Shown here: piece by piece, positions 1 through 64,000 of the stretch | Numbering within the stretch: the stretch's first letter is position 1 | Layout of the letters: each line of letters begins with the position of its first letter | Virus record (IMG/VR): IMGVR_UViG_3300035698_003810 | Location: 1-64,000 of that record | Origin: a virus | Length of the DNA stretch: 64,000 nt | Strand: one strand, 5' to 3' | The notes under the pieces: generated by a model | Told to the model about the DNA's origin: nothing | Seen by the model: only the letters and a program-made list of their open reading frames with translations | The model's database searches: none | Made by a program: the position numbers and the translations under genes

Positions 1-1
1 A

Positions 2-61
2 GGTTTTGAAATTGATGATGAAATACAAGGTCATACATTAATGACATACAATGGAGAATAA
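2..61 (+). CDS. 3' end of an upstream gene (partial)
   Basis: Reading from base 2 gives an open frame of 19 codons ending in TAA at 59-61 (last residues HTLMTYNGE). The GGAG of the next gene's ribosome binding site (53-56) lies inside its last codons and the next start follows one base after the stop, which is typical of tightly packed phage operons. Too little is visible to assign a function. Confidence 0.55.
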   Translation, partial: GFEIDDEIQGHTLMTYNGE

Positions 62-62
62 G

Positions 63-470
63 ATGGAAAAATTATATGAAAACTTTTTAGATGAAATAAC
101 AACTTTCTTAGGAAAGGATTTGGATGACGCTAAAGATAGAATAAATGTAAAGCCAGTGGAGAAGCGTCAAGATAAAGAACGTGATGACATTGACGTTCAC
201 GATACAGGTTCTAATTACAATGATGGTAAGATGGGATTACCACCTGAATTTGTAAATAGACTTGTTCTTTATATTGATAATTTTTTCCCAAATGAAACTA
301 AGATTAGTAATAGTCTTGGTAATGAATTACGTAAAGTGATTGTTGTTAGTGATGGAAAAGAACTGGACAAAACAAAAAAGAAAGTTAGAGATATTGTGTA
401 TAAAGAGAAAATGAAAATGCTCGATAGAATTAATAAGAGATGTTGTGCTGTATTGACGGAGCCTAAATAA
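63..470 (+). CDS. Hypothetical protein, 135 aa
   Basis: I do not recognise this protein. An ATG at 51 is in frame, but GGAG at 53-56 sits six bases before the ATG at 63, so 63 is the likely start. The protein is charged and probably helical at the N-terminus (KLYENFLDEITTFLGKDLDD), has a DIDVHDTGSNYND stretch in the middle and a basic C-terminus with a CC pair. It lies just upstream of the head genes and is probably co-transcribed with them. Confidence 0.6.
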   Translation: MEKLYENFLDEITTFLGKDLDDAKDRINVKPVEKRQDKERDDIDVHDTGSNYNDGKMGLPPEFVNRLVLYIDNFFPNETKISNSLGNELRKVIVVSDGKELDKTKKKVRDIVYKEKMKMLDRINKRCCAVLTEPK

Positions 471-480
471 TGATGGTTTT

Positions 481-648
481 ATGAAAATTATAGTATGTGA
501 AAAATGTGGTGCTATTATAGCAAAGATAAATAAGGGTGAAGTAAGAAAAAATATAAAAGTGTATTGTGGTAATTGTGTTGATGCTATGATGCCTAAAGCA
601 GATTTACCACCGGGATTTGAAGAATTGTTTGGTGGATTTAAAAAATAA
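481..648 (+). CDS. Small zinc-ribbon protein, 55 aa
   Basis: An open frame from ATG 481 to TAA 646-648 encodes 55 residues with two CxxC knuckles, VCEKCG near residues 6-9 and YCGNC near 29-32, the spacing of a small zinc ribbon. The tail LPPGFEELFGGFKK is amphipathic and could be a docking segment. There is no strong ribosome binding site close to the ATG, and the gene follows the previous stop by ten bases, so translation may be coupled. Its stop is followed at once by the binding site of the next gene. The zinc-ribbon call is from the cysteine pattern only; a role in binding nucleic acid or protein is inference. Confidence 0.6.
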   Translation: MKIIVCEKCGAIIAKINKGEVRKNIKVYCGNCVDAMMPKADLPPGFEELFGGFKK

Positions 649-667
649 ATTTTGGAGTTTTGTAAAT

Positions 668-1090
668 ATGAGTAATCAAAGAGAAAATGTAGATAATATA
701 ATTTCTTATATATTAATTAAAAAACTTGTTACGCCGATTACTCGCACGAAAAGTTATCAACTTGGGTTAATAAATAATGCAGGAAGAGTGATAAAACAAC
801 CAGAAACAAATGCAGAAAGACATGCTTTGACTGTGTTGGATAGATTAATATTTAAACTGAAAAGATTACTTGGTAGTAAATTAATTAATCTAAATAGTTT
901 TTTATATCTCTCTACATTGTCAAATGATTTTTATAATAAAATTGTAGTAAAGGGAAGTATTGAATCACGAGCGGAAATTATTAGAATTAAAAATGATATT
1001 CAAAAACTTTCTGAGAAATACAACAGAGAAGATTTTCAAGGGGTGCTTCAAACACTCATGGTTGAAGATATACAAAATAAGAATGAGTAG
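668..1090 (+). CDS. Conserved hypothetical protein, 140 aa, upstream of portal
   Basis: The ATG at 668 is chosen because GGAG (654-657) precedes it by ten bases; an earlier in-frame TTG at 617 lies inside the preceding gene. The N-terminal third has a KKLVTPITRTKSYQLGLI motif, which I recall from small proteins in T4-like structural clusters, followed by a helical basic segment (RLIFKLKRLLG). No enzyme motif is visible. Its place before the portal gene suggests a head or packaging accessory role, but that is inference. Confidence 0.6.
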   Translation: MSNQRENVDNIISYILIKKLVTPITRTKSYQLGLINNAGRVIKQPETNAERHALTVLDRLIFKLKRLLGSKLINLNSFLYLSTLSNDFYNKIVVKGSIESRAEIIRIKNDIQKLSEKYNREDFQGVLQTLMVEDIQNKNE

Positions 1091-1106
1091 TGTTCACTGC
1101 TTTATG

Positions 1107-1129
1107 GTGAGTACGTAAAAATCACTCAC
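1107..1129 (+). other. Weak hairpin in the 1091-1165 gap
   Basis: GTGAGT (1107-1112) can pair with ACTCAC (1124-1129) across an 11-base loop. It is followed by an AT-rich stretch but not by a clean T-run, so it is a poor intrinsic terminator. It may be an mRNA processing or stability element, or chance. Confidence 0.25.
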
Positions 1130-1165
1130 TAATTTTATAATTTATAAAACTGAATGGAGAAGGTG

Positions 1166-1366
1166 ATGTCTTATAAAAATTATTTAGATGGTTTTGGTAA
1201 AGAAAAAAAGATTGAAACATTCAAAGAGAACATTGTTAATTCAAAAGAATTTGTAAATGCATTTTTGGATTTAACAACTGACACCGAAGATGCTGAAAGA
1301 AATTCCCTTTTCGAAAGTATAATGGAAAATATTGAGGATGTTTGTAAAGACAATCTTAAAAAATAG
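1166..1366 (+). CDS. Small hypothetical protein, 66 aa
   Basis: An ATG at 1154 is in frame, but the GGAG that would drive translation (1156-1159) overlaps it and is six bases before the ATG at 1166, so 1166 is preferred (MSYKNYLDGFGKEKK). The product is a charged, predicted-helical polypeptide with an acidic C-terminal half. No known domain is seen. It is eight bases upstream of the next coiled-coil gene and likely belongs to the head operon. Confidence 0.55.
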   Translation: MSYKNYLDGFGKEKKIETFKENIVNSKEFVNAFLDLTTDTEDAERNSLFESIMENIEDVCKDNLKK

Positions 1367-1374
1367 GAGTTATC

Positions 1375-1692
1375 ATGGCTGATATAGAACAAATGGAAAT
1401 GAAAGTTACAAATCTCAAATTAAAAAGAGATGGTATACAAGAAAAAATAGATAAGCATCAAACAGCAATTACAAAGTTGACTGATGATAAAAAGAAAATT
1501 CAAGATAATATTGACAACATCACTGGTGTTCAGGAAGAAGCTGATGCAGCTATTACTACTTCAACTGCTGGTAATATTTCTGTACCGGGTGGTAGTGGTA
1601 ATTATTCACCAAAGATGAGTATGGTGTCAAGAAAGAAAAAGAAAAAGAATAAAAATGAAGCAATTGATTATTTGGATTCATTACTTAGTTAA
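1375..1692 (+). CDS. Coiled-coil protein, 105 aa, with basic tail
   Basis: Residues 1-50 form a strong heptad-type helix (MADIEQMEMKVTNLKLKRD and onward), followed by a Gly/Ser/Thr-rich linker around 55-78 and a Lys-rich patch (RKKKKKNKNE) before a short helical end. Directly upstream of the portal gene with a 13-base gap. Size and position are reminiscent of prohead core components in T4-like phages, but I cannot show homology; the name is descriptive. Confidence 0.6.
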   Translation: MADIEQMEMKVTNLKLKRDGIQEKIDKHQTAITKLTDDKKKIQDNIDNITGVQEEADAAITTSTAGNISVPGGSGNYSPKMSMVSRKKKKKNKNEAIDYLDSLLS

Positions 1693-1705
1693 TTAGGAGA
1701 TTATA

Positions 1706-3595
1706 ATGGGACTCGGAGATTTTTTTGATTTAAATAAATATGGAAAATACTTTAAGGTTGGTCGTATGTCTGAAGACCTTAAAGATAGAGAAGCAACAGA
1801 AAACAGTCAGGGTTTTTCTCAAGAGCAATTTGACTTGGGGATGACAACACCAACTGGTTCTAATTATAATTCCGGTGGTTATGCTCATGGTATGACTTCT
1901 ATCAATATACAATTTGACCAGTACTTTGGAAATAAGGCTCAGAGAATTTCTACATATCGTGAAATGGCAAGATATCCAGAAATTACAGATGCTCTTGATA
2001 ATATTTGTGATGCAGCTATGGCTGAATCATCAAAGGGTGTTATGCTTGAACTTGATATTAAAGAAGAATTACCATCTCATATTGAAGAGGAAGTTAAAAA
2101 ACAATGGCTATATTTGTTAGATGAAGTTTATAATTTTGATAATGTAGCATGGGATTTATTTAGAAAGTGGTTAGTTGATGGTGAATTATATATCGAACTG
2201 ATTCTTAATAATGAAGGTGATGATATTATTGGTTTCAAAATTTTACCTGCACATACTATGGTTCCTGTTTACGAAGAGAATAATATTGTTGGTTTTGTAC
2301 AATCAGTTAAGCCAATTAATATTGATGCGGGACAAAGTTATGGAGCACCAAATGGTACGGGAGAAGATAAAAATATTTATTTCGATAAAGACCAAATCAT
2401 TTATATCAATTATGGTGACATTGGTAGAAATAGATATGATGTGAAAGGATTCCTTGATGCATCAATCAGAACATATAATCAACTTAAGAATCTTGAAGAT
2501 GCTGTTGTTATTTACAGATTGGTAAGAGCACCTGAAAGAAGAGTTTGGAATATTAATGTTGGTAGAATGCCTAAGACACGTGCAGATGAATACATGCGTG
2601 GTGTTATGCAACGATATAGAAAAAGAATTAAATATGATACACGTACAGGTGCAATGGATAGTGCCGGGAACATTCAAGCAATGGTTGAAGATTTCTGGTT
2701 TCCAAAGAATGCAGACGGTGAAGGTACGACGGTAGATACTTTGGGTGCCGGACAAAATCTTGGTGAAATGCAAGACGTTGAATATTTCTTGAAGAAACTT
2801 TACAAAACATTAAAACTCCCTTCTTCTCGTTGGGGCGATGTTGGTGGAGATGGTGGAGCCAATATGTTTAGTAGTGGTAAAACTGGAGAAATTACAAGAG
2901 AAGAAATACAATTCTCAAATTTCATAAGCAGATTACAAAAGAAATTCAAACCGATGCTTCTTGATGCATTTATTACTTTATTGAGACTTAGAGGGATTGT
3001 TGACAAAAGATATATTGATTATTCATTGTATAATGTGATTTTCACTGAACAAAATGAATACAAAGAATATAAAGATTTGGAATTGTTGGAAAGTCGATTT
3101 GTTTTGCTTGGTTCAATTGAAGCATATATTTACAAACCAGAAGAAAATGAAAATGGGTATTTCTCTCAAGAATTTGTATTACGTAATTGGTTTATGATGA
3201 CTGATGATGAGTATAACAAAAATAAAGATATGTTGGAAAGTGAAAAGAAGATAGCTGACCAAAAACGTGAACAAGCTGGATTTGGTGGAGAAGCTGGAGA
3301 TGAAGAATTTGGTGGTGATGAAAGTGGTGGAGATTCTGGATTTGGTGGAGGCGGTGGCGGTGGTGTCGTTGGTACTGATGATTTTGGTGATGGGAGTGGT
3401 GGTGATGAAGATGCAGGAGAATCCACAGGTGGAGAATTTCAAGCTGGTGGTGGGGCAACTCCCGCAAGTGAATTCAATGTCGGTGCTGAAGAAAGTTTTA
3501 AAATGAAAAATAATAAAGATAATAAAATTCTTAATGAATTCATTGAGATGGATAAGCGAATTATCAATAAGAAAAAGAAAGGTGGAGGTGAATAA
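1706..3595 (+). CDS. 20: Portal vertex protein (T4 gp20-like), 629 aa
   Basis: The portal dodecamer sits at one vertex of the prohead, nucleates head assembly and is the DNA channel. Hallmarks of the T4 gp20 family are clear: YREMARYPEITDALDNICD near residue 90, RAPERRVWNINVGRMP near 275-290, EDFWFPKNADGEGTTVDTL around 330-350 and YKTLKLPSSRW near 370. T4 gp20 is about 524 residues; the excess here is a C-terminal Gly/Asp/Glu-rich tail (roughly 523-595) followed by a basic helical end. It is preceded by AGGAG and followed two bases later by a small gene, as expected for the 20-21-22-23 head cassette. Confidence 0.96.
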   Translation: MGLGDFFDLNKYGKYFKVGRMSEDLKDREATENSQGFSQEQFDLGMTTPTGSNYNSGGYAHGMTSINIQFDQYFGNKAQRISTYREMARYPEITDALDNICDAAMAESSKGVMLELDIKEELPSHIEEEVKKQWLYLLDEVYNFDNVAWDLFRKWLVDGELYIELILNNEGDDIIGFKILPAHTMVPVYEENNIVGFVQSVKPINIDAGQSYGAPNGTGEDKNIYFDKDQIIYINYGDIGRNRYDVKGFLDASIRTYNQLKNLEDAVVIYRLVRAPERRVWNINVGRMPKTRADEYMRGVMQRYRKRIKYDTRTGAMDSAGNIQAMVEDFWFPKNADGEGTTVDTLGAGQNLGEMQDVEYFLKKLYKTLKLPSSRWGDVGGDGGANMFSSGKTGEITREEIQFSNFISRLQKKFKPMLLDAFITLLRLRGIVDKRYIDYSLYNVIFTEQNEYKEYKDLELLESRFVLLGSIEAYIYKPEENENGYFSQEFVLRNWFMMTDDEYNKNKDMLESEKKIADQKREQAGFGGEAGDEEFGGDESGGDSGFGGGGGGGVVGTDDFGDGSGGDEDAGESTGGEFQAGGGATPASEFNVGAEESFKMKNNKDNKILNEFIEMDKRIINKKKKGGGE

Positions 3596-3597
3596 AT

Positions 3598-3789
3598 ATG
3601 GCAGTGTCAGCAACATTAGAAGGTGAATTAGTAACTATTGTAGAAATACAAGGTGAAGGTAGTAGTGTTATTGTCTCATATGTAAATAGTTCAAGTGAAC
3701 TCAGAGTTAAGAAACTTGGATGGCCTATGGGTGGTAATAACACAAACGATAAGTCATTGTATATTGCATCGGCTGCGACAGTAGTATAA
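3598..3789 (+). CDS. Small hypothetical protein, 63 aa, between portal and core genes
   Basis: Starts two bases after the portal stop with GGAGG within the portal's 3' end. The sequence alternates hydrophobic and polar residues (LVTIVEIQGEGSSVIVSYV), suggesting a small beta-barrel or SH3-like fold. T4 has small core genes (67 and 68) at this position, but those are charged helical proteins, so I do not equate them. Confidence 0.55.
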   Translation: MAVSATLEGELVTIVEIQGEGSSVIVSYVNSSSELRVKKLGWPMGGNNTNDKSLYIASAATVV

Positions 3790-3818
3790 GTCAATTTACA
3801 TATACTAATAAGAAATTG

Positions 3819-3826
3819 TATAAATA
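3819..3826 (+). promoter_or_regulatory. T4-type late promoter element TATAAATA
   Basis: Exact TATAAATA in the 72-base gap, 35 bases before the next start codon. T4 late promoters consist of this single -10 element, read by RNA polymerase carrying the phage late sigma factor. The assignment rests on the match and on the recurrence of the same octamer in the other large gaps of this window. Confidence 0.7.
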
Positions 3827-3861
3827 ATAATATAAGGAATGAATTTATTAAGGAGGAATAT

Positions 3862-4050
3862 ATGAAATCAGTTATTAAAACGGTTTTAGATGGTGATTGG
3901 TCTGAGTTGAAACAGCACATCGAAGGCAAGGCTGCGACAATGATTAAAGCTAAAGTTGACGAAAAGAAAATTGATGTACTATCTAATCTGAATGGAATTG
4001 CAAGAGAACAAATGGAAGAAGTTTTAGCTATTACATCTGAAGAAAAATAA
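3862..4050 (+). CDS. Small helical protein, possible prohead core component, 62 aa
   Basis: Begins MKSVIKTVLDGDWSELKQHI, is all-helical and charged, and has GGAGG seven bases upstream of the ATG. It has its own late promoter element and lies directly before the prohead protease gene, the place where T4-like phages keep small prohead core proteins. Size and charge fit that role, but this is positional inference. Confidence 0.55.
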   Translation: MKSVIKTVLDGDWSELKQHIEGKAATMIKAKVDEKKIDVLSNLNGIAREQMEEVLAITSEEK

Positions 4051-4062
4051 TGGAGGTTGCTA

Positions 4063-4740
4063 ATGAAACTACTGTGTGAATTTATCGACTTTAGTAACAT
4101 TGATTTAATAAAAGAGGATGTTGAGGTTGACGGAGAGAAAAAGAAACAATATTTTCTCAAAGGGCCATTTCTGGAATCTGGTACATTAAATAGGAACGGA
4201 CGCAAATACATGCACGAGACATTACTGCGTGAAGTGAAAAAGTTCCACGATGTCAAGATTAAACATAATCGCTCTTTAGGTGAACTTGACCATCCACCTG
4301 ACCCAACAGTTAATTTGGATAGGGTTTCTCATCTCATTACCTCTTTGGAAATGAAGGAAAATATTGGCTATGGTGTGGCAAGACTTATAGATACACCTAA
4401 AGGTCGTATTGCAAAAACTTTGATTGACGAAGGTGTAGTTGTCGGAATGTCAACACGTGGTGTTGGTTCACTTGATGGTGAATTCGTAAAGGATGATTAT
4501 AATTTAATTACAATCGATATTGTTGCTGACCCATCAGCACCATCTGCATTCGTAGAGGGTATACTCGAAAATAGAGAATTTATTATTGGTAAAGATGGGA
4601 AAATAGTTGAACAGGCTGTAAAAATGTTACAAAAAAAGGTCGAAGAAAAATATAATAAGTATACACGTAAGGATATGTCTTCACACACTTTACAATACTT
4701 AACTGAATTTCTTATTGACTTAGAAAAAAATATAATTTAA
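4063..4740 (+). CDS. 21: Prohead core protease (T4 gp21-like), 225 aa
   Basis: This serine protease processes scaffold and capsid precursors during head maturation. The start is ATG 4063, six bases after GGAGG (4052-4056), rather than the in-frame TTG at 4057. Family motifs are present: FLKGPFLESGTLNRNGR (31-47), GELDHP with the likely catalytic His77, VVVGMSTRGVGSL with the likely nucleophile Ser130, and the downstream TIDIVADPSAPSAFV block carrying conserved Asp residues. The length is close to T4 gp21. It sits between core genes and scaffold as in T4. Substrate preference in this family is cleavage after [LI]-x-E type sites. Confidence 0.93.
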   Translation: MKLLCEFIDFSNIDLIKEDVEVDGEKKKQYFLKGPFLESGTLNRNGRKYMHETLLREVKKFHDVKIKHNRSLGELDHPPDPTVNLDRVSHLITSLEMKENIGYGVARLIDTPKGRIAKTLIDEGVVVGMSTRGVGSLDGEFVKDDYNLITIDIVADPSAPSAFVEGILENREFIIGKDGKIVEQAVKMLQKKVEEKYNKYTRKDMSSHTLQYLTEFLIDLEKNII

Positions 4741-4768
4741 AAAAAATATGAATTTTAAATATATAAAT

Positions 4769-4776
4769 TATAAATA
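4769..4776 (+). promoter_or_regulatory. T4-type late promoter element TATAAATA
   Basis: Exact TATAAATA 33 bases before the scaffold start codon, with a near copy (TATAAATT) seven bases upstream at 4762. It gives the scaffold gene its own late promoter. Confidence 0.7.
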
Positions 4777-4809
4777 CTTATGTGAATAATTATTAGGAGG
4801 AAATTTAAT

Positions 4810-5667
4810 ATGTCAAAAAAGATTACTCAAAAGATTAGAGAGCTTCTAACTCCTGAAGACTTAAAGGTTTTTGAGGGTGCAATAGAGCAAATGATTAGTG
4901 GCCGTGTTACATCAAAGGTTAACGAACAAGTTGCTCTTAGAGAAGATGCGATGAAAAAAGAGTATTCTACTCTTTCAGAAGAATTTTGCAATAAAGAAGT
5001 TGGAAAACGTCTGGAAGAAGAGAAAGCTAAACTGGTTGAAACTTATGATGGTAAACTTGTTAATTTGGAAACTAAGATTGTTTCAAGGTTGGATTCATTC
5101 CTTGAAAGTACAATCAACGAACAGATTTCAGATTCAATGCTTGAAAAAGTTGCAATTAACGAAACTTTACTTCCACTTGTAAATACTCTTAAGGAAGCGT
5201 TTGCTAAACATCACGTAGAACTTGATTCAACTGGTGAAAAAGCAATCAAAGAACTTAAAGAAGATAAAGACAAGAAAGAAACAGAATTAACAGAATCAAT
5301 TGCTAAGAATATGCAATATGAAGAAAGATTGGAAAAAGCTGGCGTATTTCTTTTGATATCTGAAAAATCAAATGGTCTTACTAAAACTGAAAAAGAATAT
5401 GTCATTAAAACATTTAAAGACAGAAAATTCAAAGAAGTGGATGGAAAGATTGATGACTATATTAAGGTTATTAAAGAAGGTGTTAAAAAAGGCACAAAGA
5501 AAAAGAAACTTATTAAAGAATCAGACACAAAGAAAAAAACTGTTGATAAAGTGATTACAGAAGATGAAGGTCTTGACGCACCTAAAAAGACGGTTGTTAA
5601 CGACGAAGAAATTAATGAGAACAATGAGTTATCAATGAGTGAGATAGCTAATTCATATATTTTCTAA
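4810..5667 (+). CDS. 22: Prohead core scaffold protein (T4 gp22-like), 285 aa
   Basis: The scaffold fills the immature head and is degraded by the gp21 protease. The protein is highly charged and almost wholly helical, with long coiled-coil segments around 40-170. The segment GVFLLISEKSNGLTKTEKEY near 180-200 resembles the conserved part of gp22-type scaffolds, and the C-terminus is Lys/Glu-rich. It lies between protease and capsid genes, as in T4, with AGGAGG upstream and its own late promoter. T4 gp22 is about 269 residues, similar in size. Confidence 0.85.
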   Translation: MSKKITQKIRELLTPEDLKVFEGAIEQMISGRVTSKVNEQVALREDAMKKEYSTLSEEFCNKEVGKRLEEEKAKLVETYDGKLVNLETKIVSRLDSFLESTINEQISDSMLEKVAINETLLPLVNTLKEAFAKHHVELDSTGEKAIKELKEDKDKKETELTESIAKNMQYEERLEKAGVFLLISEKSNGLTKTEKEYVIKTFKDRKFKEVDGKIDDYIKVIKEGVKKGTKKKKLIKESDTKKKTVDKVITEDEGLDAPKKTVVNDEEINENNELSMSEIANSYIF

Positions 5668-5674
5668 GAAAATA

Positions 5675-5682
5675 TATAAATA
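5675..5682 (+). promoter_or_regulatory. T4-type late promoter element TATAAATA
   Basis: Exact octamer in the 74-base gap before the major capsid gene, followed by CTATTAACG. The ATG lies 59 bases downstream with an AGGAGG site. This is an expected position for a strong late promoter. Confidence 0.72.
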
Positions 5683-5741
5683 CTATTAACGAATACAAAA
5701 GATAAGAAAAAATTTTTAATTATATAGGAGGATATTTAATT

Positions 5742-7052
5742 ATGTCTAAAAGAGAACTTATAAAAAAATGGTCTGACGTAACTGGCCCAATGAGCATTAA
5801 GAACATTGCTGACCCATATGTTAGAGAAAATTTAGCACAGCTTCTTGAGAACCAAGAATCTAAAGATATGAACGGTCGTGAGTTGTTTACTGAAGCATCA
5901 GACGGTACTGTTAACACAACTAACCTTGATGCATCAAACGCAAACTGGAGATTCCGTCCGGTAGCTCTTGCTCTTATGAGAAGAACTTTCCCTGACCTTT
6001 TCGCTAATAAAACAGTTGGTGTTCAAGCTATGAATACTCCGGTTGGTTTGTCTTATGCGTTAAGATTTACTTACAACAAAGCTGGTACAGGTGAAGAAGC
6101 TGCTTGGGATGGCCCTGATTATTACGGTGCTTACACAGGTGCAACAGGTACATCTGCTGCATTAGCACAAATTTTTGGTGCAGGTGCATTGTCAGCACAG
6201 AATGCTGGTATTTATGATTCATCTGGTATTGGTCTTGCAACAAGTGCTGGTGAAGCTCTTCAGATTTTTGAAGGCTGTCTTGGCCCATGTTCAGCAGAAC
6301 CAGAATGGAGACAATTAGGTCTTAGAATTGACAGAACAGCTATTGAAGCTGAAACAAGAAAAGTTGCAACATCATTCTCTCTTGAAGCAGCACAAGACAT
6401 CAAAGCGATGCATGGTGTTGAAATTGAAAGAGAAATGGTTAATGTTCTTCAGTATGAAATTACTGCTGAACTTGACAGACAATTACTTTACAGAATGAAA
6501 ATTGCTTCTGTTAACGTAGCTAACGGTGGTGCATCTATCACATCTATCAACTGTGCAACAGGTGGAGATATTGATGGTAGATGGTCTGGTGAAAAATACA
6601 TGAATATCGTTGCTTCAATTATTCACCAAGCAAATGTTATTGCTATCTCAACAAGACGTGGGCCGGGTAACTTTGTTATCGTATCTCCTGCGATTGCATC
6701 TTGCTTACAAGCAGCGGGACACCAATTCGTACAGTACGATTCAAAAGTAAACCCAACTACAGTTATGGCAGCAATCGGTAGACTTAACGGTTCTATCGAA
6801 GTATATAGAGACCAATACGCAAGAGCAGATTATGCACTTGTTGGATATAAAGGCCCAGGTATCTCAGATTCTGGTATTATCTTTAGTCCATATATCATGG
6901 GTCTTCAAAACAGAGCTATTAGTCCTGATGACTTCTCACCAAGAATTGGCGTAATGTCAAGATATGCTATCACAGATAGTTTACTTGGTAGTGGTAGATA
7001 TTACAGACTTCTTAGTTTCTATAATGTAAATCAAATCATAGCTGGTGCGTAA
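5742..7052 (+). CDS. 23: Major capsid protein (T4 gp23-like), 436 aa
   Basis: HK97-fold capsid subunit of the T4 family. Recognisable blocks include the N-terminal delta-type region (DPYVRENLAQLLENQE, residues 24-39), RRTFPDLFANKTVGVQAM near 80-100, FSLEAAQDIKAMHGVEIERE near 205-225, NFVIVSPAIASCLQAAG near 308-324 and the C-terminal PRIGVMSRYAITDSLL. A plausible prohead-protease site is FTE/A at Glu51-Ala52, which would remove the N-terminal peptide as in T4 gp23. The protein is shorter than T4 gp23 (about 521). It is followed by an intrinsic terminator, so the capsid mRNA likely ends there. No vertex-protein (gp24) paralogue follows. Confidence 0.96.
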   Translation: MSKRELIKKWSDVTGPMSIKNIADPYVRENLAQLLENQESKDMNGRELFTEASDGTVNTTNLDASNANWRFRPVALALMRRTFPDLFANKTVGVQAMNTPVGLSYALRFTYNKAGTGEEAAWDGPDYYGAYTGATGTSAALAQIFGAGALSAQNAGIYDSSGIGLATSAGEALQIFEGCLGPCSAEPEWRQLGLRIDRTAIEAETRKVATSFSLEAAQDIKAMHGVEIEREMVNVLQYEITAELDRQLLYRMKIASVNVANGGASITSINCATGGDIDGRWSGEKYMNIVASIIHQANVIAISTRRGPGNFVIVSPAIASCLQAAGHQFVQYDSKVNPTTVMAAIGRLNGSIEVYRDQYARADYALVGYKGPGISDSGIIFSPYIMGLQNRAISPDDFSPRIGVMSRYAITDSLLGSGRYYRLLSFYNVNQIIAGA

Positions 7053-7091
7053 GCATAAGTTAGATTGAAAATAGCATTACAGTCGAAATAG

Positions 7092-7130
7092 AAAGGGTGG
7101 GTGAAAAATAATTCATCCACCCTTTTTTTT
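7092..7130 (+). terminator. Rho-independent terminator after the capsid gene
   Basis: GGGTGGGTGAA (7095-7105) pairs with TTCATCCACCC (7112-7122), 11 pairs with one G-U wobble, around a short AAATAA loop, and is followed by eight T residues (7123-7130). The upstream AAA extends the stem. This is a textbook intrinsic terminator 40 bases after the capsid stop codon. Confidence 0.92.
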
Positions 7131-7136
7131 GTTATG

Positions 7137-7144
7137 TATAAATA
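7137..7144 (+). promoter_or_regulatory. T4-type late promoter element TATAAATA
   Basis: Exact octamer just seven bases after the T-run of the capsid terminator, 51 bases before the next ATG. Transcription stops at the terminator and restarts here for the neck/terminase operon. Confidence 0.7.
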
Positions 7145-7195
7145 CAATAGAAGAGTGGTTTAATGAAATTATGAATTTTTTGTTTGGAGGTTTTT

Positions 7196-7546
7196 ATGTT
7201 AGTTGCAAATATTATTGGGTATGATTTTTCATTTAATTACAAAGGTAGTGCTGGAGAAGGTGTTATTAAAATTCCCTTTGATGGTAGACCTTATAAAGTG
7301 CCAGATGATATACCTACATTTAAAGAGTTAAAAAAAGTTGAAGTTGTTGATAAATTGGAAACTATTAAAAAAGAAGAACCAGAAATAAAAGACTATATCG
7401 AAAAGTCAATGTATGCAGATGATGTTAATAATTTTCCAAAAATGCAGATTGAAAAAGAAACTATTGTTGAAAAGAAAAAACCATTGGCTGGTGTAAAAAT
7501 TAAAAAGAAAAAGAAAGCACAGATTCTTAAAAAGTCAATCAAATAA
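7196..7546 (+). CDS. Hypothetical protein, 116 aa, with Lys-rich tail
   Basis: ATG 7196 follows GGAGG (7186-7190) by five bases; an in-frame TTG at 7184 is ignored. The N-terminal 45 residues look like a small beta domain (IGYDFSFNYKGSAGEGVIKI), then a helical charged region, then a basic tail (KIKKKKKAQILKK). I do not recognise it. First gene of the neck/terminase transcription unit. Confidence 0.6.
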   Translation: MLVANIIGYDFSFNYKGSAGEGVIKIPFDGRPYKVPDDIPTFKELKKVEVVDKLETIKKEEPEIKDYIEKSMYADDVNNFPKMQIEKETIVEKKKPLAGVKIKKKKKAQILKKSIK

Positions 7547-7557
7547 GGTAAATAACA

Positions 7558-8322
7558 ATGGCAAAGATAACATCATTAGCGGGATTGAAAAGTTATATAA
7601 TGCATATGCTTGGGTTTCCAGTGATGCAAGTGGAATTAGATGCCACTGAAGATGGACAAATGGATATGATTATAGAGACTACAATTCAGGATTTTCAGGA
7701 ATTGAATTCTTCTGAAGGTAATTATTTACATTATACAAGTATCCTTGTTTCTGCTGGTGTTTCAGAGTATAATTTATCGGGTCATAATATAGAAGCAGTT
7801 TACGATATGGATTTGGCTATGGATTTATACGGTATTAATGTATTATTCAGTCCTGAACATATCTTGCTTTATGACCAATGGGTAAATAAAGGTAACTATC
7901 CGGGAGGGCCGGGTTCTCGTTCGACAAGTAATACAGGATTGGTGTTGGCAGAATATCAAATTGCTATGCAGTATATCGAACAGGTTAAAGTTATGTTTGG
8001 TAAACAGTATACGGCAAAGTGGCACAAAGAGAGGGAAGTATTACAAATAACCCCTCCACCACAACAATGTGGAATTGGAATGGTTGCGCTATATAAAAGA
8101 ACAGAAGCAATATATCTTTACAATAATAGATTAGTAAAGAAATTGGCAATTGCACGTTGTAAAGAATTGTTAGGTAGACATATCAGAAAGTATGCTGCAA
8201 CATTACCTGATGGGATTACTATTCAGGGTGATGGGTTAATTTCTGAAGGTCGAGAAGATGAAGAAAAGTGGTACAACAGAATGTATGAAGAATCACAACC
8301 ACCAGATTTTTTCGTGGGGTAA
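7558..8322 (+). CDS. 13: Neck / head-completion protein (T4 gp13-like), 254 aa
   Basis: gp13-type proteins bind the portal after packaging and form the neck that accepts the tail. Features of the family are the N-terminal helical segment with LKSYIMHMLGFPVMQVELD, a central beta region, RTEAIYLYNNRLVKKLAIARC near 180-200, and the C-terminal GRHIRKYAATLPDGITIQGD followed by a PPDFFVG end. T4 gp13 is about 309 residues, so this is a somewhat shorter member. The neighbouring sheath-terminator and terminase genes support a neck role. No separate gp14 homologue was recognised. Confidence 0.82.
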   Translation: MAKITSLAGLKSYIMHMLGFPVMQVELDATEDGQMDMIIETTIQDFQELNSSEGNYLHYTSILVSAGVSEYNLSGHNIEAVYDMDLAMDLYGINVLFSPEHILLYDQWVNKGNYPGGPGSRSTSNTGLVLAEYQIAMQYIEQVKVMFGKQYTAKWHKEREVLQITPPPQQCGIGMVALYKRTEAIYLYNNRLVKKLAIARCKELLGRHIRKYAATLPDGITIQGDGLISEGREDEEKWYNRMYEESQPPDFFVG

Positions 8323-8324
8323 AT

Positions 8325-8696
8325 ATGATATTAGAAGATTTGGAAAAATATATAAGTGAAGATGAAGATTTCAATTACTATAATTTTGGTTTTGATGTGT
8401 CAATGAATGATATATTAATCCCGAAAAATGGAATTGATAAATTATCAACAGATTTATCAGGAGAAATTGAAGGGACTGTGGGTGTGTTAGAGGATGTTAA
8501 GAGCATTATAGTTGGTGACATGCTAAATGTCAATGGACAACTTAAACTACCTTCAGACGTGTCCTATGCTTCTTATGACAAGAGTCCTGCTGAATTAGCA
8601 TTAGATGTCTACAATGAAGCATTACAAAATACATTTGATATATTAATATCTGATGTTGACGTTCGATATGATGAAGAAACAGAGAAATTTGAATAA
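8325..8696 (+). CDS. Hypothetical protein, 123 aa, in the neck operon
   Basis: Starts two bases after the gp13-like stop, so translation is probably coupled. It is acidic, with an N-terminal helix (ILEDLEKYISEDED), a likely beta-rich core, and a C-terminal LISDVDVRYDEETEKFE. No match to a known family comes to mind. By position it could replace or assist gp14, but the length (T4 gp14 about 256) does not support a direct homology claim. Confidence 0.55.
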   Translation: MILEDLEKYISEDEDFNYYNFGFDVSMNDILIPKNGIDKLSTDLSGEIEGTVGVLEDVKSIIVGDMLNVNGQLKLPSDVSYASYDKSPAELALDVYNEALQNTFDILISDVDVRYDEETEKFE

Positions 8697-8699
8697 ATA
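8692..8699 (+). promoter_or_regulatory. Near-match late promoter element (AATAAATA)
   Basis: One mismatch from TATAAATA, overlapping the stop codon of the preceding gene, 27 bases before the next ATG. It is AT-rich sequence and could be chance. Confidence 0.25.
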
Positions 8700-8726
8700 T
8701 TAATTTTAATTTTAAGGAGTATACAA

Positions 8727-9020
8727 ATGAGTACATTCAAAGAGTTTTTAAAAGAAAAAGAAGAAGAAGTGATGAACCAAGAATCTGATGATGTAAAGGC
8801 AAAGGTTATTGCAATGTTCACAGAAGGTGAACCTGTAACAGTTGAAACTATTACAGCAAAAGCTGAAGAGTATGAAATGGAAAAAGAAGAACTTGAAGCT
8901 GAAGTTTACTCAGTTCTTTTTGATATGCTTAATGCAGAAGAAGACGAAGAAGATGTACCAGCCGAAGGTGAAGAAGATGTTGGTGGAGAAATGGATAATG
9001 AAGAAGAACAAGTAGCTTAA
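8727..9020 (+). CDS. Small acidic protein, 97 aa, internal-head-protein-like N-terminus
   Basis: Begins MSTFKEFLKEKEEE, which resembles in style the N-terminal capsid-targeting segments of T4 internal proteins (for example MKTYQEFI). A helical domain follows (DDVKAKVIAMFTEGEPVTVE...), and then a very acidic tail. AAGGAG precedes the start. Whether it is packaged in the head is inference from the N-terminus only. No enzymatic motif. Confidence 0.5.
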   Translation: MSTFKEFLKEKEEEVMNQESDDVKAKVIAMFTEGEPVTVETITAKAEEYEMEKEELEAEVYSVLFDMLNAEEDEEDVPAEGEEDVGGEMDNEEEQVA

Positions 9021-9035
9021 TTTTTGGAGGTTACA

Positions 9036-9551
9036 ATGGGAATTTTAGGAGAACAAAATATTCTTACTCGATTGGGTGAATACATATCTGAAAAATATTT
9101 ATATGAAGAATATTCATTCATACCTGTTGGTGGTGAATATGATGCAGAAACAAATGTATCATTTAAAGTTCAAGACGATGATAATCATATTGCATCAGTA
9201 AAGGTAGTTAAACTTGATGGTGAACCGGTTAATGCTGTTGGTGATACGTATGATTATAATGATGTCTTTGCCGATGTAACATTAGAACTTGAAGGCAAAG
9301 AAGATGAGTATGACACAGAAGCAGTAAAGAAATGGGTATTAGGAAAACTTGCCACAATGGGATACGATAAAAACCCCGCTAAAGTTGACGGTGAAGAATA
9401 TGATGTTTCTGAATACAAAGATGAAATATCAGATGAACCGGATGAACTTGACGATGTAAAGGGTGATGTTGAAGACATTGACGGTGATAACGAGTTTTCT
9501 CTTTCTGATATAGAAGGCGAAGACGATATCGAAGATAAAGAAGAGGAATAA
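9036..9551 (+). CDS. Acidic hypothetical protein, 171 aa
   Basis: ATG 9036 is preceded by GGAGG (9027-9030 region); a TTG at 9024 is in frame but overlaps that site. Residues 1-105 look like a folded alpha/beta domain (FIPVGGEYDAETNVSFKV, and a helix VKKWVLGKLATMGYDKNP), while residues 115-171 are dominated by Asp/Glu and probably disordered. Unrecognised. It lies between neck and sheath-terminator genes. Confidence 0.55.
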   Translation: MGILGEQNILTRLGEYISEKYLYEEYSFIPVGGEYDAETNVSFKVQDDDNHIASVKVVKLDGEPVNAVGDTYDYNDVFADVTLELEGKEDEYDTEAVKKWVLGKLATMGYDKNPAKVDGEEYDVSEYKDEISDEPDELDDVKGDVEDIDGDNEFSLSDIEGEDDIEDKEEE

Positions 9552-9557
9552 TTTTTA

Positions 9558-10451
9558 ATGTTAACATATTACTATCCAAGAACATTAAAACAAATTAGCG
9601 TTGCCATTCTGAACATGTTTAATGATATGAAAGTTATTAAGTATGATAAGGATGGCAATGCCATAATTGAGAGAAAGATTCCAATAACATGGGGGCCGGT
9701 AGAGAAATATCATCAAGATAGAATCGAAGACCATTATGTTGATAAGGATGGCGTTCAGCATAATTTTAAATATTACCCTTCATTACCACGGATGGCCTTG
9801 GTATTGAATGGTATTGTTCATAATCCTGATAGAGCCACGGGTGTAAACCAATGGAGAAATTGGTTTAAGGAATCGTTAGCAATTAGTGGTACTGGTGCTG
9901 AAATCGATACTGTTATTACCGATTATCAACCAGCACCATACGATTACAATTTTACATTGTATATTAAAACAGATTCAACAGATTATTTAGCACAAATACT
10001 TGAAAATATACTCCCATATTTTAATCCTTCATTACAATTACGTGTAAAGGAATTTTCATTTTTAAATATCGAAAGAGATTTACAAGTGACAATGGATGGT
10101 GTTAATCCAGAGTTTGTTGATGATATGGGTGAAACTGATACGAAATTTGTAAATGCGTCAATCAATCTCACTGTTAAGGGGTGGGCGTATAGAAAATTTT
10201 TATATTCTAAGATTATTAAAATTATTAATACAAAATATTGGCTTCAAGACACTGGAGTATATCTTGAAGGTTTTAGTGTTAGTGGTGTTCAGACATCTGG
10301 TGCAACGGCAACAACATCAGGAACTCCAATTGATGTGGGTGCAATTCCATTATCAGGAACATATTATGTGAGTGCATCATATCTTGACCAAAGTAAAGAA
10401 TTTGATTGGTTCCAAACATATCGTAGTACGAGTGGTTTTGGGTTATTGTAA
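9558..10451 (+). CDS. 15: Tail sheath stabilizer / tail completion protein (T4 gp15-like), 297 aa
   Basis: gp15 caps the finished tail tube and sheath and joins the tail to the neck. The N-terminus MLTYYYPRTLKQISVAILNM, the IPITWGPVEKYHQ block, PSLPRMALVLNG near 75, and ILENILPYFNPSLQLRVKEF near 155 parallel T4 gp15, which shares the 'IPITY...PSPIKMIYELSI...ILPYFQPHF' pattern. Length is close to T4 gp15 (about 272). It sits upstream of terminase genes in the same order as T4 15-16-17. Confidence 0.82.
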   Translation: MLTYYYPRTLKQISVAILNMFNDMKVIKYDKDGNAIIERKIPITWGPVEKYHQDRIEDHYVDKDGVQHNFKYYPSLPRMALVLNGIVHNPDRATGVNQWRNWFKESLAISGTGAEIDTVITDYQPAPYDYNFTLYIKTDSTDYLAQILENILPYFNPSLQLRVKEFSFLNIERDLQVTMDGVNPEFVDDMGETDTKFVNASINLTVKGWAYRKFLYSKIIKIINTKYWLQDTGVYLEGFSVSGVQTSGATATTSGTPIDVGAIPLSGTYYVSASYLDQSKEFDWFQTYRSTSGFGLL

Positions 10452-10460
10452 GGAGAATTT

Positions 10461-11012
10461 ATGTTAGATTTAAGTGGTGCATTCGAAGGATTAGATGAAG
10501 CGTTTGATACTGTATATGAAGAAAACACACAGTTTACAGATACAATACCATCAGATGATATGATATCAAACACTGCTGTTGCGTTACGTGATAGACCTGA
10601 CGTGCCGATGGAAGTGACCGATGATAACGAAACACTGAGAGATACTGATTTTGTTTCTCACGAAATAAAAGGGTTATTGGAATCAAGTAAATCTGTTTTA
10701 GATAGATTGGATGCAGATATAGTAATTGGAAGTCAACCGAGAATGTATGAAGTTTATTCTCAATTGACAAATTCTATAACTGCTCAATTAAAAGAATTGA
10801 GGCAGTTGCATGAATCAGTTGCTAAAATAAAATTAGACAAAGGTAAGACGAAATTAGCCGATGTGGGTTCAACTAATAATATTTCATTATCATCTGAGCA
10901 ATTAATTGATATTGTGAATGCTGCAAAAAAGGATAGTGAAATAAATCAAATTGATGCAGATTTTGAAATTAGTGATGAAGATATATTGCCAACAATAGAT
11001 GATGAAGAATAA
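10461..11012 (+). CDS. 16: Terminase small subunit (T4 gp16-like), 183 aa
   Basis: Regulatory subunit of the packaging motor. The central helical region has the family pattern ESSKSVLDRLDADIVIGSQP followed by PRMYEVYSQLTNSITAQLKE, matching the '[20 protein letters not shown]' segment of T4 gp16. Both termini are acidic and probably flexible, as in T4 gp16 (164 aa). AAGGAG precedes the ATG. Located two genes upstream of the large terminase, with two unusual genes in between. Confidence 0.82.
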   Translation: MLDLSGAFEGLDEAFDTVYEENTQFTDTIPSDDMISNTAVALRDRPDVPMEVTDDNETLRDTDFVSHEIKGLLESSKSVLDRLDADIVIGSQPRMYEVYSQLTNSITAQLKELRQLHESVAKIKLDKGKTKLADVGSTNNISLSSEQLIDIVNAAKKDSEINQIDADFEISDEDILPTIDDEE

Positions 11013-11523
11013 AATATGGACATCGTATGATGCAATTAAGCATCGGTGGTTTAAAAAAGAATTTCAAGTTGATGGTATTAAATTTATTTTAAATTTAGAT
11101 AATTTTGTTGTTGATAAAATCGATAAGATTTTCAATATCGATTTTGTAAAGATTGTTGATAATAAAATGATAAGAGATATAACAAACACAGGTAGACCAT
11201 TTAAAATATTAAATGAAGTAACCAACCTTATTGAAACCTGTTTAATACAAAATAAAAATATTGACCCTAATGGTTTTTTCTTTATAGCGAAGGAACCAAG
11301 TAGACAAAGAGTGTATAAAAGATATGCACAAACTATTGTTGATAAGTATGGTGATGAATTTATAAAAGTTGAAGATTATTCTAATTTTAAATTATTAAAA
11401 GATTATGATGATGGTGAGCTTTTTCTTTTTATTAAACGAGATATTTACAATAGGAAATATAATGAGAATAGGGAAAGAAAATATTATAACAATGAGGAAA
11501 AAAGGTGTGGGGGAAGATTGTAA
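10999..11523 (+). CDS. Hypothetical protein, 174 aa, inserted between terminase genes
   Basis: Overlaps the end of the small-terminase gene by 14 bases and has no obvious ribosome binding site, so translation is probably coupled. The sequence is lysine-, aspartate- and aromatic-rich; a segment around residues 90-120 reads IDPNGFFFIAKEPSRQRVYK. The C-terminus (RKYYNNEEKRCGGRL) runs into the start of the next gene, which overlaps by 19 bases in another frame. I do not recognise a family. It may form a unit with the downstream Hint-like gene. Confidence 0.6.
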   Translation: MMKNKIWTSYDAIKHRWFKKEFQVDGIKFILNLDNFVVDKIDKIFNIDFVKIVDNKMIRDITNTGRPFKILNEVTNLIETCLIQNKNIDPNGFFFIAKEPSRQRVYKRYAQTIVDKYGDEFIKVEDYSNFKLLKDYDDGELFLFIKRDIYNRKYNENRERKYYNNEEKRCGGRL

Positions 11524-11999
11524 GAACACATGTTAATGATTTTTATAATTTGGTTTTCAGTGAATCTGATAAGTCAAAAAATAATTTAAAAGTTAAAGAT
11601 TATGAAATAATGACAGACATTGGCTGGATTGACATAACAAGTATCAGGGAAGATATTATAAAAGAAAAAATAACAACAGTGACAACTGAAAATTTCATAT
11701 TACATGCGGTACCTGAACAAATCTTTATTGTAGATGAATCAAAGAAAAAAGAGAAGTTAGATAAAATAAAGAACGGTGATTTCATTTCAACAGAATTGGG
11801 ATTAGAAGAAGTTCTTGATGTTACAAAGAAAACTCAAGATGTTGAAGTGTATGATTTGAAAGTTAAAATGGGAAACCCATCAGTTTTTATTGCTGGATTT
11901 GAATTGGCTGAAGGTGATGATGGGGAATTTTCTATTCATGCACCAATTATTGTAGATGTCGTTAGTGAAGATGATAAAATTAAAATTAAAAAACAATAG
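11505..11999 (+). CDS. Hint/intein-like domain protein, 164 aa, upstream of large terminase
   Basis: GTG start at 11505, seven bases after GAGG (11494-11497). The layout resembles a Hint (hedgehog/intein) fold: an A-like strand pattern YEIMTDIGWIDITSI (33-47), a B-like TTVTTENFILHAVPEQIFIV (57-76) where the usual TxxH is absent, KIKNGDFISTELGLEEVLDV (87-106) like the intein 'lkvGD.v.t..G' strand, and an F-like VEVYDLKVKMGNPSVFIAGF (113-132). The splice residues are missing: there is no Cys/Ser at position 1 of an A block and no His-Asn at the F/G end. It is therefore not predicted to splice. It sits eight bases upstream of the large terminase. The assignment is my reading of the motif pattern and needs a profile search. 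Confidence 0.55.
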   Translation: MWGKIVRTHVNDFYNLVFSESDKSKNNLKVKDYEIMTDIGWIDITSIREDIIKEKITTVTTENFILHAVPEQIFIVDESKKKEKLDKIKNGDFISTELGLEEVLDVTKKTQDVEVYDLKVKMGNPSVFIAGFELAEGDDGEFSIHAPIIVDVVSEDDKIKIKKQ

Positions 12000-12007
12000 G
12001 ATAGTTT

Positions 12008-13537
12008 ATGTTTCAAGGTAATAAGGGTTTACGGTCAGAAGGTGAAAAGATAACTTACACCAGAGAATTGATTGATGAGTATATTAGATGTAAAGAAGAT
12101 ATAATTTATTTTGCTGAACATTATTTTTTCATTACAACGATTGATAAAGGAAAAATTAAAATCCCTTTATGGGATTTTCAGAAGAAAATTTTAAAAGCAT
12201 TTATCAGTCCACCGGAAAAACGTAAACACGTATGTATGATGATGCCGAGACAACAGGGTAAGACAACAATTTCAACTGTTTATCTCTTACACTTTATGCT
12301 TTTTAATAAAGATAAAAATGTTGCTGTGATTGCCAATAAAGAAAAAACTGCATTAGAAATTATGCAGAGAATCAAAATGGCATTTGAGTTGTTACCAACA
12401 TGGTTGCAACAAGGTATCAAAGAAGGTGGATGGAATAAGTCATCAATCAGATTAGAAAATGGTATGACTGCTAAAGCGGCAACAACATCATCTGATTCTA
12501 TTTCTGGTGATACAGTTTCTCTTCTTTACATGGAAGAGTTTGCAAAGGTAAAACCACACATTGCAGAAGAATTCATTACTGCGACATACCCGGTAGTATC
12601 ATCTGGTAAATCTTCAAAGATTATCATGGTGTCAACTCCAGTGGGTATGAATCATTTCTATGAGTTTTGGGCTGGTGCTGTTAGAGGGCCAGATAAAGGT
12701 GGTAATAACTTCTTCCCTATTAAGGTTGGCTGGTGGGAACATCCTGACCGTGATGATGAGTGGAAAGAAGAAATGATTAGAGATATTGGCCCGGTTCGAT
12801 TTAATCAAGAATTTGGGTGTAAATTTCTTGGTTCATCAAATACATTGATAGATGGTGATGTACTTGAAAGAGTGGTATATATACCACCAGTTGCAACAAA
12901 GTGGAATGGTTTATTTACAATCTTTGAAAAACCACAAAAAGAAAAACTTTACATGTTGGGAATTGATACAGGAAAAGGCACAGGGCGTGATAATTCTGTT
13001 ATTCAGGTATTAAGAATCGACAATGAACAGTCGGTGGAACAGGTTGCAATATATAAATATAATAGAATTGATACCCATGAGTTTGCTGAAGTTTGTATTG
13101 CCGTAAGTAAATATTATAATAGTGCTTACATGATGATTGAAAATAATGGTGAGGGTGGTGAAACAGCACAAACTATTTGGTATGAATATGAAAATGAATA
13201 TATTTTGAATTGCGACAAAAAGGGAATTGGCATAAGGTCTACTAAAAAAAGTAAATTAGCTGCCAATTTAAATTTGAAAAGATACCTTGAAAATAAATGG
13301 TTGAAATTAAATGATAGGGATACTGTTGTTGAATTATCTAAATATATAGAGACAACACCAAATGTGTTTAAAGCAGAAACAAGAACTACACACGATGATT
13401 GTGTAACTTCTTTAATTTGGGGGATGTATTTCTTAAAAACACAATTCTTTGATGATAAAGATGTTAGTGTAAAATCTATTGATGATAAGTATGATTTGAG
13501 TGATGGTGATGACACACCATTAATACTTTTCTCATAA
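12008..13537 (+). CDS. 17: Terminase large subunit (T4 gp17-like), 509 aa
   Basis: ATP-driven packaging motor and headful nuclease. Residues 55-60 contain the adenine-binding-like WDFQKK. Walker A is PRQQGKTT (80-87). Walker B is SLLYMEEFA (171-179), with Glu177 as the likely catalytic carboxylate and Glu176 in place of the usual Asp. The RNase H-type nuclease domain starts with MLGIDTGKGTGRDNSV (Asp near 320) and contains a later MIENNGEG and a C-terminal HDDCVTSLIWGMYFL. It is shorter than T4 gp17 (610) but has both domains. It is the last gene before the tandem late promoters of the sheath. Confidence 0.97.
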   Translation: MFQGNKGLRSEGEKITYTRELIDEYIRCKEDIIYFAEHYFFITTIDKGKIKIPLWDFQKKILKAFISPPEKRKHVCMMMPRQQGKTTISTVYLLHFMLFNKDKNVAVIANKEKTALEIMQRIKMAFELLPTWLQQGIKEGGWNKSSIRLENGMTAKAATTSSDSISGDTVSLLYMEEFAKVKPHIAEEFITATYPVVSSGKSSKIIMVSTPVGMNHFYEFWAGAVRGPDKGGNNFFPIKVGWWEHPDRDDEWKEEMIRDIGPVRFNQEFGCKFLGSSNTLIDGDVLERVVYIPPVATKWNGLFTIFEKPQKEKLYMLGIDTGKGTGRDNSVIQVLRIDNEQSVEQVAIYKYNRIDTHEFAEVCIAVSKYYNSAYMMIENNGEGGETAQTIWYEYENEYILNCDKKGIGIRSTKKSKLAANLNLKRYLENKWLKLNDRDTVVELSKYIETTPNVFKAETRTTHDDCVTSLIWGMYFLKTQFFDDKDVSVKSIDDKYDLSDGDDTPLILFS

Positions 13538-13572
13538 ATATGTGAAATTAAAAGTTTATTAATTAAAAAATA

Positions 13573-13592
13573 TATAAATAATTATATAAATA
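13573..13592 (+). promoter_or_regulatory. Tandem T4-type late promoter elements before the sheath gene
   Basis: Two exact TATAAATA copies at 13573-13580 and 13585-13592, twelve bases apart, in the 95-base gap upstream of the sheath gene (ATG 13633, AGGAGG site). Duplication fits the high demand for sheath protein. Confidence 0.72.
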
Positions 13593-13632
13593 GATTATAA
13601 GAATTTTTTGATATTAAAATTAGGAGGTTAAA

Positions 13633-15534
13633 ATGCCAAGAGTATTTTCAACACCGGGTGTATATAGACGTGAGATTGACTTAAGTGAAATTCTTGTTGC
13701 GACAGGTATTTCAAACGGTGCTATAGTGGTAAGAGCACCTAAAGGGCCAATAAGAAGACCAGTACTGATATCTAATGATAAAGAATATGTGGAACTTTTT
13801 GGTAATCCTGTATTTACATCAGGTGCAGGTCTATCAGGTACAGATGCATTAACACCAGAATATGGTTATGGCTCATATGGAGCACTTGAATTTTTAAAAG
13901 AATCATCAACATTGTATGTTGTTAGAGCGTTTGATATATTTGATAGATTTGCTGCAATTCAAGTAGATAATGACGCGACAAGTATTACTACTGATGTATC
14001 TAATGGTATATCAGCATTGACAACTACGCCAGATGTATTCGACACAGCAGATTTAAATTCAAGTGTTGATGATGTTGCAGAATATGCCGTAGAACCTTTA
14101 CTTGTTTCTTTTGTAAGTCCGGGTAAAGAAGGTAATGAATATGCTGTTACAGTAGAAACATTACACCCTGATGCTGATTGGCTTTACAGATATGATGAAT
14201 ATCCAACAGATTCATCAGCAACAACAACAGGACCGGGTTCAATTTGGACAAGTGGTACTTCTGCTGATATTGCAACACATTTCCCTATTGCAAGTAGAGT
14301 ATTTAAAATGAAACTCTATAAGAGACCAACAGCTAAAACATGGGATGAATTGTATTCAAACTCTGCTGATAGAGTAGCAACAAAAATTAGATTGACAGAA
14401 ATAGAATCTTATTATGGAACATTATATCCACAATTAGATGGTGAAGGTAAATCATTATATATTAATGATGTTGTGAATGGAAATTCAAAAATTTTATATG
14501 TTAAAGCTAATGTTGGACAAGCATTCGACTACTCATATGATTTCAGTGCTACAGGTGGGTTGTCTGGTACTCCAGACTTGCCGGGTGGTGTTGATTCTGG
14601 TGGAAACTATGTATTGAATGGAACAAGACTGTGTAAATTACAAAGTGGTGCAACAAATCAAGAAACTGGTTTGGGTAATACTGATAATGAATTCTGGACA
14701 TATTTCAATGACAGAGAAGAATTACCAGTACAGATTTTAATTGGTACATCATATAATACAACAACAAAACAAGCTATGGGTGAACTTGCAGGTAGAAGAT
14801 TTGATTGTATTGGTACTTGTCAAGCAGGTCAATTAAGCGATATCACATACCAACAAGTTCTTGATGCAGAAAGTTATGGATACATTTCACCTTCATACAT
14901 GGCAATCTATGCTGGATATTCAAAAATTTATGATAGCACAAATGATAAATTTGTATATCTCCCAAATAGCATTTATGGTGCAGGATTGTTTGCAAGAGTT
15001 GATAATATTTCTGACCATTGGAATGCCCCTGCTGGTATTGACAGAGCAACACTTGCTGTAGTAGACCAACGTAAGGTTTACAGCCACGACCATATTGGTA
15101 AAATGTATGATAAGAATATTAATACAGTTAAATTTATCAGAGGTACAGGATTTGTGATGTGGGGTCAAAAGACAGCACAACTTAAGAAATCTGCTCTTGA
15201 TAGAATTAATGTAAGAAGAAATTTACTATTCATTGAGAATAACATTGAAATTGCATTGTTACCATTTACATTTGAGAACAATACAGAACAAACAAGATTG
15301 AGAGTTTGGTCATTAGTTGACAACTTCCTTGCAGGGGTTCAAGCTGGTGGTGGATTGACAGACTACGAAGTAGTATGTGATGAAACAAACAATACAGGAA
15401 ACGTAATTGATAATAATCAGATGAATGTGGATATTTATGTACAACCGGTTAGAACTGCGGAATTCATACAGTTTACAACAGTTGTTACAAGAACTGGTAT
15501 CTCATTCAGTGATGTTAAACTCAAGTACGCATAA
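13633..15534 (+). CDS. 18: Tail sheath protein (T4 gp18-like), 633 aa
   Basis: Contractile sheath subunit. The N-terminus PRVFSTPGVYRREIDLSEI and VVRAPKGPIRRPVLI are characteristic of the gp18 family. The C-terminal third has the conserved core: SAPAGIDRA-like NAPAGIDRATLAVVDQRKV, NTVKFIRGTGFVMWGQKTAQ, SALDRINVRRNLLFIE, and a final strand DVKLKYA. Length is near T4 gp18 (659). It is followed at once by a late promoter element that serves the tube gene. Confidence 0.96.
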   Translation: MPRVFSTPGVYRREIDLSEILVATGISNGAIVVRAPKGPIRRPVLISNDKEYVELFGNPVFTSGAGLSGTDALTPEYGYGSYGALEFLKESSTLYVVRAFDIFDRFAAIQVDNDATSITTDVSNGISALTTTPDVFDTADLNSSVDDVAEYAVEPLLVSFVSPGKEGNEYAVTVETLHPDADWLYRYDEYPTDSSATTTGPGSIWTSGTSADIATHFPIASRVFKMKLYKRPTAKTWDELYSNSADRVATKIRLTEIESYYGTLYPQLDGEGKSLYINDVVNGNSKILYVKANVGQAFDYSYDFSATGGLSGTPDLPGGVDSGGNYVLNGTRLCKLQSGATNQETGLGNTDNEFWTYFNDREELPVQILIGTSYNTTTKQAMGELAGRRFDCIGTCQAGQLSDITYQQVLDAESYGYISPSYMAIYAGYSKIYDSTNDKFVYLPNSIYGAGLFARVDNISDHWNAPAGIDRATLAVVDQRKVYSHDHIGKMYDKNINTVKFIRGTGFVMWGQKTAQLKKSALDRINVRRNLLFIENNIEIALLPFTFENNTEQTRLRVWSLVDNFLAGVQAGGGLTDYEVVCDETNNTGNVIDNNQMNVDIYVQPVRTAEFIQFTTVVTRTGISFSDVKLKYA

Positions 15535-15535
15535 A

Positions 15536-15543
15536 TATAAATA
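15536..15543 (+). promoter_or_regulatory. T4-type late promoter element TATAAATA
   Basis: Exact octamer one base after the sheath stop codon. The downstream start would be within or just before the structured element at 15547-15606, so that element would be at the extreme 5' end of the tube transcript. Confidence 0.68.
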
Positions 15544-15546
15544 ATA

Positions 15547-15606
15547 GAGAGGGACAGTGGGTTCGAAACCATTTCCTGAAACCTTATCGAGTAAGGATTA
15601 CCTCTC
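15547..15606 (+). ncRNA. Three-way-junction RNA element between sheath and tube genes
   Basis: GAGAGG (15547-15552) pairs with CCTCTC (15601-15606) and closes a domain with two internal hairpins. The first is AGTGG/CCATT (15556-15560 with 15569-15573), or alternatively GGTT/AACC, around a tRNA T-loop-like GTTCGAAA. The second is CCTTA/TAAGG (15582-15586 with 15592-15596). There is no U-run, so it is not a standard terminator. It could be a 5' UTR structure, an RNA processing site or a stabiliser of the abundant tube mRNA. It does not fold as a complete tRNA. Confidence 0.5.
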
Positions 15607-15634
15607 ATTTAAAAATTCTGATAAGGAGATTAAA

Positions 15635-15664
15635 ATGAAAGAAGAAAAGAAAGATAACTCTTAA
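15635..15664 (+). CDS. Nine-codon leader ORF before the tube gene
   Basis: ATG 15635 has its own AAGGAG site (15623-15628) and reads MKEEKKDNS followed by TAA. The sequence around its start (AAGGAGATTAAAATG) is nearly identical to that of the tube gene (AAGGAGATTAATATG, ATG 15685), as if the initiation region had been duplicated. It may act in translational coupling or be a remnant; no independent evidence shows that it is translated. Confidence 0.35.
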   Translation: MKEEKKDNS

Positions 15665-15684
15665 AATATAACAAGGAGATTAAT

Positions 15685-16269
15685 ATGCCGGGCAATCCAT
15701 TAAATTTTAGTATAGAAGGTAGAATGAAGTCATTACCAGATGTCCAAAGAAATTGGATGTGGCAACTGTTAATTCCGGGAATAATCAGTGTAGCACCAAC
15801 TACAGCATTACTTGACATGGAAGATTTACTTATCCGTTGTAGAAGTATAAGTATTCCACCCCGTTCGAATACAGTGACACAATCTGACTTTATGGGAATG
15901 AAACAATTCTTTCCGGGTAAACCCGATGTTGGTGGTGTGGTGGCTGCGACATTTGAAGAAACAGAAGACATGGCAGTAAGAAAAATATTTTGGGAATGGG
16001 AACAAAACATATTCAATGTTAATCCTCAAAGTCCATTGACTGCTGGTAAGTCAAGAAGACCGCTTAAAAGATTATTGACAAGAGACCTCTATTTGGTGAT
16101 GTATGGTTATAATGGTCAACCATTAGACAAATCTATCAGATTTCATAACGCATTCGTACAAAATGTAGCTGATGTTGCATTAGATTATGGTGCAGGTGCT
16201 GCGGTTCAATACACAGTTTCTTTCCAATATGATTTCTGGACATTGTTCCCTGACACTACAACACCCTAA
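15685..16269 (+). CDS. 19: Tail tube protein (T4 gp19-like), 194 aa
   Basis: Inner tube subunit of the contractile tail. The order sheath then tube is canonical. Sequence shows the beta-rich tube fold, with the N-terminal NPLNFSIEGRMKSLPDVQRN, IRCRSISIPPRS-type strand near 50, and LYLVMYGYNGQPLDKSIRFH followed by a C-terminal strand ending YTVSFQYDFWTLF. T4 gp19 is 163 residues, so there is a modest extension. AAGGAG precedes the ATG. Confidence 0.9.
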   Translation: MPGNPLNFSIEGRMKSLPDVQRNWMWQLLIPGIISVAPTTALLDMEDLLIRCRSISIPPRSNTVTQSDFMGMKQFFPGKPDVGGVVAATFEETEDMAVRKIFWEWEQNIFNVNPQSPLTAGKSRRPLKRLLTRDLYLVMYGYNGQPLDKSIRFHNAFVQNVADVALDYGAGAAVQYTVSFQYDFWTLFPDTTTP

Positions 16270-16283
16270 TAAGGAGTAGTGTT

Positions 16284-16982
16284 ATGCCACAAATTCCAGC
16301 AACAGCAGGTGAAAGCGGAGTAGGGTTATTTGGTGCAGGAATGACAAATTTCTATGCTAATAAATCTGTACTACCGTCGTGGAAATTTGTAACATACGTA
16401 ACTACAGATAATGACGTATTTAAAGCAGGAGAAAATGCAGGTAAAACAATTGACCCAAAGGTCAAACTTGCATTTTCTCGTATGCGTTACCATCATGTAG
16501 TTGATGTTTCAATTCCAATGTATACATTTGAAAAAGAAGTAACAAGGTATGGCCCTGTAGCAAAAACATACCCAGTATTAAAACACGATGGATTTTCAAT
16601 TAAAATTACATATGAAGATGACCGGAATGGTTATGTTCTTGGTTTAATACATGAGTTGCAAAAAACAATTGTTCATGAAGATGGGTATTATAAAAAATTG
16701 AATGAAAATAAAGTTGGTGATATAAACATTCATTTATACAATCATTTTGGTATTAATGTAGCACAATGGATAGGGAAGAATGCATATTTTCTTGGTGCAG
16801 AAGACTTGACATTAAGTTATGGAAATGACAGCATAATAAAACATGGTGTTACTTTTGGTTGTGATACAATAACATTTAGAAAAAATATTTCAATACCATC
16901 AAATGTACAAAATGCTATAGGTGTCGGGCTAAGTGTAGCCAACGATGTTGCTGCATTAGCTGTACCACGTTTTGGAAGATAA
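16284..16982 (+). CDS. Second tail-tube-fold protein, 232 aa
   Basis: The central part (HHVVDVSIPMYTFEKEVTRYG around residues 70-90, then TYPVLKHDGFSIKITYEDD) and the C-terminal GAEDLTLSYGNDSIIKHGVT look like the strand pattern of tube-type proteins. T4-like phages use tube-fold relatives (gp54 and gp48) to start the tube on the baseplate. This gene, 14 bases behind the tube gene, could be such an initiator or a second tube subunit. The gene number cannot be fixed by eye. Confidence 0.6.
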   Translation: MPQIPATAGESGVGLFGAGMTNFYANKSVLPSWKFVTYVTTDNDVFKAGENAGKTIDPKVKLAFSRMRYHHVVDVSIPMYTFEKEVTRYGPVAKTYPVLKHDGFSIKITYEDDRNGYVLGLIHELQKTIVHEDGYYKKLNENKVGDINIHLYNHFGINVAQWIGKNAYFLGAEDLTLSYGNDSIIKHGVTFGCDTITFRKNISIPSNVQNAIGVGLSVANDVAALAVPRFGR

Positions 16983-16993
16983 AAAATACATTA

Positions 16994-17001
16994 TATAAAT
17001 A
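16994..17001 (+). promoter_or_regulatory. T4-type late promoter element TATAAATA
   Basis: Exact octamer 39 bases before the next ATG in the 58-base gap; likely promoter of the hub/tape-measure operon. Confidence 0.68.
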
Positions 17002-17040
17002 TTTATGATAATGTTGAATTAATTTTATAAAGGAGATTTT

Positions 17041-17973
17041 ATGAATATGAGTACGTTACCAGAAAATGGTAATCTTGAAGATGCTGTAAATAAAAATGTA
17101 GACCCTGATGGACAAAAGGTTCTAAAAATGATGGCTCGGATGCAACAGGAAGCTGAACAGAATGTTGATAAACCAGAGTTTAACTCAGCGGTTAATTCTC
17201 CACAGACGATGCATCAAAATAGAAAAGTTGACAATGCAAATTATTGGGAAATAAAAGGATTGCCATCAGGCGGTAGATTGTATCCACCAAATACGTTGAT
17301 TGAAGCGAGACCATTAAAAGTTATTGAAGTAAAAAAATTAGCATCTATCAATGAGACAAATGCTGATTATGTTATTAATGATATAATTAGAAGATGTGTT
17401 AGAGTCAGTGGTGGTATTACAGATGTTGGTGATATTTTATTAGCAGACAAGTTGTTTATTGTTTTCTGGTTGAGAGGTACAACATATAGAGACAGTTCAT
17501 ATATAGTTGATTTTCCATGTCCTAAATGTGAAAAAAACTCAAAGTACCATTTTCAAATTAAAAATTTGGATGTTAGTTATCTTAAAGATGATTATGACCC
17601 TGAAAAATTAATTGAATTAGAAAGTGGTGATGCAATTAAATTAAGATTTTTGAAAATTACAGATGAATTTGAAATTGAAAGATTTGTAGAAATTAATCAA
17701 AAACTGTTGGGTGAAATTGATACTGAATTATTAGCATTGGCATGTATGATTGTTAGCATTAATGGTAATACGGTATCAACATTAGCAGAAAAATATAATT
17801 ACGTATTGGAATTTTCACCAAGGGATTTGTCATACGTGACAACATATCTTGATGAGTATGGAATTGGAATTGAATCAAACATGAATATCGAATGCACTGA
17901 GTGCGGAGGTGTAGTCCCAATGGGCGTAACGTTTCGTGCCGACTTCTTTCTTCCCAAATGTTCCATTAGATGA
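17041..17973 (+). CDS. Baseplate hub / tail assembly protein with zinc ribbon, 310 aa
   Basis: The pattern LPSGGRLYPPNTLIEARPLK, then a helical region with VSGGITDVGDILLADKL, FWLRGTTYRDSSY and FPCPKCEKNS, is that of the gp26-type baseplate hub proteins of T4-like phages. Four cysteines (C160, C163, C285, C288) can form one zinc ribbon. The frame ends at TGA 17971, but a second frame (+1) continues for 75 more residues across the overlap, with the slippery-looking TTC TTT C at 17944-17950; see the next entry. It lies one gene upstream of the tape-measure-like gene, the usual slot of tail assembly chaperones. Confidence 0.72.
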   Translation: MNMSTLPENGNLEDAVNKNVDPDGQKVLKMMARMQQEAEQNVDKPEFNSAVNSPQTMHQNRKVDNANYWEIKGLPSGGRLYPPNTLIEARPLKVIEVKKLASINETNADYVINDIIRRCVRVSGGITDVGDILLADKLFIVFWLRGTTYRDSSYIVDFPCPKCEKNSKYHFQIKNLDVSYLKDDYDPEKLIELESGDAIKLRFLKITDEFEIERFVEINQKLLGEIDTELLALACMIVSINGNTVSTLAEKYNYVLEFSPRDLSYVTTYLDEYGIGIESNMNIECTECGGVVPMGVTFRADFFLPKCSIR

Positions 17974-18178
17974 GTTGTGGGAAATCGAATTCCAACTCAA
18001 TATTAATTTCAAATCGTTTGCAAATTACAACAATTTGGAATACTTTGAATTAATATGGCATTATGAGCGATTAGTCGAGTTCCGTAAAAAGGAAAATGAA
18101 CAGACGAGAAACTCCGAAGGTAGAATGTCTCTTAGTAATTTAAGTTCGGGTGTATTCCAAGATATGAATAAAAAATAA
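17936..18178 (+). CDS. Possible +1 frameshift extension of the hub/assembly protein, or small separate gene (80 aa)
   Basis: The open frame overlaps the previous gene by 38 bases in the +1 phase. As a stand-alone gene it would start at GTG 17936, with no ribosome binding site within 20 bases. A +1 slip of tRNA-Phe from UUU (17947-17949) to UUC (17948-17950) would join RADFF to FPNVPLDELWEIEF and give a protein of about 378 residues. The helical C-terminal part (FELIWHYERLVEFRKKENEQ) resembles the small helical ends of tail assembly chaperones. It could also be translated separately by coupling. Confidence 0.55.
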   Translation: MPTSFFPNVPLDELWEIEFQLNINFKSFANYNNLEYFELIWHYERLVEFRKKENEQTRNSEGRMSLSNLSSGVFQDMNKK

Positions 18179-18199
18179 GAGTAGGAGTATATTTTACTT

Positions 18200-20251
18200 A
18201 TGCCAGAAAATAAACCAAGAGAAAACGACTTCTTAAAACAAAATCAGGCTGCTCAATTTGTAAAGAGCAGTACTGATATGATTCAAAGAAAAATAGGCGG
18301 TGTTTTTAATAACACAGCAAAAGCGTTTAGTGAAAGTGCGGGTATTCAATTAGAAAATTCGAACACATTAAAACGTATTGACACATCTTTATCTACACTC
18401 AATAAAACATTATTTGAGCAACAAAAGTTATTATCAAAAAGTAATGCTGAAACATTACGTTTACACACAAAAACTACACAATTCATAAAAGAATCATCAA
18501 CTCAAAAATATCAGAAAGCAACAACTGCTACAGATTTTGTTAGAAGACAAGACCCTAATGAAGGAATGAGAGAAAACATTCTTGATATGGAAAATTTACT
18601 TAGAGATATTAAAGAAGGCGACAAAGAAGAAAGACGTAAGAAGGGTGGCCTTATGGGTTTACTTGGTGGTATTGGTACGGCTTTTGCCGGTGCTGGTCTT
18701 ATGGGATATTTAATGACAGGTAAAAAAGAATTCCTATTTAGTATGGTTAAGGGGTTTACAAAATATATTGGTAAAGGGTTAACTGGTTTATTTAAAATAG
18801 GAAAGATAGGTAATAGTCTTAAAAGTTTTTTGAATGTTGGTAAAGTATTTAAACAAGTGGGTACAATGTTCAAATCGATTGGTACGATAACTAAATCGAT
18901 TGGTAAAATATTTGGAAAGGGATTTGGTAAGAGTGTTGGGAAAGGTGCTGTTAAAGGTTTAGGTAAATCTGGTGGAAAAGCATTCCTGAAAAAAATTCCT
19001 GTTGTTGGTGGCCTGATGGGATTATTTTTTGGTATACAACGATTCCGAAAAGGTGATTGGGTTGGTGGATTAATGGAAGTTGCTTCTGGTATTGCGTCAA
19101 TTGTTCCGGGTGTTGGTACTGCATTGTCAATTGGTATTGATGCTCTATTATTGTTTAGAGATTTTAAAGGTGTTGATGTTGGTAAGGGTAGCATGAATCA
19201 AAAAGTAGGAACTGGTTTAAAGACAGCATTATCACTTAGAAACCTTCCGGGTATTGGTGCGGTAATTAGATTGAAAGAAGGGATGGATGCATGGAAATCT
19301 GGAAATAAGATGGATGCACTTAAATCTATTGGTGGTGCAGTTGCATCTATGTTTCCAATGGGTGGACAATTATTTGATAATGCAGGAGAAATTTTTTCTG
19401 CGTTCAAAGATGGTGGATTCAAGAGTGGAATGAAGAGTGTGCTTGGTTCTATTACAGGAGGCTCAGAGACACCCCATAAAGACGGTGGAGGATATTCTCG
19501 TGCGAGAGCAAGAACAACACCGGGTAAAAATGCTTTTGGGTATCTAATGGGCTTCTCAGATAAAATGAAAGCACCACATATGAAAGATGATGGATTTTCA
19601 CCAACAAGTTCAATTTCAGACTTATTGAAAGGACATAAACAAGGCCATTATGATGGTATTAGTTTGTATAGACCTTGGAGTCCAGATTTTGAAGGTATAC
19701 AGCCAGACATGAAACTTAATTTTACAAACATGGCTAAAGATTATTATGATGCTACTGGAAAAAATATTCAAGTTAATTCAGCAAAACGTAATGGTGTGGG
19801 TGATTCAGTTCATGATTATGGATTTGCTATTGATGTAAATTCGTCTGATGCAAATAAACTTGAGAGTATGGGGTTGTTACAAAGTTATGGTTTTCACAGA
19901 CCACTAATTAACTGGTGGAAGAAAAAAGAACCTTGGCATATAGAACCTTATCCGGGTGAATCATATGGCCCAAGGGATACAATTAATAATGAGTTCAGAG
20001 TTGGTACTTTACAGGGTAAGAGAAAATATATACAACCGCAACAAGGTGCTCCGGCTGGTGGTGGTTTTGATTTTAATACACCACAAGGGCATATAGAAAG
20101 TAAATTTGCTTCAGACAAACCAATGCAAGTTGTGTTGGCTGGTGATGATATTGACAGATTGGCACAAGCGTTTGGTAGACAATTAGAAAAGAATAATCAG
20201 AGACAAGCACCATCAGCTTCTTCACAAGTGGTGTCTGGAAGAAAATTTTAA
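18200..20251 (+). CDS. Tape-measure-like tail protein with C-terminal M15 peptidase domain, 683 aa
   Basis: Three parts are visible. Residues 1-145 are helical and polar with coiled-coil character. Residues about 150-420 are Gly-rich and amphipathic/hydrophobic (MGLLGGIGTAFAGAGLMGYL, repeated GxGKxxGK segments), typical of tape measures that must reach the host membrane. Residues about 480-620 contain an M15 (D-Ala-D-Ala carboxypeptidase type) signature, SVHDYGFAIDVNSS with zinc ligands His538 and Asp545, and PWHIEPYPG with His580. A peptidoglycan-cutting domain on a tape measure would open the wall during DNA entry. T4 instead carries a lysozyme on gp5, which this phage's spike lacks. Confidence 0.75.
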   Translation: MPENKPRENDFLKQNQAAQFVKSSTDMIQRKIGGVFNNTAKAFSESAGIQLENSNTLKRIDTSLSTLNKTLFEQQKLLSKSNAETLRLHTKTTQFIKESSTQKYQKATTATDFVRRQDPNEGMRENILDMENLLRDIKEGDKEERRKKGGLMGLLGGIGTAFAGAGLMGYLMTGKKEFLFSMVKGFTKYIGKGLTGLFKIGKIGNSLKSFLNVGKVFKQVGTMFKSIGTITKSIGKIFGKGFGKSVGKGAVKGLGKSGGKAFLKKIPVVGGLMGLFFGIQRFRKGDWVGGLMEVASGIASIVPGVGTALSIGIDALLLFRDFKGVDVGKGSMNQKVGTGLKTALSLRNLPGIGAVIRLKEGMDAWKSGNKMDALKSIGGAVASMFPMGGQLFDNAGEIFSAFKDGGFKSGMKSVLGSITGGSETPHKDGGGYSRARARTTPGKNAFGYLMGFSDKMKAPHMKDDGFSPTSSISDLLKGHKQGHYDGISLYRPWSPDFEGIQPDMKLNFTNMAKDYYDATGKNIQVNSAKRNGVGDSVHDYGFAIDVNSSDANKLESMGLLQSYGFHRPLINWWKKKEPWHIEPYPGESYGPRDTINNEFRVGTLQGKRKYIQPQQGAPAGGGFDFNTPQGHIESKFASDKPMQVVLAGDDIDRLAQAFGRQLEKNNQRQAPSASSQVVSGRKF

Positions 20252-20265
20252 AAAGGAAGTAAACA

Positions 20266-21243
20266 ATGCCTTTCGAAGAAATTACATTATTTAATCCACA
20301 GTCATGGCAAGGTGCAGGATTAACAAAAGAGAATGAAGAAAGTGAATCTAAATTTGCTAAAGGTCATAGTGTAATAAAAATTACACCAAACCATTATTTT
20401 TATGCAAGAAATAGAAATGATTTAGTGCCGGTGATTGGTGTTACAACAGAGGGAGTTTCTATTGGTATTGAAAGTGAATGGAATGCTTTAGATTGGCCTT
20501 CTGTTCCCGCTATTGTAGGTAGAGGTGCGTTGTTGGCTGGTGGTGGTGCATTGGGTTCTGTTTATATGTCAAAGAAATTATGGCACAAAAATGGTTATCT
20601 TAGAATGGCTCCGAAATTTAGAATTGTTGATTGGGATGGTACTGGTAAACCAATTTTCGCAGCATATCAACTTGCTAAGTTTGCTCTTCCGGGAAAACAA
20701 AATGCATGGGGTGAATCACTTGAAAAGGGTAAATATGGTGAAAAAGCTGCAACTGGTGGCGGTGAAAAGTTGGCATTAGCAACACAAGAAAAAATGAAAA
20801 AATTAAATAATGGTTTGAAGAATATAACAGAAGGTGGGATGTTTGAAAGCGTTGCTGGATTGCTTGGTAACAGTGTTGAGTCGCTTACAAGGGCTGTAAC
20901 TAATCGTGCAAGTACAGTCAACACAAATGTAATTGAAGATGCGCATGATTATATAACATTAAAAAATGCACCACCTCCAGTGATGATTCAAATTGGTCAA
21001 TTTTTTTATCATCCTGATATGATTATTACAAATGTTAATTTTGATTTCTCATTGGACATGAGTGAAATGGGGCCGTTGTATGTTGACATTACTTTGGAGT
21101 TGTCATCACGAAAAATAATGAGTGGTATTGATGATATTGGATTTACACAAAAGACAGGTTTTAGTAGAGGTACAATTGATAATACACCACAAATAGGGGA
21201 ACTAAATCAAGAGCAATTACAAACTATAGCAGGTGTGGGATAG
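20266..21243 (+). CDS. Baseplate/tail-tube junction protein, 325 aa
   Basis: N-terminal half contains KGHSVIKITPNHYFYARNRN and a Gly-rich stretch RGALLAGGGALGSVYMSKK near 86-104. The C-terminal third, PPPVMIQIGQFFYHPDMIIT then a strand pair and GPLYVDITLELSSRKIM, is a pattern seen in tail-tube cap or hub proteins of contractile phages. T4 gp48 is a candidate equivalent. The position between the tape measure and the gp53-like and hub genes supports a role in the baseplate centre, but the T4 number is a guess. Confidence 0.6.
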   Translation: MPFEEITLFNPQSWQGAGLTKENEESESKFAKGHSVIKITPNHYFYARNRNDLVPVIGVTTEGVSIGIESEWNALDWPSVPAIVGRGALLAGGGALGSVYMSKKLWHKNGYLRMAPKFRIVDWDGTGKPIFAAYQLAKFALPGKQNAWGESLEKGKYGEKAATGGGEKLALATQEKMKKLNNGLKNITEGGMFESVAGLLGNSVESLTRAVTNRASTVNTNVIEDAHDYITLKNAPPPVMIQIGQFFYHPDMIITNVNFDFSLDMSEMGPLYVDITLELSSRKIMSGIDDIGFTQKTGFSRGTIDNTPQIGELNQEQLQTIAGVG

Positions 21244-21252
21244 GAATAAATT

Positions 21253-21588
21253 ATGATTAATAAATATAGTAGACAGAACTTTGTGCCGACGGTATCAGCC
21301 GGAGATTATTTAGAAAAGGATTTAATTCTTAACAATTGGGATTTGTTTGAAATAAACAGACCAATTAGATTTGATACTATACACAGACAAGATTTACAAA
21401 GACCAGATTTATTATCATTGAGAGTGTATTCAAAAATGAGTTATTTCTGGATATTGCTTAAAGTAAATATGATTGACAGTGTGTGGAATGATATGGAAAT
21501 TGGTCAAGATATAATAGTACCAGATGTTGAAGATATTGTTGATTTTGTTTTGGCTGTTAAAAAAAGAATAAGAGCTTTAAATACATAA
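21253..21588 (+). CDS. 53: Baseplate wedge protein with LysM-like tail domain (gp53-like), 111 aa
   Basis: The motif RPDLLSLRVYSKMSYFWILL followed by NMIDSVWNDMEIGQDIIVPD matches the N-terminal half of the gp53 wedge family (W-x-I-L...N-x-I-D...G-x-x-L-x-I-P). LysM-like tail proteins (gpX type) share the same ending. T4 gp53 is 196 residues, so this is a short version lacking the C-terminal part. Ten bases separate it from both neighbours in the hub cluster. Confidence 0.72.
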   Translation: MINKYSRQNFVPTVSAGDYLEKDLILNNWDLFEINRPIRFDTIHRQDLQRPDLLSLRVYSKMSYFWILLKVNMIDSVWNDMEIGQDIIVPDVEDIVDFVLAVKKRIRALNT

Positions 21589-21598
21589 GGGATAATAT

Positions 21599-22813
21599 AT
21601 GTCAATACCAGCACAACATTTTTATTTAAGTTTACGATTGAAAAACAAAAGCTCAGTAAACACCGGAGTTACTGATATAATTATACCTCGTGAAAATATA
21701 GAATCGTTGACAATAACAGAAGACATTCTTTCAGTATTGCCAAAGATTGAATGTGTTATGCATGATGTTGGTAGTTTTGTTGATAGATATGTATTTCTTG
21801 ATGATGATATTGTTAGTGTTATTATATCTCAAGATGAGGAAATTGAACCAACAATCGATATGGAATTTGTAGTTAGTGATTATGTTTTTGAATCAGATAA
21901 TCAAACAAATAATTCTAATACAGTTAAATTCATTGGGTATATGTCGGCAAAACAATTATTTGTTCCATATAGAAATAGAAGTTTCAATGATAATAGTGAA
22001 GATATATTAAAAAAAATTGCAAAAGAAACTGAAATTAAATTTGACAATCCTCATAATATTACTCCGAGTGATAAAATGATATGGTATCAAAATCAGAACA
22101 ATTATAATTTTATAAAACATATGTTGAAACGAGGATTTATTGCAGATGATGCCTTGTTCTTTTATGCAAACACTAAAAATAAATTTGTATATACATCACT
22201 AAAAGTAGAGATGGAAAAGGAACTTAATTTTAAAGCAACATACAATTCGAATCGTGTTTATAATTATTTATTATTAAGTGATGAGAATGATAAAATGTTT
22301 TTTAATTCTTATGATGTTATGAACTTGACAGGTGTATTTAATAAGATGAGTAATTATTCTGCAACATTTGGATACTATAATTTGAAGGGTAAGTACATCG
22401 GTGGTACGGTGGATAAAATTACTAAGATGACAGATTTGTATAATAAAAGTAAAGACTATGATGGCAAACCATCAATATTTTGTAATGTAGGAATGTTTGG
22501 AAATAATAATGTCTTTGAAGAATTCCCAAGGGGTATTGTTCAGAATATGTTTATGAAATATAATTTATTCACAACAACACTTCTTCTAAATATTAATTCA
22601 ATGACTAATGTAAAATTGTTTGATAAAGTCAATGTTGGTATTCCAGAAATTCTTGACGATAAGGAATCATTCAATGAGGCATATTCTGGAAATTATCTTG
22701 TCGGAGCAATAACTCATAACATAACACAAGATGGTGTTTATCAAAAGAAAACATTGTTATGTAGAAATGGAATAAATAAATCAGATGATTTGAAAGATTA
22801 TAATGTTAATTAG
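21599..22813 (+). CDS. Baseplate hub protein (gp27/gpD-like), 404 aa
   Basis: The fold pattern is that of gp27/VgrG N-terminal hubs: a first barrel with ITEDILSVLPKIECVMHDVG, a helix SEDILKKIAKETEIKFDNPH (the conserved 'lL..ia.e.gi' element), KMIWYQNQNNYNFIKHMLKR leading to FIADDALFFYANTKNK, and a second barrel near residues 320-390 with LFDKVNVGIPEI and a final NYLVGAITHNITQDGVYQKK. Length is close to T4 gp27 (391). It precedes the spike gene by eight bases, as 27 and 5 work together in the cell-puncturing device. Confidence 0.78.
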   Translation: MSIPAQHFYLSLRLKNKSSVNTGVTDIIIPRENIESLTITEDILSVLPKIECVMHDVGSFVDRYVFLDDDIVSVIISQDEEIEPTIDMEFVVSDYVFESDNQTNNSNTVKFIGYMSAKQLFVPYRNRSFNDNSEDILKKIAKETEIKFDNPHNITPSDKMIWYQNQNNYNFIKHMLKRGFIADDALFFYANTKNKFVYTSLKVEMEKELNFKATYNSNRVYNYLLLSDENDKMFFNSYDVMNLTGVFNKMSNYSATFGYYNLKGKYIGGTVDKITKMTDLYNKSKDYDGKPSIFCNVGMFGNNNVFEEFPRGIVQNMFMKYNLFTTTLLLNINSMTNVKLFDKVNVGIPEILDDKESFNEAYSGNYLVGAITHNITQDGVYQKKTLLCRNGINKSDDLKDYNVN

Positions 22814-22821
22814 GAGATGGT

Positions 22822-23538
22822 ATGCATAAAAATAATGAAAGTATAAAAGCAATGTTGTCACAAGATATTACTGATTCATTAAATGATTTTTTAAATGATG
22901 ATGAGTATGAAGGTAAATATGAAGGGAATTTTACTGGAATTATTGTTGACAATAAAGACCCGGACAAAGTTGGAAAATGTAAAATAAGAGTGTTTGGTGT
23001 TCATGGTGATGACATTCAGGATAAGGATTTGCCGTGGGCATTTCCAGATTTTAATTTCAGGGGTGGGTTGAAAGGTTCATTCATTGTTCCTCCGGTTGAC
23101 TGTTTTGTCAATGTATATTTTGAACGTGGTGAAATTTATATTCCAAGATACTCAAATAAAGTTATTGATGAAAATAGTTTACCAACTAATAAAGATACTG
23201 ATTATCCTGACAACATGGTGTTCTTTGAAACTGACAACGGTGATAAGTTTGAGATTAACAGAAAGAAAAAGACAACAATGTTTGAACATGCAAGTGGAAC
23301 AAAGATTACACATACAATGAAGGAAACTGAATTTGAACATCATTCAGGTGCAAAGATTACAATTGATACTTTGGGGAATGTGACAATAGATTCTCCTTTG
23401 ACAATAAAAACAAAACATGGTTTATTTTTAGAAGACACTGGAAGTACTGTAGTGCCAACTGGTTTGGGGCCATATTGCGCTCTTCCTGTTTGTGCAGTAA
23501 CAGGTGTCACACAAACCGGAAACCGATGTACTCCATAA
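22822..23538 (+). CDS. 5: Baseplate spike (gp5-like, OB-fold plus beta-helix, no lysozyme), 238 aa
   Basis: Residues about 35-110 form the OB-fold of gp5/gpV spikes (FTGIIVDNKDPDKVGKCKIR, then VFGVHGDD, and LPWAFPDFNF). Residues about 130-210 are a short triple-helix repeat region (GDKFEINRKKKTTMFEHASG, TKITHTMKETEFEHHSGAKI, TIDTLGNVTIDSPLTI). There is no gp5 lysozyme domain. The C-terminus is cysteine-rich (GPYCALPVCAVTGVTQTGNR) and may fold against a tip protein or bind a metal. Follows the hub gene by eight bases. Confidence 0.85.
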   Translation: MHKNNESIKAMLSQDITDSLNDFLNDDEYEGKYEGNFTGIIVDNKDPDKVGKCKIRVFGVHGDDIQDKDLPWAFPDFNFRGGLKGSFIVPPVDCFVNVYFERGEIYIPRYSNKVIDENSLPTNKDTDYPDNMVFFETDNGDKFEINRKKKTTMFEHASGTKITHTMKETEFEHHSGAKITIDTLGNVTIDSPLTIKTKHGLFLEDTGSTVVPTGLGPYCALPVCAVTGVTQTGNRCTP

Positions 23539-23551
23539 AAGGATTTGAATA

Positions 23552-24046
23552 ATGGCAATTAAAAGTAATACAGACGGGTTGAAAACAAAAATTGTTAATG
23601 CATTAAAAAAAGCAAAAATTAATGTACCAGTTAGTGCCGACCCTGATACAGGTAAAGTTAAGTATGATGATGTTCCTTTTATCAGTACGAAAAAAGAAGG
23701 GAAGGTTGTAAATATTAAAGATGCAACTAAACCATTATATGGTGAAAATTATTCATTAGATAAAGAAACTGGCATAGAGAAGATTGCAGAAGCAATTGCT
23801 AATGAGGTATTGAGTTATATTGCCGAACATGCAGAGGTCAATATGAAAGAAAGAATGGATGCTCTTGAGAGTGATTATAATGCCCTTATAATTTCTTTAC
23901 AAAGTGGTGGGGCAAGTTTGTCTGTTGCACCACTCACACCTGTTGGTGCTGTTTTAACGGCTGCTGCCAGTGCAGGTGGGACTCCGGCAAGGGTTGGTAT
24001 ATCAAATACACTTAAAGCAACAAATGAAATAACTGACATAGGATAA
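23552..24046 (+). CDS. Hypothetical baseplate-associated protein, 164 aa
   Basis: Starts 13 bases after the spike gene. Residues 1-75 resemble an extended, charged segment with a KPLYGENYSLDKETGIEKIA helix start; 80-115 is helical; 120-150 is Ala/Gly/Pro-rich and hydrophobic (SLSVAPLTPVGAVLTAAASA). Position suggests a spike or wedge partner. I do not recognise the family. Confidence 0.55.
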   Translation: MAIKSNTDGLKTKIVNALKKAKINVPVSADPDTGKVKYDDVPFISTKKEGKVVNIKDATKPLYGENYSLDKETGIEKIAEAIANEVLSYIAEHAEVNMKERMDALESDYNALIISLQSGGASLSVAPLTPVGAVLTAAASAGGTPARVGISNTLKATNEITDIG

Positions 24047-24050
24047 TTTA

Positions 24051-24058
24051 TATAAATA
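24051..24058 (+). promoter_or_regulatory. T4-type late promoter element TATAAATA
   Basis: Exact octamer four bases after the preceding stop and 17 bases before the gp25 ATG. Likely promoter for the wedge and fibre operon that extends to 37674. Confidence 0.65.
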
Positions 24059-24075
24059 TACATAAAGGTGTTGTT

Positions 24076-24468
24076 ATGAATTTCGAAAAAATTAAAAAGT
24101 ATGCTGATGATTGGGCTTATGATTTAGAAATCCAATTAAGAAAGAGTGGTGAAATAAAAAATGTTAATGTTATCAACCAAAGTATTGAGTTGATATTAAT
24201 GACATTACCGGGTGAACGATTATTTAATCCATCATTTGGTTCTTATTTTCAATTAAGACTTTTTGATGTGATAACTGAGGATTTTCTGGAAAAATTAATT
24301 GATGATACTGTTGTTGCTATACAGAGATGGGAAGATAGAATAACAATCATAGAACCGGAAGTTAGATTACGGGTTTCTCCTGATGCTAACCAAGCATACA
24401 TTTCTATACCATATGTTATCAAAGAAAGACAACTGAAGGCTTCTTTTCAAAGAAAAATTACACAATAA
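24076..24468 (+). CDS. 25: Baseplate wedge protein gp25-like, 130 aa
   Basis: Shows the gp25/lysozyme-like wedge signature: VNVINQSIELILMTLPGERL followed by NPSFGSYFQLRLFD, then a helix FLEKLIDDTVVAIQRWEDRI and the strand pair EPEVRLRVSPDANQAYISIP. Length matches T4 gp25 (132). This protein clamps the wedge and starts sheath assembly. Directly upstream of gp6-like, as in nearly all contractile systems. Confidence 0.92.
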   Translation: MNFEKIKKYADDWAYDLEIQLRKSGEIKNVNVINQSIELILMTLPGERLFNPSFGSYFQLRLFDVITEDFLEKLIDDTVVAIQRWEDRITIIEPEVRLRVSPDANQAYISIPYVIKERQLKASFQRKITQ

Positions 24469-24480
24469 GGGATTGATATA

Positions 24481-27330
24481 ATGGCTGAGAATTTTTTAAA
24501 ATATACTGAGTTGACATACGATACAATTGATGCTCAAATAAGAGATAAGATTAATGCTGATACGAGATTTGATAATCCTCGTGAGTCTGCTATATTTCAA
24601 ACAATAACAGAAATATTTTCTGGTACGGCAGATTTAGTTAATTATTATATTCAACGTAGAGCAGAAGAATGTTATTTTGATACCGCACAATTAAAATCAT
24701 CAATCATTCTCCTTGCACGTCAATTAGGTTATGTGGTAACACGCCCTCAACCGGCAAAGGCCAAACTTAAAATTGTTTTAGATGGTGATTTTACTGGCGT
24801 ATTTGATACAACAACAGGAGCGGACAATAAAATTCAATTACCATACTATTCTAAATTTTCTCACGGTGGAAATGATTTTGTTTTGATTGACACATTTACA
24901 TATAATGTATCGGATGCGCTTGTTACTGAAATGATTGCCAGTGCTGGTGAATTTGAAAAGAATATAACTAAAGATTCATTTGGAAATGACATTACAATCG
25001 CACAGGGAACTATTAGAGAGAAGACTGTTATTGGTAATAGTAATGTACAAGTGGGTAGTAATTTCCAATCATATAAATTTGAGGATAGAGAATTTTCAAA
25101 TGTTTATGGATATGAGGATTATTTCTTTAATGATGTTACACAAGTGTATGTTGGTAATACAAAAGATGCAACAACAAAATTTCAAATTGATAGACGTTCA
25201 TTGATTAATTGGGAATCATTAGAAAGTAATGATTTGTCAACAGCATCGAAGGTGTGTCTTATTAGAACAACACCGGATGAATATGTTGAACTTATTTTTG
25301 GTGATGGTGCATTTGCAGCCAAAGGTGCATTAACACGAGAAGATAACATATATCTTCAATACTTGGCAACTGATGCTAAAGACGCAAATAAAGTTGGTGT
25401 TATTGATGAGAAAGTAAATTTCTCTGGTAAAGTATTTACAAACACTGGTGTTGAAGTTACAGATATAGTTAAATTTAAATTAAATTCAAACATTACTGGT
25501 GGTGCTGACATAGAAAGTAATGATAGTATTAAATTTTCTGCACCACAGATTTATTATTCATTGGATAGATTGGTTACAAAATCAGATTATATAAACTATC
25601 TGAAGAGCCTTAAATCGCCTATCGATGTTCAGAATGCCATTGCATGGGGTGAACAGGAAGAACGCGACCTTGCGGGCGTATTTGCTGATATAAAGATGTT
25701 TAATGTGTCTCTCTTCTCTGTAGTAGGTAGTCTTTACAATTTGGATGGTAATATCTATACAGTAAGAACACGATATACAGGTCTTAATGAATCAGTTCTT
25801 GATTTAGATTATGACCCGTATTCGATTCACGTACAAAGTTATTTTAATGTATACACACGTCAAGCGATTGCTCATCAATTGAAAAAGTATGAAGTGTTGT
25901 ATTATTATAAACGATTGGTTGGTGGTCAACCGTTAAGTGCATCTCCGGCATATTACAGAGATGGTTATGGTGATAATGGTATTTTTAATTTTCATTATGC
26001 ATCGGATATTGTTGCTAATGCAAGTAATATTTCAACATCTGGAACGGTTACAGTAGACTTTTCATCATTGACAAACGCATCAACAATGAGTGATGTTGCA
26101 GGAAAAATTAATGATGAGATTGCATCATTCAATGATGTTAGAGCAAATACATTTGATAATGCTAATTATAATGCTGTTGCATTTGATAATGGAAGTGATG
26201 CTATTGTTGGGTGGGATAATACAAATGAACGATTTGTATTTACATTTGGTGTAGATTCTCAGAATTATATAACATCTGCGTTTGACCCATTGGCAGGTGA
26301 TTTAAATTTATCACAAACAATTGATACTATTGCCAGTTTAGAAAGTGAAGAGATGAGTGGAGATATAACTGAGGTTATAGGAAATTTAGATACAAGAGCA
26401 CAAATGAATATTAAAAATATTTATGTCTCTCCTATCATTCATAATTTTAATCTTGAAGGTACTGTATATGCTAAACCATTATATGATAAGGAAGCATTAA
26501 GAACTGAGATTAATAATTCTATTTACAGTTGGTTGAATATAAATGCAGATTATAATGAACCAATAAGAATATCAAATATTATTGAGATAATAGAAAGACA
26601 CCCGGGTATTGTTCATGCTAATTTAAAAATCACACCGGAAGATATAACTGCTGGTGTTAATAATAAAAATAATAAATATTATTATGGATGGCAAGACCAA
26701 ACAGTAAATCCATATGGTGGAGAAATCGGAACTATAATTCTTTTATATTTACATAATTTTTTAAATAACACAAGTACATTCAAATCTATTGATGAAGTTA
26801 GAACATTTTATAATATGGGAACGGTTACATTATTATGGAACGGACTTCCAATACAAATACCAGTTGGTGAAGCATACACATTGGAAAATAAAAAATACTA
26901 TTTACACAATTATATAAATGAAAGAAATTTCATGAATAAATTTTTAAAAGATTTATTTGATTTTTTGTTAAATAAAGCAGAAACTCAACCAAATCCTGCG
27001 GTTGGTCAAGACGCGAATGGTTATACATATATGAGTGTTAATGGTTCAATTGTAGTTAACTATAGAAGATTTATTGGATATAATAGTTCACAAAGTTTAT
27101 TCAATTCATTTAATAGATTTTATGCTGTGACAGCAGATAGTGATTTTATAAAATCAGTAACAAAAATTCATAAGGACTTATCTTACATTATAAAATTAAA
27201 TATGATTGACAGTCATGGAAATATTGATGTTGAATATGATGATGAAGATAATTTTGTACGAGGTGGGTATTCTCTTGGTTCTGAAATTGTGAAACTGAAT
27301 TTACAACCACTTAAATATGAATACAAATAA
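24481..27330 (+). CDS. 6: Baseplate wedge protein gp6/gpJ-like, 949 aa
   Basis: The N-terminus has the gp6 pattern (TRFDNPRESAIFQTITEIFS, VNYYIQRRAEECYFDTAQLK, SIILLARQLGYVVTRPQPAK), then a beta region with VELIFGDGAFAAKGAL and GGADIESNDSIKFSAPQIYY and RLVTKSDYINYLKS. The C-terminal domain includes INNSIYSWLNINADYNEPIR and a wedge end. It is much longer than T4 gp6 (660): an inserted Ser/Asn-rich domain lies around residues 515-625, and there is extra sequence at the C-terminus. Adjacent to gp25, which is its structural partner. Confidence 0.9.
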   Translation: MAENFLKYTELTYDTIDAQIRDKINADTRFDNPRESAIFQTITEIFSGTADLVNYYIQRRAEECYFDTAQLKSSIILLARQLGYVVTRPQPAKAKLKIVLDGDFTGVFDTTTGADNKIQLPYYSKFSHGGNDFVLIDTFTYNVSDALVTEMIASAGEFEKNITKDSFGNDITIAQGTIREKTVIGNSNVQVGSNFQSYKFEDREFSNVYGYEDYFFNDVTQVYVGNTKDATTKFQIDRRSLINWESLESNDLSTASKVCLIRTTPDEYVELIFGDGAFAAKGALTREDNIYLQYLATDAKDANKVGVIDEKVNFSGKVFTNTGVEVTDIVKFKLNSNITGGADIESNDSIKFSAPQIYYSLDRLVTKSDYINYLKSLKSPIDVQNAIAWGEQEERDLAGVFADIKMFNVSLFSVVGSLYNLDGNIYTVRTRYTGLNESVLDLDYDPYSIHVQSYFNVYTRQAIAHQLKKYEVLYYYKRLVGGQPLSASPAYYRDGYGDNGIFNFHYASDIVANASNISTSGTVTVDFSSLTNASTMSDVAGKINDEIASFNDVRANTFDNANYNAVAFDNGSDAIVGWDNTNERFVFTFGVDSQNYITSAFDPLAGDLNLSQTIDTIASLESEEMSGDITEVIGNLDTRAQMNIKNIYVSPIIHNFNLEGTVYAKPLYDKEALRTEINNSIYSWLNINADYNEPIRISNIIEIIERHPGIVHANLKITPEDITAGVNNKNNKYYYGWQDQTVNPYGGEIGTIILLYLHNFLNNTSTFKSIDEVRTFYNMGTVTLLWNGLPIQIPVGEAYTLENKKYYLHNYINERNFMNKFLKDLFDFLLNKAETQPNPAVGQDANGYTYMSVNGSIVVNYRRFIGYNSSQSLFNSFNRFYAVTADSDFIKSVTKIHKDLSYIIKLNMIDSHGNIDVEYDDEDNFVRGGYSLGSEIVKLNLQPLKYEYK

Positions 27331-27342
27331 TTGGAGTTATAA

Positions 27343-30339
27343 ATGGCAATAGATTTTATAAACATATATGTTGATTTGGAACGGGCAACGGATGCATCTG
27401 GTATCACCGATTCATTGGGATTTATCCAATGTAACAGTGATAGTCCTGCGGGTACAACAACAAACCCATTGACTCTGGAACAATTCAGAACATATTTAAA
27501 ATATAATCATGTTAGAAAAACTCAAAACTTTTTTCTTAAAGGTAAAGTTGTTATTAATTTTTCTACAGGTGAACATAAAAATTCACATTTAAATACTGGT
27601 GTTTTATTTGAAACACCACATCATGGTGGAGATATACAAATAACAAATTGGGTAAATCCTGTGGATGATTTAGATTATCCTTGGAGTGTTATTGTGAGTG
27701 CATCTGAAGATGAAATTGATTATTGTAGTGTTATTACGAATAATGATAATGTTGAATTTAAAAATGGTGAAATAGAAATCACAGATACATATAAAAGACT
27801 TCAATTTGGAACATATTATAATGGTTTTGATGAAGATTTAGATAATGATAATAATACGTTAGCACTTGCCAATATGAAATTATACACAGAGGCTCTGGCA
27901 GATTTGTATGGCTATTGGTCATTAACATTTGCAAATTACAAATCATTAATTGTTGTTGGTTCTATTTTAAGTAATAAAACATTAATTGGTAGTATTATTG
28001 TAGAAAATAATTTCACCAATGATATGATTTGTTATTTTATCAATGATGTGTTTTATAATTTTAAATATATGATTGGTAATCCTGTTGATGATAATACACC
28101 TAAAATAAATGCAAAGGTAAAACAATCATCATTTACAAGTTCATTGAGTACGTTTTCTACAATAAATATACCTAAATGGATGTATAATATTTTTGATTTG
28201 GAAGATATGGTTGAAACTAACAATATTCAATTTGATTGGGGTGGAGCGAGTGCATGTGAAGAATCATTTGTAAATTTAAGTCAATCGGCAAACTTTAATT
28301 ATTTAGACCCGGAGGGTTGGGTTGATATATCTGTATCAGGTGTGATGAACACACGTAATTATGATGGTGTTATTACAAAAGAATATGCCACACCACAACT
28401 AACTACGTTTACAAAAGTTAGAGATGGTATAGGTGCATTGACATTTGGTTTGATGACTACACCATATATATCAGCAACAATGGATGGGACATTAGCAACG
28501 GTTGGTGATTTGAGTGGTTCTGTTTACGATTCTTTATATTTACCATCTTATTATAAGTGGTATTGGGGTGAATTATATGGAGATTTTAATGTAGAATTAA
28601 CATCAGCAACTGATGAATTTAGTGCAACACATGATTATTTAAGTCCGGGAAGTCATATTATTAATGTTGGTGCTATTTCTCATAATAATTGGTATGATAT
28701 AGGGTCATCTATATCTGTTAGTGTATTATTTACGTCGGCAAGTTACGATTATATATTGTTAAGAACATCGGCTTCATGTTTTGATGGTAACACCGATATA
28801 CAATCATATGAAATTATACAAGGAAATAATGTTTTATCGGCATATACATTTGATGATATCATAGTGTCAGCGGTAAATACAAGTCCATATGATAATAATA
28901 CTAAAATTTATAAATATGCTGGTGTTGATTGGAATGAGGGTTTAGGGTTTATTCAGTTATATTATTGGGAAGATACAGTTATTGGAGATTTTGTGTACCC
29001 GGATGGATATTTTGTAGAAAAAAATAAATACATATCTTCTGGACATCATCACGTATATTTTGGAACAAGATTGGATGATGATACTTTGAGTGGGTCATAC
29101 TTACCACTTAAACTTTATGATAGACCTCAAACCACATACTATGTAGATTTGGATGAATATTATGAAACTAATGGTAATAAATGGATTTACAAACAAACTG
29201 GAATATATGATACATTTGAAAATGGTTCTATTGATACTGGGTGGAGTGTTTCATTTAAAGGTGTTTATACTGTAGTTGATATGTGGGGAAGTAATTGTGC
29301 ATCAAATGGTATTGTGGATTTAATATCAGACCCGGTGTATTGGAATTTTGATTATGAATGGGAATTTGCAAGAACAGAAAAAGATAATATTCCACATTTT
29401 CTTATAAAGTCAATATCAAATGATGTATTGAAAGTAGCGTGGGATTTTGAAAATGATGTTATACAACTATTTCATTATGGTACTCAATATAATATAAAAT
29501 ACAATATGTCAAAGTTGGGGTATGTGAAGGATTTGAGGTGTCCTAATTCGTTAAGATTTTTACCAATTAGAGTTGTGCATTTACCAGAAAGTGATTTTGG
29601 TGATGGGTTATTGCATATATATGTTAAGTTTGGTGATGAATGGGTTGATTACACTGGAGTGCTCAATGGTGCAGGTATTGAAGAAGAAGATAAACGATTG
29701 TTTATGGAAGTATCTACTGACACAACAACGGGATTTAGGTATATCAAATTACAATCACAATGTGGTCTTCCATATTTAAATGGTTCGGAAGATTTACCAT
29801 TGACATATATAGAATTTTATAGAATGACTACATTTGATGATTTGGGTGATTTTGATAATGCAATACCAACGGCAGATTATAAATCTATATTTAAAATGAA
29901 AAATTATAGAAGGGTGTTAAGACCGTATGATATATTGGAATATAAATATTTTGAAATTGATGCATGGGATATGGCTATATATGGCCCGTGGATGTTGATG
30001 TATGATATCCATTTTAGTAATCCTATGAGGGGTACACTCACTAAGGTATCATGGCAAAATACAAAATTGTCAAATGGTATTATTTATAATATAAAAGAAG
30101 AAACATCGGAAGGTAAATATGTCCCGAATATTGAATTATCATTTATGTATGATATGTATATTGTGTGGAATTCTCCTTTTATATGTCCAACGTGTGATAA
30201 TAATTCAATATATCATGGATTTATCAGAATAATGACAGATGAAGTTCCAAATAGACCATATAGAAGTTTATTTGTAGATAATATTGGTGGGACTATAAAA
30301 TCAGAACGTGGTTTTGTAATGTACAACGAAGATGGATAA
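27343..30339 (+). CDS. Large beta-rich tail/fibre protein, 998 aa
   Basis: I do not recognise a family. The protein is beta-rich with few charged helices. The first 280 residues have short repeats of the type seen in right-handed beta-helices (IDYCSVITNNDNVEFKNGEI, LIGSIIVENNFTND). The middle is rich in Ser-Ala (for example TSATDEFSATHDYLSPG) and aromatic residues. Near the C-terminus there is a CPTC pair and RGFVMYNEDG. T4 gp7 has a similar size and follows gp6, but I see no sequence reason to equate them. Likely a baseplate-peripheral or receptor-binding component. Confidence 0.6.
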   Translation: MAIDFINIYVDLERATDASGITDSLGFIQCNSDSPAGTTTNPLTLEQFRTYLKYNHVRKTQNFFLKGKVVINFSTGEHKNSHLNTGVLFETPHHGGDIQITNWVNPVDDLDYPWSVIVSASEDEIDYCSVITNNDNVEFKNGEIEITDTYKRLQFGTYYNGFDEDLDNDNNTLALANMKLYTEALADLYGYWSLTFANYKSLIVVGSILSNKTLIGSIIVENNFTNDMICYFINDVFYNFKYMIGNPVDDNTPKINAKVKQSSFTSSLSTFSTINIPKWMYNIFDLEDMVETNNIQFDWGGASACEESFVNLSQSANFNYLDPEGWVDISVSGVMNTRNYDGVITKEYATPQLTTFTKVRDGIGALTFGLMTTPYISATMDGTLATVGDLSGSVYDSLYLPSYYKWYWGELYGDFNVELTSATDEFSATHDYLSPGSHIINVGAISHNNWYDIGSSISVSVLFTSASYDYILLRTSASCFDGNTDIQSYEIIQGNNVLSAYTFDDIIVSAVNTSPYDNNTKIYKYAGVDWNEGLGFIQLYYWEDTVIGDFVYPDGYFVEKNKYISSGHHHVYFGTRLDDDTLSGSYLPLKLYDRPQTTYYVDLDEYYETNGNKWIYKQTGIYDTFENGSIDTGWSVSFKGVYTVVDMWGSNCASNGIVDLISDPVYWNFDYEWEFARTEKDNIPHFLIKSISNDVLKVAWDFENDVIQLFHYGTQYNIKYNMSKLGYVKDLRCPNSLRFLPIRVVHLPESDFGDGLLHIYVKFGDEWVDYTGVLNGAGIEEEDKRLFMEVSTDTTTGFRYIKLQSQCGLPYLNGSEDLPLTYIEFYRMTTFDDLGDFDNAIPTADYKSIFKMKNYRRVLRPYDILEYKYFEIDAWDMAIYGPWMLMYDIHFSNPMRGTLTKVSWQNTKLSNGIIYNIKEETSEGKYVPNIELSFMYDMYIVWNSPFICPTCDNNSIYHGFIRIMTDEVPNRPYRSLFVDNIGGTIKSERGFVMYNEDG

Positions 30340-30351
30340 GAGGGGAAATAA

Positions 30352-32130
30352 ATGTCAGTATATTATATAAATAAATTCAATAGTGTTGGTGGTATATATC
30401 CATATACACGACCAGAAGATGGCGCAAAAAATTTTTATGAGTTGGTGAAAAACCCAAACACAAAAGTTAATTATCAACATGGTGATAGTATTAGAGTGTA
30501 TAATCCGTGTGGTGGTGGTATTTGTGAAGTTGATGACACGGCTAATGATATTGAATTCAATAAAGAAGTTTCAATACTTCCTCACTCACCAAATAATGGT
30601 GTTATCATAAAATTAAAAAGTGATGGACAAGGATTAAAATTTTATAGAGGTGCATCAAAATCTGTTATAAGTGGATTAAGATTTACAAAGGAAACATTTA
30701 ATGGTGGTTCATTGATATATGGTGATGACGTTATATCTCTTTTGATAACTGATTGTGAGTTTGTTGCATCAACGGTTACTAATAATGGTATTTCTATTAA
30801 TTTGAATAATTGTCAACATGCATTAATTACTCGTTCATATATTGAAGCACCGATATATTCACTTGGTTATGCTGTGACATTGGATAATTGTCATAATTGT
30901 ACTGTATCATTTAATGGGATTAATTTGAATGCCGGAGCTGGTATTGGTGTTAATTGTATTACTAATGTAGAATCAGTTGGTAATTATATTGGTGCGAATG
31001 TTGTTTACAATATGGGTGCGGGGTCAATTGCTATTAATTTAGATGGAAAATTTAATAGCACTGGTTTAATGTATAATGTACTACGTCTTGCTGGAACAAA
31101 TTCATATGGTGTTATTGCCTCTATTCCTGTAAACTATGGTAATGATATTGGAATAAAAAATAATGTTTTTATTTTTGAAGAAGATTCAAGTGCATTGTTT
31201 GGATTATATATACCTGATTTTGGTGTTAATGCTACGTCAATGTATGATATTACAAATAATATATTTTATAATGAAACTACTTCAAATATAAAATTTGCAT
31301 ATGCATTGAGTGTTAGTGTCGATGTAGGAAGAAGTGTGGTGAATTATAATGTATTTGATAGATTCGATTCAAATAATATATATTTTTGGGGTGGTAATCC
31401 AAATACGCTATCAGCAATGGGAAGTAGAACATATACTGATATAGACCCACAATTATTGTATTATTATGATGATTCACCACCACAACCATATTCAATCACT
31501 GCGGTAGAATCATATCAATGTTCTGCATCATCTCAAACTCTTGGTTTGGGGCATTACCATGAACACATTGGAATGTTTGGTCAATTTTATAATGTTGGAT
31601 ATCCATATTGTAATTTTATTGATACGGTGACACATGAACTTGGGTCGGTAAGATTGGAAGCTGATAGCGCACACTTTACGTTTTTTAATAGTACATTTAC
31701 AGAATCAAAGGAAAATGTCAATTTAAATTATAGAAAATTTTATACGAGTGGTGACGTTTATGAAAATCAATATTCTTGGGAGTCAAGTGCAGCGGGTGAT
31801 TTTCCATTCACATCACAGAATCATTTATATAATAAAGATTTAATATATGTAATAACAAATAAAGATGAGCTTGAACCGTTCGATGGTATCTTTTGTCCAG
31901 CTAATCCGGGGTATGATTTTAGTGCTTATTCTGGATATGAAACTGGAATTTTTGGATTCTCAAGAGCAGAATATATAAATACTTGTATAAGTGAACCATG
32001 TATCATTATAGATGATATATACGCAGAATTTATATGGATTGATGAAATCAATGCAGCATATGTATTCCAAGATGCAATAAACCCACCGTGTGTTGATGAT
32101 GCACCGGTTTCTGCACCTATGGAATATTAA
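30352..32130 (+). CDS. Beta-helix tail spike/fibre protein, 592 aa
   Basis: Starts MSVYYINKFNSVGGIYPYTR with a GDSIRVYN strand. Residues 80-320 have pectate-lyase-like parallel beta-helix repeats (SVISGLRFTKE, LLITDCEFVAS, HALITRSYIEAP, NCTVSFNGINLN, GIKNNVFIFEE, DITNNIFYNE). Such repeats are typical of receptor-binding spikes, some of which cut host polysaccharide; no catalytic residues can be assigned by eye. The C-terminal 270 residues differ and may be a head-binding or trimerisation part. Confidence 0.7.
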   Translation: MSVYYINKFNSVGGIYPYTRPEDGAKNFYELVKNPNTKVNYQHGDSIRVYNPCGGGICEVDDTANDIEFNKEVSILPHSPNNGVIIKLKSDGQGLKFYRGASKSVISGLRFTKETFNGGSLIYGDDVISLLITDCEFVASTVTNNGISINLNNCQHALITRSYIEAPIYSLGYAVTLDNCHNCTVSFNGINLNAGAGIGVNCITNVESVGNYIGANVVYNMGAGSIAINLDGKFNSTGLMYNVLRLAGTNSYGVIASIPVNYGNDIGIKNNVFIFEEDSSALFGLYIPDFGVNATSMYDITNNIFYNETTSNIKFAYALSVSVDVGRSVVNYNVFDRFDSNNIYFWGGNPNTLSAMGSRTYTDIDPQLLYYYDDSPPQPYSITAVESYQCSASSQTLGLGHYHEHIGMFGQFYNVGYPYCNFIDTVTHELGSVRLEADSAHFTFFNSTFTESKENVNLNYRKFYTSGDVYENQYSWESSAAGDFPFTSQNHLYNKDLIYVITNKDELEPFDGIFCPANPGYDFSAYSGYETGIFGFSRAEYINTCISEPCIIIDDIYAEFIWIDEINAAYVFQDAINPPCVDDAPVSAPMEY

Positions 32131-32149
32131 ATTAACTGGAGGACTAATA

Positions 32150-34066
32150 ATGTCAACAAGTGCAACAAGACGAATTTTACATATAGCAACTGATAATCTT
32201 TCAGATTTGAAAGATAAACAATTTGGTAATGCATTAAGTGCATTTTCATATTACAAGACTCCAACTTTACCATCACATTGGGGTGCTAAAGATATATATA
32301 GTCAAGTGCAACATTTTGCATCATGGGATAAGAGTGTCGTATTTGACAAATTATATCTTGGTGGGGATGGTGTATCGAATGGCCCGATAACAATAGCCCG
32401 TGGTGCATCTGATGATGAACCTGTGGAGGGTACAACAAGAGCGGATAATTCTATTAATATTGGTAGGGGTTCTGGTATTAATATGGTAGACTCTGCTGGT
32501 CATATCAACATCGGTGATTTCACAGGTGCGGAGTCAAGAGGTGGTTCTGGTATATATGCTCAAAATGTTAATATTGGTTATTACACTGCTTTGTTTACAA
32601 ATGGTCAAGGTAATGTTAACATTGGAAGCACGGTTGCACATCAGATGATAGGTAATTATAATGTTTATGTTGGAATCAATGCCGGTATATACACGTCGGG
32701 GGATAGTAATTCTTTAATTGGAAATGGTGCTGCAAATTATTTTGATGGTAGCAATAATGTTGGTATTGGTAAAGATATTCTTTTTTATGCTAAAGGTAAC
32801 AATAATGCGGCATTTGGTGAAGGGAGTCTGTCATTTTCAGATACAAATTACACTGTGTCAATTGGGTATAGTGCTGGTTATTTTATGGAGTCTACATCTG
32901 GTTCGGTATTAATAGGGCGTGGTTCTGGTATGTATACATCAGGGAATTGTAATACTATTATTGGTGTTGATTCAGGTTCAACGGTATCTGGTGATGATAA
33001 TTTAGTGATTGGTAGAGGTATGGGTTTTAATATTGTTGGTCAAGATAATATTTATGTTGGTAGAGATGGTGTGTTTGCTACAAGTGGTAGTGGAAATATT
33101 GTATTTGGACATGGAGCATTTGTTCCAGTTTTGCCTCAACCTGATGTTGGTAAAGTTAAACGTGAAACTTGTGTTGTTATTGGACGATACGCAGCGGAAG
33201 TAGTTTCTAACGATTCAATAGATTCTATTTGTATTGGGAACCATGCATGTGCATCTGCATCAACGATGGATAGAGTGGTTGGTATTGGTAAAGATGTATT
33301 TGGAAATGGTGGTGTAATAACTGACAATGTGGCAATAGGAACAAGTGCCGGATATTACTCATCTCATTATAATAGTGTTTTGGTTGGATTGAATGCTGGT
33401 GCTGAAGGTGGGCATATATCTGGGGAATTAATTGCTATTGGGTCAAGAGCCGGATACAAATCAAATTCATATAGAACGATTGCTATTGGTGAAGATGCCG
33501 GTGCAAATTGTCCTTCTGGCCTTGCTGTTGGTACATTCATTGGTAGTGAAGCAGGTAGATACGGACAAATGAATGACTGTTTGGCAATTGGGGAACAAGC
33601 CGGATATGGTGCCTCTGCGGTTGACAGTATGTTTATTGGTGAGCTTGCAGGAAAAAATTCTACTGGTGGGAATTGCGTTTTCATTGGTGAGACTGCCGGA
33701 GAAAATAATACTGAAAATAATAAATTTGCAATTACAAATGGAAGTGCCATTTTATTGAGTGGTGACTTTACAACTAAAGAAGTTATTATTGACCACGTAA
33801 AATTTCCAAGAACTAATGAACCAACGGTTGTAGATGGACATGCATATATATTTGCATCAGCAGCTGGGGCATTTGGTTCACAAACAGAATTGTATGTTGA
33901 AGATAGTCAATCTAACATAACAAGAATTTCTCCCCATAATGATGAAGGGGATTGGGAATATTTTTCTCGTAATAGAAATACAGGAAAAACAATTAAAATT
34001 AATATGGAAAAATTTATCCGTAAGATGGAAGATTTTACTGGTGAAAAATTTATAGAGGAATTATAA
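32150..34066 (+). CDS. Tail fibre protein with about 20 IG-x-x-AG repeats, 638 aa
   Basis: ATG 32150 is seven bases after GGAGG (32138-32142); the frame is open from 32090 but that part overlaps the previous gene. Between residues about 100 and 530 the chain repeats a unit of roughly 14-20 residues ending in N-x-x-IG-x-x-[AS]-G (for example NVYVGINAG, SVLIGRGSG, NVAIGTSAG, CVFIGETAG). This is the left-handed roll or trimeric-adhesin head style found in fibres and YadA-like adhesins. The C-terminus is helical. It is preceded by a beta-helix spike and followed by three small beta proteins. Confidence 0.72.
   Translation: MSTSATRRILHIATDNLSDLKDKQFGNALSAFSYYKTPTLPSHWGAKDIYSQVQHFASWDKSVVFDKLYLGGDGVSNGPITIARGASDDEPVEGTTRADNSINIGRGSGINMVDSAGHINIGDFTGAESRGGSGIYAQNVNIGYYTALFTNGQGNVNIGSTVAHQMIGNYNVYVGINAGIYTSGDSNSLIGNGAANYFDGSNNVGIGKDILFYAKGNNNAAFGEGSLSFSDTNYTVSIGYSAGYFMESTSGSVLIGRGSGMYTSGNCNTIIGVDSGSTVSGDDNLVIGRGMGFNIVGQDNIYVGRDGVFATSGSGNIVFGHGAFVPVLPQPDVGKVKRETCVVIGRYAAEVVSNDSIDSICIGNHACASASTMDRVVGIGKDVFGNGGVITDNVAIGTSAGYYSSHYNSVLVGLNAGAEGGHISGELIAIGSRAGYKSNSYRTIAIGEDAGANCPSGLAVGTFIGSEAGRYGQMNDCLAIGEQAGYGASAVDSMFIGELAGKNSTGGNCVFIGETAGENNTENNKFAITNGSAILLSGDFTTKEVIIDHVKFPRTNEPTVVDGHAYIFASAAGAFGSQTELYVEDSQSNITRISPHNDEGDWEYFSRNRNTGKTIKINMEKFIRKMEDFTGEKFIEEL
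32450..33735 (+). repeat. Degenerate IG-x-x-AG protein repeats in the fibre gene
   Basis: About 20 imperfect copies of a 42-60 base unit encode the N-x-x-IG-x-x-[AS]-G motif. The DNA copies are strongly diverged while the amino-acid pattern is kept, so the array is old and maintained at protein level. One interruption lies near 33090-33240. Confidence 0.65.
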
Positions 34067-34515
34067 TGGCTGGTTTAATTGATGATAAAGATAAAAATAG
34101 ATTTACAAGACAATTGGAGATAAATCCAAGTGGTACTAACGGATTGTATTTTATGTTATCTGCTGGAGATACATACGGTGCTGATATTTATGGGGATGTT
34201 CAAATATTTTCATTTGTTAGTATTAATTCAGTAGCTATAGCCGTTGGCAGTAGATATGAAGGTGGTTCATACTTTTTAAGTGCTAATGGGCAATTGACTA
34301 ATAGTGATTTTGGTACGACAAGTGCATCTGTACATGAGAATGGTTCGCAGTTAACAGTAACGGTTCAATCATATAGTATGTATGGTATTATGGAAATTTT
34401 ATTTACAAATGCTAATGCGACTGATATTATGACGGTGGTTACTAATATAGAATTTCAAAATGTTATGTATGATGCTTACATGGTTGAAGTTCCAGACCCA
34501 CCATCATTACCATAG
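34066..34515 (+). CDS. Small beta-rich virion protein, copy 1 of 3, 149 aa
   Basis: ATG overlaps the stop of the fibre gene (TAATG). N-terminus LIDDKDKNRFTRQLEI contains the DD-x-RFT motif shared by the next two genes. The rest alternates strand-like segments (IFSFVSINSVAIAVGSRYEG, SQLTVTVQSYSMYGIMEIL). Probably a small jelly-roll or beta-sandwich appended to the fibre apparatus. Function unknown. Confidence 0.6.
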   Translation: MAGLIDDKDKNRFTRQLEINPSGTNGLYFMLSAGDTYGADIYGDVQIFSFVSINSVAIAVGSRYEGGSYFLSANGQLTNSDFGTTSASVHENGSQLTVTVQSYSMYGIMEILFTNANATDIMTVVTNIEFQNVMYDAYMVEVPDPPSLP

Positions 34516-34523
34516 GAGAAATA

Positions 34524-34943
34524 ATGGCAATAGGAAGTCGTATAGATGATATATTATTGAGTAGATTTACAAAGAGAATGGCGATAGCAAATGCATCGGC
34601 ATATACTCTTACATTTACTAATACATGGGGATTCACAACGTGGGCTGCTGGTGTTGAGGTGAAAGTTGCTTTACATAGACCAAGTGTTAGTGCTACAAAT
34701 CTTGGTTCTTATTGGATTGGTGGTACATTTGTTATTAGTGGTGGTGTTTTTATAGAATCTGATATTACAATAAGAAGAGAAAGTTGTACATTGAGTGGTG
34801 ATTTTGATGCAATTTTTGCTGTGAATAGTACTGATAACAAATCAATAGATATTGCATTGACAAATGGTGGTGCTGATTGTAGTGCCGTGTGTAATGTAGA
34901 ATTTTATACAGCTTATGGATATACTATAAGCGCATCACCATAG
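34524..34943 (+). CDS. Small beta-rich virion protein, copy 2 of 3, 139 aa
   Basis: N-terminus SRIDDILLSRFTKRMAIANA repeats the DD-x(n)-RFT motif of its neighbours. All-beta sequence with one cysteine pair near the end (CSAVCNVEFYT). TAGGAG precedes the start. Likely arose by tandem duplication from a neighbour, followed by strong divergence. Confidence 0.6.
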   Translation: MAIGSRIDDILLSRFTKRMAIANASAYTLTFTNTWGFTTWAAGVEVKVALHRPSVSATNLGSYWIGGTFVISGGVFIESDITIRRESCTLSGDFDAIFAVNSTDNKSIDIALTNGGADCSAVCNVEFYTAYGYTISASP

Positions 34944-34952
34944 GAGAAAATA

Positions 34953-35357
34953 ATGCCTAAATATGTAGATGATATGAAGAAGAATAGATTTACAATTGCA
35001 GCTAATGGGTTACCTGTTGGTAGTACATATTATAAATTTGACCACAAAAGTGGACAATCGGTATATCGTGGTGCAATGATGGTAACTATGACATCTCTTG
35101 ATAATTCACAAATATCAAACATGGGATGTGTTAGAGTTATAAATACATTTGAGGTTGATGCTGGAGTTTTACAAAATGTAGGTGCATTTGTTCCGGTTTA
35201 TACTAATGGTGCCGTTGGTCTTACACTTGCTATGGGTATTGTTACTAACGATTTAGCAATACAAGTATTTAATGATGGTATTATACGAGATATTATATTG
35301 AATTTTGAATTTTTAATGCCTGATGATGATTTTATGATATTTACAGGAGCTGTTTAA
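34953..35357 (+). CDS. Small beta-rich virion protein, copy 3 of 3, 134 aa
   Basis: N-terminus KYVDDMKKNRFTIAANGLPV again has the DD...RFT motif. All-beta profile with TNDLAIQVFNDGIIRDIILN near the C-terminus. Same spacing, TAGGAG site and length class as the two preceding genes. Together they form a paralogous triplet placed between a fibre gene and a glycosyltransferase. Confidence 0.6.
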   Translation: MPKYVDDMKKNRFTIAANGLPVGSTYYKFDHKSGQSVYRGAMMVTMTSLDNSQISNMGCVRVINTFEVDAGVLQNVGAFVPVYTNGAVGLTLAMGIVTNDLAIQVFNDGIIRDIILNFEFLMPDDDFMIFTGAV

Positions 35358-35374
35358 ATTGAAAGGAATTAATT

Positions 35375-36217
35375 ATGGAAATTGATATTAAAGAATTGAG
35401 AAGTCGTGATATAAAAAAAAGAGAAAAAAATATTAAAGATATTGAGACATTTAAAAAATATGATATTAAAATATTGACACCATTTTATAATGTGATTGAT
35501 ACAAAGACTGAAAGGGCAATTTTAAAATTATTAGATTCAAAGACATTGAATTGTGCATGGTTATCATTACAAGGTACAGCGATTGCATATATTAGAAATA
35601 AACTTGTTAATGATGGTAACTCAGATTTACAATATCAGAAATTAAATGATGGGTTTACTCATTATTTATTTATAGATTCAGATACAGTTGTTAATGAAAA
35701 TACAGTTAAAAAATTATTATCATATGATTTGGATATAGTTGCCGGAGCATATGTTAGTAGAGAATCTGAACACTGTTATGTTGGTGGACATTTTAAATAT
35801 GAAGATGATAATATAATTGATTTTGTAAATATAGAAAAAACAACTAAAGGCTTAATTGAAGTTGATTGGATTGGTGCAGGATGTTTACTTATAAAGAAAG
35901 AAGTATTTGAAAATCTTCCATATCCTTGGTTTCATTACCCTATTATTGAAAAAATGTATAATGGGGAAAAACACACACAAATGGTATTTGAAGATGTGGG
36001 TTTTTCAATGTTAGCAAAAAAGTATGGTTATAAAATTTTTATGGATTGTGATGTTGAAGTAACACATTATGCAAGAAACTATCAAAGAGAAAATGTAACA
36101 GATTTTGAATTGCTATTTACAAATGTTAGTGATGATATGAATAAGGTATTTCAATTAATGAGAATGATGAGTTATAGAATAAATGATTTGGAAAAAAAGA
36201 AAGAGGACGATAAATAA
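35375..36217 (+). CDS. GT-A glycosyltransferase within the fibre operon, 280 aa
   Basis: DxD-type metal/nucleotide-sugar motif at FIDSDTVV (Asp101-Asp103) after a helical start and a Rossmann-like DIKILTPFYN strand (residues 29-38). Downstream WIGAGCLLIKKEVFENLPYP and FEDVGFSMLAKKYGYKIFMD match the acceptor-side block of GT2-like transferases. The gene sits inside the tail-fibre operon: the next fibre gene starts on its own stop codon. This suggests a substrate made at the same time, for example a fibre protein, but the acceptor is unknown. Confidence 0.8.
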   Translation: MEIDIKELRSRDIKKREKNIKDIETFKKYDIKILTPFYNVIDTKTERAILKLLDSKTLNCAWLSLQGTAIAYIRNKLVNDGNSDLQYQKLNDGFTHYLFIDSDTVVNENTVKKLLSYDLDIVAGAYVSRESEHCYVGGHFKYEDDNIIDFVNIEKTTKGLIEVDWIGAGCLLIKKEVFENLPYPWFHYPIIEKMYNGEKHTQMVFEDVGFSMLAKKYGYKIFMDCDVEVTHYARNYQRENVTDFELLFTNVSDDMNKVFQLMRMMSYRINDLEKKKEDDK

Positions 36218-37674
36218 TGTCAACTTATTATGTAAATATAAGCAACGCAATTGCAATTGGTGATGGTTCAATTGGTTCACCATTAAATTATAATCAGTTA
36301 GTAAACTTTTTTAATCCTGAGTATATAATTGGTGGTGAGGTTATTGCAACGTCTGCTCAAGCTGGTGATGTTATAAAAGTTAAAGGTTCAAAAACTGAAG
36401 ATTATGCACCGTCTGATAATACTTATGTTGATATGTTTGTTAGTTTTCATGAATCATTGAGTGGTTCTTTTAGTATTGAAGGGTGGGATGTACTAACAGA
36501 AGGTTCTCCAATTTTATATAATGAGGAGACTCAATTTAGTTTATTTGGTAGAGCAAATGAGTATAAAACAAGTGCGATTGATTCAACATTAGATATAACA
36601 TTAAAAAATATCATAGTTGATAATTATGGTATTAATGACGGAGGTACATTTTCCGTATCATTATTTGATTATGGGTGGGCTTCACCAAGTAGACAAATTA
36701 ATATTGATTTTAAAACTGTTGCAATTAAAACTAATACACTCGGTCAATTTCATTTATCTGAAACTGCCGTTGGGACGAGCGGGTATTCTAATGTGAGTTT
36801 TTATGGGTGTACATTAGATTGTGATGATATGACTCAATTTAGTAGAATTAATACATTTGGGTTATATGATTGTATTTTATTACATGATAGTATGACTTTA
36901 GATTTACAATCATATTCTACACTTAAAGCATCAAATAATTTAACGACATTAGCAAGTTATACATCATATGTTGGTTCACCGGGTGATGTATCTCAATATA
37001 TAGCACCTACATTTAATGATAGTTTGATAAGTTATTCTGTTGAGTCAAATGCCGCAAATCAAATTGCGTATTATCAAAATAAAACAACATTAGAATATTC
37101 AAATTTTAATATACCCGAAGGTGGAGCAACAGATACATTTAGAACAACAAATGATTATGCAACGGGTTTGTTTGGTGAGACTCGTGTTGCTTATGGTGCA
37201 TATGTATTTGAAATCACAGTAAGTGATTTTGGGAAAGGTCATATCGGTTCATTTTATTTTGGTGGTGACTTTGAAAATGTTATAGTAACGGTTGACCCCG
37301 GAATAATTGAATTTAATCCTGTAACCTGTGCCGGTGTAAATACATCTGGTCTTGGTGCATCAATTATCAATCTTGTTGTTCCCAGTATTAGAACATTTGG
37401 TTTTAATTCATTTCCATTTGATTTTAGTGGAACACCTGTTGAAGGTGCATCACCATTGTATGTTAAATACCACGTTTACAATTACGAACCAAGGGGGCAA
37501 TTTGCTGGTAGATGGGAAGCATATGAATTCAGATGGTGGTTTGATTATGATACATCTGGTGGAACAACTGATTATATTGCATATGCTGTAGATAAAGTAA
37601 ATTGGTTATATTGTGGTGTTTATGGGCAAACATATGATGTTCGTTGTTGTGTAATGTATAGACCTATAGAATAA
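36217..37674 (+). CDS. Beta-helix fibre protein, 485 aa
   Basis: N-terminus STYYVNISNAIAIGDGSIGS followed by a GDVIKVKG strand is the same style as the 592-residue spike at 30352 and suggests a shared attachment domain. Residues 100-220 have beta-helix-like rungs (LDITLKNIIVDNYGIN, YSNVSFYGCTLDCDD). The C-terminal part has aromatic strands (AYEFRWWFDYDTSG). It overlaps the preceding glycosyltransferase gene by one base (TAATG). Probable receptor-binding component. Confidence 0.65.
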   Translation: MSTYYVNISNAIAIGDGSIGSPLNYNQLVNFFNPEYIIGGEVIATSAQAGDVIKVKGSKTEDYAPSDNTYVDMFVSFHESLSGSFSIEGWDVLTEGSPILYNEETQFSLFGRANEYKTSAIDSTLDITLKNIIVDNYGINDGGTFSVSLFDYGWASPSRQINIDFKTVAIKTNTLGQFHLSETAVGTSGYSNVSFYGCTLDCDDMTQFSRINTFGLYDCILLHDSMTLDLQSYSTLKASNNLTTLASYTSYVGSPGDVSQYIAPTFNDSLISYSVESNAANQIAYYQNKTTLEYSNFNIPEGGATDTFRTTNDYATGLFGETRVAYGAYVFEITVSDFGKGHIGSFYFGGDFENVIVTVDPGIIEFNPVTCAGVNTSGLGASIINLVVPSIRTFGFNSFPFDFSGTPVEGASPLYVKYHVYNYEPRGQFAGRWEAYEFRWWFDYDTSGGTTDYIAYAVDKVNWLYCGVYGQTYDVRCCVMYRPIE

Positions 37675-37675
37675 A

Positions 37676-37683
37676 TATAAATA
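37676..37683 (+). promoter_or_regulatory. T4-type late promoter element TATAAATA
   Basis: Exact octamer just after the preceding stop codon and 31 bases before the start of the Ig/PKD-repeat protein. Confidence 0.68.
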
Positions 37684-37714
37684 ATTAAAAAGATGATTAA
37701 TTTTTGGAGTATAA

Positions 37715-40700
37715 ATGGCTAATTTTTTTGAAGATTTTGTTGCATCAACTGGAAATTTTTTCTATGCTGCACAGGTTGGATACCCATCATACCGATATTG
37801 GTATATCGATTATGTTAAGTTAATACCAACTGATGCTGTTGCATATCAACCGGGATTCCTTCTTGTTGAAACACAACCAGAATTGAATGGTAGCTTGTCG
37901 GCTTCATATGTAAATCTTGACCCATATAATGGTTGTGATAACTTTATAATTATTAGATATCAAAGTCCAACTGAATTTATGGGTTTGCGTGTTAATCCGG
38001 GGACTCTTGACCAAAAGGGAATTTATGTTTCTCATTCTAACCCAAGTGAATGGCAGGGTGAGGGTAATGCATTATCTCAAGGTGATACAAAACTTAATCT
38101 TATAAACTCAGCAGGTGTTGCGATTAGTGCTGAAACGTGGCCTAATAAAACTGCGTTTCCTCTTGATGGTTTAATTACAGTTGATATTACAAGTAATAAT
38201 AATTATTCTCTTGAATGGTGGGATTCAGACCACACAATATTATATGCCTCTGCTACATTTATTGATAACCATATTATATCATCGGCAGGACACCACGGGT
38301 TCTTCCACACTACAAAATGGGATGCAAACATTGACGGGTGGGATTATATCATGTGGGTTGATGGTGTATCTGCGGTTACACCACCGACAATAGAATCATT
38401 CAGTGCAACTGATTATGTAATAACTGATGGAGATAGTACTACTTTAGGGTGGTTTGTTTTAAGTGGTGATAATGATACAATAGTTACGATTGACAATGGG
38501 GTTGGTGATGTAGATTTATTTGGAACATCAGCTATAACTCCGGGGCTTGGTAGCCACACATATACAATATCAGCTTATAATGATGGTGGTTCAGTAAGTG
38601 CAGATTTTGGTTTGACAGTACTGGCAAATGCACCGACAATTGAGATATTTTCTGCATCTAATACTCCAGTGTCTGCTGGAGAAAATTCAACATTGGGGTG
38701 GATTACATCTGGTTCTTCTGTATCAGCTTTCATTGATAATGGTGTTGGTTGGATAACTCCTATTTGGGAAGTTAGTGCAGGTACGTATGAAGTTTCTGCA
38801 TTGACAGCAACAACAACATACACAATGTCAGCGTTTGATGTTAGTGATAACTTTGTTACCGACTCAACAACAGTTGAAGTTACTCCACCAATAATATCAG
38901 TATTTTCTGCCGACACACCAATATCTGCTGGTGGTAATTCAACATTGACATGGGAGACATCGGGTAGTTCTGTATCAGCATTTATTGATAATGATATTGG
39001 TTGGGTGACTCCAGTTAGTGCAGGTACATATGAAGTTTCTGCATTAACAGCAACAACAATATACACATTGTCAGCATTTGATTTTGTTGGTAATTATGTA
39101 ACAGACACTGCATTGGTTGTGGTGTCAGCGGTACCACAAATAGTTGGTGGTACATTTTCGGCAACACCAAATCCAGTTTGTTCAGGGTCTGATTATTTAA
39201 TTAGTTGGGAAACATTGGGAGCAACATCAGCATTCATTGATAATGGTGTTGGTTGGATTGCTTCATCTGCTGTAACTTCTGGTTCATATGGAACATCAGC
39301 TTCACTACCGACAACATATTCATTGTCTGCGTGGAATGACCTTGGAAATATTACAAGTGCGAGTTATATTCAACAGGTTTATTATAGAGACCCTGTTGCA
39401 GATGCAGGAAGTGATTTAGTATTTTCTGCAACGGATACCAGTGGGGTATCGGTAACATTTAATTCAAGTGCCAGTTATGACCCTGATGGTCAAGCTATTG
39501 CAACATATTTATGGACATCAGCAGGTACGGTAATATCAACATCAGAATATTTTACTCTTGTATTATCTGCTGGAGACTATGTATTTGATTTATTGATTAC
39601 CGATGGATGTAATCAATCGGGAACTGATAGTGTAAGTGCTTCTGTTGTGAATTTAATTCCTCCGGTTGCTATTGCAAGTGCAACTCCATATTTTGTAAAT
39701 GCTGGTGAAAGTTTTATTTTATCTGGTCAAGATAGTTATGACCCCGACGGAGCAATAGATAGTTACTTATGGGATTTAAGCGGAACATTCCTTTCAGCGA
39801 CTGACGTAGCGGTACACACACAAAATACAGTGGGTGATTATACATATACATTGACAGTAACAGACACAAGTGGATTATCTGCTTCTGATACAACGTTAGT
39901 TCATGTGAATGGTATATACGCTCCAAGTGCTAATGCTGGTGACGACCAATCACATTGTATGGTTTCTGGTGATTCGGTGGATGTAACACTTAATGGTAGT
40001 GATAGTTTTCCTTCTGAAACTGGTGGTACAATAGTTTGGTATGAGTGGGAATTAAGTGCGTTTGGTGTGTCTAATGTATCTGCCGATGTATCTGCGGTAT
40101 ATGAGATTTCAGCAACTGTAAGTGATGTTTCTGCATTTGGTACATATGAAGTTGGTTTGGTAGTTTCGGCATCAAATGGTATTATTGATAATGACATAAT
40201 GAGTGTAACTATTAATCGTCAAGCAATTGTATCTGCTGGTGATGACCAAACACATAATCTATCGTGTAGTGCTTCATTTATTAATATTGGGTTAAGTGGC
40301 AGCTCTGATTTATCTGGTACGTATATTTGGTATTTTAAAGATGGTGAAGTCACACAACAAGGACAAAATGTTACAAGAGAATATTCAGTAGGAACATACA
40401 GTGCCGGATTAGAAATTGTAACAACAGCAGCCAATGGTGCTGTATGTACATCAGACCAAGATATTATTAATATTGTTATAAGTGCCAACCCAATGTCAAT
40501 TGAAACATTTGAGTTTAGCCCTAATTTTATAAATGGAACGTCTGCATATGTGTGGACAACATTGTCATGGGAAACATCTGGTGCAGTAAGTGCAACTATT
40601 GATAATAATGTTGGGTGGTTAGATACATCAGCAATTAGTGCGGGTAGCATTGCGGTTTCAGCAACAAGTAGTATAACATATGCGATTTCAGCATTTGATG

Positions 40701-42013
40701 TTAGTGGTTGTATGATAACAGCAACAACAACAGCTATAATAAATTTAGGAACGATTTCAGCTTGTTTACTTAAAGTAAATTATATTTCTCTATTTGGCCC
40801 GGAACATATACGATGGGGTGAATGTCGAGATATTAATTTGGTTGACATGTTACCATCAACATTGAATGGTACAGATACAGAAACATATCTTAAAGTTTAT
40901 CAAGATTATTTAAATGAAATGTATGCGGGAAGTTGTGGGTATACCCTTGGTGCATCAGCATTAGATACATGTGCGTGTGAAGTTTCAGCATGTCTATTAT
41001 CTGCTGTTAATAATTTTTATGAACATCAAACATATTTGAGTGGTGGAATTTCAGCGAACACTTTATACACCCCTACTGATGATGTTGAGAAAGTATTCCT
41101 TAGTAATTTTTGTCAAATACCAAAAGATAATATATCTGTTCTTGAAAAGACATATAGATTGACAGAATTGTTTGACCCGGATTTAATTCCGATTGAGTTA
41201 ATTCAATTCTATGCATCTAATCTTGGATATAAAGTTGGATTGAGTCGTGATAATGTTGGGTTAGATTTTTCTGCTGCTCAAACAACATCAGAAGAGTCAA
41301 TAAATCAAAAGAAATATTTACGTTTCATGATTAGAAATTTACCAACATGGTACAAAATTAAAACAACAAGAAACTCAGTTAAGATGATGTTGTACTCATT
41401 TGGGTTAGTTGGTGATTTTATTTATTACTTTACAAGAAATTATAGAGACCCCGATACAGGAATTGGTTTAAATAGCTTAGAATATAATGCAACTAATGGA
41501 ATCACAGTAAACACTCCAAGTGGTGGTACAGACACTTCTGGTTTTAATAACTATGTTATTAATGATAACATGACATATAGAGAACTTCAGAAATTGAAAT
41601 GTGATACATCACAATGGGAAGAATTTAAGAACAATAAAAAAGCATATTTCAATATGTTGAACGATTTACAACCGACAGGAAATAATGATTGGTTATTGAC
41701 TGATGTAAATCCTATATCGGTACAGGAAGATATTTCAAATATCCCGGATGCTTTCTTCTCATCACCCCATTTTAGATTGTGGTTTGATATTTTAGAAAGT
41801 TTAACAAATGGAAATTATACAACTGATTTACATAGACAGAAATTAATATCAGAATCAATAAAGGCAATCAAGCCAATCAATACAGTTTTTGAGGGTGTTA
41901 CAGGTGTATTTAGAACTGTAGTTGATTTATACTACTTAGCATATCCGAGAATTAGAAAACACATTTCATTATTCTCTGATGGTTATGCGGATTGGTATAT
42001 GCCTGATGTTTAA
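37715..42013 (+). CDS. Large tail protein: lectin-like N-terminus, Ig/PKD repeats, wedge-like C-terminus, 1432 aa
   Basis: Residues 1-220 look like a beta-sandwich (lectin or laminin-G style). From about 225 to 1015 there are five related Ig-like domains (pattern TLSWETSG...SAFIDNGVGW...TYTLSAFD) and four PKD-like domains (pattern AGDDQ...SYDPDG...YLWT...YTYTLTVTD). The C-terminal 400 residues are different: NNFYEHQTYL, LIPIELIQFYASNLGYKVG and KKYLRFMIRNLPTWYKIKTT resemble the tail protein I / wedge type segment that joins fibres to the baseplate. The reading is a baseplate-attached arm with a long Ig stalk. The SA dipeptide is highly abundant. Confidence 0.7.
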   Translation: MANFFEDFVASTGNFFYAAQVGYPSYRYWYIDYVKLIPTDAVAYQPGFLLVETQPELNGSLSASYVNLDPYNGCDNFIIIRYQSPTEFMGLRVNPGTLDQKGIYVSHSNPSEWQGEGNALSQGDTKLNLINSAGVAISAETWPNKTAFPLDGLITVDITSNNNYSLEWWDSDHTILYASATFIDNHIISSAGHHGFFHTTKWDANIDGWDYIMWVDGVSAVTPPTIESFSATDYVITDGDSTTLGWFVLSGDNDTIVTIDNGVGDVDLFGTSAITPGLGSHTYTISAYNDGGSVSADFGLTVLANAPTIEIFSASNTPVSAGENSTLGWITSGSSVSAFIDNGVGWITPIWEVSAGTYEVSALTATTTYTMSAFDVSDNFVTDSTTVEVTPPIISVFSADTPISAGGNSTLTWETSGSSVSAFIDNDIGWVTPVSAGTYEVSALTATTIYTLSAFDFVGNYVTDTALVVVSAVPQIVGGTFSATPNPVCSGSDYLISWETLGATSAFIDNGVGWIASSAVTSGSYGTSASLPTTYSLSAWNDLGNITSASYIQQVYYRDPVADAGSDLVFSATDTSGVSVTFNSSASYDPDGQAIATYLWTSAGTVISTSEYFTLVLSAGDYVFDLLITDGCNQSGTDSVSASVVNLIPPVAIASATPYFVNAGESFILSGQDSYDPDGAIDSYLWDLSGTFLSATDVAVHTQNTVGDYTYTLTVTDTSGLSASDTTLVHVNGIYAPSANAGDDQSHCMVSGDSVDVTLNGSDSFPSETGGTIVWYEWELSAFGVSNVSADVSAVYEISATVSDVSAFGTYEVGLVVSASNGIIDNDIMSVTINRQAIVSAGDDQTHNLSCSASFINIGLSGSSDLSGTYIWYFKDGEVTQQGQNVTREYSVGTYSAGLEIVTTAANGAVCTSDQDIINIVISANPMSIETFEFSPNFINGTSAYVWTTLSWETSGAVSATIDNNVGWLDTSAISAGSIAVSATSSITYAISAFDVSGCMITATTTAIINLGTISACLLKVNYISLFGPEHIRWGECRDINLVDMLPSTLNGTDTETYLKVYQDYLNEMYAGSCGYTLGASALDTCACEVSACLLSAVNNFYEHQTYLSGGISANTLYTPTDDVEKVFLSNFCQIPKDNISVLEKTYRLTELFDPDLIPIELIQFYASNLGYKVGLSRDNVGLDFSAAQTTSEESINQKKYLRFMIRNLPTWYKIKTTRNSVKMMLYSFGLVGDFIYYFTRNYRDPDTGIGLNSLEYNATNGITVNTPSGGTDTSGFNNYVINDNMTYRELQKLKCDTSQWEEFKNNKKAYFNMLNDLQPTGNNDWLLTDVNPISVQEDISNIPDAFFSSPHFRLWFDILESLTNGNYTTDLHRQKLISESIKAIKPINTVFEGVTGVFRTVVDLYYLAYPRIRKHISLFSDGYADWYMPDV
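38390..40755 (+). repeat. Ig-like (5) and PKD-like (4) domain repeats
   Basis: Approximate boundaries. Ig-like domains at 38390-38635, 38636-38890, 38891-39136, 39137-39385 and 40495-40755. PKD-like domains at 39391-39650, 39658-39918, 39919-40220 and 40222-40494. The second and third Ig copies are the closest pair (shared SGSSVSAFIDN and SAGTYEVSALTATT), which points to recent duplication. Confidence 0.7.
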
Positions 42014-42019
42014 GAAAAA

Positions 42020-42033
42020 TATAAATATAAATA
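42020..42033 (+). promoter_or_regulatory. Overlapping T4-type late promoter elements
   Basis: Two exact TATAAATA copies overlapping by two bases (42020-42027 and 42026-42033) in the 54-base gap before the next fibre gene, which has AAGGAG upstream of its ATG. Confidence 0.68.
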
Positions 42034-42067
42034 GATATATAGTTAATATATTAAGGAGAAATTATTA

Positions 42068-44977
42068 ATGGCACAATATGCAATGATTACAGAAACTGGT
42101 CTGAACGAGATAGATAATGCTCATCCATTGGGACAATATATTGAAATAGCATATTACTTACCAGTTTACGATTATAGAATAGACCCAAATATTTTACCAA
42201 CAGATACTTCTATAAGTGGAACTGAAATCAGAACGTGTACAAGTTCTGCTGACACTGTACCACAAGGAGAAATTCTATGGAATGTTTCTGGAGATTCCTA
42301 TACATTATCACCAGAACAATTATATTTGATACGTACAGGGGATGAACTTGTAACTACAAGTGGTACAAATAAACAGATAACTAATTTTGCACATAGAGAA
42401 GTGTTCTCTATAAATAAATTTAAAACAAGTGCTATTGGTGATTACTATACAGGTGATACAGTATCATCTCCGGGAACGGCTGGTGCATCATGGTTTATAT
42501 CTAATGCAGGGTATGGTTTGTTATCAGCACCAACATCTGCCGAGGGATTTGGCCCGGAAGACCCGGACAGTCCAGCAGCGAGTTTTCTTTACAAAGGTGT
42601 AACATATCAACATGTTATTACATCTGCTAATGATAGTAGAGCTAATTTCAAAGTTACTATGAGAGCAGAACATGGACAAATCAAATTTAATAAAGTTGGT
42701 TTGTATGGTGTTAAGAGAACAGCAGATGGTGTTATTGCTACCGACCCATTTTTATTTGGACAAGTAATTATTCCTGAACCACAAATTCTTTATTCAAGAG
42801 ATGTTGGTAGCACGGGTAAAGTAACGGAAATTACATTAGATTATCAAATTGAATCAAAAACACTAAGTGCTGGTTTATTTGAAGATGTATTTTATTCAAC
42901 ATCTGGTGACTATTGGGTAAGAACAACTAATGAAGAAAATGGCAATTATGGTCTATCATATGATGGTAGTGTATATATTTCAAATACATTAGGCATAGAC
43001 GAAACAGGACAGGTGTTACCGGGTGATGACGATAGAAGTGTAGCCAAACTACTGGTTAGTACATTTGAGTACGTTAATAAGCCTGTAACGAGTGCTGAGA
43101 GAGAAATGCCTCAACTTTGCTTACAATATGTTGCAAGTCAAGGTATAGAATCAAAACGTATCAGAACAACAATGAAAACTAATGTGAGTGGTGATTGTGA
43201 ATTTGATATGTATGGTGCATGTTTAAGTGCTCATCCTGATAACTATTCATTGATTCCTGCTATTGACAAAGGTTATGGTTTGGGGTTAGAAGGTAAAAGG
43301 TGGAGTCATGCATATATATCAAACACATTTGAAATGTTTAATGACTCTTGGGCTGATGTTACATCCGGTTCAAACTTTCTTGATTCATATATTAATTTTG
43401 ATAGTTCAAATGCACTGGCTCATTTTGGAAGCACAAATGTTTATGTTGGCCCATACCATAACACAAAACAAATTAAATTCGATGGGTCTACATTTTTAAA
43501 AAAAATTAACAATACAAGATATATGCATGGTAATATTTCATCATATCGTGCTTCGGCAACTGGTAATGATATTATTACTGGTGTTGAAAATATATACACG
43601 CAAGAATATGATTTACTTATAAGAGGATTAAATGATATTGCATTGGTTACATTATCAGCCGGAAGTGAATCATCATTCACTGCTGAAGAAATTATTGATA
43701 AAATTTGGACAACATATACAATAACCGAAGCTGAAATTGACAGATTAAAAAAACTTATAACTGCCAATGAAATAAGTATTGATGTAATAAATGGTGATAT
43801 TGCTCAGTTTACAACATCAACACCTGTTGGTTTAATACAAGAAAGAAATCAATTAACATTTGAAAATGAAAAATTAGCTTCACAAATTAAAACATTAGAA
43901 GAAAGTGGTGAGAATATTAACACATATCTTGGAGAATCTCAAGATATTCTTCTTGTTGCTGGAAGAAATATTCATACAAATGGAAATGTGATTCCGTTAA
44001 GAAATCTTGTAAATGATTTGGGTTGGTGGGATAATCAATTTGCTCATGTGTTTACAGAAAACATCACTGGGTGGAATAGGGATGATGGTAATGGTAGACA
44101 AGTGACATTCCAAGGACATATAGTTCCTGATGGTACTGGACATAAAATAAGAGAAAACAAATGGACAGGATGGGAATGGTCTGAAATTACTGCAAAGAAG
44201 TTTGGTCGAACTGATAAATATGTTGAAAAGGCATATTTAAGAAAAATATACACTCGTGATATTAGAATTGAAGAAAACGGTAGTCTTGAGTTTACTAATG
44301 GTATTAAAATGTCAAATAGTAGTATATGGGGAAATATTAACAATATAGGGACGGATACTAATCCAGTTAATATAATTTATGTTAATGATTTGGTATTGAA
44401 AAATCAATATAAAACATACACTGTTGGTGATTTATTAACACCAAAATCAACTTCTATTTATTCATCAAATTTTAAATCAGCGGGTGGGTCATTTAAATTT
44501 AAAAATGTAACAGCGAGATATAGTGCAATACAGCAGGGTGGTATTTTATATTTAACTTTTGAAAAAGACCAATCTATTGCAGATGCTTCTTCTAATTGGA
44601 ATCCAAATGATATACCAGGTAAAAAAGATATGGTTACTATACCATATTCTGGAATGATGCAAATATTTGGATTTAATACTATGCAGTATGTGGATAGTAC
44701 TCCTATTACATTACAACAATATGTTCATTCAAATGAAGATGGTATTGGTGGAAAAGATGAAGGTAATTTTAAATTTGCGGGTACTATATTTCAAGCCCCT
44801 GATGATATAGGATTTGTTGTGGCTGGTAAATATAGAACATTAACCAACCCAAGTGATGGTAGTTCTAAAAGGTTTTGGAAATTTTTAGCCGGTAATAAGG
44901 TTAGTATAAGGGATACCGACATCGTTCTTACATTTAAGTTTACAGGAGTATTGACTTCAGTATGGTCAGAACAATAA
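42068..44977 (+). CDS. Long tail fibre protein, 969 aa
   Basis: N-terminus AQYAMITETGLNEIDNAHPL is a fibre attachment-type start. Residues 190-260 include KVTMRAEHGQIKFNKVGLYG, a pattern of tail-collar-like beta segments. A coiled coil follows at about 538-632 (AEEIIDKIWTTYTITEAEID and FENEKLASQIKTLEESGENI). Repeated short strands occur near 640-780 (FTENITGWNRDDGNGRQVTF). No chaperone domain or endosialidase motif is seen. Probably a trimeric fibre shaft with receptor-binding parts. Confidence 0.68.
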   Translation: MAQYAMITETGLNEIDNAHPLGQYIEIAYYLPVYDYRIDPNILPTDTSISGTEIRTCTSSADTVPQGEILWNVSGDSYTLSPEQLYLIRTGDELVTTSGTNKQITNFAHREVFSINKFKTSAIGDYYTGDTVSSPGTAGASWFISNAGYGLLSAPTSAEGFGPEDPDSPAASFLYKGVTYQHVITSANDSRANFKVTMRAEHGQIKFNKVGLYGVKRTADGVIATDPFLFGQVIIPEPQILYSRDVGSTGKVTEITLDYQIESKTLSAGLFEDVFYSTSGDYWVRTTNEENGNYGLSYDGSVYISNTLGIDETGQVLPGDDDRSVAKLLVSTFEYVNKPVTSAEREMPQLCLQYVASQGIESKRIRTTMKTNVSGDCEFDMYGACLSAHPDNYSLIPAIDKGYGLGLEGKRWSHAYISNTFEMFNDSWADVTSGSNFLDSYINFDSSNALAHFGSTNVYVGPYHNTKQIKFDGSTFLKKINNTRYMHGNISSYRASATGNDIITGVENIYTQEYDLLIRGLNDIALVTLSAGSESSFTAEEIIDKIWTTYTITEAEIDRLKKLITANEISIDVINGDIAQFTTSTPVGLIQERNQLTFENEKLASQIKTLEESGENINTYLGESQDILLVAGRNIHTNGNVIPLRNLVNDLGWWDNQFAHVFTENITGWNRDDGNGRQVTFQGHIVPDGTGHKIRENKWTGWEWSEITAKKFGRTDKYVEKAYLRKIYTRDIRIEENGSLEFTNGIKMSNSSIWGNINNIGTDTNPVNIIYVNDLVLKNQYKTYTVGDLLTPKSTSIYSSNFKSAGGSFKFKNVTARYSAIQQGGILYLTFEKDQSIADASSNWNPNDIPGKKDMVTIPYSGMMQIFGFNTMQYVDSTPITLQQYVHSNEDGIGGKDEGNFKFAGTIFQAPDDIGFVVAGKYRTLTNPSDGSSKRFWKFLAGNKVSIRDTDIVLTFKFTGVLTSVWSEQ

Positions 44978-45004
44978 TTTTTTATAAAAAAAGGAGATAT
45001 TGAA

Positions 45005-45511
45005 ATGGAAGTAACATTGAAAAATCGTGAATTGGTTGATTTGTTTGATGCAATGAAACAGATAAGTGAAACAGAGAAAAATAATAAATGGTTTACTTAT
45101 GCGGTGACATTAAATGAGCAAAATTTAATGCCGAAAGTTATTGCTATTATAGAATGTGGTAAACCTGCAAATGAATATAAATCATTTGAGGCTGAACGAG
45201 AAAAATTAATTGATGTGTATGTTGAACGTGATGAAGATGGTAATTATGTTGTTGATGAAAGCACACAAATGATTAAGATTAAAAATGAATTTATAGTAGA
45301 AGCAAAACAAAAATTTGATGAATTGGATAAAAATAATGAAAGTATTCGTATTCAAAGACAAAATGATATAAACGAATATTATGCATTATTGGATAAAGAA
45401 ACAACGGTTGATATTGAGCAAATATCATTAGATAATTTTCCTAATTATATGAATAAAATAATGATGAAATCATTACAACCATTAATAGCCAAAACAATTA
45501 TAGAGGATTAA
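45005..45511 (+). CDS. Helical tail-associated protein, DUF1617-like, 168 aa
   Basis: Charged, helical protein starting MEVTLKNRELVDLFDAMKQI, with YAVTLNEQNLMPKVIAIIEC, a long central coiled coil and an end ISLDNFPNYMNKIMMKSLQP. The shape (short strand, helix hairpin, 'LMPLI' type C-terminus) resembles DUF1617-type proteins found next to tail genes. AAAGGAG precedes the ATG. Role unknown, possibly a fibre or tail chaperone. Confidence 0.5.
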   Translation: MEVTLKNRELVDLFDAMKQISETEKNNKWFTYAVTLNEQNLMPKVIAIIECGKPANEYKSFEAEREKLIDVYVERDEDGNYVVDESTQMIKIKNEFIVEAKQKFDELDKNNESIRIQRQNDINEYYALLDKETTVDIEQISLDNFPNYMNKIMMKSLQPLIAKTIIED

Positions 45512-45513
45512 TA

Positions 45514-46146
45514 ATGGCGTACAACGCATTTCCAAATACGTTCCATAATGATAAGTGGGTATTGACATTTAGTAATTTACCTAATGTTGGTGACCTTTCT
45601 GATATGAGATATTTTCAAAGCTATATTAAAAATTTAATATTGCCGGATTATAATATGGGAGAAATAGCTGATGTTGGCCCATTTGGATTCCAAGTAAGAC
45701 ATCCGATTGCCGGGATGAAAAAGAATACAGAGTTAAGTCAATTACAAATTGAATTTAAATTGTCGGAAGATTTATTAAACTATATGTATTTTTTCCGTTG
45801 GATAAAGGATTTGAAATATGGTAATTTAAATGAAGGTGCGTATACTGATTTAATTAGAAAGTTTACAATCAAGAAGGCCATTCTTAGTATTTTGGATAAT
45901 CAAAAGAGAACAGTTGTTAATTTATTTTTTACAGAATTATTTTTGTTAAATTTAAGTTCTCTTCAATTGACAATGGGTAGTTCAGATGAAGTTACATTTA
46001 CGTGTAATTTTAGTTATGAAGAAATTGATTATGACATTAAAGACCCATCAATTGGAAGTTCTAATCCGACAACTCCGACACTTGTTAACCCATGTGGAAC
46101 GAGTGCAGTACCTGCTACTTCAGCATCAACTGATTGGGAGATATAA
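45514..46146 (+). CDS. Third tube-fold protein (baseplate/tail tube initiator candidate), 210 aa
   Basis: Starts two bases after the previous stop. The pattern KWVLTFSNLPNVGDLSDMRY, then FQSYIKNLILPDYNMGEIAD and a late VTFTCNFSYEEIDYDI strand matches the tube-fold family (compare the tube gene at 15685). A Thr/Pro-rich tail (SNPTTPTLVNPCGTSAVPAT) follows. Its position at the end of the fibre operon, far from the tube gene, suggests a specialised tube-like adaptor such as a gp48 or gp54 analogue. Confidence 0.6.
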   Translation: MAYNAFPNTFHNDKWVLTFSNLPNVGDLSDMRYFQSYIKNLILPDYNMGEIADVGPFGFQVRHPIAGMKKNTELSQLQIEFKLSEDLLNYMYFFRWIKDLKYGNLNEGAYTDLIRKFTIKKAILSILDNQKRTVVNLFFTELFLLNLSSLQLTMGSSDEVTFTCNFSYEEIDYDIKDPSIGSSNPTTPTLVNPCGTSAVPATSASTDWEI

Positions 46147-46583
46147 TGTATTACATAGTGCAAGTATCAGAATTAAGTGATTTCTCTAACTTGGCATCTA
46201 ATAAGATTGTAGAGGAAGTTACCGAGGATGTTATTACATATGGATTAGATACAGGTACTCTATATTATTGGAGAGCGAAAAGTGTAAACAATCAAACAGG
46301 TAAGGAAAGTGTTTGGTCTGCTACATGTTGGTTTATAACTCAGTATGCTGATATTATAATAATCCAAGGAAGTCATACAGATGGTGTTGAGTTGAATAAT
46401 GTTATTTACTATGAGGCTGGAGTTAATAGAGCATCAACATGTTTTGCACCGGATGGAATTATTGCTGATAAGTTATGTCGTAGCTCTTCGGCATGTTGTG
46501 GTGCTATTGCTACAGATGTTCCAGTGGGTGATGATGGGCTTGGTAGTGGTTTGTGTGGTCAGAGTTGTTCTGAATTATTATAA
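46146..46583 (+). CDS. Fibronectin-III-like small protein with Cys-rich end, 145 aa
   Basis: ATG 46146 overlaps the previous stop (TAATG); GGAG at 46137-46140 precedes it. Residues 1-65 read like one fibronectin type III domain (YYIVQVSELSDFSNL, then ITYGLDTGTLYYWRAKSVNN). The C-terminal 45 residues carry seven cysteines (among them SSSACCGAIATD and GLCGQSCSELL), perhaps metal-binding or disulphide-linked. Likely a small decoration of the fibre or baseplate. Confidence 0.55.
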   Translation: MYYIVQVSELSDFSNLASNKIVEEVTEDVITYGLDTGTLYYWRAKSVNNQTGKESVWSATCWFITQYADIIIIQGSHTDGVELNNVIYYEAGVNRASTCFAPDGIIADKLCRSSSACCGAIATDVPVGDDGLGSGLCGQSCSELL

Positions 46584-46586
46584 ATA
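46579..46586 (+). promoter_or_regulatory. T4-type late promoter element TATAAATA
   Basis: Exact octamer overlapping the stop codon of the preceding gene, 51 bases before the RegA ATG. Confidence 0.6.
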
Positions 46587-46637
46587 TTTGAAAATTGACG
46601 GGTGAAGCTGAAAAAATTAAAAAGTTAGGAGTAAATT

Positions 46638-47009
46638 ATGGAACTATTAAAAGTTAAATTATTAACAGATAAGAAAGTGGTGCAGGAAACAACAAACAGA
46701 ATCGGAATTGCAAATAAAAGAAAACAAATTTTATATCCAAGTTGTTACATCTATGAAAAAGATGGTGAAACATATCTTGTTCATTTTAAACAATTGTTTG
46801 TTTTAAGAGATAATGGGTACAATAATGTGTGTGATGAAGATATTAAAAGAAGAAATGCTGTAGCTTTTTGTCTTAAAAATTGGGGATTAATTGATGTAGA
46901 AGATGAGGAAATTGAACCACATGATATATATGTTTTTGTTCTACCTCATAAAGAAAAACATGAATGGAAAATTTCTCATAAAGTCAACCTTTTTACTTTA
47001 AGCAGTTAA
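46638..47009 (+). CDS. regA: RegA translational repressor, 123 aa
   Basis: RegA binds translation start regions of early phage mRNAs and blocks ribosome loading. The match with T4 RegA (122 aa) is good along the length: TTNRIGIANKRKQILYPSCY against LTRMGIANNKDKVLYQSCH, then ETYLVHFKQLFVLRDNG, DEDIKRRNAVAFCLKNWGLI against EDEVRRDSIAWLLEDWGLI, and the end HKEKHEWKISHKVNLF against FKQKHEWKLVPKYTI. In T4 it lies in the replication cluster; here it follows tail genes. TAGGAG precedes the ATG. Confidence 0.92.
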   Translation: MELLKVKLLTDKKVVQETTNRIGIANKRKQILYPSCYIYEKDGETYLVHFKQLFVLRDNGYNNVCDEDIKRRNAVAFCLKNWGLIDVEDEEIEPHDIYVFVLPHKEKHEWKISHKVNLFTLSS

Positions 47010-47015
47010 AAATTA

Positions 47016-47023
47016 TATAAATA
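47016..47023 (+). promoter_or_regulatory. T4-type late promoter element TATAAATA
   Basis: Exact octamer seven bases after the RegA stop and 20 bases before a TTG-start small gene. Confidence 0.68.
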
Positions 47024-47043
47024 CTTAAGTAAGGAGATGTATT

Positions 47044-47169
47044 TTGAAGAAAGATAAATACAATTACAGCGTGGATGATGTCGAAGATTTTGAAGAATTT
47101 GAAAAATATTTCGGCTTTAGTGACGAAGAAAATGAAGATGGTGAACCGAAAGAACTTGATTTTGGATAA
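47044..47169 (+). CDS. Small acidic protein, 41 aa, TTG start
   Basis: TTG 47044 is seven bases after GGAG (47033-47036) and directly downstream of a late promoter element. The product is KKDKYNYSVDDVEDFEEFEK followed by an acidic end. No ATG is available in this frame. Unrecognised; the acidic character matches the large acidic protein that follows. Confidence 0.5.
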   Translation: MKKDKYNYSVDDVEDFEEFEKYFGFSDEENEDGEPKELDFG

Positions 47170-47194
47170 AATATAAAAAATATAGGAGAATAAT

Positions 47195-48682
47195 ATGGAT
47201 TTTCTAAATTATTTAAGCAATTATGAAAAAGAAAATGTAACAAGTGTAAAACAGATTGTTAAAGAAAACAAATCAAAACTTGATGTTGTTTTAAAAGAAG
47301 CATTCTATGGTAAATTTGTTTCTAAGACCGAAGCAAAATTACTTATTTCTACTGGATTTACTGATGTTAATAAAGCACCAAAATCAGTTGATGTAAAATA
47401 TGTATCAGAAAACTTGGATGCCATCATTAATAAAGTTGAAAAACTTGATGAAGGGTCTATTAAAATTATAATCAATAATAATGAAAGTGATGCTAAATCT
47501 AAAGGTAAAGCTGGTGGTGGTGGTGTTCCTATTATTGTTCCTGATATTGAGTTTGAAGAATCTTGTAGTAAAATTAAAGATAAAAAGAAAATGAAATCTT
47601 CTGATTATTCTACAGAAACTAAAAAAGAATCAACTGACAAAGAAGTTCTTGACGAAACAGATGATGATGATGATGATTTGACTGGTATCGATAAAGATAA
47701 AAAGAAAAAGAAATTACCTAAAGGTAAACTTCCAAAAGACTTTAAAGCTATCGATGAAAAAGATGAAGAAGAAGAACTTGACGAAAAGAAAAAAGAAAAA
47801 GCTACTACATTATCTTATACTGAGTTTTGGAATAAAGCAGAGGCTAAACCTGACAAAGAAGATAAAGACGGTAAGAAAATCGTTGGTGAATCTGTAGAAC
47901 TTGACGAAAAGATAAAACCAAAAGATATGAGTCAGGAAGAATGGGATGCACATTTAGAGGATGAAAAGGATGCCAAGAAAGAAGATGCACCCGAAACGGA
48001 ATTAGATGAAGAAGATGATAAAGAAGAGTCTGGAGATGAAGAAGAAAAAGAAGATGACGATTCTGAGGGTGAAGATTCGGATGAGGAAGAACTTGATGTT
48101 AAATGGTCTGATATAGAAGACCATCTTGCAAGTATCGATGACAAACTTGACACATTGGTTGGTGATAAAGAGGGAGAAGATGGTGATGCTGAATACGGTG
48201 ATGTTGAGCCGGGTGATGTTGAAGCTGACCTTGAAGCTGATGCTGAAGAAATAGTTGTAGATGATGTGGAACTTGAGGAAGAAGATGGTGAAGAAAAAGA
48301 AATCGAACTTGAACTTGGTGATGATGAAATCGAGTTAAAAGTTGGTGATAAAGAAGTAGAAATTTCACTTGATGATGAAGAGGAAGAGGAAGAGCTTGAC
48401 GAAGGAAAAATTAAAAAAATTAAGGATGATGAATTTGGTGGATATAAATATAAAATTTCTCATGAGTTTGAATCTATGGAAGATTTAATTAATTTAATGG
48501 ATGATGAAGAAATAAAAAATCTGTTATATTCAATTGATAGTGGTGATTCAGTTGAAAGTAAAAACGGAGAAAATGCGTTTGCTGGTGCGGATATTTTCGA
48601 TTTTTTGCCTGAAAATATAGACGAATCGGACGTTGCAAAACATGGTTCAGAATATATAAACTATTTAATGGGAGATGAATAA
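47195..48682 (+). CDS. Very acidic Lys/Glu/Asp-rich protein, 495 aa, possible head-internal protein
   Basis: Begins MDFLNYLSNYEKENVTSVKQ, followed by a folded-looking first 110 residues, then about 280 residues dominated by Asp, Glu and Lys. An LDE motif recurs (VLDETDD, ELDEKKK, VELDEKI, TELDEED, ELDEGKI). [LI]-x-E is the cleavage style of the phage prohead protease, so this could be a core or internal head protein cut during maturation. The last 80 residues are again more ordered (FEFESMEDLINLMDDEEI-like region). TAGGAG precedes the ATG. The function is not shown by the sequence. Confidence 0.55.
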   Translation: MDFLNYLSNYEKENVTSVKQIVKENKSKLDVVLKEAFYGKFVSKTEAKLLISTGFTDVNKAPKSVDVKYVSENLDAIINKVEKLDEGSIKIIINNNESDAKSKGKAGGGGVPIIVPDIEFEESCSKIKDKKKMKSSDYSTETKKESTDKEVLDETDDDDDDLTGIDKDKKKKKLPKGKLPKDFKAIDEKDEEEELDEKKKEKATTLSYTEFWNKAEAKPDKEDKDGKKIVGESVELDEKIKPKDMSQEEWDAHLEDEKDAKKEDAPETELDEEDDKEESGDEEEKEDDDSEGEDSDEEELDVKWSDIEDHLASIDDKLDTLVGDKEGEDGDAEYGDVEPGDVEADLEADAEEIVVDDVELEEEDGEEKEIELELGDDEIELKVGDKEVEISLDDEEEEEELDEGKIKKIKDDEFGGYKYKISHEFESMEDLINLMDDEEIKNLLYSIDSGDSVESKNGENAFAGADIFDFLPENIDESDVAKHGSEYINYLMGDE

Positions 48683-49089
48683 TGGAACTATTAAGGGATA
48701 GACAAGTATACAAAGGTAGTATGGTTGATGATGCTAATACATATTACAATGAAAATGTTAATGGCATCTACAAAGACTCATCTTCTAAAAAGATTGACGA
48801 AAGCAAGATGACAGAAAAAGGTAAAGAGTGGTTGTATCTTGAAGAAAAGGCAAAACCTATTGTTGAGGCAAAAACTGAAAAGGTTGTTGTTAAAAAAATG
48901 GAATACAAAGCCAAAGTATTTGATGATAAAGATGTCGCTAATAAGTGGATGGAAAAAAATAAAGGTTGGGGTGTTATCAAAACAGAGAAAGGCAAAGTAT
49001 ATGTTGCTAAAAATGATGACAAAGGTAAGAAGATTGATGAATCATTAAATCTTTCTGAAAACATTAAGAGTGCATCACAATGGTTATAA
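48682..49089 (+). CDS. Hypothetical basic protein, 135 aa
   Basis: ATG overlaps the stop of the acidic gene (TAATG). Lys-rich, with two related segments SSKKIDESKMTEKG and KGKKIDESLNLSEN, and a central alpha/beta piece VFDDKDVANKWMEKNKGWGV (a motif like those of small nucleic-acid or tail accessory proteins). A KKIDES repeat and the acid/base complementarity to the neighbouring acidic protein may indicate that they interact. Function unknown. Confidence 0.55.
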   Translation: MELLRDRQVYKGSMVDDANTYYNENVNGIYKDSSSKKIDESKMTEKGKEWLYLEEKAKPIVEAKTEKVVVKKMEYKAKVFDDKDVANKWMEKNKGWGVIKTEKGKVYVAKNDDKGKKIDESLNLSENIKSASQWL

Positions 49090-49108
49090 AATAGTATTTT
49101 GTTATAAG

Positions 49109-49116
49109 TATAAATA
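49109..49116 (+). promoter_or_regulatory. T4-type late promoter element TATAAATA
   Basis: Exact octamer 47 bases before the next ATG. It stands immediately upstream of a terminator hairpin; initiation here would begin within the hairpin's 5' arm, so its own transcript may escape termination. Confidence 0.6.
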
Positions 49117-49143
49117 AAGGGGAAGAGTCAATCTTCCCTTTTT
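49117..49143 (+). terminator. Rho-independent terminator
   Basis: GGGAAGA (49120-49126) pairs with TCTTCCC (49132-49138) across a GTCAA loop, followed by TTTTT (49139-49143). The stem is G/C-rich in an AT-rich genome. It closes the RegA/acidic operon and separates it from the glycan island. Confidence 0.85.
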
Positions 49144-49163
49144 GATTTTTGAACGGAGTATAA

Positions 49164-49868
49164 ATGATAACTACAAAAGAAAATGATGTAATCGCAATGA
49201 CAGAAGAATTTTGGTTTGGTCAAGATAAACCACTTGTGTCATGTCTAATGTTGACATACAATAGATTTGGCCCATTTAAAAAAGCACTTGAGTGTTTCCT
49301 TAAACAAATATATACCAATAAGCAATTAATAATTGTCAATTCTGGTAATAAAAGTTATAACAAAAAAGTACATAAACTTGTGACAAGATGTATGTCAGTT
49401 TGTAAAATAAAATATATACCACATGCTCCTGTGATGTCCATCGGTGAATTAAGAAATTTTGCATTGAAATATTGTGATGGTGAATACGTGATATGTTTTG
49501 ATGATGATGATATTCATCACCCAATGAGAATAGCACGTCAAATTGATTTGTGTTTAAAATCAAACATCCAAGGAACAATACTTAAGAATTTTACAGCAAA
49601 AATTGGATGGAAAGAACACAAATGTTCTATACTTCATGGGCTTGAGGGTTCACTACTATTCAAGAATCCAAAAGGTAAGATTCAGTACACTGATATGAAT
49701 CAAGGTGAGGACACCGATTTTATAAAAAAATTAAGAGATAATGAGTACAATATTGCTGTGATTGATGAAGATTTTGACACGTATAAATATATACATCACA
49801 GAACAAATACCGTGAGCAAAAAACACTTCAAAAATATGATTGAATTAAATGTTCCTGTACGAAGATAA
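49164..49868 (+). CDS. GT2-type glycosyltransferase, 234 aa
   Basis: Family-2 fold start PLVSCLMLTYNRFGPFKKAL with the nucleotide-binding strand, SIGELRNFALKYCDGEYVIC, and FDDDDIHHP with the acidic metal cluster at Asp113-Asp116. The later LEGSLLFKN and EDTDFIKKL blocks are the acceptor-side signature. Short form with one domain. First gene of the glycan island. Confidence 0.85.
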   Translation: MITTKENDVIAMTEEFWFGQDKPLVSCLMLTYNRFGPFKKALECFLKQIYTNKQLIIVNSGNKSYNKKVHKLVTRCMSVCKIKYIPHAPVMSIGELRNFALKYCDGEYVICFDDDDIHHPMRIARQIDLCLKSNIQGTILKNFTAKIGWKEHKCSILHGLEGSLLFKNPKGKIQYTDMNQGEDTDFIKKLRDNEYNIAVIDEDFDTYKYIHHRTNTVSKKHFKNMIELNVPVRR

Positions 49869-49872
49869 TTAT

Positions 49873-49901
49873 TGACTTTTGAATAAGAATTTATTATATT
49901 G
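49873..49901 (+). promoter_or_regulatory. Sigma-70-type promoter before the large glycosyltransferase
   Basis: TTGACT (-35, 49873-49878) and TATATT (-10, 49896-49901) are separated by 17 bases, the preferred spacing. Transcription would begin around 49908 and reach the TTG-start gene at 49939. This points to host-polymerase, possibly early, expression of the glycan island. Confidence 0.65.
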
Positions 49902-49938
49902 TTATAGTATATTATTAGCATATTGAATGGAGGTAAAA

Positions 49939-52900
49939 TTGAAAAAGATTGTAGTTTACACAGCGATTTTTGGGGCATATGATTCCCAATTAGTTGAGGT
50001 TGAATTTGACCGTGAAAAATTTGACTTTATTTGTTTTACAAACCAGAAGAGATTGAAGTCTAATAGTTGGGATATTAGAGTTGTTGAAGACCCTGTACCC
50101 AATGATAATCCCCGCAGTTCTTACTACTTTAAAACTAATCCTCATGATGTGTGGGAAGACCAATATGACATGTCTATTTGGATGGATTCATCTTGTAACA
50201 GAATAGATACATATAAGTTATATGAGATGGTTGAAAAATTTGATAAATTAGGCACTGCCCTTTACATCGAGAAACATCCCGGAAGAACATGTATCTATAA
50301 AGAACTCGAAGCAAACATTCATTTCAAAAAAGATGATGAAGCTGCTATGAGAGCACATGTTGAATCATATCGTAAAGAGGGTATGCCTAAAGATTTTGGT
50401 ATGGTTGAAACTGGTTTACAACTTCGTAAACATAATGCACCGGACGTTATTGAATTTCAAGAAATGCTTTGGGATGAGATGATGACCAAGACTCGTAGAG
50501 ACCAATTATCATGGACATATTGTCAATGGAAATTGGGGTTTACTAATTTTTCTTTCTTTACGTTTCAAGAAAAGATTGATGTGCTTTGGTTCCAAGACCA
50601 TCCACATAAAGTTAATCACACAGAAAAGGTTTTATTAATTGGGCCTTGGTATGGAGAGGAAAAGTACGAGCAACAATGGTCTGATTATGCAAATGGCTTT
50701 GTTGGTATGTCTCCGTTTGATACAGTCATCGTGGGATGTAGACCGGGAAGAAAAGATATTTATAAAGACATTGGGCCGGATAGATTTCTTTATGCAGACC
50801 CTGAAGGTGAAAAGAAATTAAATTTACTTAATGGTAGCCTTCCAAGATTTAATGTTAAGTCAACAGGTGAAAAAGAAATCACACAATTAAATCCTAAAGA
50901 TGAACTTTTTAATAGATTTAAATTGTATGGTGGTTCTGTTCATTTTAAAATTCATATCATTGGATGGAAAGCTGGAAGATATATTGAGAGGGCATTGAAA
51001 TCTTTACTTAGCCAGAATCATAAAAATTGGCAAGCACAGATTGTATTAGACCCGGATGATACAAATGAAACATATGAAATTGCAAAACAATATGAATCAG
51101 ATAAGATAAAGGTTCATCTTAACAAAGAGAGACAAGGTCCAACTCAGAACCACATTGACTGTGTTGCAATGATGAAACCTAATGATGATGATGTCTGTGT
51201 TACATTAGATGCAGATGATTGGTTTGCACATGATTACGCATTGACAGTAATAGAAAATGAATATTTAAAAGACCCGAAAACATTAATCACACACGGTAGT
51301 TGGATTGACTATCCGAAACCGGGTTCATTACAACCGAACAATTCACAACCATATTCACCAACTGAATTTGATAATATAAGAAAAACAATTTTCAAAGCCT
51401 CTCATGTTAGAACAGTAAAGTATAAAATTTGGAAACATATCACAAAAGATTATTTAACACACTCAGAAACTGGTAAATATTATGATAGTTGTGGTGATGT
51501 TGCTATTATGTTTACGGCATTAGAGATGGCGGGTTATGATAGAGTTAAATTTATTCCTGACATTCTTTATGTTTACAATAGAGAAACTGGTATGAATGAA
51601 GATAAGGTATCCCAATCACAACAGTCTAATATGATGGATATCATGAATAAGAAACCACACACATTATATAAAGAAACAGTTGATGATGGAATTGATTCTA
51701 TTGTGTTTAGTAAAGACCGTGCATGTCAGCTTGATGCATTTTTAAGAAGTATGAAAGAACACCATAATAATTTAGATGAATGTAGTGTAACAATTCTTTA
51801 TACATATTCTAATGATGAATTTAAAAGTGGGTATGATTTACTTATTAAAAAATTCCCTGAGTTTTCATTTGTAAAAGAAGACAATTTTAAAAGTGATTTG
51901 ATAAATATATTTGCCAACGGTGTTCATGAGTATGTTCAATTTTTTGTTGATGATAATGTATGGAAAAATGATTTTAGTTTTGATGATGTTGAATTCGATA
52001 TGTTTAAAATGAATGATAATATATTATCATTATCATTAAGACTGTATAAGGGAATAACATATTGTCATCCAATGAATAAAGAAACAACACCACCATCGAA
52101 TTTAAATAGCTTGAATAAATATAATATAAATGTGTGGGATTGGAATGGTGCAGATGGGGATTGGGGTTATCCAATGTCAGTTGATGGTAATATTTTTAGA
52201 AAGAAAAATATTGAATTATATGTAAATAGTTTTATGTATAATAATCCAAATACATTTGAAGCTACTATGGCTTCAAGTCCTCCGGTAACATTTTCAAAGA
52301 TGATTTGTTATTCTGATTCAAAGATTTTAAATATCCCAATGAATAGAGTTCAAAACACATTTCAAAATCCGTGTGGTGATGTTGATACAAAGATGTTGAA
52401 TGATAAATTACTGTCTGGTGAAGTTATAAATATTAGTAAAGTTGATGGTTTTCAAAACTCAGCATGTCATCAAGAAATTGAATTGGACTTTATGAAAAAT
52501 GTTAAATTAGTTATTAGACAGCCTTGGGGTGGTCTTGGAGATAATCTTCAGTTCTCAACTCTACCGGAAATGTTTTATAAAAAATATGGTATGAAGTGTG
52601 TATATATTCATAATGATAATGCATATAGAAATCCTGAGATTAAACAATTGGTTTGGGATATGAATCCATACATTGCCGGATTTACTTCTGATAACGATGG
52701 TGTGATTGACCTTAAAGCTGATAATGACCTTGATGGATTTTGGACGGAGAAAATTGAATCTCATTATGGAGTAGAGCCAACAAACAAATCACCTAAGATT
52801 TATTATGAATATGATGAATCAAAGAAAGAACAATTTAAAGATAAAGTGGTTATTGATGTTTCATTTGATTCTCGTAATAGTTCAATGACATCTGATACAG

Positions 52901-53232
52901 TTCGCAATAACATATTAAAATTTTTCTCAGAATTTAAAACAGACAAAGAAGTGTATTTAATTAAATTTGGTGAACAGGTTTCTTATTCTGAATTTGATAT
53001 TATAAGTCATATTAATTGTCCTAATGTCAAAGAGTATAAAGTAAAAGATATATATGATTATTGTGATTTGATGAAGTACTGTGATACACTGATTTGTACA
53101 TTCTCTGGACAAGCGGTACTTGCATCTGCTGTTAAAGGTGATAGTGAGACACCAAGGATTGTTACGTTCCCACGGGATGATTGTTATAATGGTAAATTGT
53201 ACATTTTTAATAATGCCGAATATATAGTTTAA
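49939..53232 (+). CDS. Four-domain glycosyltransferase, 1097 aa
   Basis: TTG 49939 is five bases after GGAGG (49929-49933); the in-frame ATG at 49927 would overlap that site. Four parts are visible. Domain 1 (1-215) has VVYTAIFGAYDSQ and SIWMDSSCNR, of the DUF616-like type. Domain 2 (about 336-571) is a GT2: KIHIIGWKAGRYIERALKSL, LDADDWF. Domain 3 (about 580-835) begins SIVFSKDRACQLDAFLRSMK with FVDDNVW as the acidic motif. Domain 4 (about 852-1097) looks GT-B-like: GGLGDNLQFSTLPEMFYKKY, and CDTLICTFSGQAVLASAVKG. It probably builds several linkages of one glycan. Confidence 0.78.
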   Translation: MKKIVVYTAIFGAYDSQLVEVEFDREKFDFICFTNQKRLKSNSWDIRVVEDPVPNDNPRSSYYFKTNPHDVWEDQYDMSIWMDSSCNRIDTYKLYEMVEKFDKLGTALYIEKHPGRTCIYKELEANIHFKKDDEAAMRAHVESYRKEGMPKDFGMVETGLQLRKHNAPDVIEFQEMLWDEMMTKTRRDQLSWTYCQWKLGFTNFSFFTFQEKIDVLWFQDHPHKVNHTEKVLLIGPWYGEEKYEQQWSDYANGFVGMSPFDTVIVGCRPGRKDIYKDIGPDRFLYADPEGEKKLNLLNGSLPRFNVKSTGEKEITQLNPKDELFNRFKLYGGSVHFKIHIIGWKAGRYIERALKSLLSQNHKNWQAQIVLDPDDTNETYEIAKQYESDKIKVHLNKERQGPTQNHIDCVAMMKPNDDDVCVTLDADDWFAHDYALTVIENEYLKDPKTLITHGSWIDYPKPGSLQPNNSQPYSPTEFDNIRKTIFKASHVRTVKYKIWKHITKDYLTHSETGKYYDSCGDVAIMFTALEMAGYDRVKFIPDILYVYNRETGMNEDKVSQSQQSNMMDIMNKKPHTLYKETVDDGIDSIVFSKDRACQLDAFLRSMKEHHNNLDECSVTILYTYSNDEFKSGYDLLIKKFPEFSFVKEDNFKSDLINIFANGVHEYVQFFVDDNVWKNDFSFDDVEFDMFKMNDNILSLSLRLYKGITYCHPMNKETTPPSNLNSLNKYNINVWDWNGADGDWGYPMSVDGNIFRKKNIELYVNSFMYNNPNTFEATMASSPPVTFSKMICYSDSKILNIPMNRVQNTFQNPCGDVDTKMLNDKLLSGEVINISKVDGFQNSACHQEIELDFMKNVKLVIRQPWGGLGDNLQFSTLPEMFYKKYGMKCVYIHNDNAYRNPEIKQLVWDMNPYIAGFTSDNDGVIDLKADNDLDGFWTEKIESHYGVEPTNKSPKIYYEYDESKKEQFKDKVVIDVSFDSRNSSMTSDTVRNNILKFFSEFKTDKEVYLIKFGEQVSYSEFDIISHINCPNVKEYKVKDIYDYCDLMKYCDTLICTFSGQAVLASAVKGDSETPRIVTFPRDDCYNGKLYIFNNAEYIV

Positions 53233-53243
53233 CGAGAGGTGTA

Positions 53244-53753
53244 ATGGATTTATTAGGTTATAAAGGCAGAACATACCCCAAGTTTCAAGAACAGGGGTAT
53301 GCTTCACAGTTCGCAATTCCCTTTGCAAAGCACTTTTGTAAAGGTATTGGGTATGACATAGGTTGTCATAAAATAGAATGGTCATTTCCGGGGTCAATTC
53401 CTGTAGATTTAATTTTGGATAATAATGAATATGATGCATTTAATTTGCCGGAAGAGCAGGTAGATTATATTTATTCAAGCCATTGTCTTGAACATTTGGA
53501 TTCATGGGTTAATGCTATTGACTATTGGAAAACTAAATTAAAAGATGGTGGTATTTTGTTTCTTTATCTTCCACATTATAATCAAGAATATTGGAGACCG
53601 TGGAATAATAAAAAACATAAACATGTAATGACATCGGAAGGTGTTGTTGATTTTATAATAGACAGAAGATTTATTCACACATTTAATAGTGAACGGGATT
53701 TAAATGATTCGTTTATGGTTGTATGTGAAAGGAGTTATGAAAATGAGTATTGA
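53244..53753 (+). CDS. SAM-dependent methyltransferase, 169 aa
   Basis: Class I methyltransferase pattern: GIGYDIGCHKIEW around residues 35-47 (motif I), then VDYIYSSHCLEHLDSWVNAI (motif with HCLEH) and KDGGILFLYLPHYN. It is short and resembles the Methyltransf_11 type found in polysaccharide clusters. It overlaps the next gene by 11 bases. Confidence 0.78.
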   Translation: MDLLGYKGRTYPKFQEQGYASQFAIPFAKHFCKGIGYDIGCHKIEWSFPGSIPVDLILDNNEYDAFNLPEEQVDYIYSSHCLEHLDSWVNAIDYWKTKLKDGGILFLYLPHYNQEYWRPWNNKKHKHVMTSEGVVDFIIDRRFIHTFNSERDLNDSFMVVCERSYENEY

Positions 53754-54495
53754 TATTTTTATTACGTGTGCAAAAAAAGATTACATTAAATTACCATATT
53801 GTATTGCTTCAATTGAAAGAAACATAGCTGATATTGATGAAATTCATATTGCATCACCCACTGAAATTAAAATCGATGGTGTGATTTGGCATAATGAAAA
53901 TGATATTTTGCATGTTGATAAAACAAAAATAAAACACAGACCAAATTGGGTGTTTCAACAATTGATAAAATTATTTCAAACCGTAACTAAAAACGATTTC
54001 TATTTGACTATTGATTCTGATACTATAATTAATAGACCATTGAAATTGTTTACTGATGAAGGTAAGCCAATTTTATATGCCGGGATTCAACAATACCATG
54101 CCCCATATTTTAAATTTATGAAAGAAGTTTTTAATTTGGATAAAGTTATCAAAGAATCTTTTATTACAGATATGAATTTTTTTAATAGAAATATAATAAA
54201 TGAAATGCTCGTTAATAACAATTATACAGTTGAATCATTTTTAGAAAAATTATATGAAGTAACAAAACCAAGCGAATGTTATATTGGTGAGCCGGAACTG
54301 TATGGTAATTATGTTGTGGAACATCATATGGATATGTATACGATTAGACAATTGAAAATGAAAATGTCTGGTAAAGAAATTAATAATGCTAATGATGTAG
54401 TTTGGTGTAATCAAGAAATTGAAACTGGTATTAAAGTTATGAAAAATCTTGATTATGATACATTCTCTATGCACTCATGGGTATTGGGGGATTAA
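53743..54495 (+). CDS. GT-A glycosyltransferase, 250 aa
   Basis: ATG 53743 lies eight bases after GGAG (53731-53734) and is preferred over ATG 53737 and the longer frame. Fold: IDIFITCAKKDYIKLPYCIA, a nucleotide-sugar region, then YLTIDSDTIINRPLKLF with the DxD at Asp91-Asp93. Later GEPELYGNYVVEHH and MHSW are of the DUF6492-like type. It belongs to the island and overlaps the preceding methyltransferase. Confidence 0.75.
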   Translation: MSIDIFITCAKKDYIKLPYCIASIERNIADIDEIHIASPTEIKIDGVIWHNENDILHVDKTKIKHRPNWVFQQLIKLFQTVTKNDFYLTIDSDTIINRPLKLFTDEGKPILYAGIQQYHAPYFKFMKEVFNLDKVIKESFITDMNFFNRNIINEMLVNNNYTVESFLEKLYEVTKPSECYIGEPELYGNYVVEHHMDMYTIRQLKMKMSGKEINNANDVVWCNQEIETGIKVMKNLDYDTFSMHSWVLGD

Positions 54496-55350
54496 ATGAA
54501 TTTAGTTTTAATACACATTGGTGATACGTTGCCTTCGTATGTTAGTGATACAATAGAACAGGCAAGAAAGTTTTATGATGGTGATTTGTATTTTGTAAAA
54601 TCTAAAGATTGTAAAATTTCACATTGGGATAATATCATAGAGATTGATTATGAATCATTACTTGACCATCCGAGAGTAAAACAGTTTAAAGATATTTCTA
54701 CACTAAAAGGTTTTTGGGGTGTGACGTGTGAACGATTTATTATATTAGAAGCCTTGATGGAAAAATTAAATTTGGATACAGTTTTTCATATTGAAAATGA
54801 TGTTACTATTTACAATGACCCGAATAATTTGTTGCCATATGTTTCATCATTTTGTAAAGACGCGGTTGTTGTGAATCCTACTGGCCCTGAGATATCAACC
54901 GGGGCATTTGTATACGTTGATAATTTGAAAGCAATATCATTTGTAAATGAAAAATTTATTGAATTATTAAAAAACCCACAAGGGATATTAAATCGTTTGA
55001 CTGAAAAGTTTATAAGTGAAATGAAATTATTAAATATTCTTCAAACGGATTATCCAGATAAAGTAAAACATTTTCCTATATTACCACACACAGATGATTA
55101 CATTGATTTGATTTTTGATTGTGCAACATGGGGTCAATTACTTGGTGGAACACCTAATGGTGAGGTTGGTGCAGACCAACTTCAACATCATTGGATTGGT
55201 AAAGAAATGTACCCTGAAAGAAAATATAAATACTTGTGGGAAAATGATGAGAAAGGAAGACGTTGTATTTTTATTGTTGATAAATCGGGAAATAAATATA
55301 AGTTAAATAATTTACACGTTCATAGTAAACGTGTGAGGGAGTTTATGTAA
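54496..55350 (+). CDS. Glycosyltransferase-like protein, 284 aa
   Basis: Starts directly after the previous stop codon. Features: FWGVTCERFIILEALMEKL, FHIENDVTIYNDPNNL (the acidic END in the DxD position), and a C-terminal GGTPNGEVGADQLQHHWIGK. The fold is probably GT-A. The END motif and the lack of a second acidic residue make the metal site less certain. Confidence 0.7.
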   Translation: MNLVLIHIGDTLPSYVSDTIEQARKFYDGDLYFVKSKDCKISHWDNIIEIDYESLLDHPRVKQFKDISTLKGFWGVTCERFIILEALMEKLNLDTVFHIENDVTIYNDPNNLLPYVSSFCKDAVVVNPTGPEISTGAFVYVDNLKAISFVNEKFIELLKNPQGILNRLTEKFISEMKLLNILQTDYPDKVKHFPILPHTDDYIDLIFDCATWGQLLGGTPNGEVGADQLQHHWIGKEMYPERKYKYLWENDEKGRRCIFIVDKSGNKYKLNNLHVHSKRVREFM

Positions 55351-55351
55351 G

Positions 55352-56707
55352 GTGAATAGCATATGTTTGATTAATCCTCCATCACCATTTTTAATTGATG
55401 AGAAGGTATTTGTTTCAATTGGTATTTTAAGAGTAGCAACGTCATTAATAGACCATTTGTATAATGCTGATATTTTAGATTTAGCGGGTATTAAAGATTG
55501 GAAAGATAAAATTGATAATATTATTTATAAATATGATATTGTTGGTATTTCATCAACTACTCCACAAATTCCTATAGTGACAAAGATTGCCGAATATATT
55601 AAATCCAAACATAATAAACAAGTTGTGTTAGGTGGCCCACATGCAACGGTTGTTCTTGGTGCATATAAAGAGAATCCGACAGGACGTGCGTTATTAGAAC
55701 TCGATAGATTACAGAGGATATTCGATTATATAGTTTGTGGTGATGGTGAATTCGTAATTTTAGATATAATGAGAGGACACAAGACAGGGATATTGGATAG
55801 TGAAACTAATCCTGATTGGTACTTGACAAATGAAAAATATGATTCATTATCGGTTCCTATTCGTAGTTTAATTGATATAGATTCATATCATTATAAAATT
55901 GATGGCGTTAAATCTACTAATTTGATATGTCAAATGGGATGCCCGTTTGGATGTAATTTTTGTGGTGGAAGAAAATCTAAAACATTTAGACAAATAAGAA
56001 CACGAAGTATTCCATTAGTTATTAAAGAAATAGATTATCTCTACCGTGGTTGGGGGTATACAGGATTTATGTTTTATGATGATGAATTGAATGTTAATGG
56101 AAAATTATTTCTTAATTTTTTAGATGAATTGATTAAATATCAAAATAACAACAATGTTAATTTTAATTTAAGAGGATTCACACGTGCGGATTTATTGACA
56201 CAAGAGCAAGCAGATAAAATGTATGAAGCAGGGTTTAAATGGCTTCTTACTGGTTTTGAATCCGGTTCAGATAGAATGTTGTTAAATATGAATAAGAGAA
56301 ATACCGTTGAAGATAATACAAATGCTTGTATGACTGCCAGATTTGCAGGACTTAAAGTAAAGGCATTGATGTCTATTGGTCACCCGGGTGAGTCAAGTGA
56401 AACAATAAAAGAAACTAAAGATTGGGTTAAGATGGTTAAACCAGATGATGTTGATGTTACAATAATATCAACATATCCCGGTACACCATATTATGATGAT
56501 GTAACATGGGATGAAAATAAAAAGGTATGGAAATATATTAGTCCTAAAACTGGAGATATTTTGTATTCTTTGGATGTAAATTATACAAAGGATTCTGTAT
56601 TCTATAAGAGTGACCCGGACAGTTATGAATCTTTTGTCTTTACTGATAATTTGTCATGTCAAGATTTAGTTGACGAAAGAAGGCAGTTGGAGAGGGAATT
56701 AAAATGA
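55352..56707 (+). CDS. B12-binding-type radical SAM enzyme, 451 aa
   Basis: GTG 55352 follows GAGGGAG (55335-55341). N-terminal 120 residues have the cobalamin-binding-like Rossmann domain (ICLINPPSPFLIDE, VGISSTTPQIPIVTKIAEYI, VVLGGPHATVV). The radical SAM core contains CPFGCNFC with cysteines at 197, 201 and 204 for the 4Fe-4S cluster, followed by FMFYDDELNVNGK, FTRADLLTQEQADKM and GFESGSDRMLLNMNK. The final third is a helical/Asp-rich C-terminal part. In a glycan island it probably methylates or rearranges a sugar or a lipid-linked intermediate, but the substrate cannot be read from the sequence. Confidence 0.85.
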   Translation: MNSICLINPPSPFLIDEKVFVSIGILRVATSLIDHLYNADILDLAGIKDWKDKIDNIIYKYDIVGISSTTPQIPIVTKIAEYIKSKHNKQVVLGGPHATVVLGAYKENPTGRALLELDRLQRIFDYIVCGDGEFVILDIMRGHKTGILDSETNPDWYLTNEKYDSLSVPIRSLIDIDSYHYKIDGVKSTNLICQMGCPFGCNFCGGRKSKTFRQIRTRSIPLVIKEIDYLYRGWGYTGFMFYDDELNVNGKLFLNFLDELIKYQNNNNVNFNLRGFTRADLLTQEQADKMYEAGFKWLLTGFESGSDRMLLNMNKRNTVEDNTNACMTARFAGLKVKALMSIGHPGESSETIKETKDWVKMVKPDDVDVTIISTYPGTPYYDDVTWDENKKVWKYISPKTGDILYSLDVNYTKDSVFYKSDPDSYESFVFTDNLSCQDLVDERRQLERELK

Positions 56708-57528
56708 ATAAAGATTGGGTAAAGTCATTTAGTCGAGATGATTTTGTTGATGGAGATGGGTTTGAAAATATTGCAAAAGACTTAGGAATAACATACACAG
56801 AAAGTCATAATTTAAAACATGTAATAGATAATGAAATTATTTTATCTCATAATGGGGATGCATGTGTATTGCCAGAGGGTGTTAATATAATAAGAACAGG
56901 CGAATCAAGAGTTGGTATTGATTTTAATTGGTTAAATATTCCTGAAAAATTAAAAGTATTATTCTCATTAAATGTTGACGTTAAGGATGATAGAATATAT
57001 TATTTGCCAGTTGGGTTAGAAAGAAAACGGTGGAATCCCCAACAGAAAAAGCAGGAAAATTTATTCAATATGATGAATACAGATATCGAACCATCTAAAT
57101 TGGTTTATTTGAATATAGCAGCGGGGACAAATATACAATCAAGACCTAAATTAATTGAAGTAATGAAAGATAAATCTTGGTGTACAAATGATAATCGTGG
57201 TAATGGTTCTGATTATATGAATTTTATAACTAATATAAAAGAACACAAATTTGTATTTTCACCTGATGGTAATTCATTAGAAGGTCATAGAACATGGGAA
57301 ACATTATATTTGGGTAGAATACCAATCATAGAACGTCATGTGTTTACGGAATATTTTGCTGAACGCTTACCGTTACTTATTGTTGATAATTGGGAAGATG
57401 TTACTGAAGAATTTCTTAATGATAAATATAATGAAATGATAAATAAAGAGTGGGATTGGGATTTGTTAAAAAATTCATATTGGAAAACATATATAAGCGG
57501 AGTTATTGATAATGTTAAACAAAAATAG
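56704..57528 (+). CDS. Exostosin-like glycosyltransferase, copy A, 274 aa
   Basis: Overlaps the radical SAM gene by four bases (ATGA). Domain: SFSRDDFVDGDGFENIAKDL at the N-terminus and the C-terminal HKFVFSPDGNSLEGHRTWET then LYLGRIPIIERHVFTEYFAE, which resembles the nucleotide-sugar site of GT47/exostosin-type transferases. Paralogue of the gene at 58177, with a methyltransferase between them. Confidence 0.7.
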   Translation: MNKDWVKSFSRDDFVDGDGFENIAKDLGITYTESHNLKHVIDNEIILSHNGDACVLPEGVNIIRTGESRVGIDFNWLNIPEKLKVLFSLNVDVKDDRIYYLPVGLERKRWNPQQKKQENLFNMMNTDIEPSKLVYLNIAAGTNIQSRPKLIEVMKDKSWCTNDNRGNGSDYMNFITNIKEHKFVFSPDGNSLEGHRTWETLYLGRIPIIERHVFTEYFAERLPLLIVDNWEDVTEEFLNDKYNEMINKEWDWDLLKNSYWKTYISGVIDNVKQK

Positions 57529-58177
57529 TATTGACGAAATTTATAAAAAACTCGATATTCCTAAATATGATAAACCACTATTAGAATATAATAATGGTAA
57601 TTGGAAATGGGAGAATAAAGATTTCTCAAGAGTACCAACTTTAATTGAATTTAGAAAAATGGTTGATGAATTAAAATTATCATCTGAAAAAATGTTAGTT
57701 ATAAATGGTACAGGAGACCCCGAATTAGAATTCATTCCAACTAAAGAAGTTAAACATGGTGTTTATATTCATGAACCGGAATTGTATGATTTGCATACAA
57801 TGGATTTGGATGAAAAGGATTATGATTTTTTAATGTGTAATCAAACATTAGAACATGTTTATAATCCTTTTGTTGCATTAAAAACTATGAATAAACATTT
57901 GAGGATGGGTGGCTATTGCTACATTACAGTTCCTTGTAATAATATTCCTCATGATACACCGATGCATTTTTATACAGGATTTACAGCCGTTGGATTAGGA
58001 ACCTTTTTTGTTGAAGGAGGATTTGAAATTATTAAGTTAGGACAATGGGGAAATTATAAGGCAGTTGAAACTATGTTTACAGATGATTGGGCAGACTATA
58101 GAAAATCAAGTTGGAATAATGAAGAGAAATGTCCCATAACAAGTTGGTGTTTAGGAAGAAAAATTGAGGAGGTATAA
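57512..58177 (+). CDS. SAM-dependent methyltransferase, 221 aa
   Basis: ATG 57512 is nine bases after GGAG (57499-57502). Overlaps the previous gene by 17 bases. The class I fold is weaker: VINGTGDPELEF as motif I is unusual (GTGD rather than GxGxG), followed by YDFLMCNQTLEHVYNPFVAL with the TLEH motif and HLRMGGYCYITVPCN. Possibly an FkbM or Methyltransf_11 relative. Confidence 0.7.
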   Translation: MLNKNSIDEIYKKLDIPKYDKPLLEYNNGNWKWENKDFSRVPTLIEFRKMVDELKLSSEKMLVINGTGDPELEFIPTKEVKHGVYIHEPELYDLHTMDLDEKDYDFLMCNQTLEHVYNPFVALKTMNKHLRMGGYCYITVPCNNIPHDTPMHFYTGFTAVGLGTFFVEGGFEIIKLGQWGNYKAVETMFTDDWADYRKSSWNNEEKCPITSWCLGRKIEEV

Positions 58178-58998
58178 TGGATTACAGGTGGTCAACATTT
58201 AGTCAAGATGATTTTATTGACGGTGATGGATTTGAAAATATTGCAAAGGAATTAGGAATTACATATTGTGAAGGTAGAGATATTAATGCTATAGATAACG
58301 AATATGTTTTATATCATAATGGTGATGCTTGTGTCTTACCTGTTGGTGTTGATAGAAGACCACTTGGTGAGCATCGAGGATATGATTTATTTTGGGAAAA
58401 TATACCGGATAAATTAAAATTATTCTTTTCACAAAATGTTGATGTTGACGATGACCGTATTGTGTGTTTACCTATCGGACTTGAAAGAAGCAGGTGGAAA
58501 CAAATGTTTCGTGTTGATAAACATGAACGATTACTTAATATGATGACACAAGATGTTGAAAAAAGTGGATTAGTTTATTTAAATGTCAACCCAACTACAA
58601 ATCGTATATCAAGACCTAAATTAATTGAAATAATGAAAGATAAACCTTGGTGTACAAACGAACTTCGCCCGAATGGGTTTGAATATGATAACTATCTACA
58701 TCAAATGAAATCACATAAATTTGTTTTCTGTCCAGATGGTAATGGAATAGATTGTCATAGAACATGGGAAGCACTTTATGTTGGTTCATATCCTATTGTA
58801 GAACGTCACGTGTATGCAGAAAAATTTGCAAAGTATCTTCCAATATTGGTAGTTGATAATTGGGACGATGTTACTGAAGAACTTCTTAATAAAACATATG
58901 GGGAGTTTTATAATACTTGGTGGGATTGGAATATGTTATCGATGTCTTATTGGAAAAAGTTTATTACAGAAAAGGTGGAAGGTAATGATACGAACTAA
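58177..58998 (+). CDS. Exostosin-like glycosyltransferase, copy B, 273 aa
   Basis: Starts in the stop codon of the methyltransferase (TAATG). It is a clear paralogue of 56704: STFSQDDFIDGDGFENIAKE, LPIGLERSRW against LPVGLERKRW, and HKFVFCPDGNGIDCHRTWEA against HKFVFSPDGNSLEGHRTWET. The two copies differ in side loops, so they may act on different acceptors. Confidence 0.7.
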   Translation: MDYRWSTFSQDDFIDGDGFENIAKELGITYCEGRDINAIDNEYVLYHNGDACVLPVGVDRRPLGEHRGYDLFWENIPDKLKLFFSQNVDVDDDRIVCLPIGLERSRWKQMFRVDKHERLLNMMTQDVEKSGLVYLNVNPTTNRISRPKLIEIMKDKPWCTNELRPNGFEYDNYLHQMKSHKFVFCPDGNGIDCHRTWEALYVGSYPIVERHVYAEKFAKYLPILVVDNWDDVTEELLNKTYGEFYNTWWDWNMLSMSYWKKFITEKVEGNDTN

Positions 58999-59692
58999 TT
59001 ATATTGGTAGAGTTGGAAACAATATGTTTCAGTATGTATTCAATAGAATGCTTGCTGAACGATGTAATCTTTACTTTGAAGAAACTATAACACATCCATA
59101 TTGGAAAGATTGTTCATCTAAAAATTTTCCTATTGAAGTTATTCCGTATAATAATGATGGAAAAGTTAAATTGAAACATGAAGATATGGTACAGACTGCC
59201 GGATATTATCAAGACCCCCGAATATATGATGCAAATACAAAACTAATACGGTCGTTTTTTAAATATGATATAAATAAAAGAAATCACCAATCAGTAACAG
59301 CGCACATTAGATTAAAAGATTATTATGAATTTGGTAAAGAGGGTGTTGTGATACACCCGGAGTGGTACACTAAGATTTTTAAAATGTTGGGTTGTGATGC
59401 TGACTATGTAACATTGTATATTGTTTCCGATAATATCAATGATGCATATATGGATAATTTTAAAGAGTTTAATCCTAAATTTATATCTGGAACACCAAAA
59501 GAAGATTTTCAATTTATTATGAATTCAGATATAACTGTTGTTGGGAATAGTTCTTTTTCTTGGTGGGCATCATGGCTTAGTGATGCATCACAGATATATA
59601 CATTCAAGCCTTGGATATATAGAGATGATAATAGAGAATATAATCTGTCTCGTATGGATAGGGCAATAAGAGTCGATGGAAAATTTTTATAA
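58985..59692 (+). CDS. GT11-like alpha-1,2-fucosyltransferase, 235 aa
   Basis: ATG 58985 follows GGTGGAAGG closely and overlaps the previous gene by 14 bases; the longer in-frame extension is ignored. Signature GRVGNNMFQYVFNRMLAE (8-25) is the GT11 donor motif, and the C-terminal VVGNSSFSWWASWLSDASQI is the matching conserved block. GT11 enzymes add fucose in alpha-1,2 linkage, here presumably to a surface glycan; the donor specificity is a family expectation. Confidence 0.85.
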   Translation: MIRTNYIGRVGNNMFQYVFNRMLAERCNLYFEETITHPYWKDCSSKNFPIEVIPYNNDGKVKLKHEDMVQTAGYYQDPRIYDANTKLIRSFFKYDINKRNHQSVTAHIRLKDYYEFGKEGVVIHPEWYTKIFKMLGCDADYVTLYIVSDNINDAYMDNFKEFNPKFISGTPKEDFQFIMNSDITVVGNSSFSWWASWLSDASQIYTFKPWIYRDDNREYNLSRMDRAIRVDGKFL

Positions 59693-59705
59693 AGGAGTTA
59701 ATGTT

Positions 59706-60275
59706 GTGAGAGAACAAGTTGAGGTAAATTTTAATAGAAGTCATCAGTTAGGACAAATGGGTGCCGATGAACGTGAGGCAATGTATAATCTTGTTATGGG
59801 GGTTAATCCAAAACATATATTTGAAATTGGTACATGGATGGGTGGTGGTAGTACATACATACTTGCATCAGCACTTTACAATTTGGATTGTGGTGGTAAA
59901 TTACATACGGTTGAATCACATAAAGGTGCATTTAATCACGCAATACGTTTTTATGGTACATATGCCGATTTAATGCCGTTGGAACCATATGTTGATTTTA
60001 ATTTAGGAAGTAGTACTGACATTTATGGTAAGATGTTAAAGGATTATGAATCAATTGAGATGGTTCTTTTTGATGGTGCTGATGATGACCAGAGTACATT
60101 AGATGAATGGAATTTATTTAAAGATAAATTTAAAACTGGTACTATTGTTTTATGTCATGATTGGAAGACTAAAAAGGCTGATTTCATCAAGGATTTTTTA
60201 TTAAATGAAGATGAATGGCAAAATATATTCATTATGGATACACAAACTGGTTTTGCTGCATTTAAAAAGAAATAA
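59706..60275 (+). CDS. SAM-dependent methyltransferase (Methyltransf_24-like), 189 aa
   Basis: GTG 59706 is preferred because AAAGGAG ends eight bases before it; the in-frame ATG at 59676 overlaps the previous gene. Motif I is IFEIGTWMGGGSTYI (38-52), followed by HTVESHKG, VLFDGADDDQSTLDEW and a final C-terminal strand. It ends the island and is followed by an 80-base gap with a late-promoter-like element. Confidence 0.8.
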   Translation: MREQVEVNFNRSHQLGQMGADEREAMYNLVMGVNPKHIFEIGTWMGGGSTYILASALYNLDCGGKLHTVESHKGAFNHAIRFYGTYADLMPLEPYVDFNLGSSTDIYGKMLKDYESIEMVLFDGADDDQSTLDEWNLFKDKFKTGTIVLCHDWKTKKADFIKDFLLNEDEWQNIFIMDTQTGFAAFKKK

Positions 60276-60292
60276 CAGATTGATAGAAAATA

Positions 60293-60300
60293 CATAAATA
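60293..60300 (+). promoter_or_regulatory. Late-promoter-like element CATAAATA
   Basis: One mismatch from TATAAATA; the sequence CATAAATACTATTATATG is similar to that before the capsid gene (TATAAATACTATTAACG). It lies 55 bases before the next ATG. Confidence 0.45.
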
Positions 60301-60355
60301 CTATTATATGTCAATTATGTAGTATTTAAATATTTCATCAGGGGGAGGATTTGTA

Positions 60356-60739
60356 ATGGACGCAACGATGATTTTTATTATTTGCACTATTATTACAGTG
60401 GTAGTATCTATTGTGGTGAGAGTAGTGTGGGATTGGGCTGGTAATAAAAATGGGAAGAAAGAAATTGACCAACTTAAAAAAGATGTGCATGATAAAATTA
60501 CAGAAAAATTTTCTATGGTGGAAAAAGTAAATGTTAATATTGAAAAACAACGAGAAGAATTTTCAGAATTAAAAGGTCTGATATTAACTTCTTATGTTAA
60601 AAAAGAGGAATTTGAAAAACACTTAGCACGATTTGAAACTGTCAGGGATAAGACACTTAGTAATGACAATACGATAACTATGATTAATGAGACCGTTCGC
60701 CAAAATGTGCAGAGAATGACACAGTTAGAAAACAGTTAA
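60356..60739 (+). CDS. Membrane protein with N-terminal TM helix and coiled coil, 127 aa
   Basis: Residues 3-24 (ATMIFIICTIITVVVSIVVR) form one transmembrane helix, followed by a charged coiled-coil region (EIDQLKKDVHDKITEKFSMV, FSELKGLILTSYVKKEEFEK). GGGGGAGG precedes the start. It could be a class III holin, spanin or a regulator of inhibition; nothing in the sequence tells these apart. Confidence 0.55.
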   Translation: MDATMIFIICTIITVVVSIVVRVVWDWAGNKNGKKEIDQLKKDVHDKITEKFSMVEKVNVNIEKQREEFSELKGLILTSYVKKEEFEKHLARFETVRDKTLSNDNTITMINETVRQNVQRMTQLENS

Positions 60740-60752
60740 TCGGAGATGTAAA

Positions 60753-61154
60753 ATGAAAGTTCTTATTGTAGAGGATAGTTTAGGGTTAGTTAATGTTTAC
60801 GAACATTTAATCGAAAATATTATTAATAAAATCACACCCGAAGAAGATTTACAAATTATATCAATAGTAAATTATAATGAATTTATTTATTTTAAAAATG
60901 TAGATTTTGATTTAGTTATACTGGATTGGAATATTATTGGTGGCACGTCAAGACAAATAATTGAAGAGGGATACACCAACATGAAGTGTGTTATTTTCAT
61001 TACTGGGTATGCAAACAATAAACAAGTTCAAATGATGTCAGAGAAATTTTCTATTCCAATTATATCAAAACCAACCACAGAATTTGAGATTTCATCAATG
61101 TTAGAAAAGGCAGTGGTGTCAATTCATTCTAATTTACCATATGCTATTGCATAA
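60753..61154 (+). CDS. Stand-alone response-regulator receiver domain, 133 aa
   Basis: All conserved receiver residues are present: Glu7-Asp8 (VEDS) and the phospho-acceptor Asp58 in LVILDWN, the Thr84 switch in FITGYA and Lys106 in ISKP. There is no output domain. Phage-encoded CheY-like domains could divert a host histidine kinase or phosphorelay, or bind a flagellar or signalling partner. Immediately after the membrane gene (13 bases), possibly one unit. Confidence 0.85.
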   Translation: MKVLIVEDSLGLVNVYEHLIENIINKITPEEDLQIISIVNYNEFIYFKNVDFDLVILDWNIIGGTSRQIIEEGYTNMKCVIFITGYANNKQVQMMSEKFSIPIISKPTTEFEISSMLEKAVVSIHSNLPYAIA

Positions 61155-61171
61155 ATTTAAGAGGTAATAAT

Positions 61172-62077
61172 ATGGGTTTTTTAAATGAGTATTATGGTGA
61201 CACGTGGAGAGATAAAATAGTAACTCACAGAACACCAACTGGTAGAACGTCAAGGGTGAAAGTTAGAAGTCTTCCTCCAGATGAACAGCTTAAGTATAAT
61301 CCAAATAGATTTAAAAGAACTAAATCTGATACCAAAATGACAAAAGATGATTATGATAAAATTAAATCTTCTGATGATAAAATCAGAACGGTGGATTTTT
61401 ATATGGCATCACGGGATTTAGATGTTGTTGAAGATGTTAGAAATAATATTAAAGAAGGTAAATTGATAATGGCAACAACAGATAGTAAAAATGTTATTGA
61501 TTTATTCAATGATGATTTGGATGTTGTTAAGATGTTAAATGTTCCAGTAACGGCAATCAAAAAATATCTGGATGTTGATATTGAAGATGTTGAATCTATA
61601 AGTGATTTGGAATTTAAAGATGCTGGAACTGAGGATGAAGAAAAGTTATATGAACTTAGTACGTTTTCAGATGCAACAATATTCCTTATTGACTTATATC
61701 CATATGTAAAGGATATCGAAATCAAATTAGATAAACATGATGACGAAGAAGATAACTTTGATGAATTGAAAGCTGAAGGTAACGGTATGTTCAAAGGATT
61801 TTATATGAATGAAGATGCCGGAAGACTCATAACAGAGATGCCTCATCTTGTAATTGGTGATAACACATATGATTTTTATATGGAAAAAGATGGTTGGGTT
61901 GATAGATTAGTAAATATAATTAAAACCGGAAATCATAGTATTCATGATATATTAGAACCATTTTACGGTATTTATAAGGGATTTTTCCTAAAGAGATTTG
62001 AAAATTTGGAATCATGGGAACAAGATAAGTTGAAAAAGTACACACCACTCGAATTCAGATTAATCATGGGGATATAA
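61172..62077 (+). CDS. Hypothetical protein, 301 aa
   Basis: I do not recognise this one. Features: basic N-terminus (HRTPTGRTSRVKVRSLPP), a helical Asp-rich central third with the pattern VVEDVRNNIKEGKLIMATTD, DEEDNFDELKAEGNGMF near 190, and a C-terminal alpha-helical segment FEPFYGIYKGFFLKRFEN-like. It begins MGFLNEYYGDTW, with an LNE that would suit the prohead protease, so a packaged protein is possible. AGAGGTAA precedes the start. Confidence 0.5.
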   Translation: MGFLNEYYGDTWRDKIVTHRTPTGRTSRVKVRSLPPDEQLKYNPNRFKRTKSDTKMTKDDYDKIKSSDDKIRTVDFYMASRDLDVVEDVRNNIKEGKLIMATTDSKNVIDLFNDDLDVVKMLNVPVTAIKKYLDVDIEDVESISDLEFKDAGTEDEEKLYELSTFSDATIFLIDLYPYVKDIEIKLDKHDDEEDNFDELKAEGNGMFKGFYMNEDAGRLITEMPHLVIGDNTYDFYMEKDGWVDRLVNIIKTGNHSIHDILEPFYGIYKGFFLKRFENLESWEQDKLKKYTPLEFRLIMGI

Positions 62078-63082
62078 ATGAACTCATTTACAACACATTA
62101 TTTTAATGAAGACTTGATAAGTGAGATGCTTATCAAAGGAAAAAGAAAAGAAGATGGTCAACAAGAGATTATGGCATTCAATAAATGGATTTATTTTCTT
62201 GATGATGAACACCCACAATGGGAAGAAATGAAAAAAGAGATTGTTGATGCTTTAGAATTGGAAGAATATGATTATGAAGATGAAGATGCATATGAATTCA
62301 AAGCAAATATTAGTGAACGTGTGCCAGATATTTTAATAGGTAACATAGATGGTAATGATTTAAATATTGAAACACGTGGTTCATTTAAACTTGACCCACA
62401 ATCTTCTATTCTTGTAAAGAAAGTTGTTAATCAATTAGGAATTGACAACGTAGAATATATGTCGGGTGACGGTGAGTCTGAAAATGTTTCCAAATGGGAT
62501 GTTAAAGGTGAGATTCCAGATGTTGCATATCATGGAACAACAACTGAATATTTTGATGAAATAGTAAAACTTGGTATACGTCCGGGAAGTAAAGAATCTA
62601 ATTGGATTAAACAACGTATTAGTCATCCAGATAAAGTATTCTTTGCAACTAATTTTGATGAAGCAATGAACCATGCTATTATGACTGCAAATAAACAGGG
62701 TGGGTATCCACTGGTTATTGAGTTTAAGATTCCTAATAAAGATGCAATTATTCCTGATTATGATGTTGAAGTTCAAACTGGAGAGAAGGGTGATGATGTA
62801 TTGATTAATTTATATTATGATTACATTAATAAAAGATATGATGATGGTGTTAAAACTCATAAGAACAAACCAATGTCTGTAAGTAAAGAGTTTGGTGTAT
62901 ATGGATACATGGGTAACATAATGCCTAAGAATATACAATCAGTTTGGGTTGCAATGGAAGAACCATCAGAAGTATATAACAAAAGTCAATTTACAGAATA
63001 CGATGGCTCTGACATAGATGAACTAAAACGAGAATTAAATCCAGAAGACTATTGGGAAGATGAAGATGAAGATGAAGAATAA
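62078..63082 (+). CDS. ADP-ribosyltransferase-like protein, 334 aa
   Basis: Starts directly after the previous stop. The ART-like signature is VAYHGTTTEYFDEIVKLGIR (YHGT with His152, then the GI.P type), VFFATNFDEAMNHA (188-201) and GGYPLVIEFKIPNKD (208-222). This is the pattern of PARP/KptA/PARP-like ARTs with a His-Tyr/Phe-x motif set. The first 150 residues are charged, and the last 70 are acidic. It could modify a host protein or RNA. T4 Alt is a head-packaged ART, and this protein begins MNSFTTHYFNEDLISE, with an ISE that would suit the prohead protease. Catalytic capacity is uncertain. Confidence 0.6.
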   Translation: MNSFTTHYFNEDLISEMLIKGKRKEDGQQEIMAFNKWIYFLDDEHPQWEEMKKEIVDALELEEYDYEDEDAYEFKANISERVPDILIGNIDGNDLNIETRGSFKLDPQSSILVKKVVNQLGIDNVEYMSGDGESENVSKWDVKGEIPDVAYHGTTTEYFDEIVKLGIRPGSKESNWIKQRISHPDKVFFATNFDEAMNHAIMTANKQGGYPLVIEFKIPNKDAIIPDYDVEVQTGEKGDDVLINLYYDYINKRYDDGVKTHKNKPMSVSKEFGVYGYMGNIMPKNIQSVWVAMEEPSEVYNKSQFTEYDGSDIDELKRELNPEDYWEDEDEDEE

Positions 63083-63146
63083 TGAGATTTTTTATACAAT
63101 TTGTGACTTAAATTTTAATAATAGTGTCTATAGTTAGGAGTGTATA

Positions 63147-63848
63147 ATGTCAATTTTCAATGTGCTTAATTTATTATTAGAAACATCAGAAATTAAAGGT
63201 TATGATTTAAAAAAATATTATGATGATTTTAATAAAAAATATTTTGATGATGAATTACCAGAGATTCCCCTTGTATATGTTAATAGTAGAAAATCTGGTG
63301 GTTGGGTTGATGCCACTATAAATAGAAAGACAGATGAAATAACAATAAAAAGATTAGCAATATCAAAATATTTTAAACGTGATGAAGATAATTTCATTCA
63401 AATAATGCTTCACGAAATGATACATGTGTATTTATTTCATAAACATATAGTTGAACGAGAACAGCATGGGGTTGAGTTTAAAAGAAAATCCCGTGACATT
63501 GAAAAACGCAGTGGAGTGAAAATACCAGAAAGTGATAGTATTGCGTCTGTTGTATCCGATGATGTCAAGTCAAAAGAATTCGATGTTATTTTTATTGACA
63601 CTAAAAAATTAGAAAATAAATATAGTATTGGTGTATTTAAATCTGGATTTTTTGATAAGTTATTTAAATCAGGTGAACATAGTCTTGAAAGATTAAAACG
63701 TAGATATGAATATCCAATTTTTATACTAAAATCTGATGACAGAGTATTATTAAAATACCCAACTCAACGAAGTAAAAATAAAATTTCTTTTTATCATATG
63801 AATAATGAAGATGCTGAAAGAATAATTGATAATTATAAAAATAGTTAA
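63147..63848 (+). CDS. SprT-like zinc metalloprotease, 233 aa
   Basis: The SprT signature is complete: HEMIH with ligands His89 and His93 and catalytic Glu90, and EREQHGVEFK with the third ligand His107. The N-terminal part ELPEIPLVYVNSRKSGGWVD and the following VDATINRKTDE strand complete the SprT domain. The C-terminal half (120-233) is not a zinc ribbon but a beta-rich region (IGVFKSGFFDKLFKSGEHSL). TAGGAG precedes the start. The protease could cut a host DNA-bound or stress protein. Confidence 0.8.
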   Translation: MSIFNVLNLLLETSEIKGYDLKKYYDDFNKKYFDDELPEIPLVYVNSRKSGGWVDATINRKTDEITIKRLAISKYFKRDEDNFIQIMLHEMIHVYLFHKHIVEREQHGVEFKRKSRDIEKRSGVKIPESDSIASVVSDDVKSKEFDVIFIDTKKLENKYSIGVFKSGFFDKLFKSGEHSLERLKRRYEYPIFILKSDDRVLLKYPTQRSKNKISFYHMNNEDAERIIDNYKNS

Positions 63849-63871
63849 TGTATCAAAAATGATACATTAAC
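63844..63871 (+). repeat. Hairpin 1 overlapping the stop codon of the SprT-like gene
   Basis: GTTAATGTATC (63844-63854) pairs perfectly with GATACATTAAC (63861-63871) around AAAAAT. The gene's TAA lies in the 5' arm. The core ATGTATCAAAAATGATACAT is repeated almost exactly in hairpin 2. Confidence 0.8.
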
Positions 63872-63875
63872 GGTC

Positions 63876-63922
63876 AAAAAGGTGTGTAATGTATTAAAAA
63901 TGATACATTACACACCTTTTTT
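63876..63922 (+). terminator. Long bidirectional-type terminator hairpin
   Basis: AAAAAGGTGTGTAATGTAT (63876-63894) pairs with ATACATTACACACCTTTTT (63903-63921), 19 base pairs, around an eight-base loop. An A-run precedes and a T-run follows, so it could terminate in both directions. Immediately before the next transcription unit. Confidence 0.9.
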
Positions 63923-63931
63923 ATTTTTATC

Positions 63932-63960
63932 TTGACATCCCAAATGGCATGATATATTAT
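63932..63960 (+). promoter_or_regulatory. Near-consensus sigma-70 promoter
   Basis: TTGACA (63932-63937) and TATTAT (63955-63960) with a 17-base spacer. Start predicted near 63966. It reads into a gene starting at 63991. Confidence 0.85.
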
Positions 63961-63963
63961 TTG

Positions 63964-63975
63964 TGTATCAAAAAA
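63964..63975 (+). promoter_or_regulatory. Third copy of the TGTATCAAAAA half-site at the transcription start
   Basis: TGTATCAAAAAA directly downstream of the -10 repeats the left half of the hairpin 1 core (TGTATCAAAAAT). Its place at the predicted start makes it a candidate operator, but one AT-rich half-site can be chance. Confidence 0.3.
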
Positions 63976-63990
63976 CAAAGGAGTTACATA

Positions 63991-64000
63991 ATGAAATTGA
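63991..64000 (+). CDS. Start of a gene cut by the window end
   Basis: ATG 63991 is seven bases after AAAGGAG (63977-63983) and about 25 bases after the predicted sigma-70 start. Only MKL is visible. Confidence 0.6.

What the first reader, a model, noticed from the sequence alone, without database searches (positions are those of the whole stretch)
49164..60275. Eleven-kilobase glycan-modification island in a phage late region
At least seven genes with glycosyltransferase features, three methyltransferases and a radical SAM enzyme lie in one block with overlapping starts. The block includes a GT11 fucosyltransferase, two exostosin-like paralogues and a four-domain enzyme. No sugar-nucleotide synthesis genes are visible, so host precursors are probably used. 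Possible acceptors are host surface glycan (superinfection exclusion or receptor change), phage DNA bases, or virion proteins.
Basis: partly seen in the sequence, partly recalled or inferred. Interest (0 to 1): 0.7.

Follow-up and report, generated by a model that had tools for sequence, protein, structure and literature searches.

The report
Phage late operon for building glycans
An uncultured large T4-related virus of bacteria carries a self-contained, probably late-expressed block of eleven enzymes that appears to build and methylate a complex sugar chain, probably to coat its own particles or else its host's surface; such islands are known, but this one has an unusual fused multi-domain sugar transferase and a radical enzyme of an unnamed family.

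Summary
The block is real: eleven adjacent + strand genes (49164-60275) hold seven glycosyltransferase (GT)-like genes with nine or ten GT-like domains, three methyltransferases and a B12-type radical-SAM enzyme. It lies in an 84.5 kb fragment of an uncultured T4-superfamily phage whose relatives reach 224-264 kb. It opens with a T4-type late promoter (TATAAATA, 49109) fused to a terminator-like hairpin, so it is probably transcribed late; two relatives have the same unit with different stems. The nearest relative has the same island at the same place under purifying selection, but with a domain swapped in the fused GT, no radical-SAM gene, and a GDP-mannose dehydratase added beside regA. Other relatives carry GDP-fucose synthase, in or outside their islands, so 'host precursors only' is weakened. 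Two DNA-base modification pathways are absent from 224-264 kb relatives, so DNA is an unlikely acceptor. Best reading: a cytosolic glycan assembly line, acceptor slightly more likely virion protein than host surface glycan; that choice is inference. Comparable islands are published (P-SSM2, S-SCSM1, pelagimyophages): a new variant of a known kind.

The parts
49109..49142 (+). T4-type late promoter TATAAATA (49109-49116) fused to an 11-bp hairpin plus T-run (49116-49142): left boundary of the unit
   Evidence: same unit with different stems at L144:12364 and L145:4502
49164..49868 (+). GT2 glycosyltransferase (W49), DDDD motif
   Evidence: Pfam PF00535 4.3e-15
49927..53232 (+). 1101-aa fused glycosyltransferase (W50): TOD1/MUCI70 (46-215), GT2 (351-474), GT-A-like domain (589-857), unassigned C-terminal domain (868-1100)
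53244..53753 (+). SAM methyltransferase (W51)
   Evidence: Pfam PF13489 3.2e-10
53737..54495 (+). DUF6492 GT-A-like protein (W52), DSD motif; fused to the W50 homologue in the nearest relative
54496..55350 (+). Putative GT-A-like protein (W53), END motif; no family match; 73-74% identical in L142
   Evidence: model too poor to use
55352..56707 (+). B12-binding-domain radical SAM enzyme (W54), CxxxCxxC intact
   Evidence: Pfam PF04055 1.4e-19, PF02310 6.7e-8; family in viruses and bacteria
56704..57528 (+). Exostosin/RXYLT1-like glycosyltransferase paralogue 1 (W55)
   Evidence: Pfam below cut-off; paralogue of W57
57506..58177 (+). SAM methyltransferase (W56)
   Evidence: Pfam PF13489 6.6e-8
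58177..58998 (+). Exostosin/RXYLT1-like glycosyltransferase paralogue 2 (W57)
   Evidence: Pfam PF24785 26.4 bits, cut-off 27
58985..59692 (+). GT11 (fucosyltransferase family) glycosyltransferase (W58)
   Evidence: Pfam PF01531 33.1 bits, cut-off 23.9; phrog_2644
59676..60275 (+). SAM O-methyltransferase-like protein (W59)
   Evidence: Pfam PF13578 5.3e-10
60290..60340 (+). Right boundary: CATAAATA plus hairpin upstream of the next gene
   Evidence: L142 has TATAAATA plus hairpin at the same place; weaker in the window (z -1.1)
35375..36217 (+). Further GT-A-like gene (phrog_1574; weak rhamnosyltransferase match) inside the tail-fibre genes; possibly related in function

Best explanation
The block is a single late transcription unit encoding a soluble, cytosolic glycan assembly line. 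Shown by sequence: GT-like, methyltransferase and radical-SAM genes, intact catalytic motifs, a T4-type late promoter consensus, conserved position and purifying selection, no membrane segments. Inferred: the GTs, three or four of them fused in one polypeptide, add sugars in sequence to one acceptor; the GT11 adds fucose or a similar deoxysugar; the three methyltransferases O-methylate the chain; the radical-SAM enzyme makes a carbon-centred change (C-methylation, deoxygenation or epimerisation) on a sugar. The acceptor I judge most likely is a virion protein, such as the S/T-rich fibre (37715-42013) or the second tail-tube-like protein (45514-46146), so that progeny carry a fast-changing glycan coat, as chlorovirus capsids do.
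For: Late promoter consensus 55 nt upstream of the first gene; TATAAATA is 29 on the + against 6 on the - strand, and 15 against 0 in non-coding DNA, mostly upstream of capsid, sheath, fibre and regA genes. Adjacent to fibre and tail-tube-like genes, with another GT-like gene inside the fibre genes. No transmembrane segment in 11 proteins. Same island in the nearest relative with dN well below dS. Domains of the fused GT occur as separate genes in L145 and G005 and are swapped in L142. Radical-SAM relatives sit among GTs, methyltransferases and nucleotide-sugar enzymes in viruses and in bacteria. Fucose-pathway genes occur in relatives. No thymidylate synthase or QueC in 224-264 kb relatives. 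Chlorovirus precedent: multidomain GTs, a methyltransferase domain and a virus-encoded GDP-fucose pathway serving a capsid glycan (PMC5408694; PMC7826918 title).
Against: No acceptor is shown. Late timing also fits a change of host surface that would keep progeny off debris. Published authors read similar islands as O-antigen modification (PMC7029224, PMC7824862). In other viruses radical-SAM islands are not clearly next to structural genes; replication genes also appear nearby. Bacterial relatives of the radical-SAM gene sit in glycan-type clusters, but which polymer they serve is unknown. The promoter is a consensus match, not a mapped start.
Confidence: 0.45

Rival explanations
1. The unit remodels the host's surface polysaccharide (O-antigen or capsule) late in infection, blocking co-infection or keeping progeny from sticking to debris, using the host's lipid carrier and flippase.
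For: Published reading of GT islands in P-SSM2-type and pelagi-/cyanomyophages (PMC7824862; PMC7029224; PMC9602691). Relatives carry deoxysugar and NeuB-like genes. The radical-SAM family lies in bacterial glycan-type clusters. Hypervariable content.
Against: No flippase, polymerase, initiating transferase or any membrane protein in the unit, though the host could supply them. A late promoter leaves little time for superinfection exclusion.
Confidence: 0.4
2. The GTs glycosylate modified bases in phage DNA, as in T4.
For: Weak phrog_842 (beta-glucosyl-HMC-alpha-glucosyltransferase) match of W49, 19.6 bits. Diverse DNA glycans made by viral GTs are reported (title only, in the reference list of PMC12619734).
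Against: No PF00303 (thymidylate synthase/dCMP hydroxymethylase) and no QueC in three relatives of 224-264 kb, with controls ringing; a Tet/JBP search found nothing but had no positive control. In T4 the DNA GT genes are not late genes, and nine or ten GT domains exceed any base glycan I know of (own knowledge).
Confidence: 0.04
3. The unit is a drifting accumulation of captured genes without a joint function.
For: Gene content differs strongly among relatives.
Against: Order and reading frames are kept in the nearest relative with dN/dS about 0.14-0.34, like the flanks; catalytic motifs intact; the promoter-hairpin unit recurs.
Confidence: 0.04

Closest known systems
Hypervariable 'host recognition cluster' of pelagi- and cyanomyophages (PMC7029224)
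   Same: T4-superfamily; variable island in or next to the structural region; many GTs beside fibre genes
   Different: That island is defined between VrlC and gp14 and contains the fibre genes; here the island follows fibres and regA, starts at its own late promoter-hairpin and has a fused multi-domain GT and a radical-SAM gene (the two were not compared gene by gene)
P-SSM2 'LPS biosynthesis' 15-gene cluster and S-SCSM1 'cell wall' genes (PMC7824862, PMC9602691)
   Same: T4-like phages, multiple GT families, fucosyltransferase; sugar-nucleotide genes in S-SCSM1 as in relatives here
   Different: The window fragment has no sugar-nucleotide genes; the passages read do not mention a B12 radical-SAM gene or a multi-GT fusion
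Chlorovirus PBCV-1 capsid glycan system (PMC5408694, PMC7826918)
   Same: Works alike by inference: multidomain GTs, methyltransferase, virus-encoded GDP-fucose pathway
   Different: Eukaryotic algal virus; capsid acceptor proven there, not here; no homology tested; not a member
Mycobacteriophage virion glycosylation (cited in PMC12619734)
   Same: Phage GTs; glycans on capsid and tail-tube C-termini
   Different: Far fewer GTs (own knowledge); acceptor proven there only

Membership tests
T4-superfamily phage glycan island | T4-type structural genes and gene order | tested here: met
   gp17-type terminase matches 2,551 phage records, best about 37%; RegA Pfam 78 bits; synteny with G001, G002, G003, G005
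T4-superfamily phage glycan island | Cluster of several GT genes with variable content among relatives at one place | tested here: met
Pelagi-/cyanomyophage host recognition cluster | Lies between VrlC and gp14 | not tested
   Neither flanking gene was identified here
T4-type DNA glucosylation | dCMP hydroxymethylase (thymidylate synthase family) supplying the modified base | tested here: not met
   No PF00303 match in the fragment or seven related records, three of 224-264 kb; own genome incomplete
Gtr-type serotype conversion | Membrane flippase GtrA and membrane-bound transferases | tested here: not met
   No transmembrane segment in any of 11 proteins; no such Pfam match
GT11 fucosyltransferase family | Pfam PF01531 above cut-off | tested here: met
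   33.1 bits, cut-off 23.9; activity not testable here
Exostosin GT47 | Pfam PF03016 above cut-off | tested here: not met
   18.0 and 20.7 bits, cut-off 33.4; resemblance only
Named B12 radical-SAM families (PhpK, HpnJ, BchE, AprD4 and others) | NCBIfam curated cut-off | tested here: not met
   Best 115 bits against a cut-off of 600; nearest solved structure AprD4, 75 bits
Virion protein glycosylation | Glycan shown on a structural protein | not testable with these tools
   Needs purified virions

The most novel reading that the evidence does not exclude
A lineage of large T4-related phages builds its own complex, O-methylated and radical-SAM-modified glycan in the cytosol and attaches it to the virion through a domain-swapping GT assembly line: a bacterial-virus counterpart of chlorovirus capsid glycosylation.
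Probability: 0.35. Interest if true: 0.75.

Novelty: new variant of a known kind. Interest (0 to 1): 0.5.

Why it matters
If the acceptor is the virion, a phage group would rival giant algal viruses in making its own coat glycans, affecting adsorption and host range. In either case the island gives a testable modular GT system (fusions, swaps, insulated late promoter) and points to an unnamed B12 radical-SAM family that recurs in glycan clusters of viruses and bacteria.

Tried and rejected
Near-identity search of the island in 50,697 phage records: no match. Loci by the 495-aa gene left of the island: patterns hit many stretches, none confirmed. Loci by the whole 1101-aa protein: none. Structure of W53: pLDDT 43, discarded. 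Structure of W50 domain 3: only the N-terminal half is confident; it matches GT-A enzymes over about 92 columns, TM 0.26. phmmer of the GT11 against PDB: none. PHROG tally of wider radical-SAM neighbourhoods, meant to ask whether islands lie by tail genes: GTs and epimerases dominate, some replication genes, no tail signal; inconclusive. Tet/JBP search silent, but so was its control. My greedy ORF choice listed an antisense ORF at 3564-4256 over the prohead-protease-like gene; corrected. DNA acceptor considered and rated unlikely.

Full report
Setting. The window is 1-64000 of an 84,549-bp IMG/VR record. The gp17-type terminase finds T4-superfamily phages at no more than about 37% identity; RegA is present. 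The closest major-capsid relatives in IMG/VR (up to 93%) include contigs of 224, 264, 254 and 124 kb (G001, G002, G003, G005), so the record is probably a third to 40% of its genome. Synteny from portal through tail, fibres and RegA is clear.

The block. Eleven genes follow one another with gaps of at most 58 bp or with overlaps. Pfam supports GT2, TOD1/MUCI70 plus GT2, DUF6492 and GT11 above cut-off; the exostosin-like pair is below cut-off; W53 has no family and is called GT-like only from its END motif and setting. Domain 3 of the 1101-aa protein shares invariant SKDRA, VDD and DWGYP motifs with separate genes in relatives, and the confident half of a model matches GT-A enzymes. The C-terminal domain is unassigned. 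None of the eleven proteins has a membrane segment by hydropathy.

Transcription. TATAAATA, the T4 late promoter sequence (own knowledge), occurs 35 times against 14.9 expected, 29 on the + and 6 on the - strand, 15 and 0 respectively in non-coding DNA. One lies at 49109, 55 nt before the first gene, and runs into an 11-bp hairpin with a T-run (-14.4 kcal/mol, z -2.1). At the island's left edge L144 and L145 have the same promoter-hairpin unit with different stems (-17.8 and -19.6). Of thirteen other late promoter sites folded in the window, twelve give -4.2 kcal/mol or weaker and one gives -9.3. The likely meaning, inferred, is a terminator for upstream readthrough combined with a fresh late start. 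The right edge has a similar but weaker element.

Nearest relatives. Contig IMGVR_UViG_3300035698_013554 (L142/L144) is the nearest with the island. It keeps W53 (73%), one exostosin-like gene, W56, W58, W59 and the flanks W60-W63; its fused GT has W50 residues 1-855 followed by the W52 domain in place of W50's own C-terminus; W49, W51, the radical-SAM gene and one exostosin-like copy are missing; a GDP-mannose 4,6-dehydratase (566 bits, cut-off 415) sits just before RegA. L145 has W50 domains as separate genes plus a 750-aa protein with its N-terminal domain. Against L142, island genes show dN 0.17-0.39 and dS about 1.2-1.7, as in the flanks; dS this high is near saturation, so ratios are rough.

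More distant relatives have, in the syntenic interval, other GT islands with GT2, GT11, GT10, sulfotransferases, two B12 radical-SAM genes in G003, and NeuB-like, CMP-sugar synthetase-like and GDP-fucose synthase-like genes. G001, the closest long relative, encodes GDP-fucose synthase (471 bits, cut-off 500) and dTDP-glucose dehydratase (403, cut-off 365) far from this place; its contig does not cover the island. Two contigs closest in RegA (L143, L146) end at or before the island edge.

Radical-SAM gene. 66 IMG/VR loci and 153 stretches of bacterial genome contigs (80 kept) encode relatives at about 40-52%. Neighbours within two genes are most often GTs, methyltransferases and nucleotide-sugar enzymes in viruses and in bacteria. 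No NCBIfam cut-off is met. In a quick tree the window's copy lies in a group of 30 rows of which 29 are viral (support 98). Among cultured phages only two records match, both Streptomyces phage SF3, and only over 44% of the protein.

Acceptor. DNA is unlikely: PF00303 and QueC are absent from 224-264 kb relatives while controls ring. Between virion and host surface the tools do not decide. For the virion: late promoter, place beside fibre and tube-like genes, soluble enzymes, S/T-rich candidate acceptors (W41 with PKD/Ig-like domains; W44 with the most S/T/P-rich C-terminus of the window's proteins). For the host surface: published precedent and bacterial gene company. I give 0.45 and 0.40.

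Known kind. GT islands in T4-like and jumbo phages are published (PMC7029224, PMC7824862, PMC9602691). New here, as far as the passages read show: the domain-swapping fused GT, the radical-SAM family, the insulated late start and the split GDP-fucose pathway among relatives.

Noticed in passing
window 62078; L002 4240 and 7768 (record 67239, 70767); G002 231460-257150; G005 58212-90798: Unrelated genes flanking the island share an N-terminal peptide like FxEHYFxE, resembling the T4 capsid-targeting sequence (PMC9026906); 8 hits against 0.2 expected in G002, 7 against 0.2 in G005. The pattern was written after seeing examples. Suggests arrays of packaged internal head proteins.
   Followed up: partly
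window about 4050-4740: Prohead-protease-like gene (homologous to G001 206987-207661 and G005 16456-17124), consistent with the capsid-targeting idea; hidden in my ORF list by an antisense ORF.
   Followed up: partly
window 35375-36217: GT-A-like gene (phrog_1574) among tail-fibre genes.
   Followed up: partly
window 45514-46146: Second tail-tube-like protein with an S/T/P-rich C-terminal tail, kept in L143, L144 and L146.
   Followed up: partly
window 37715-42013: 1432-aa fibre-like protein with PKD/Ig-like domains.
   Followed up: no
window 60753-61154: Receiver-domain-like protein (Response_reg 18 bits, below cut-off), 54% conserved in L142.
   Followed up: no
L139 (G003) 13572-15074 and 15752-17257: Two similar radical-SAM genes in one relative's glycan island.
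   Followed up: no
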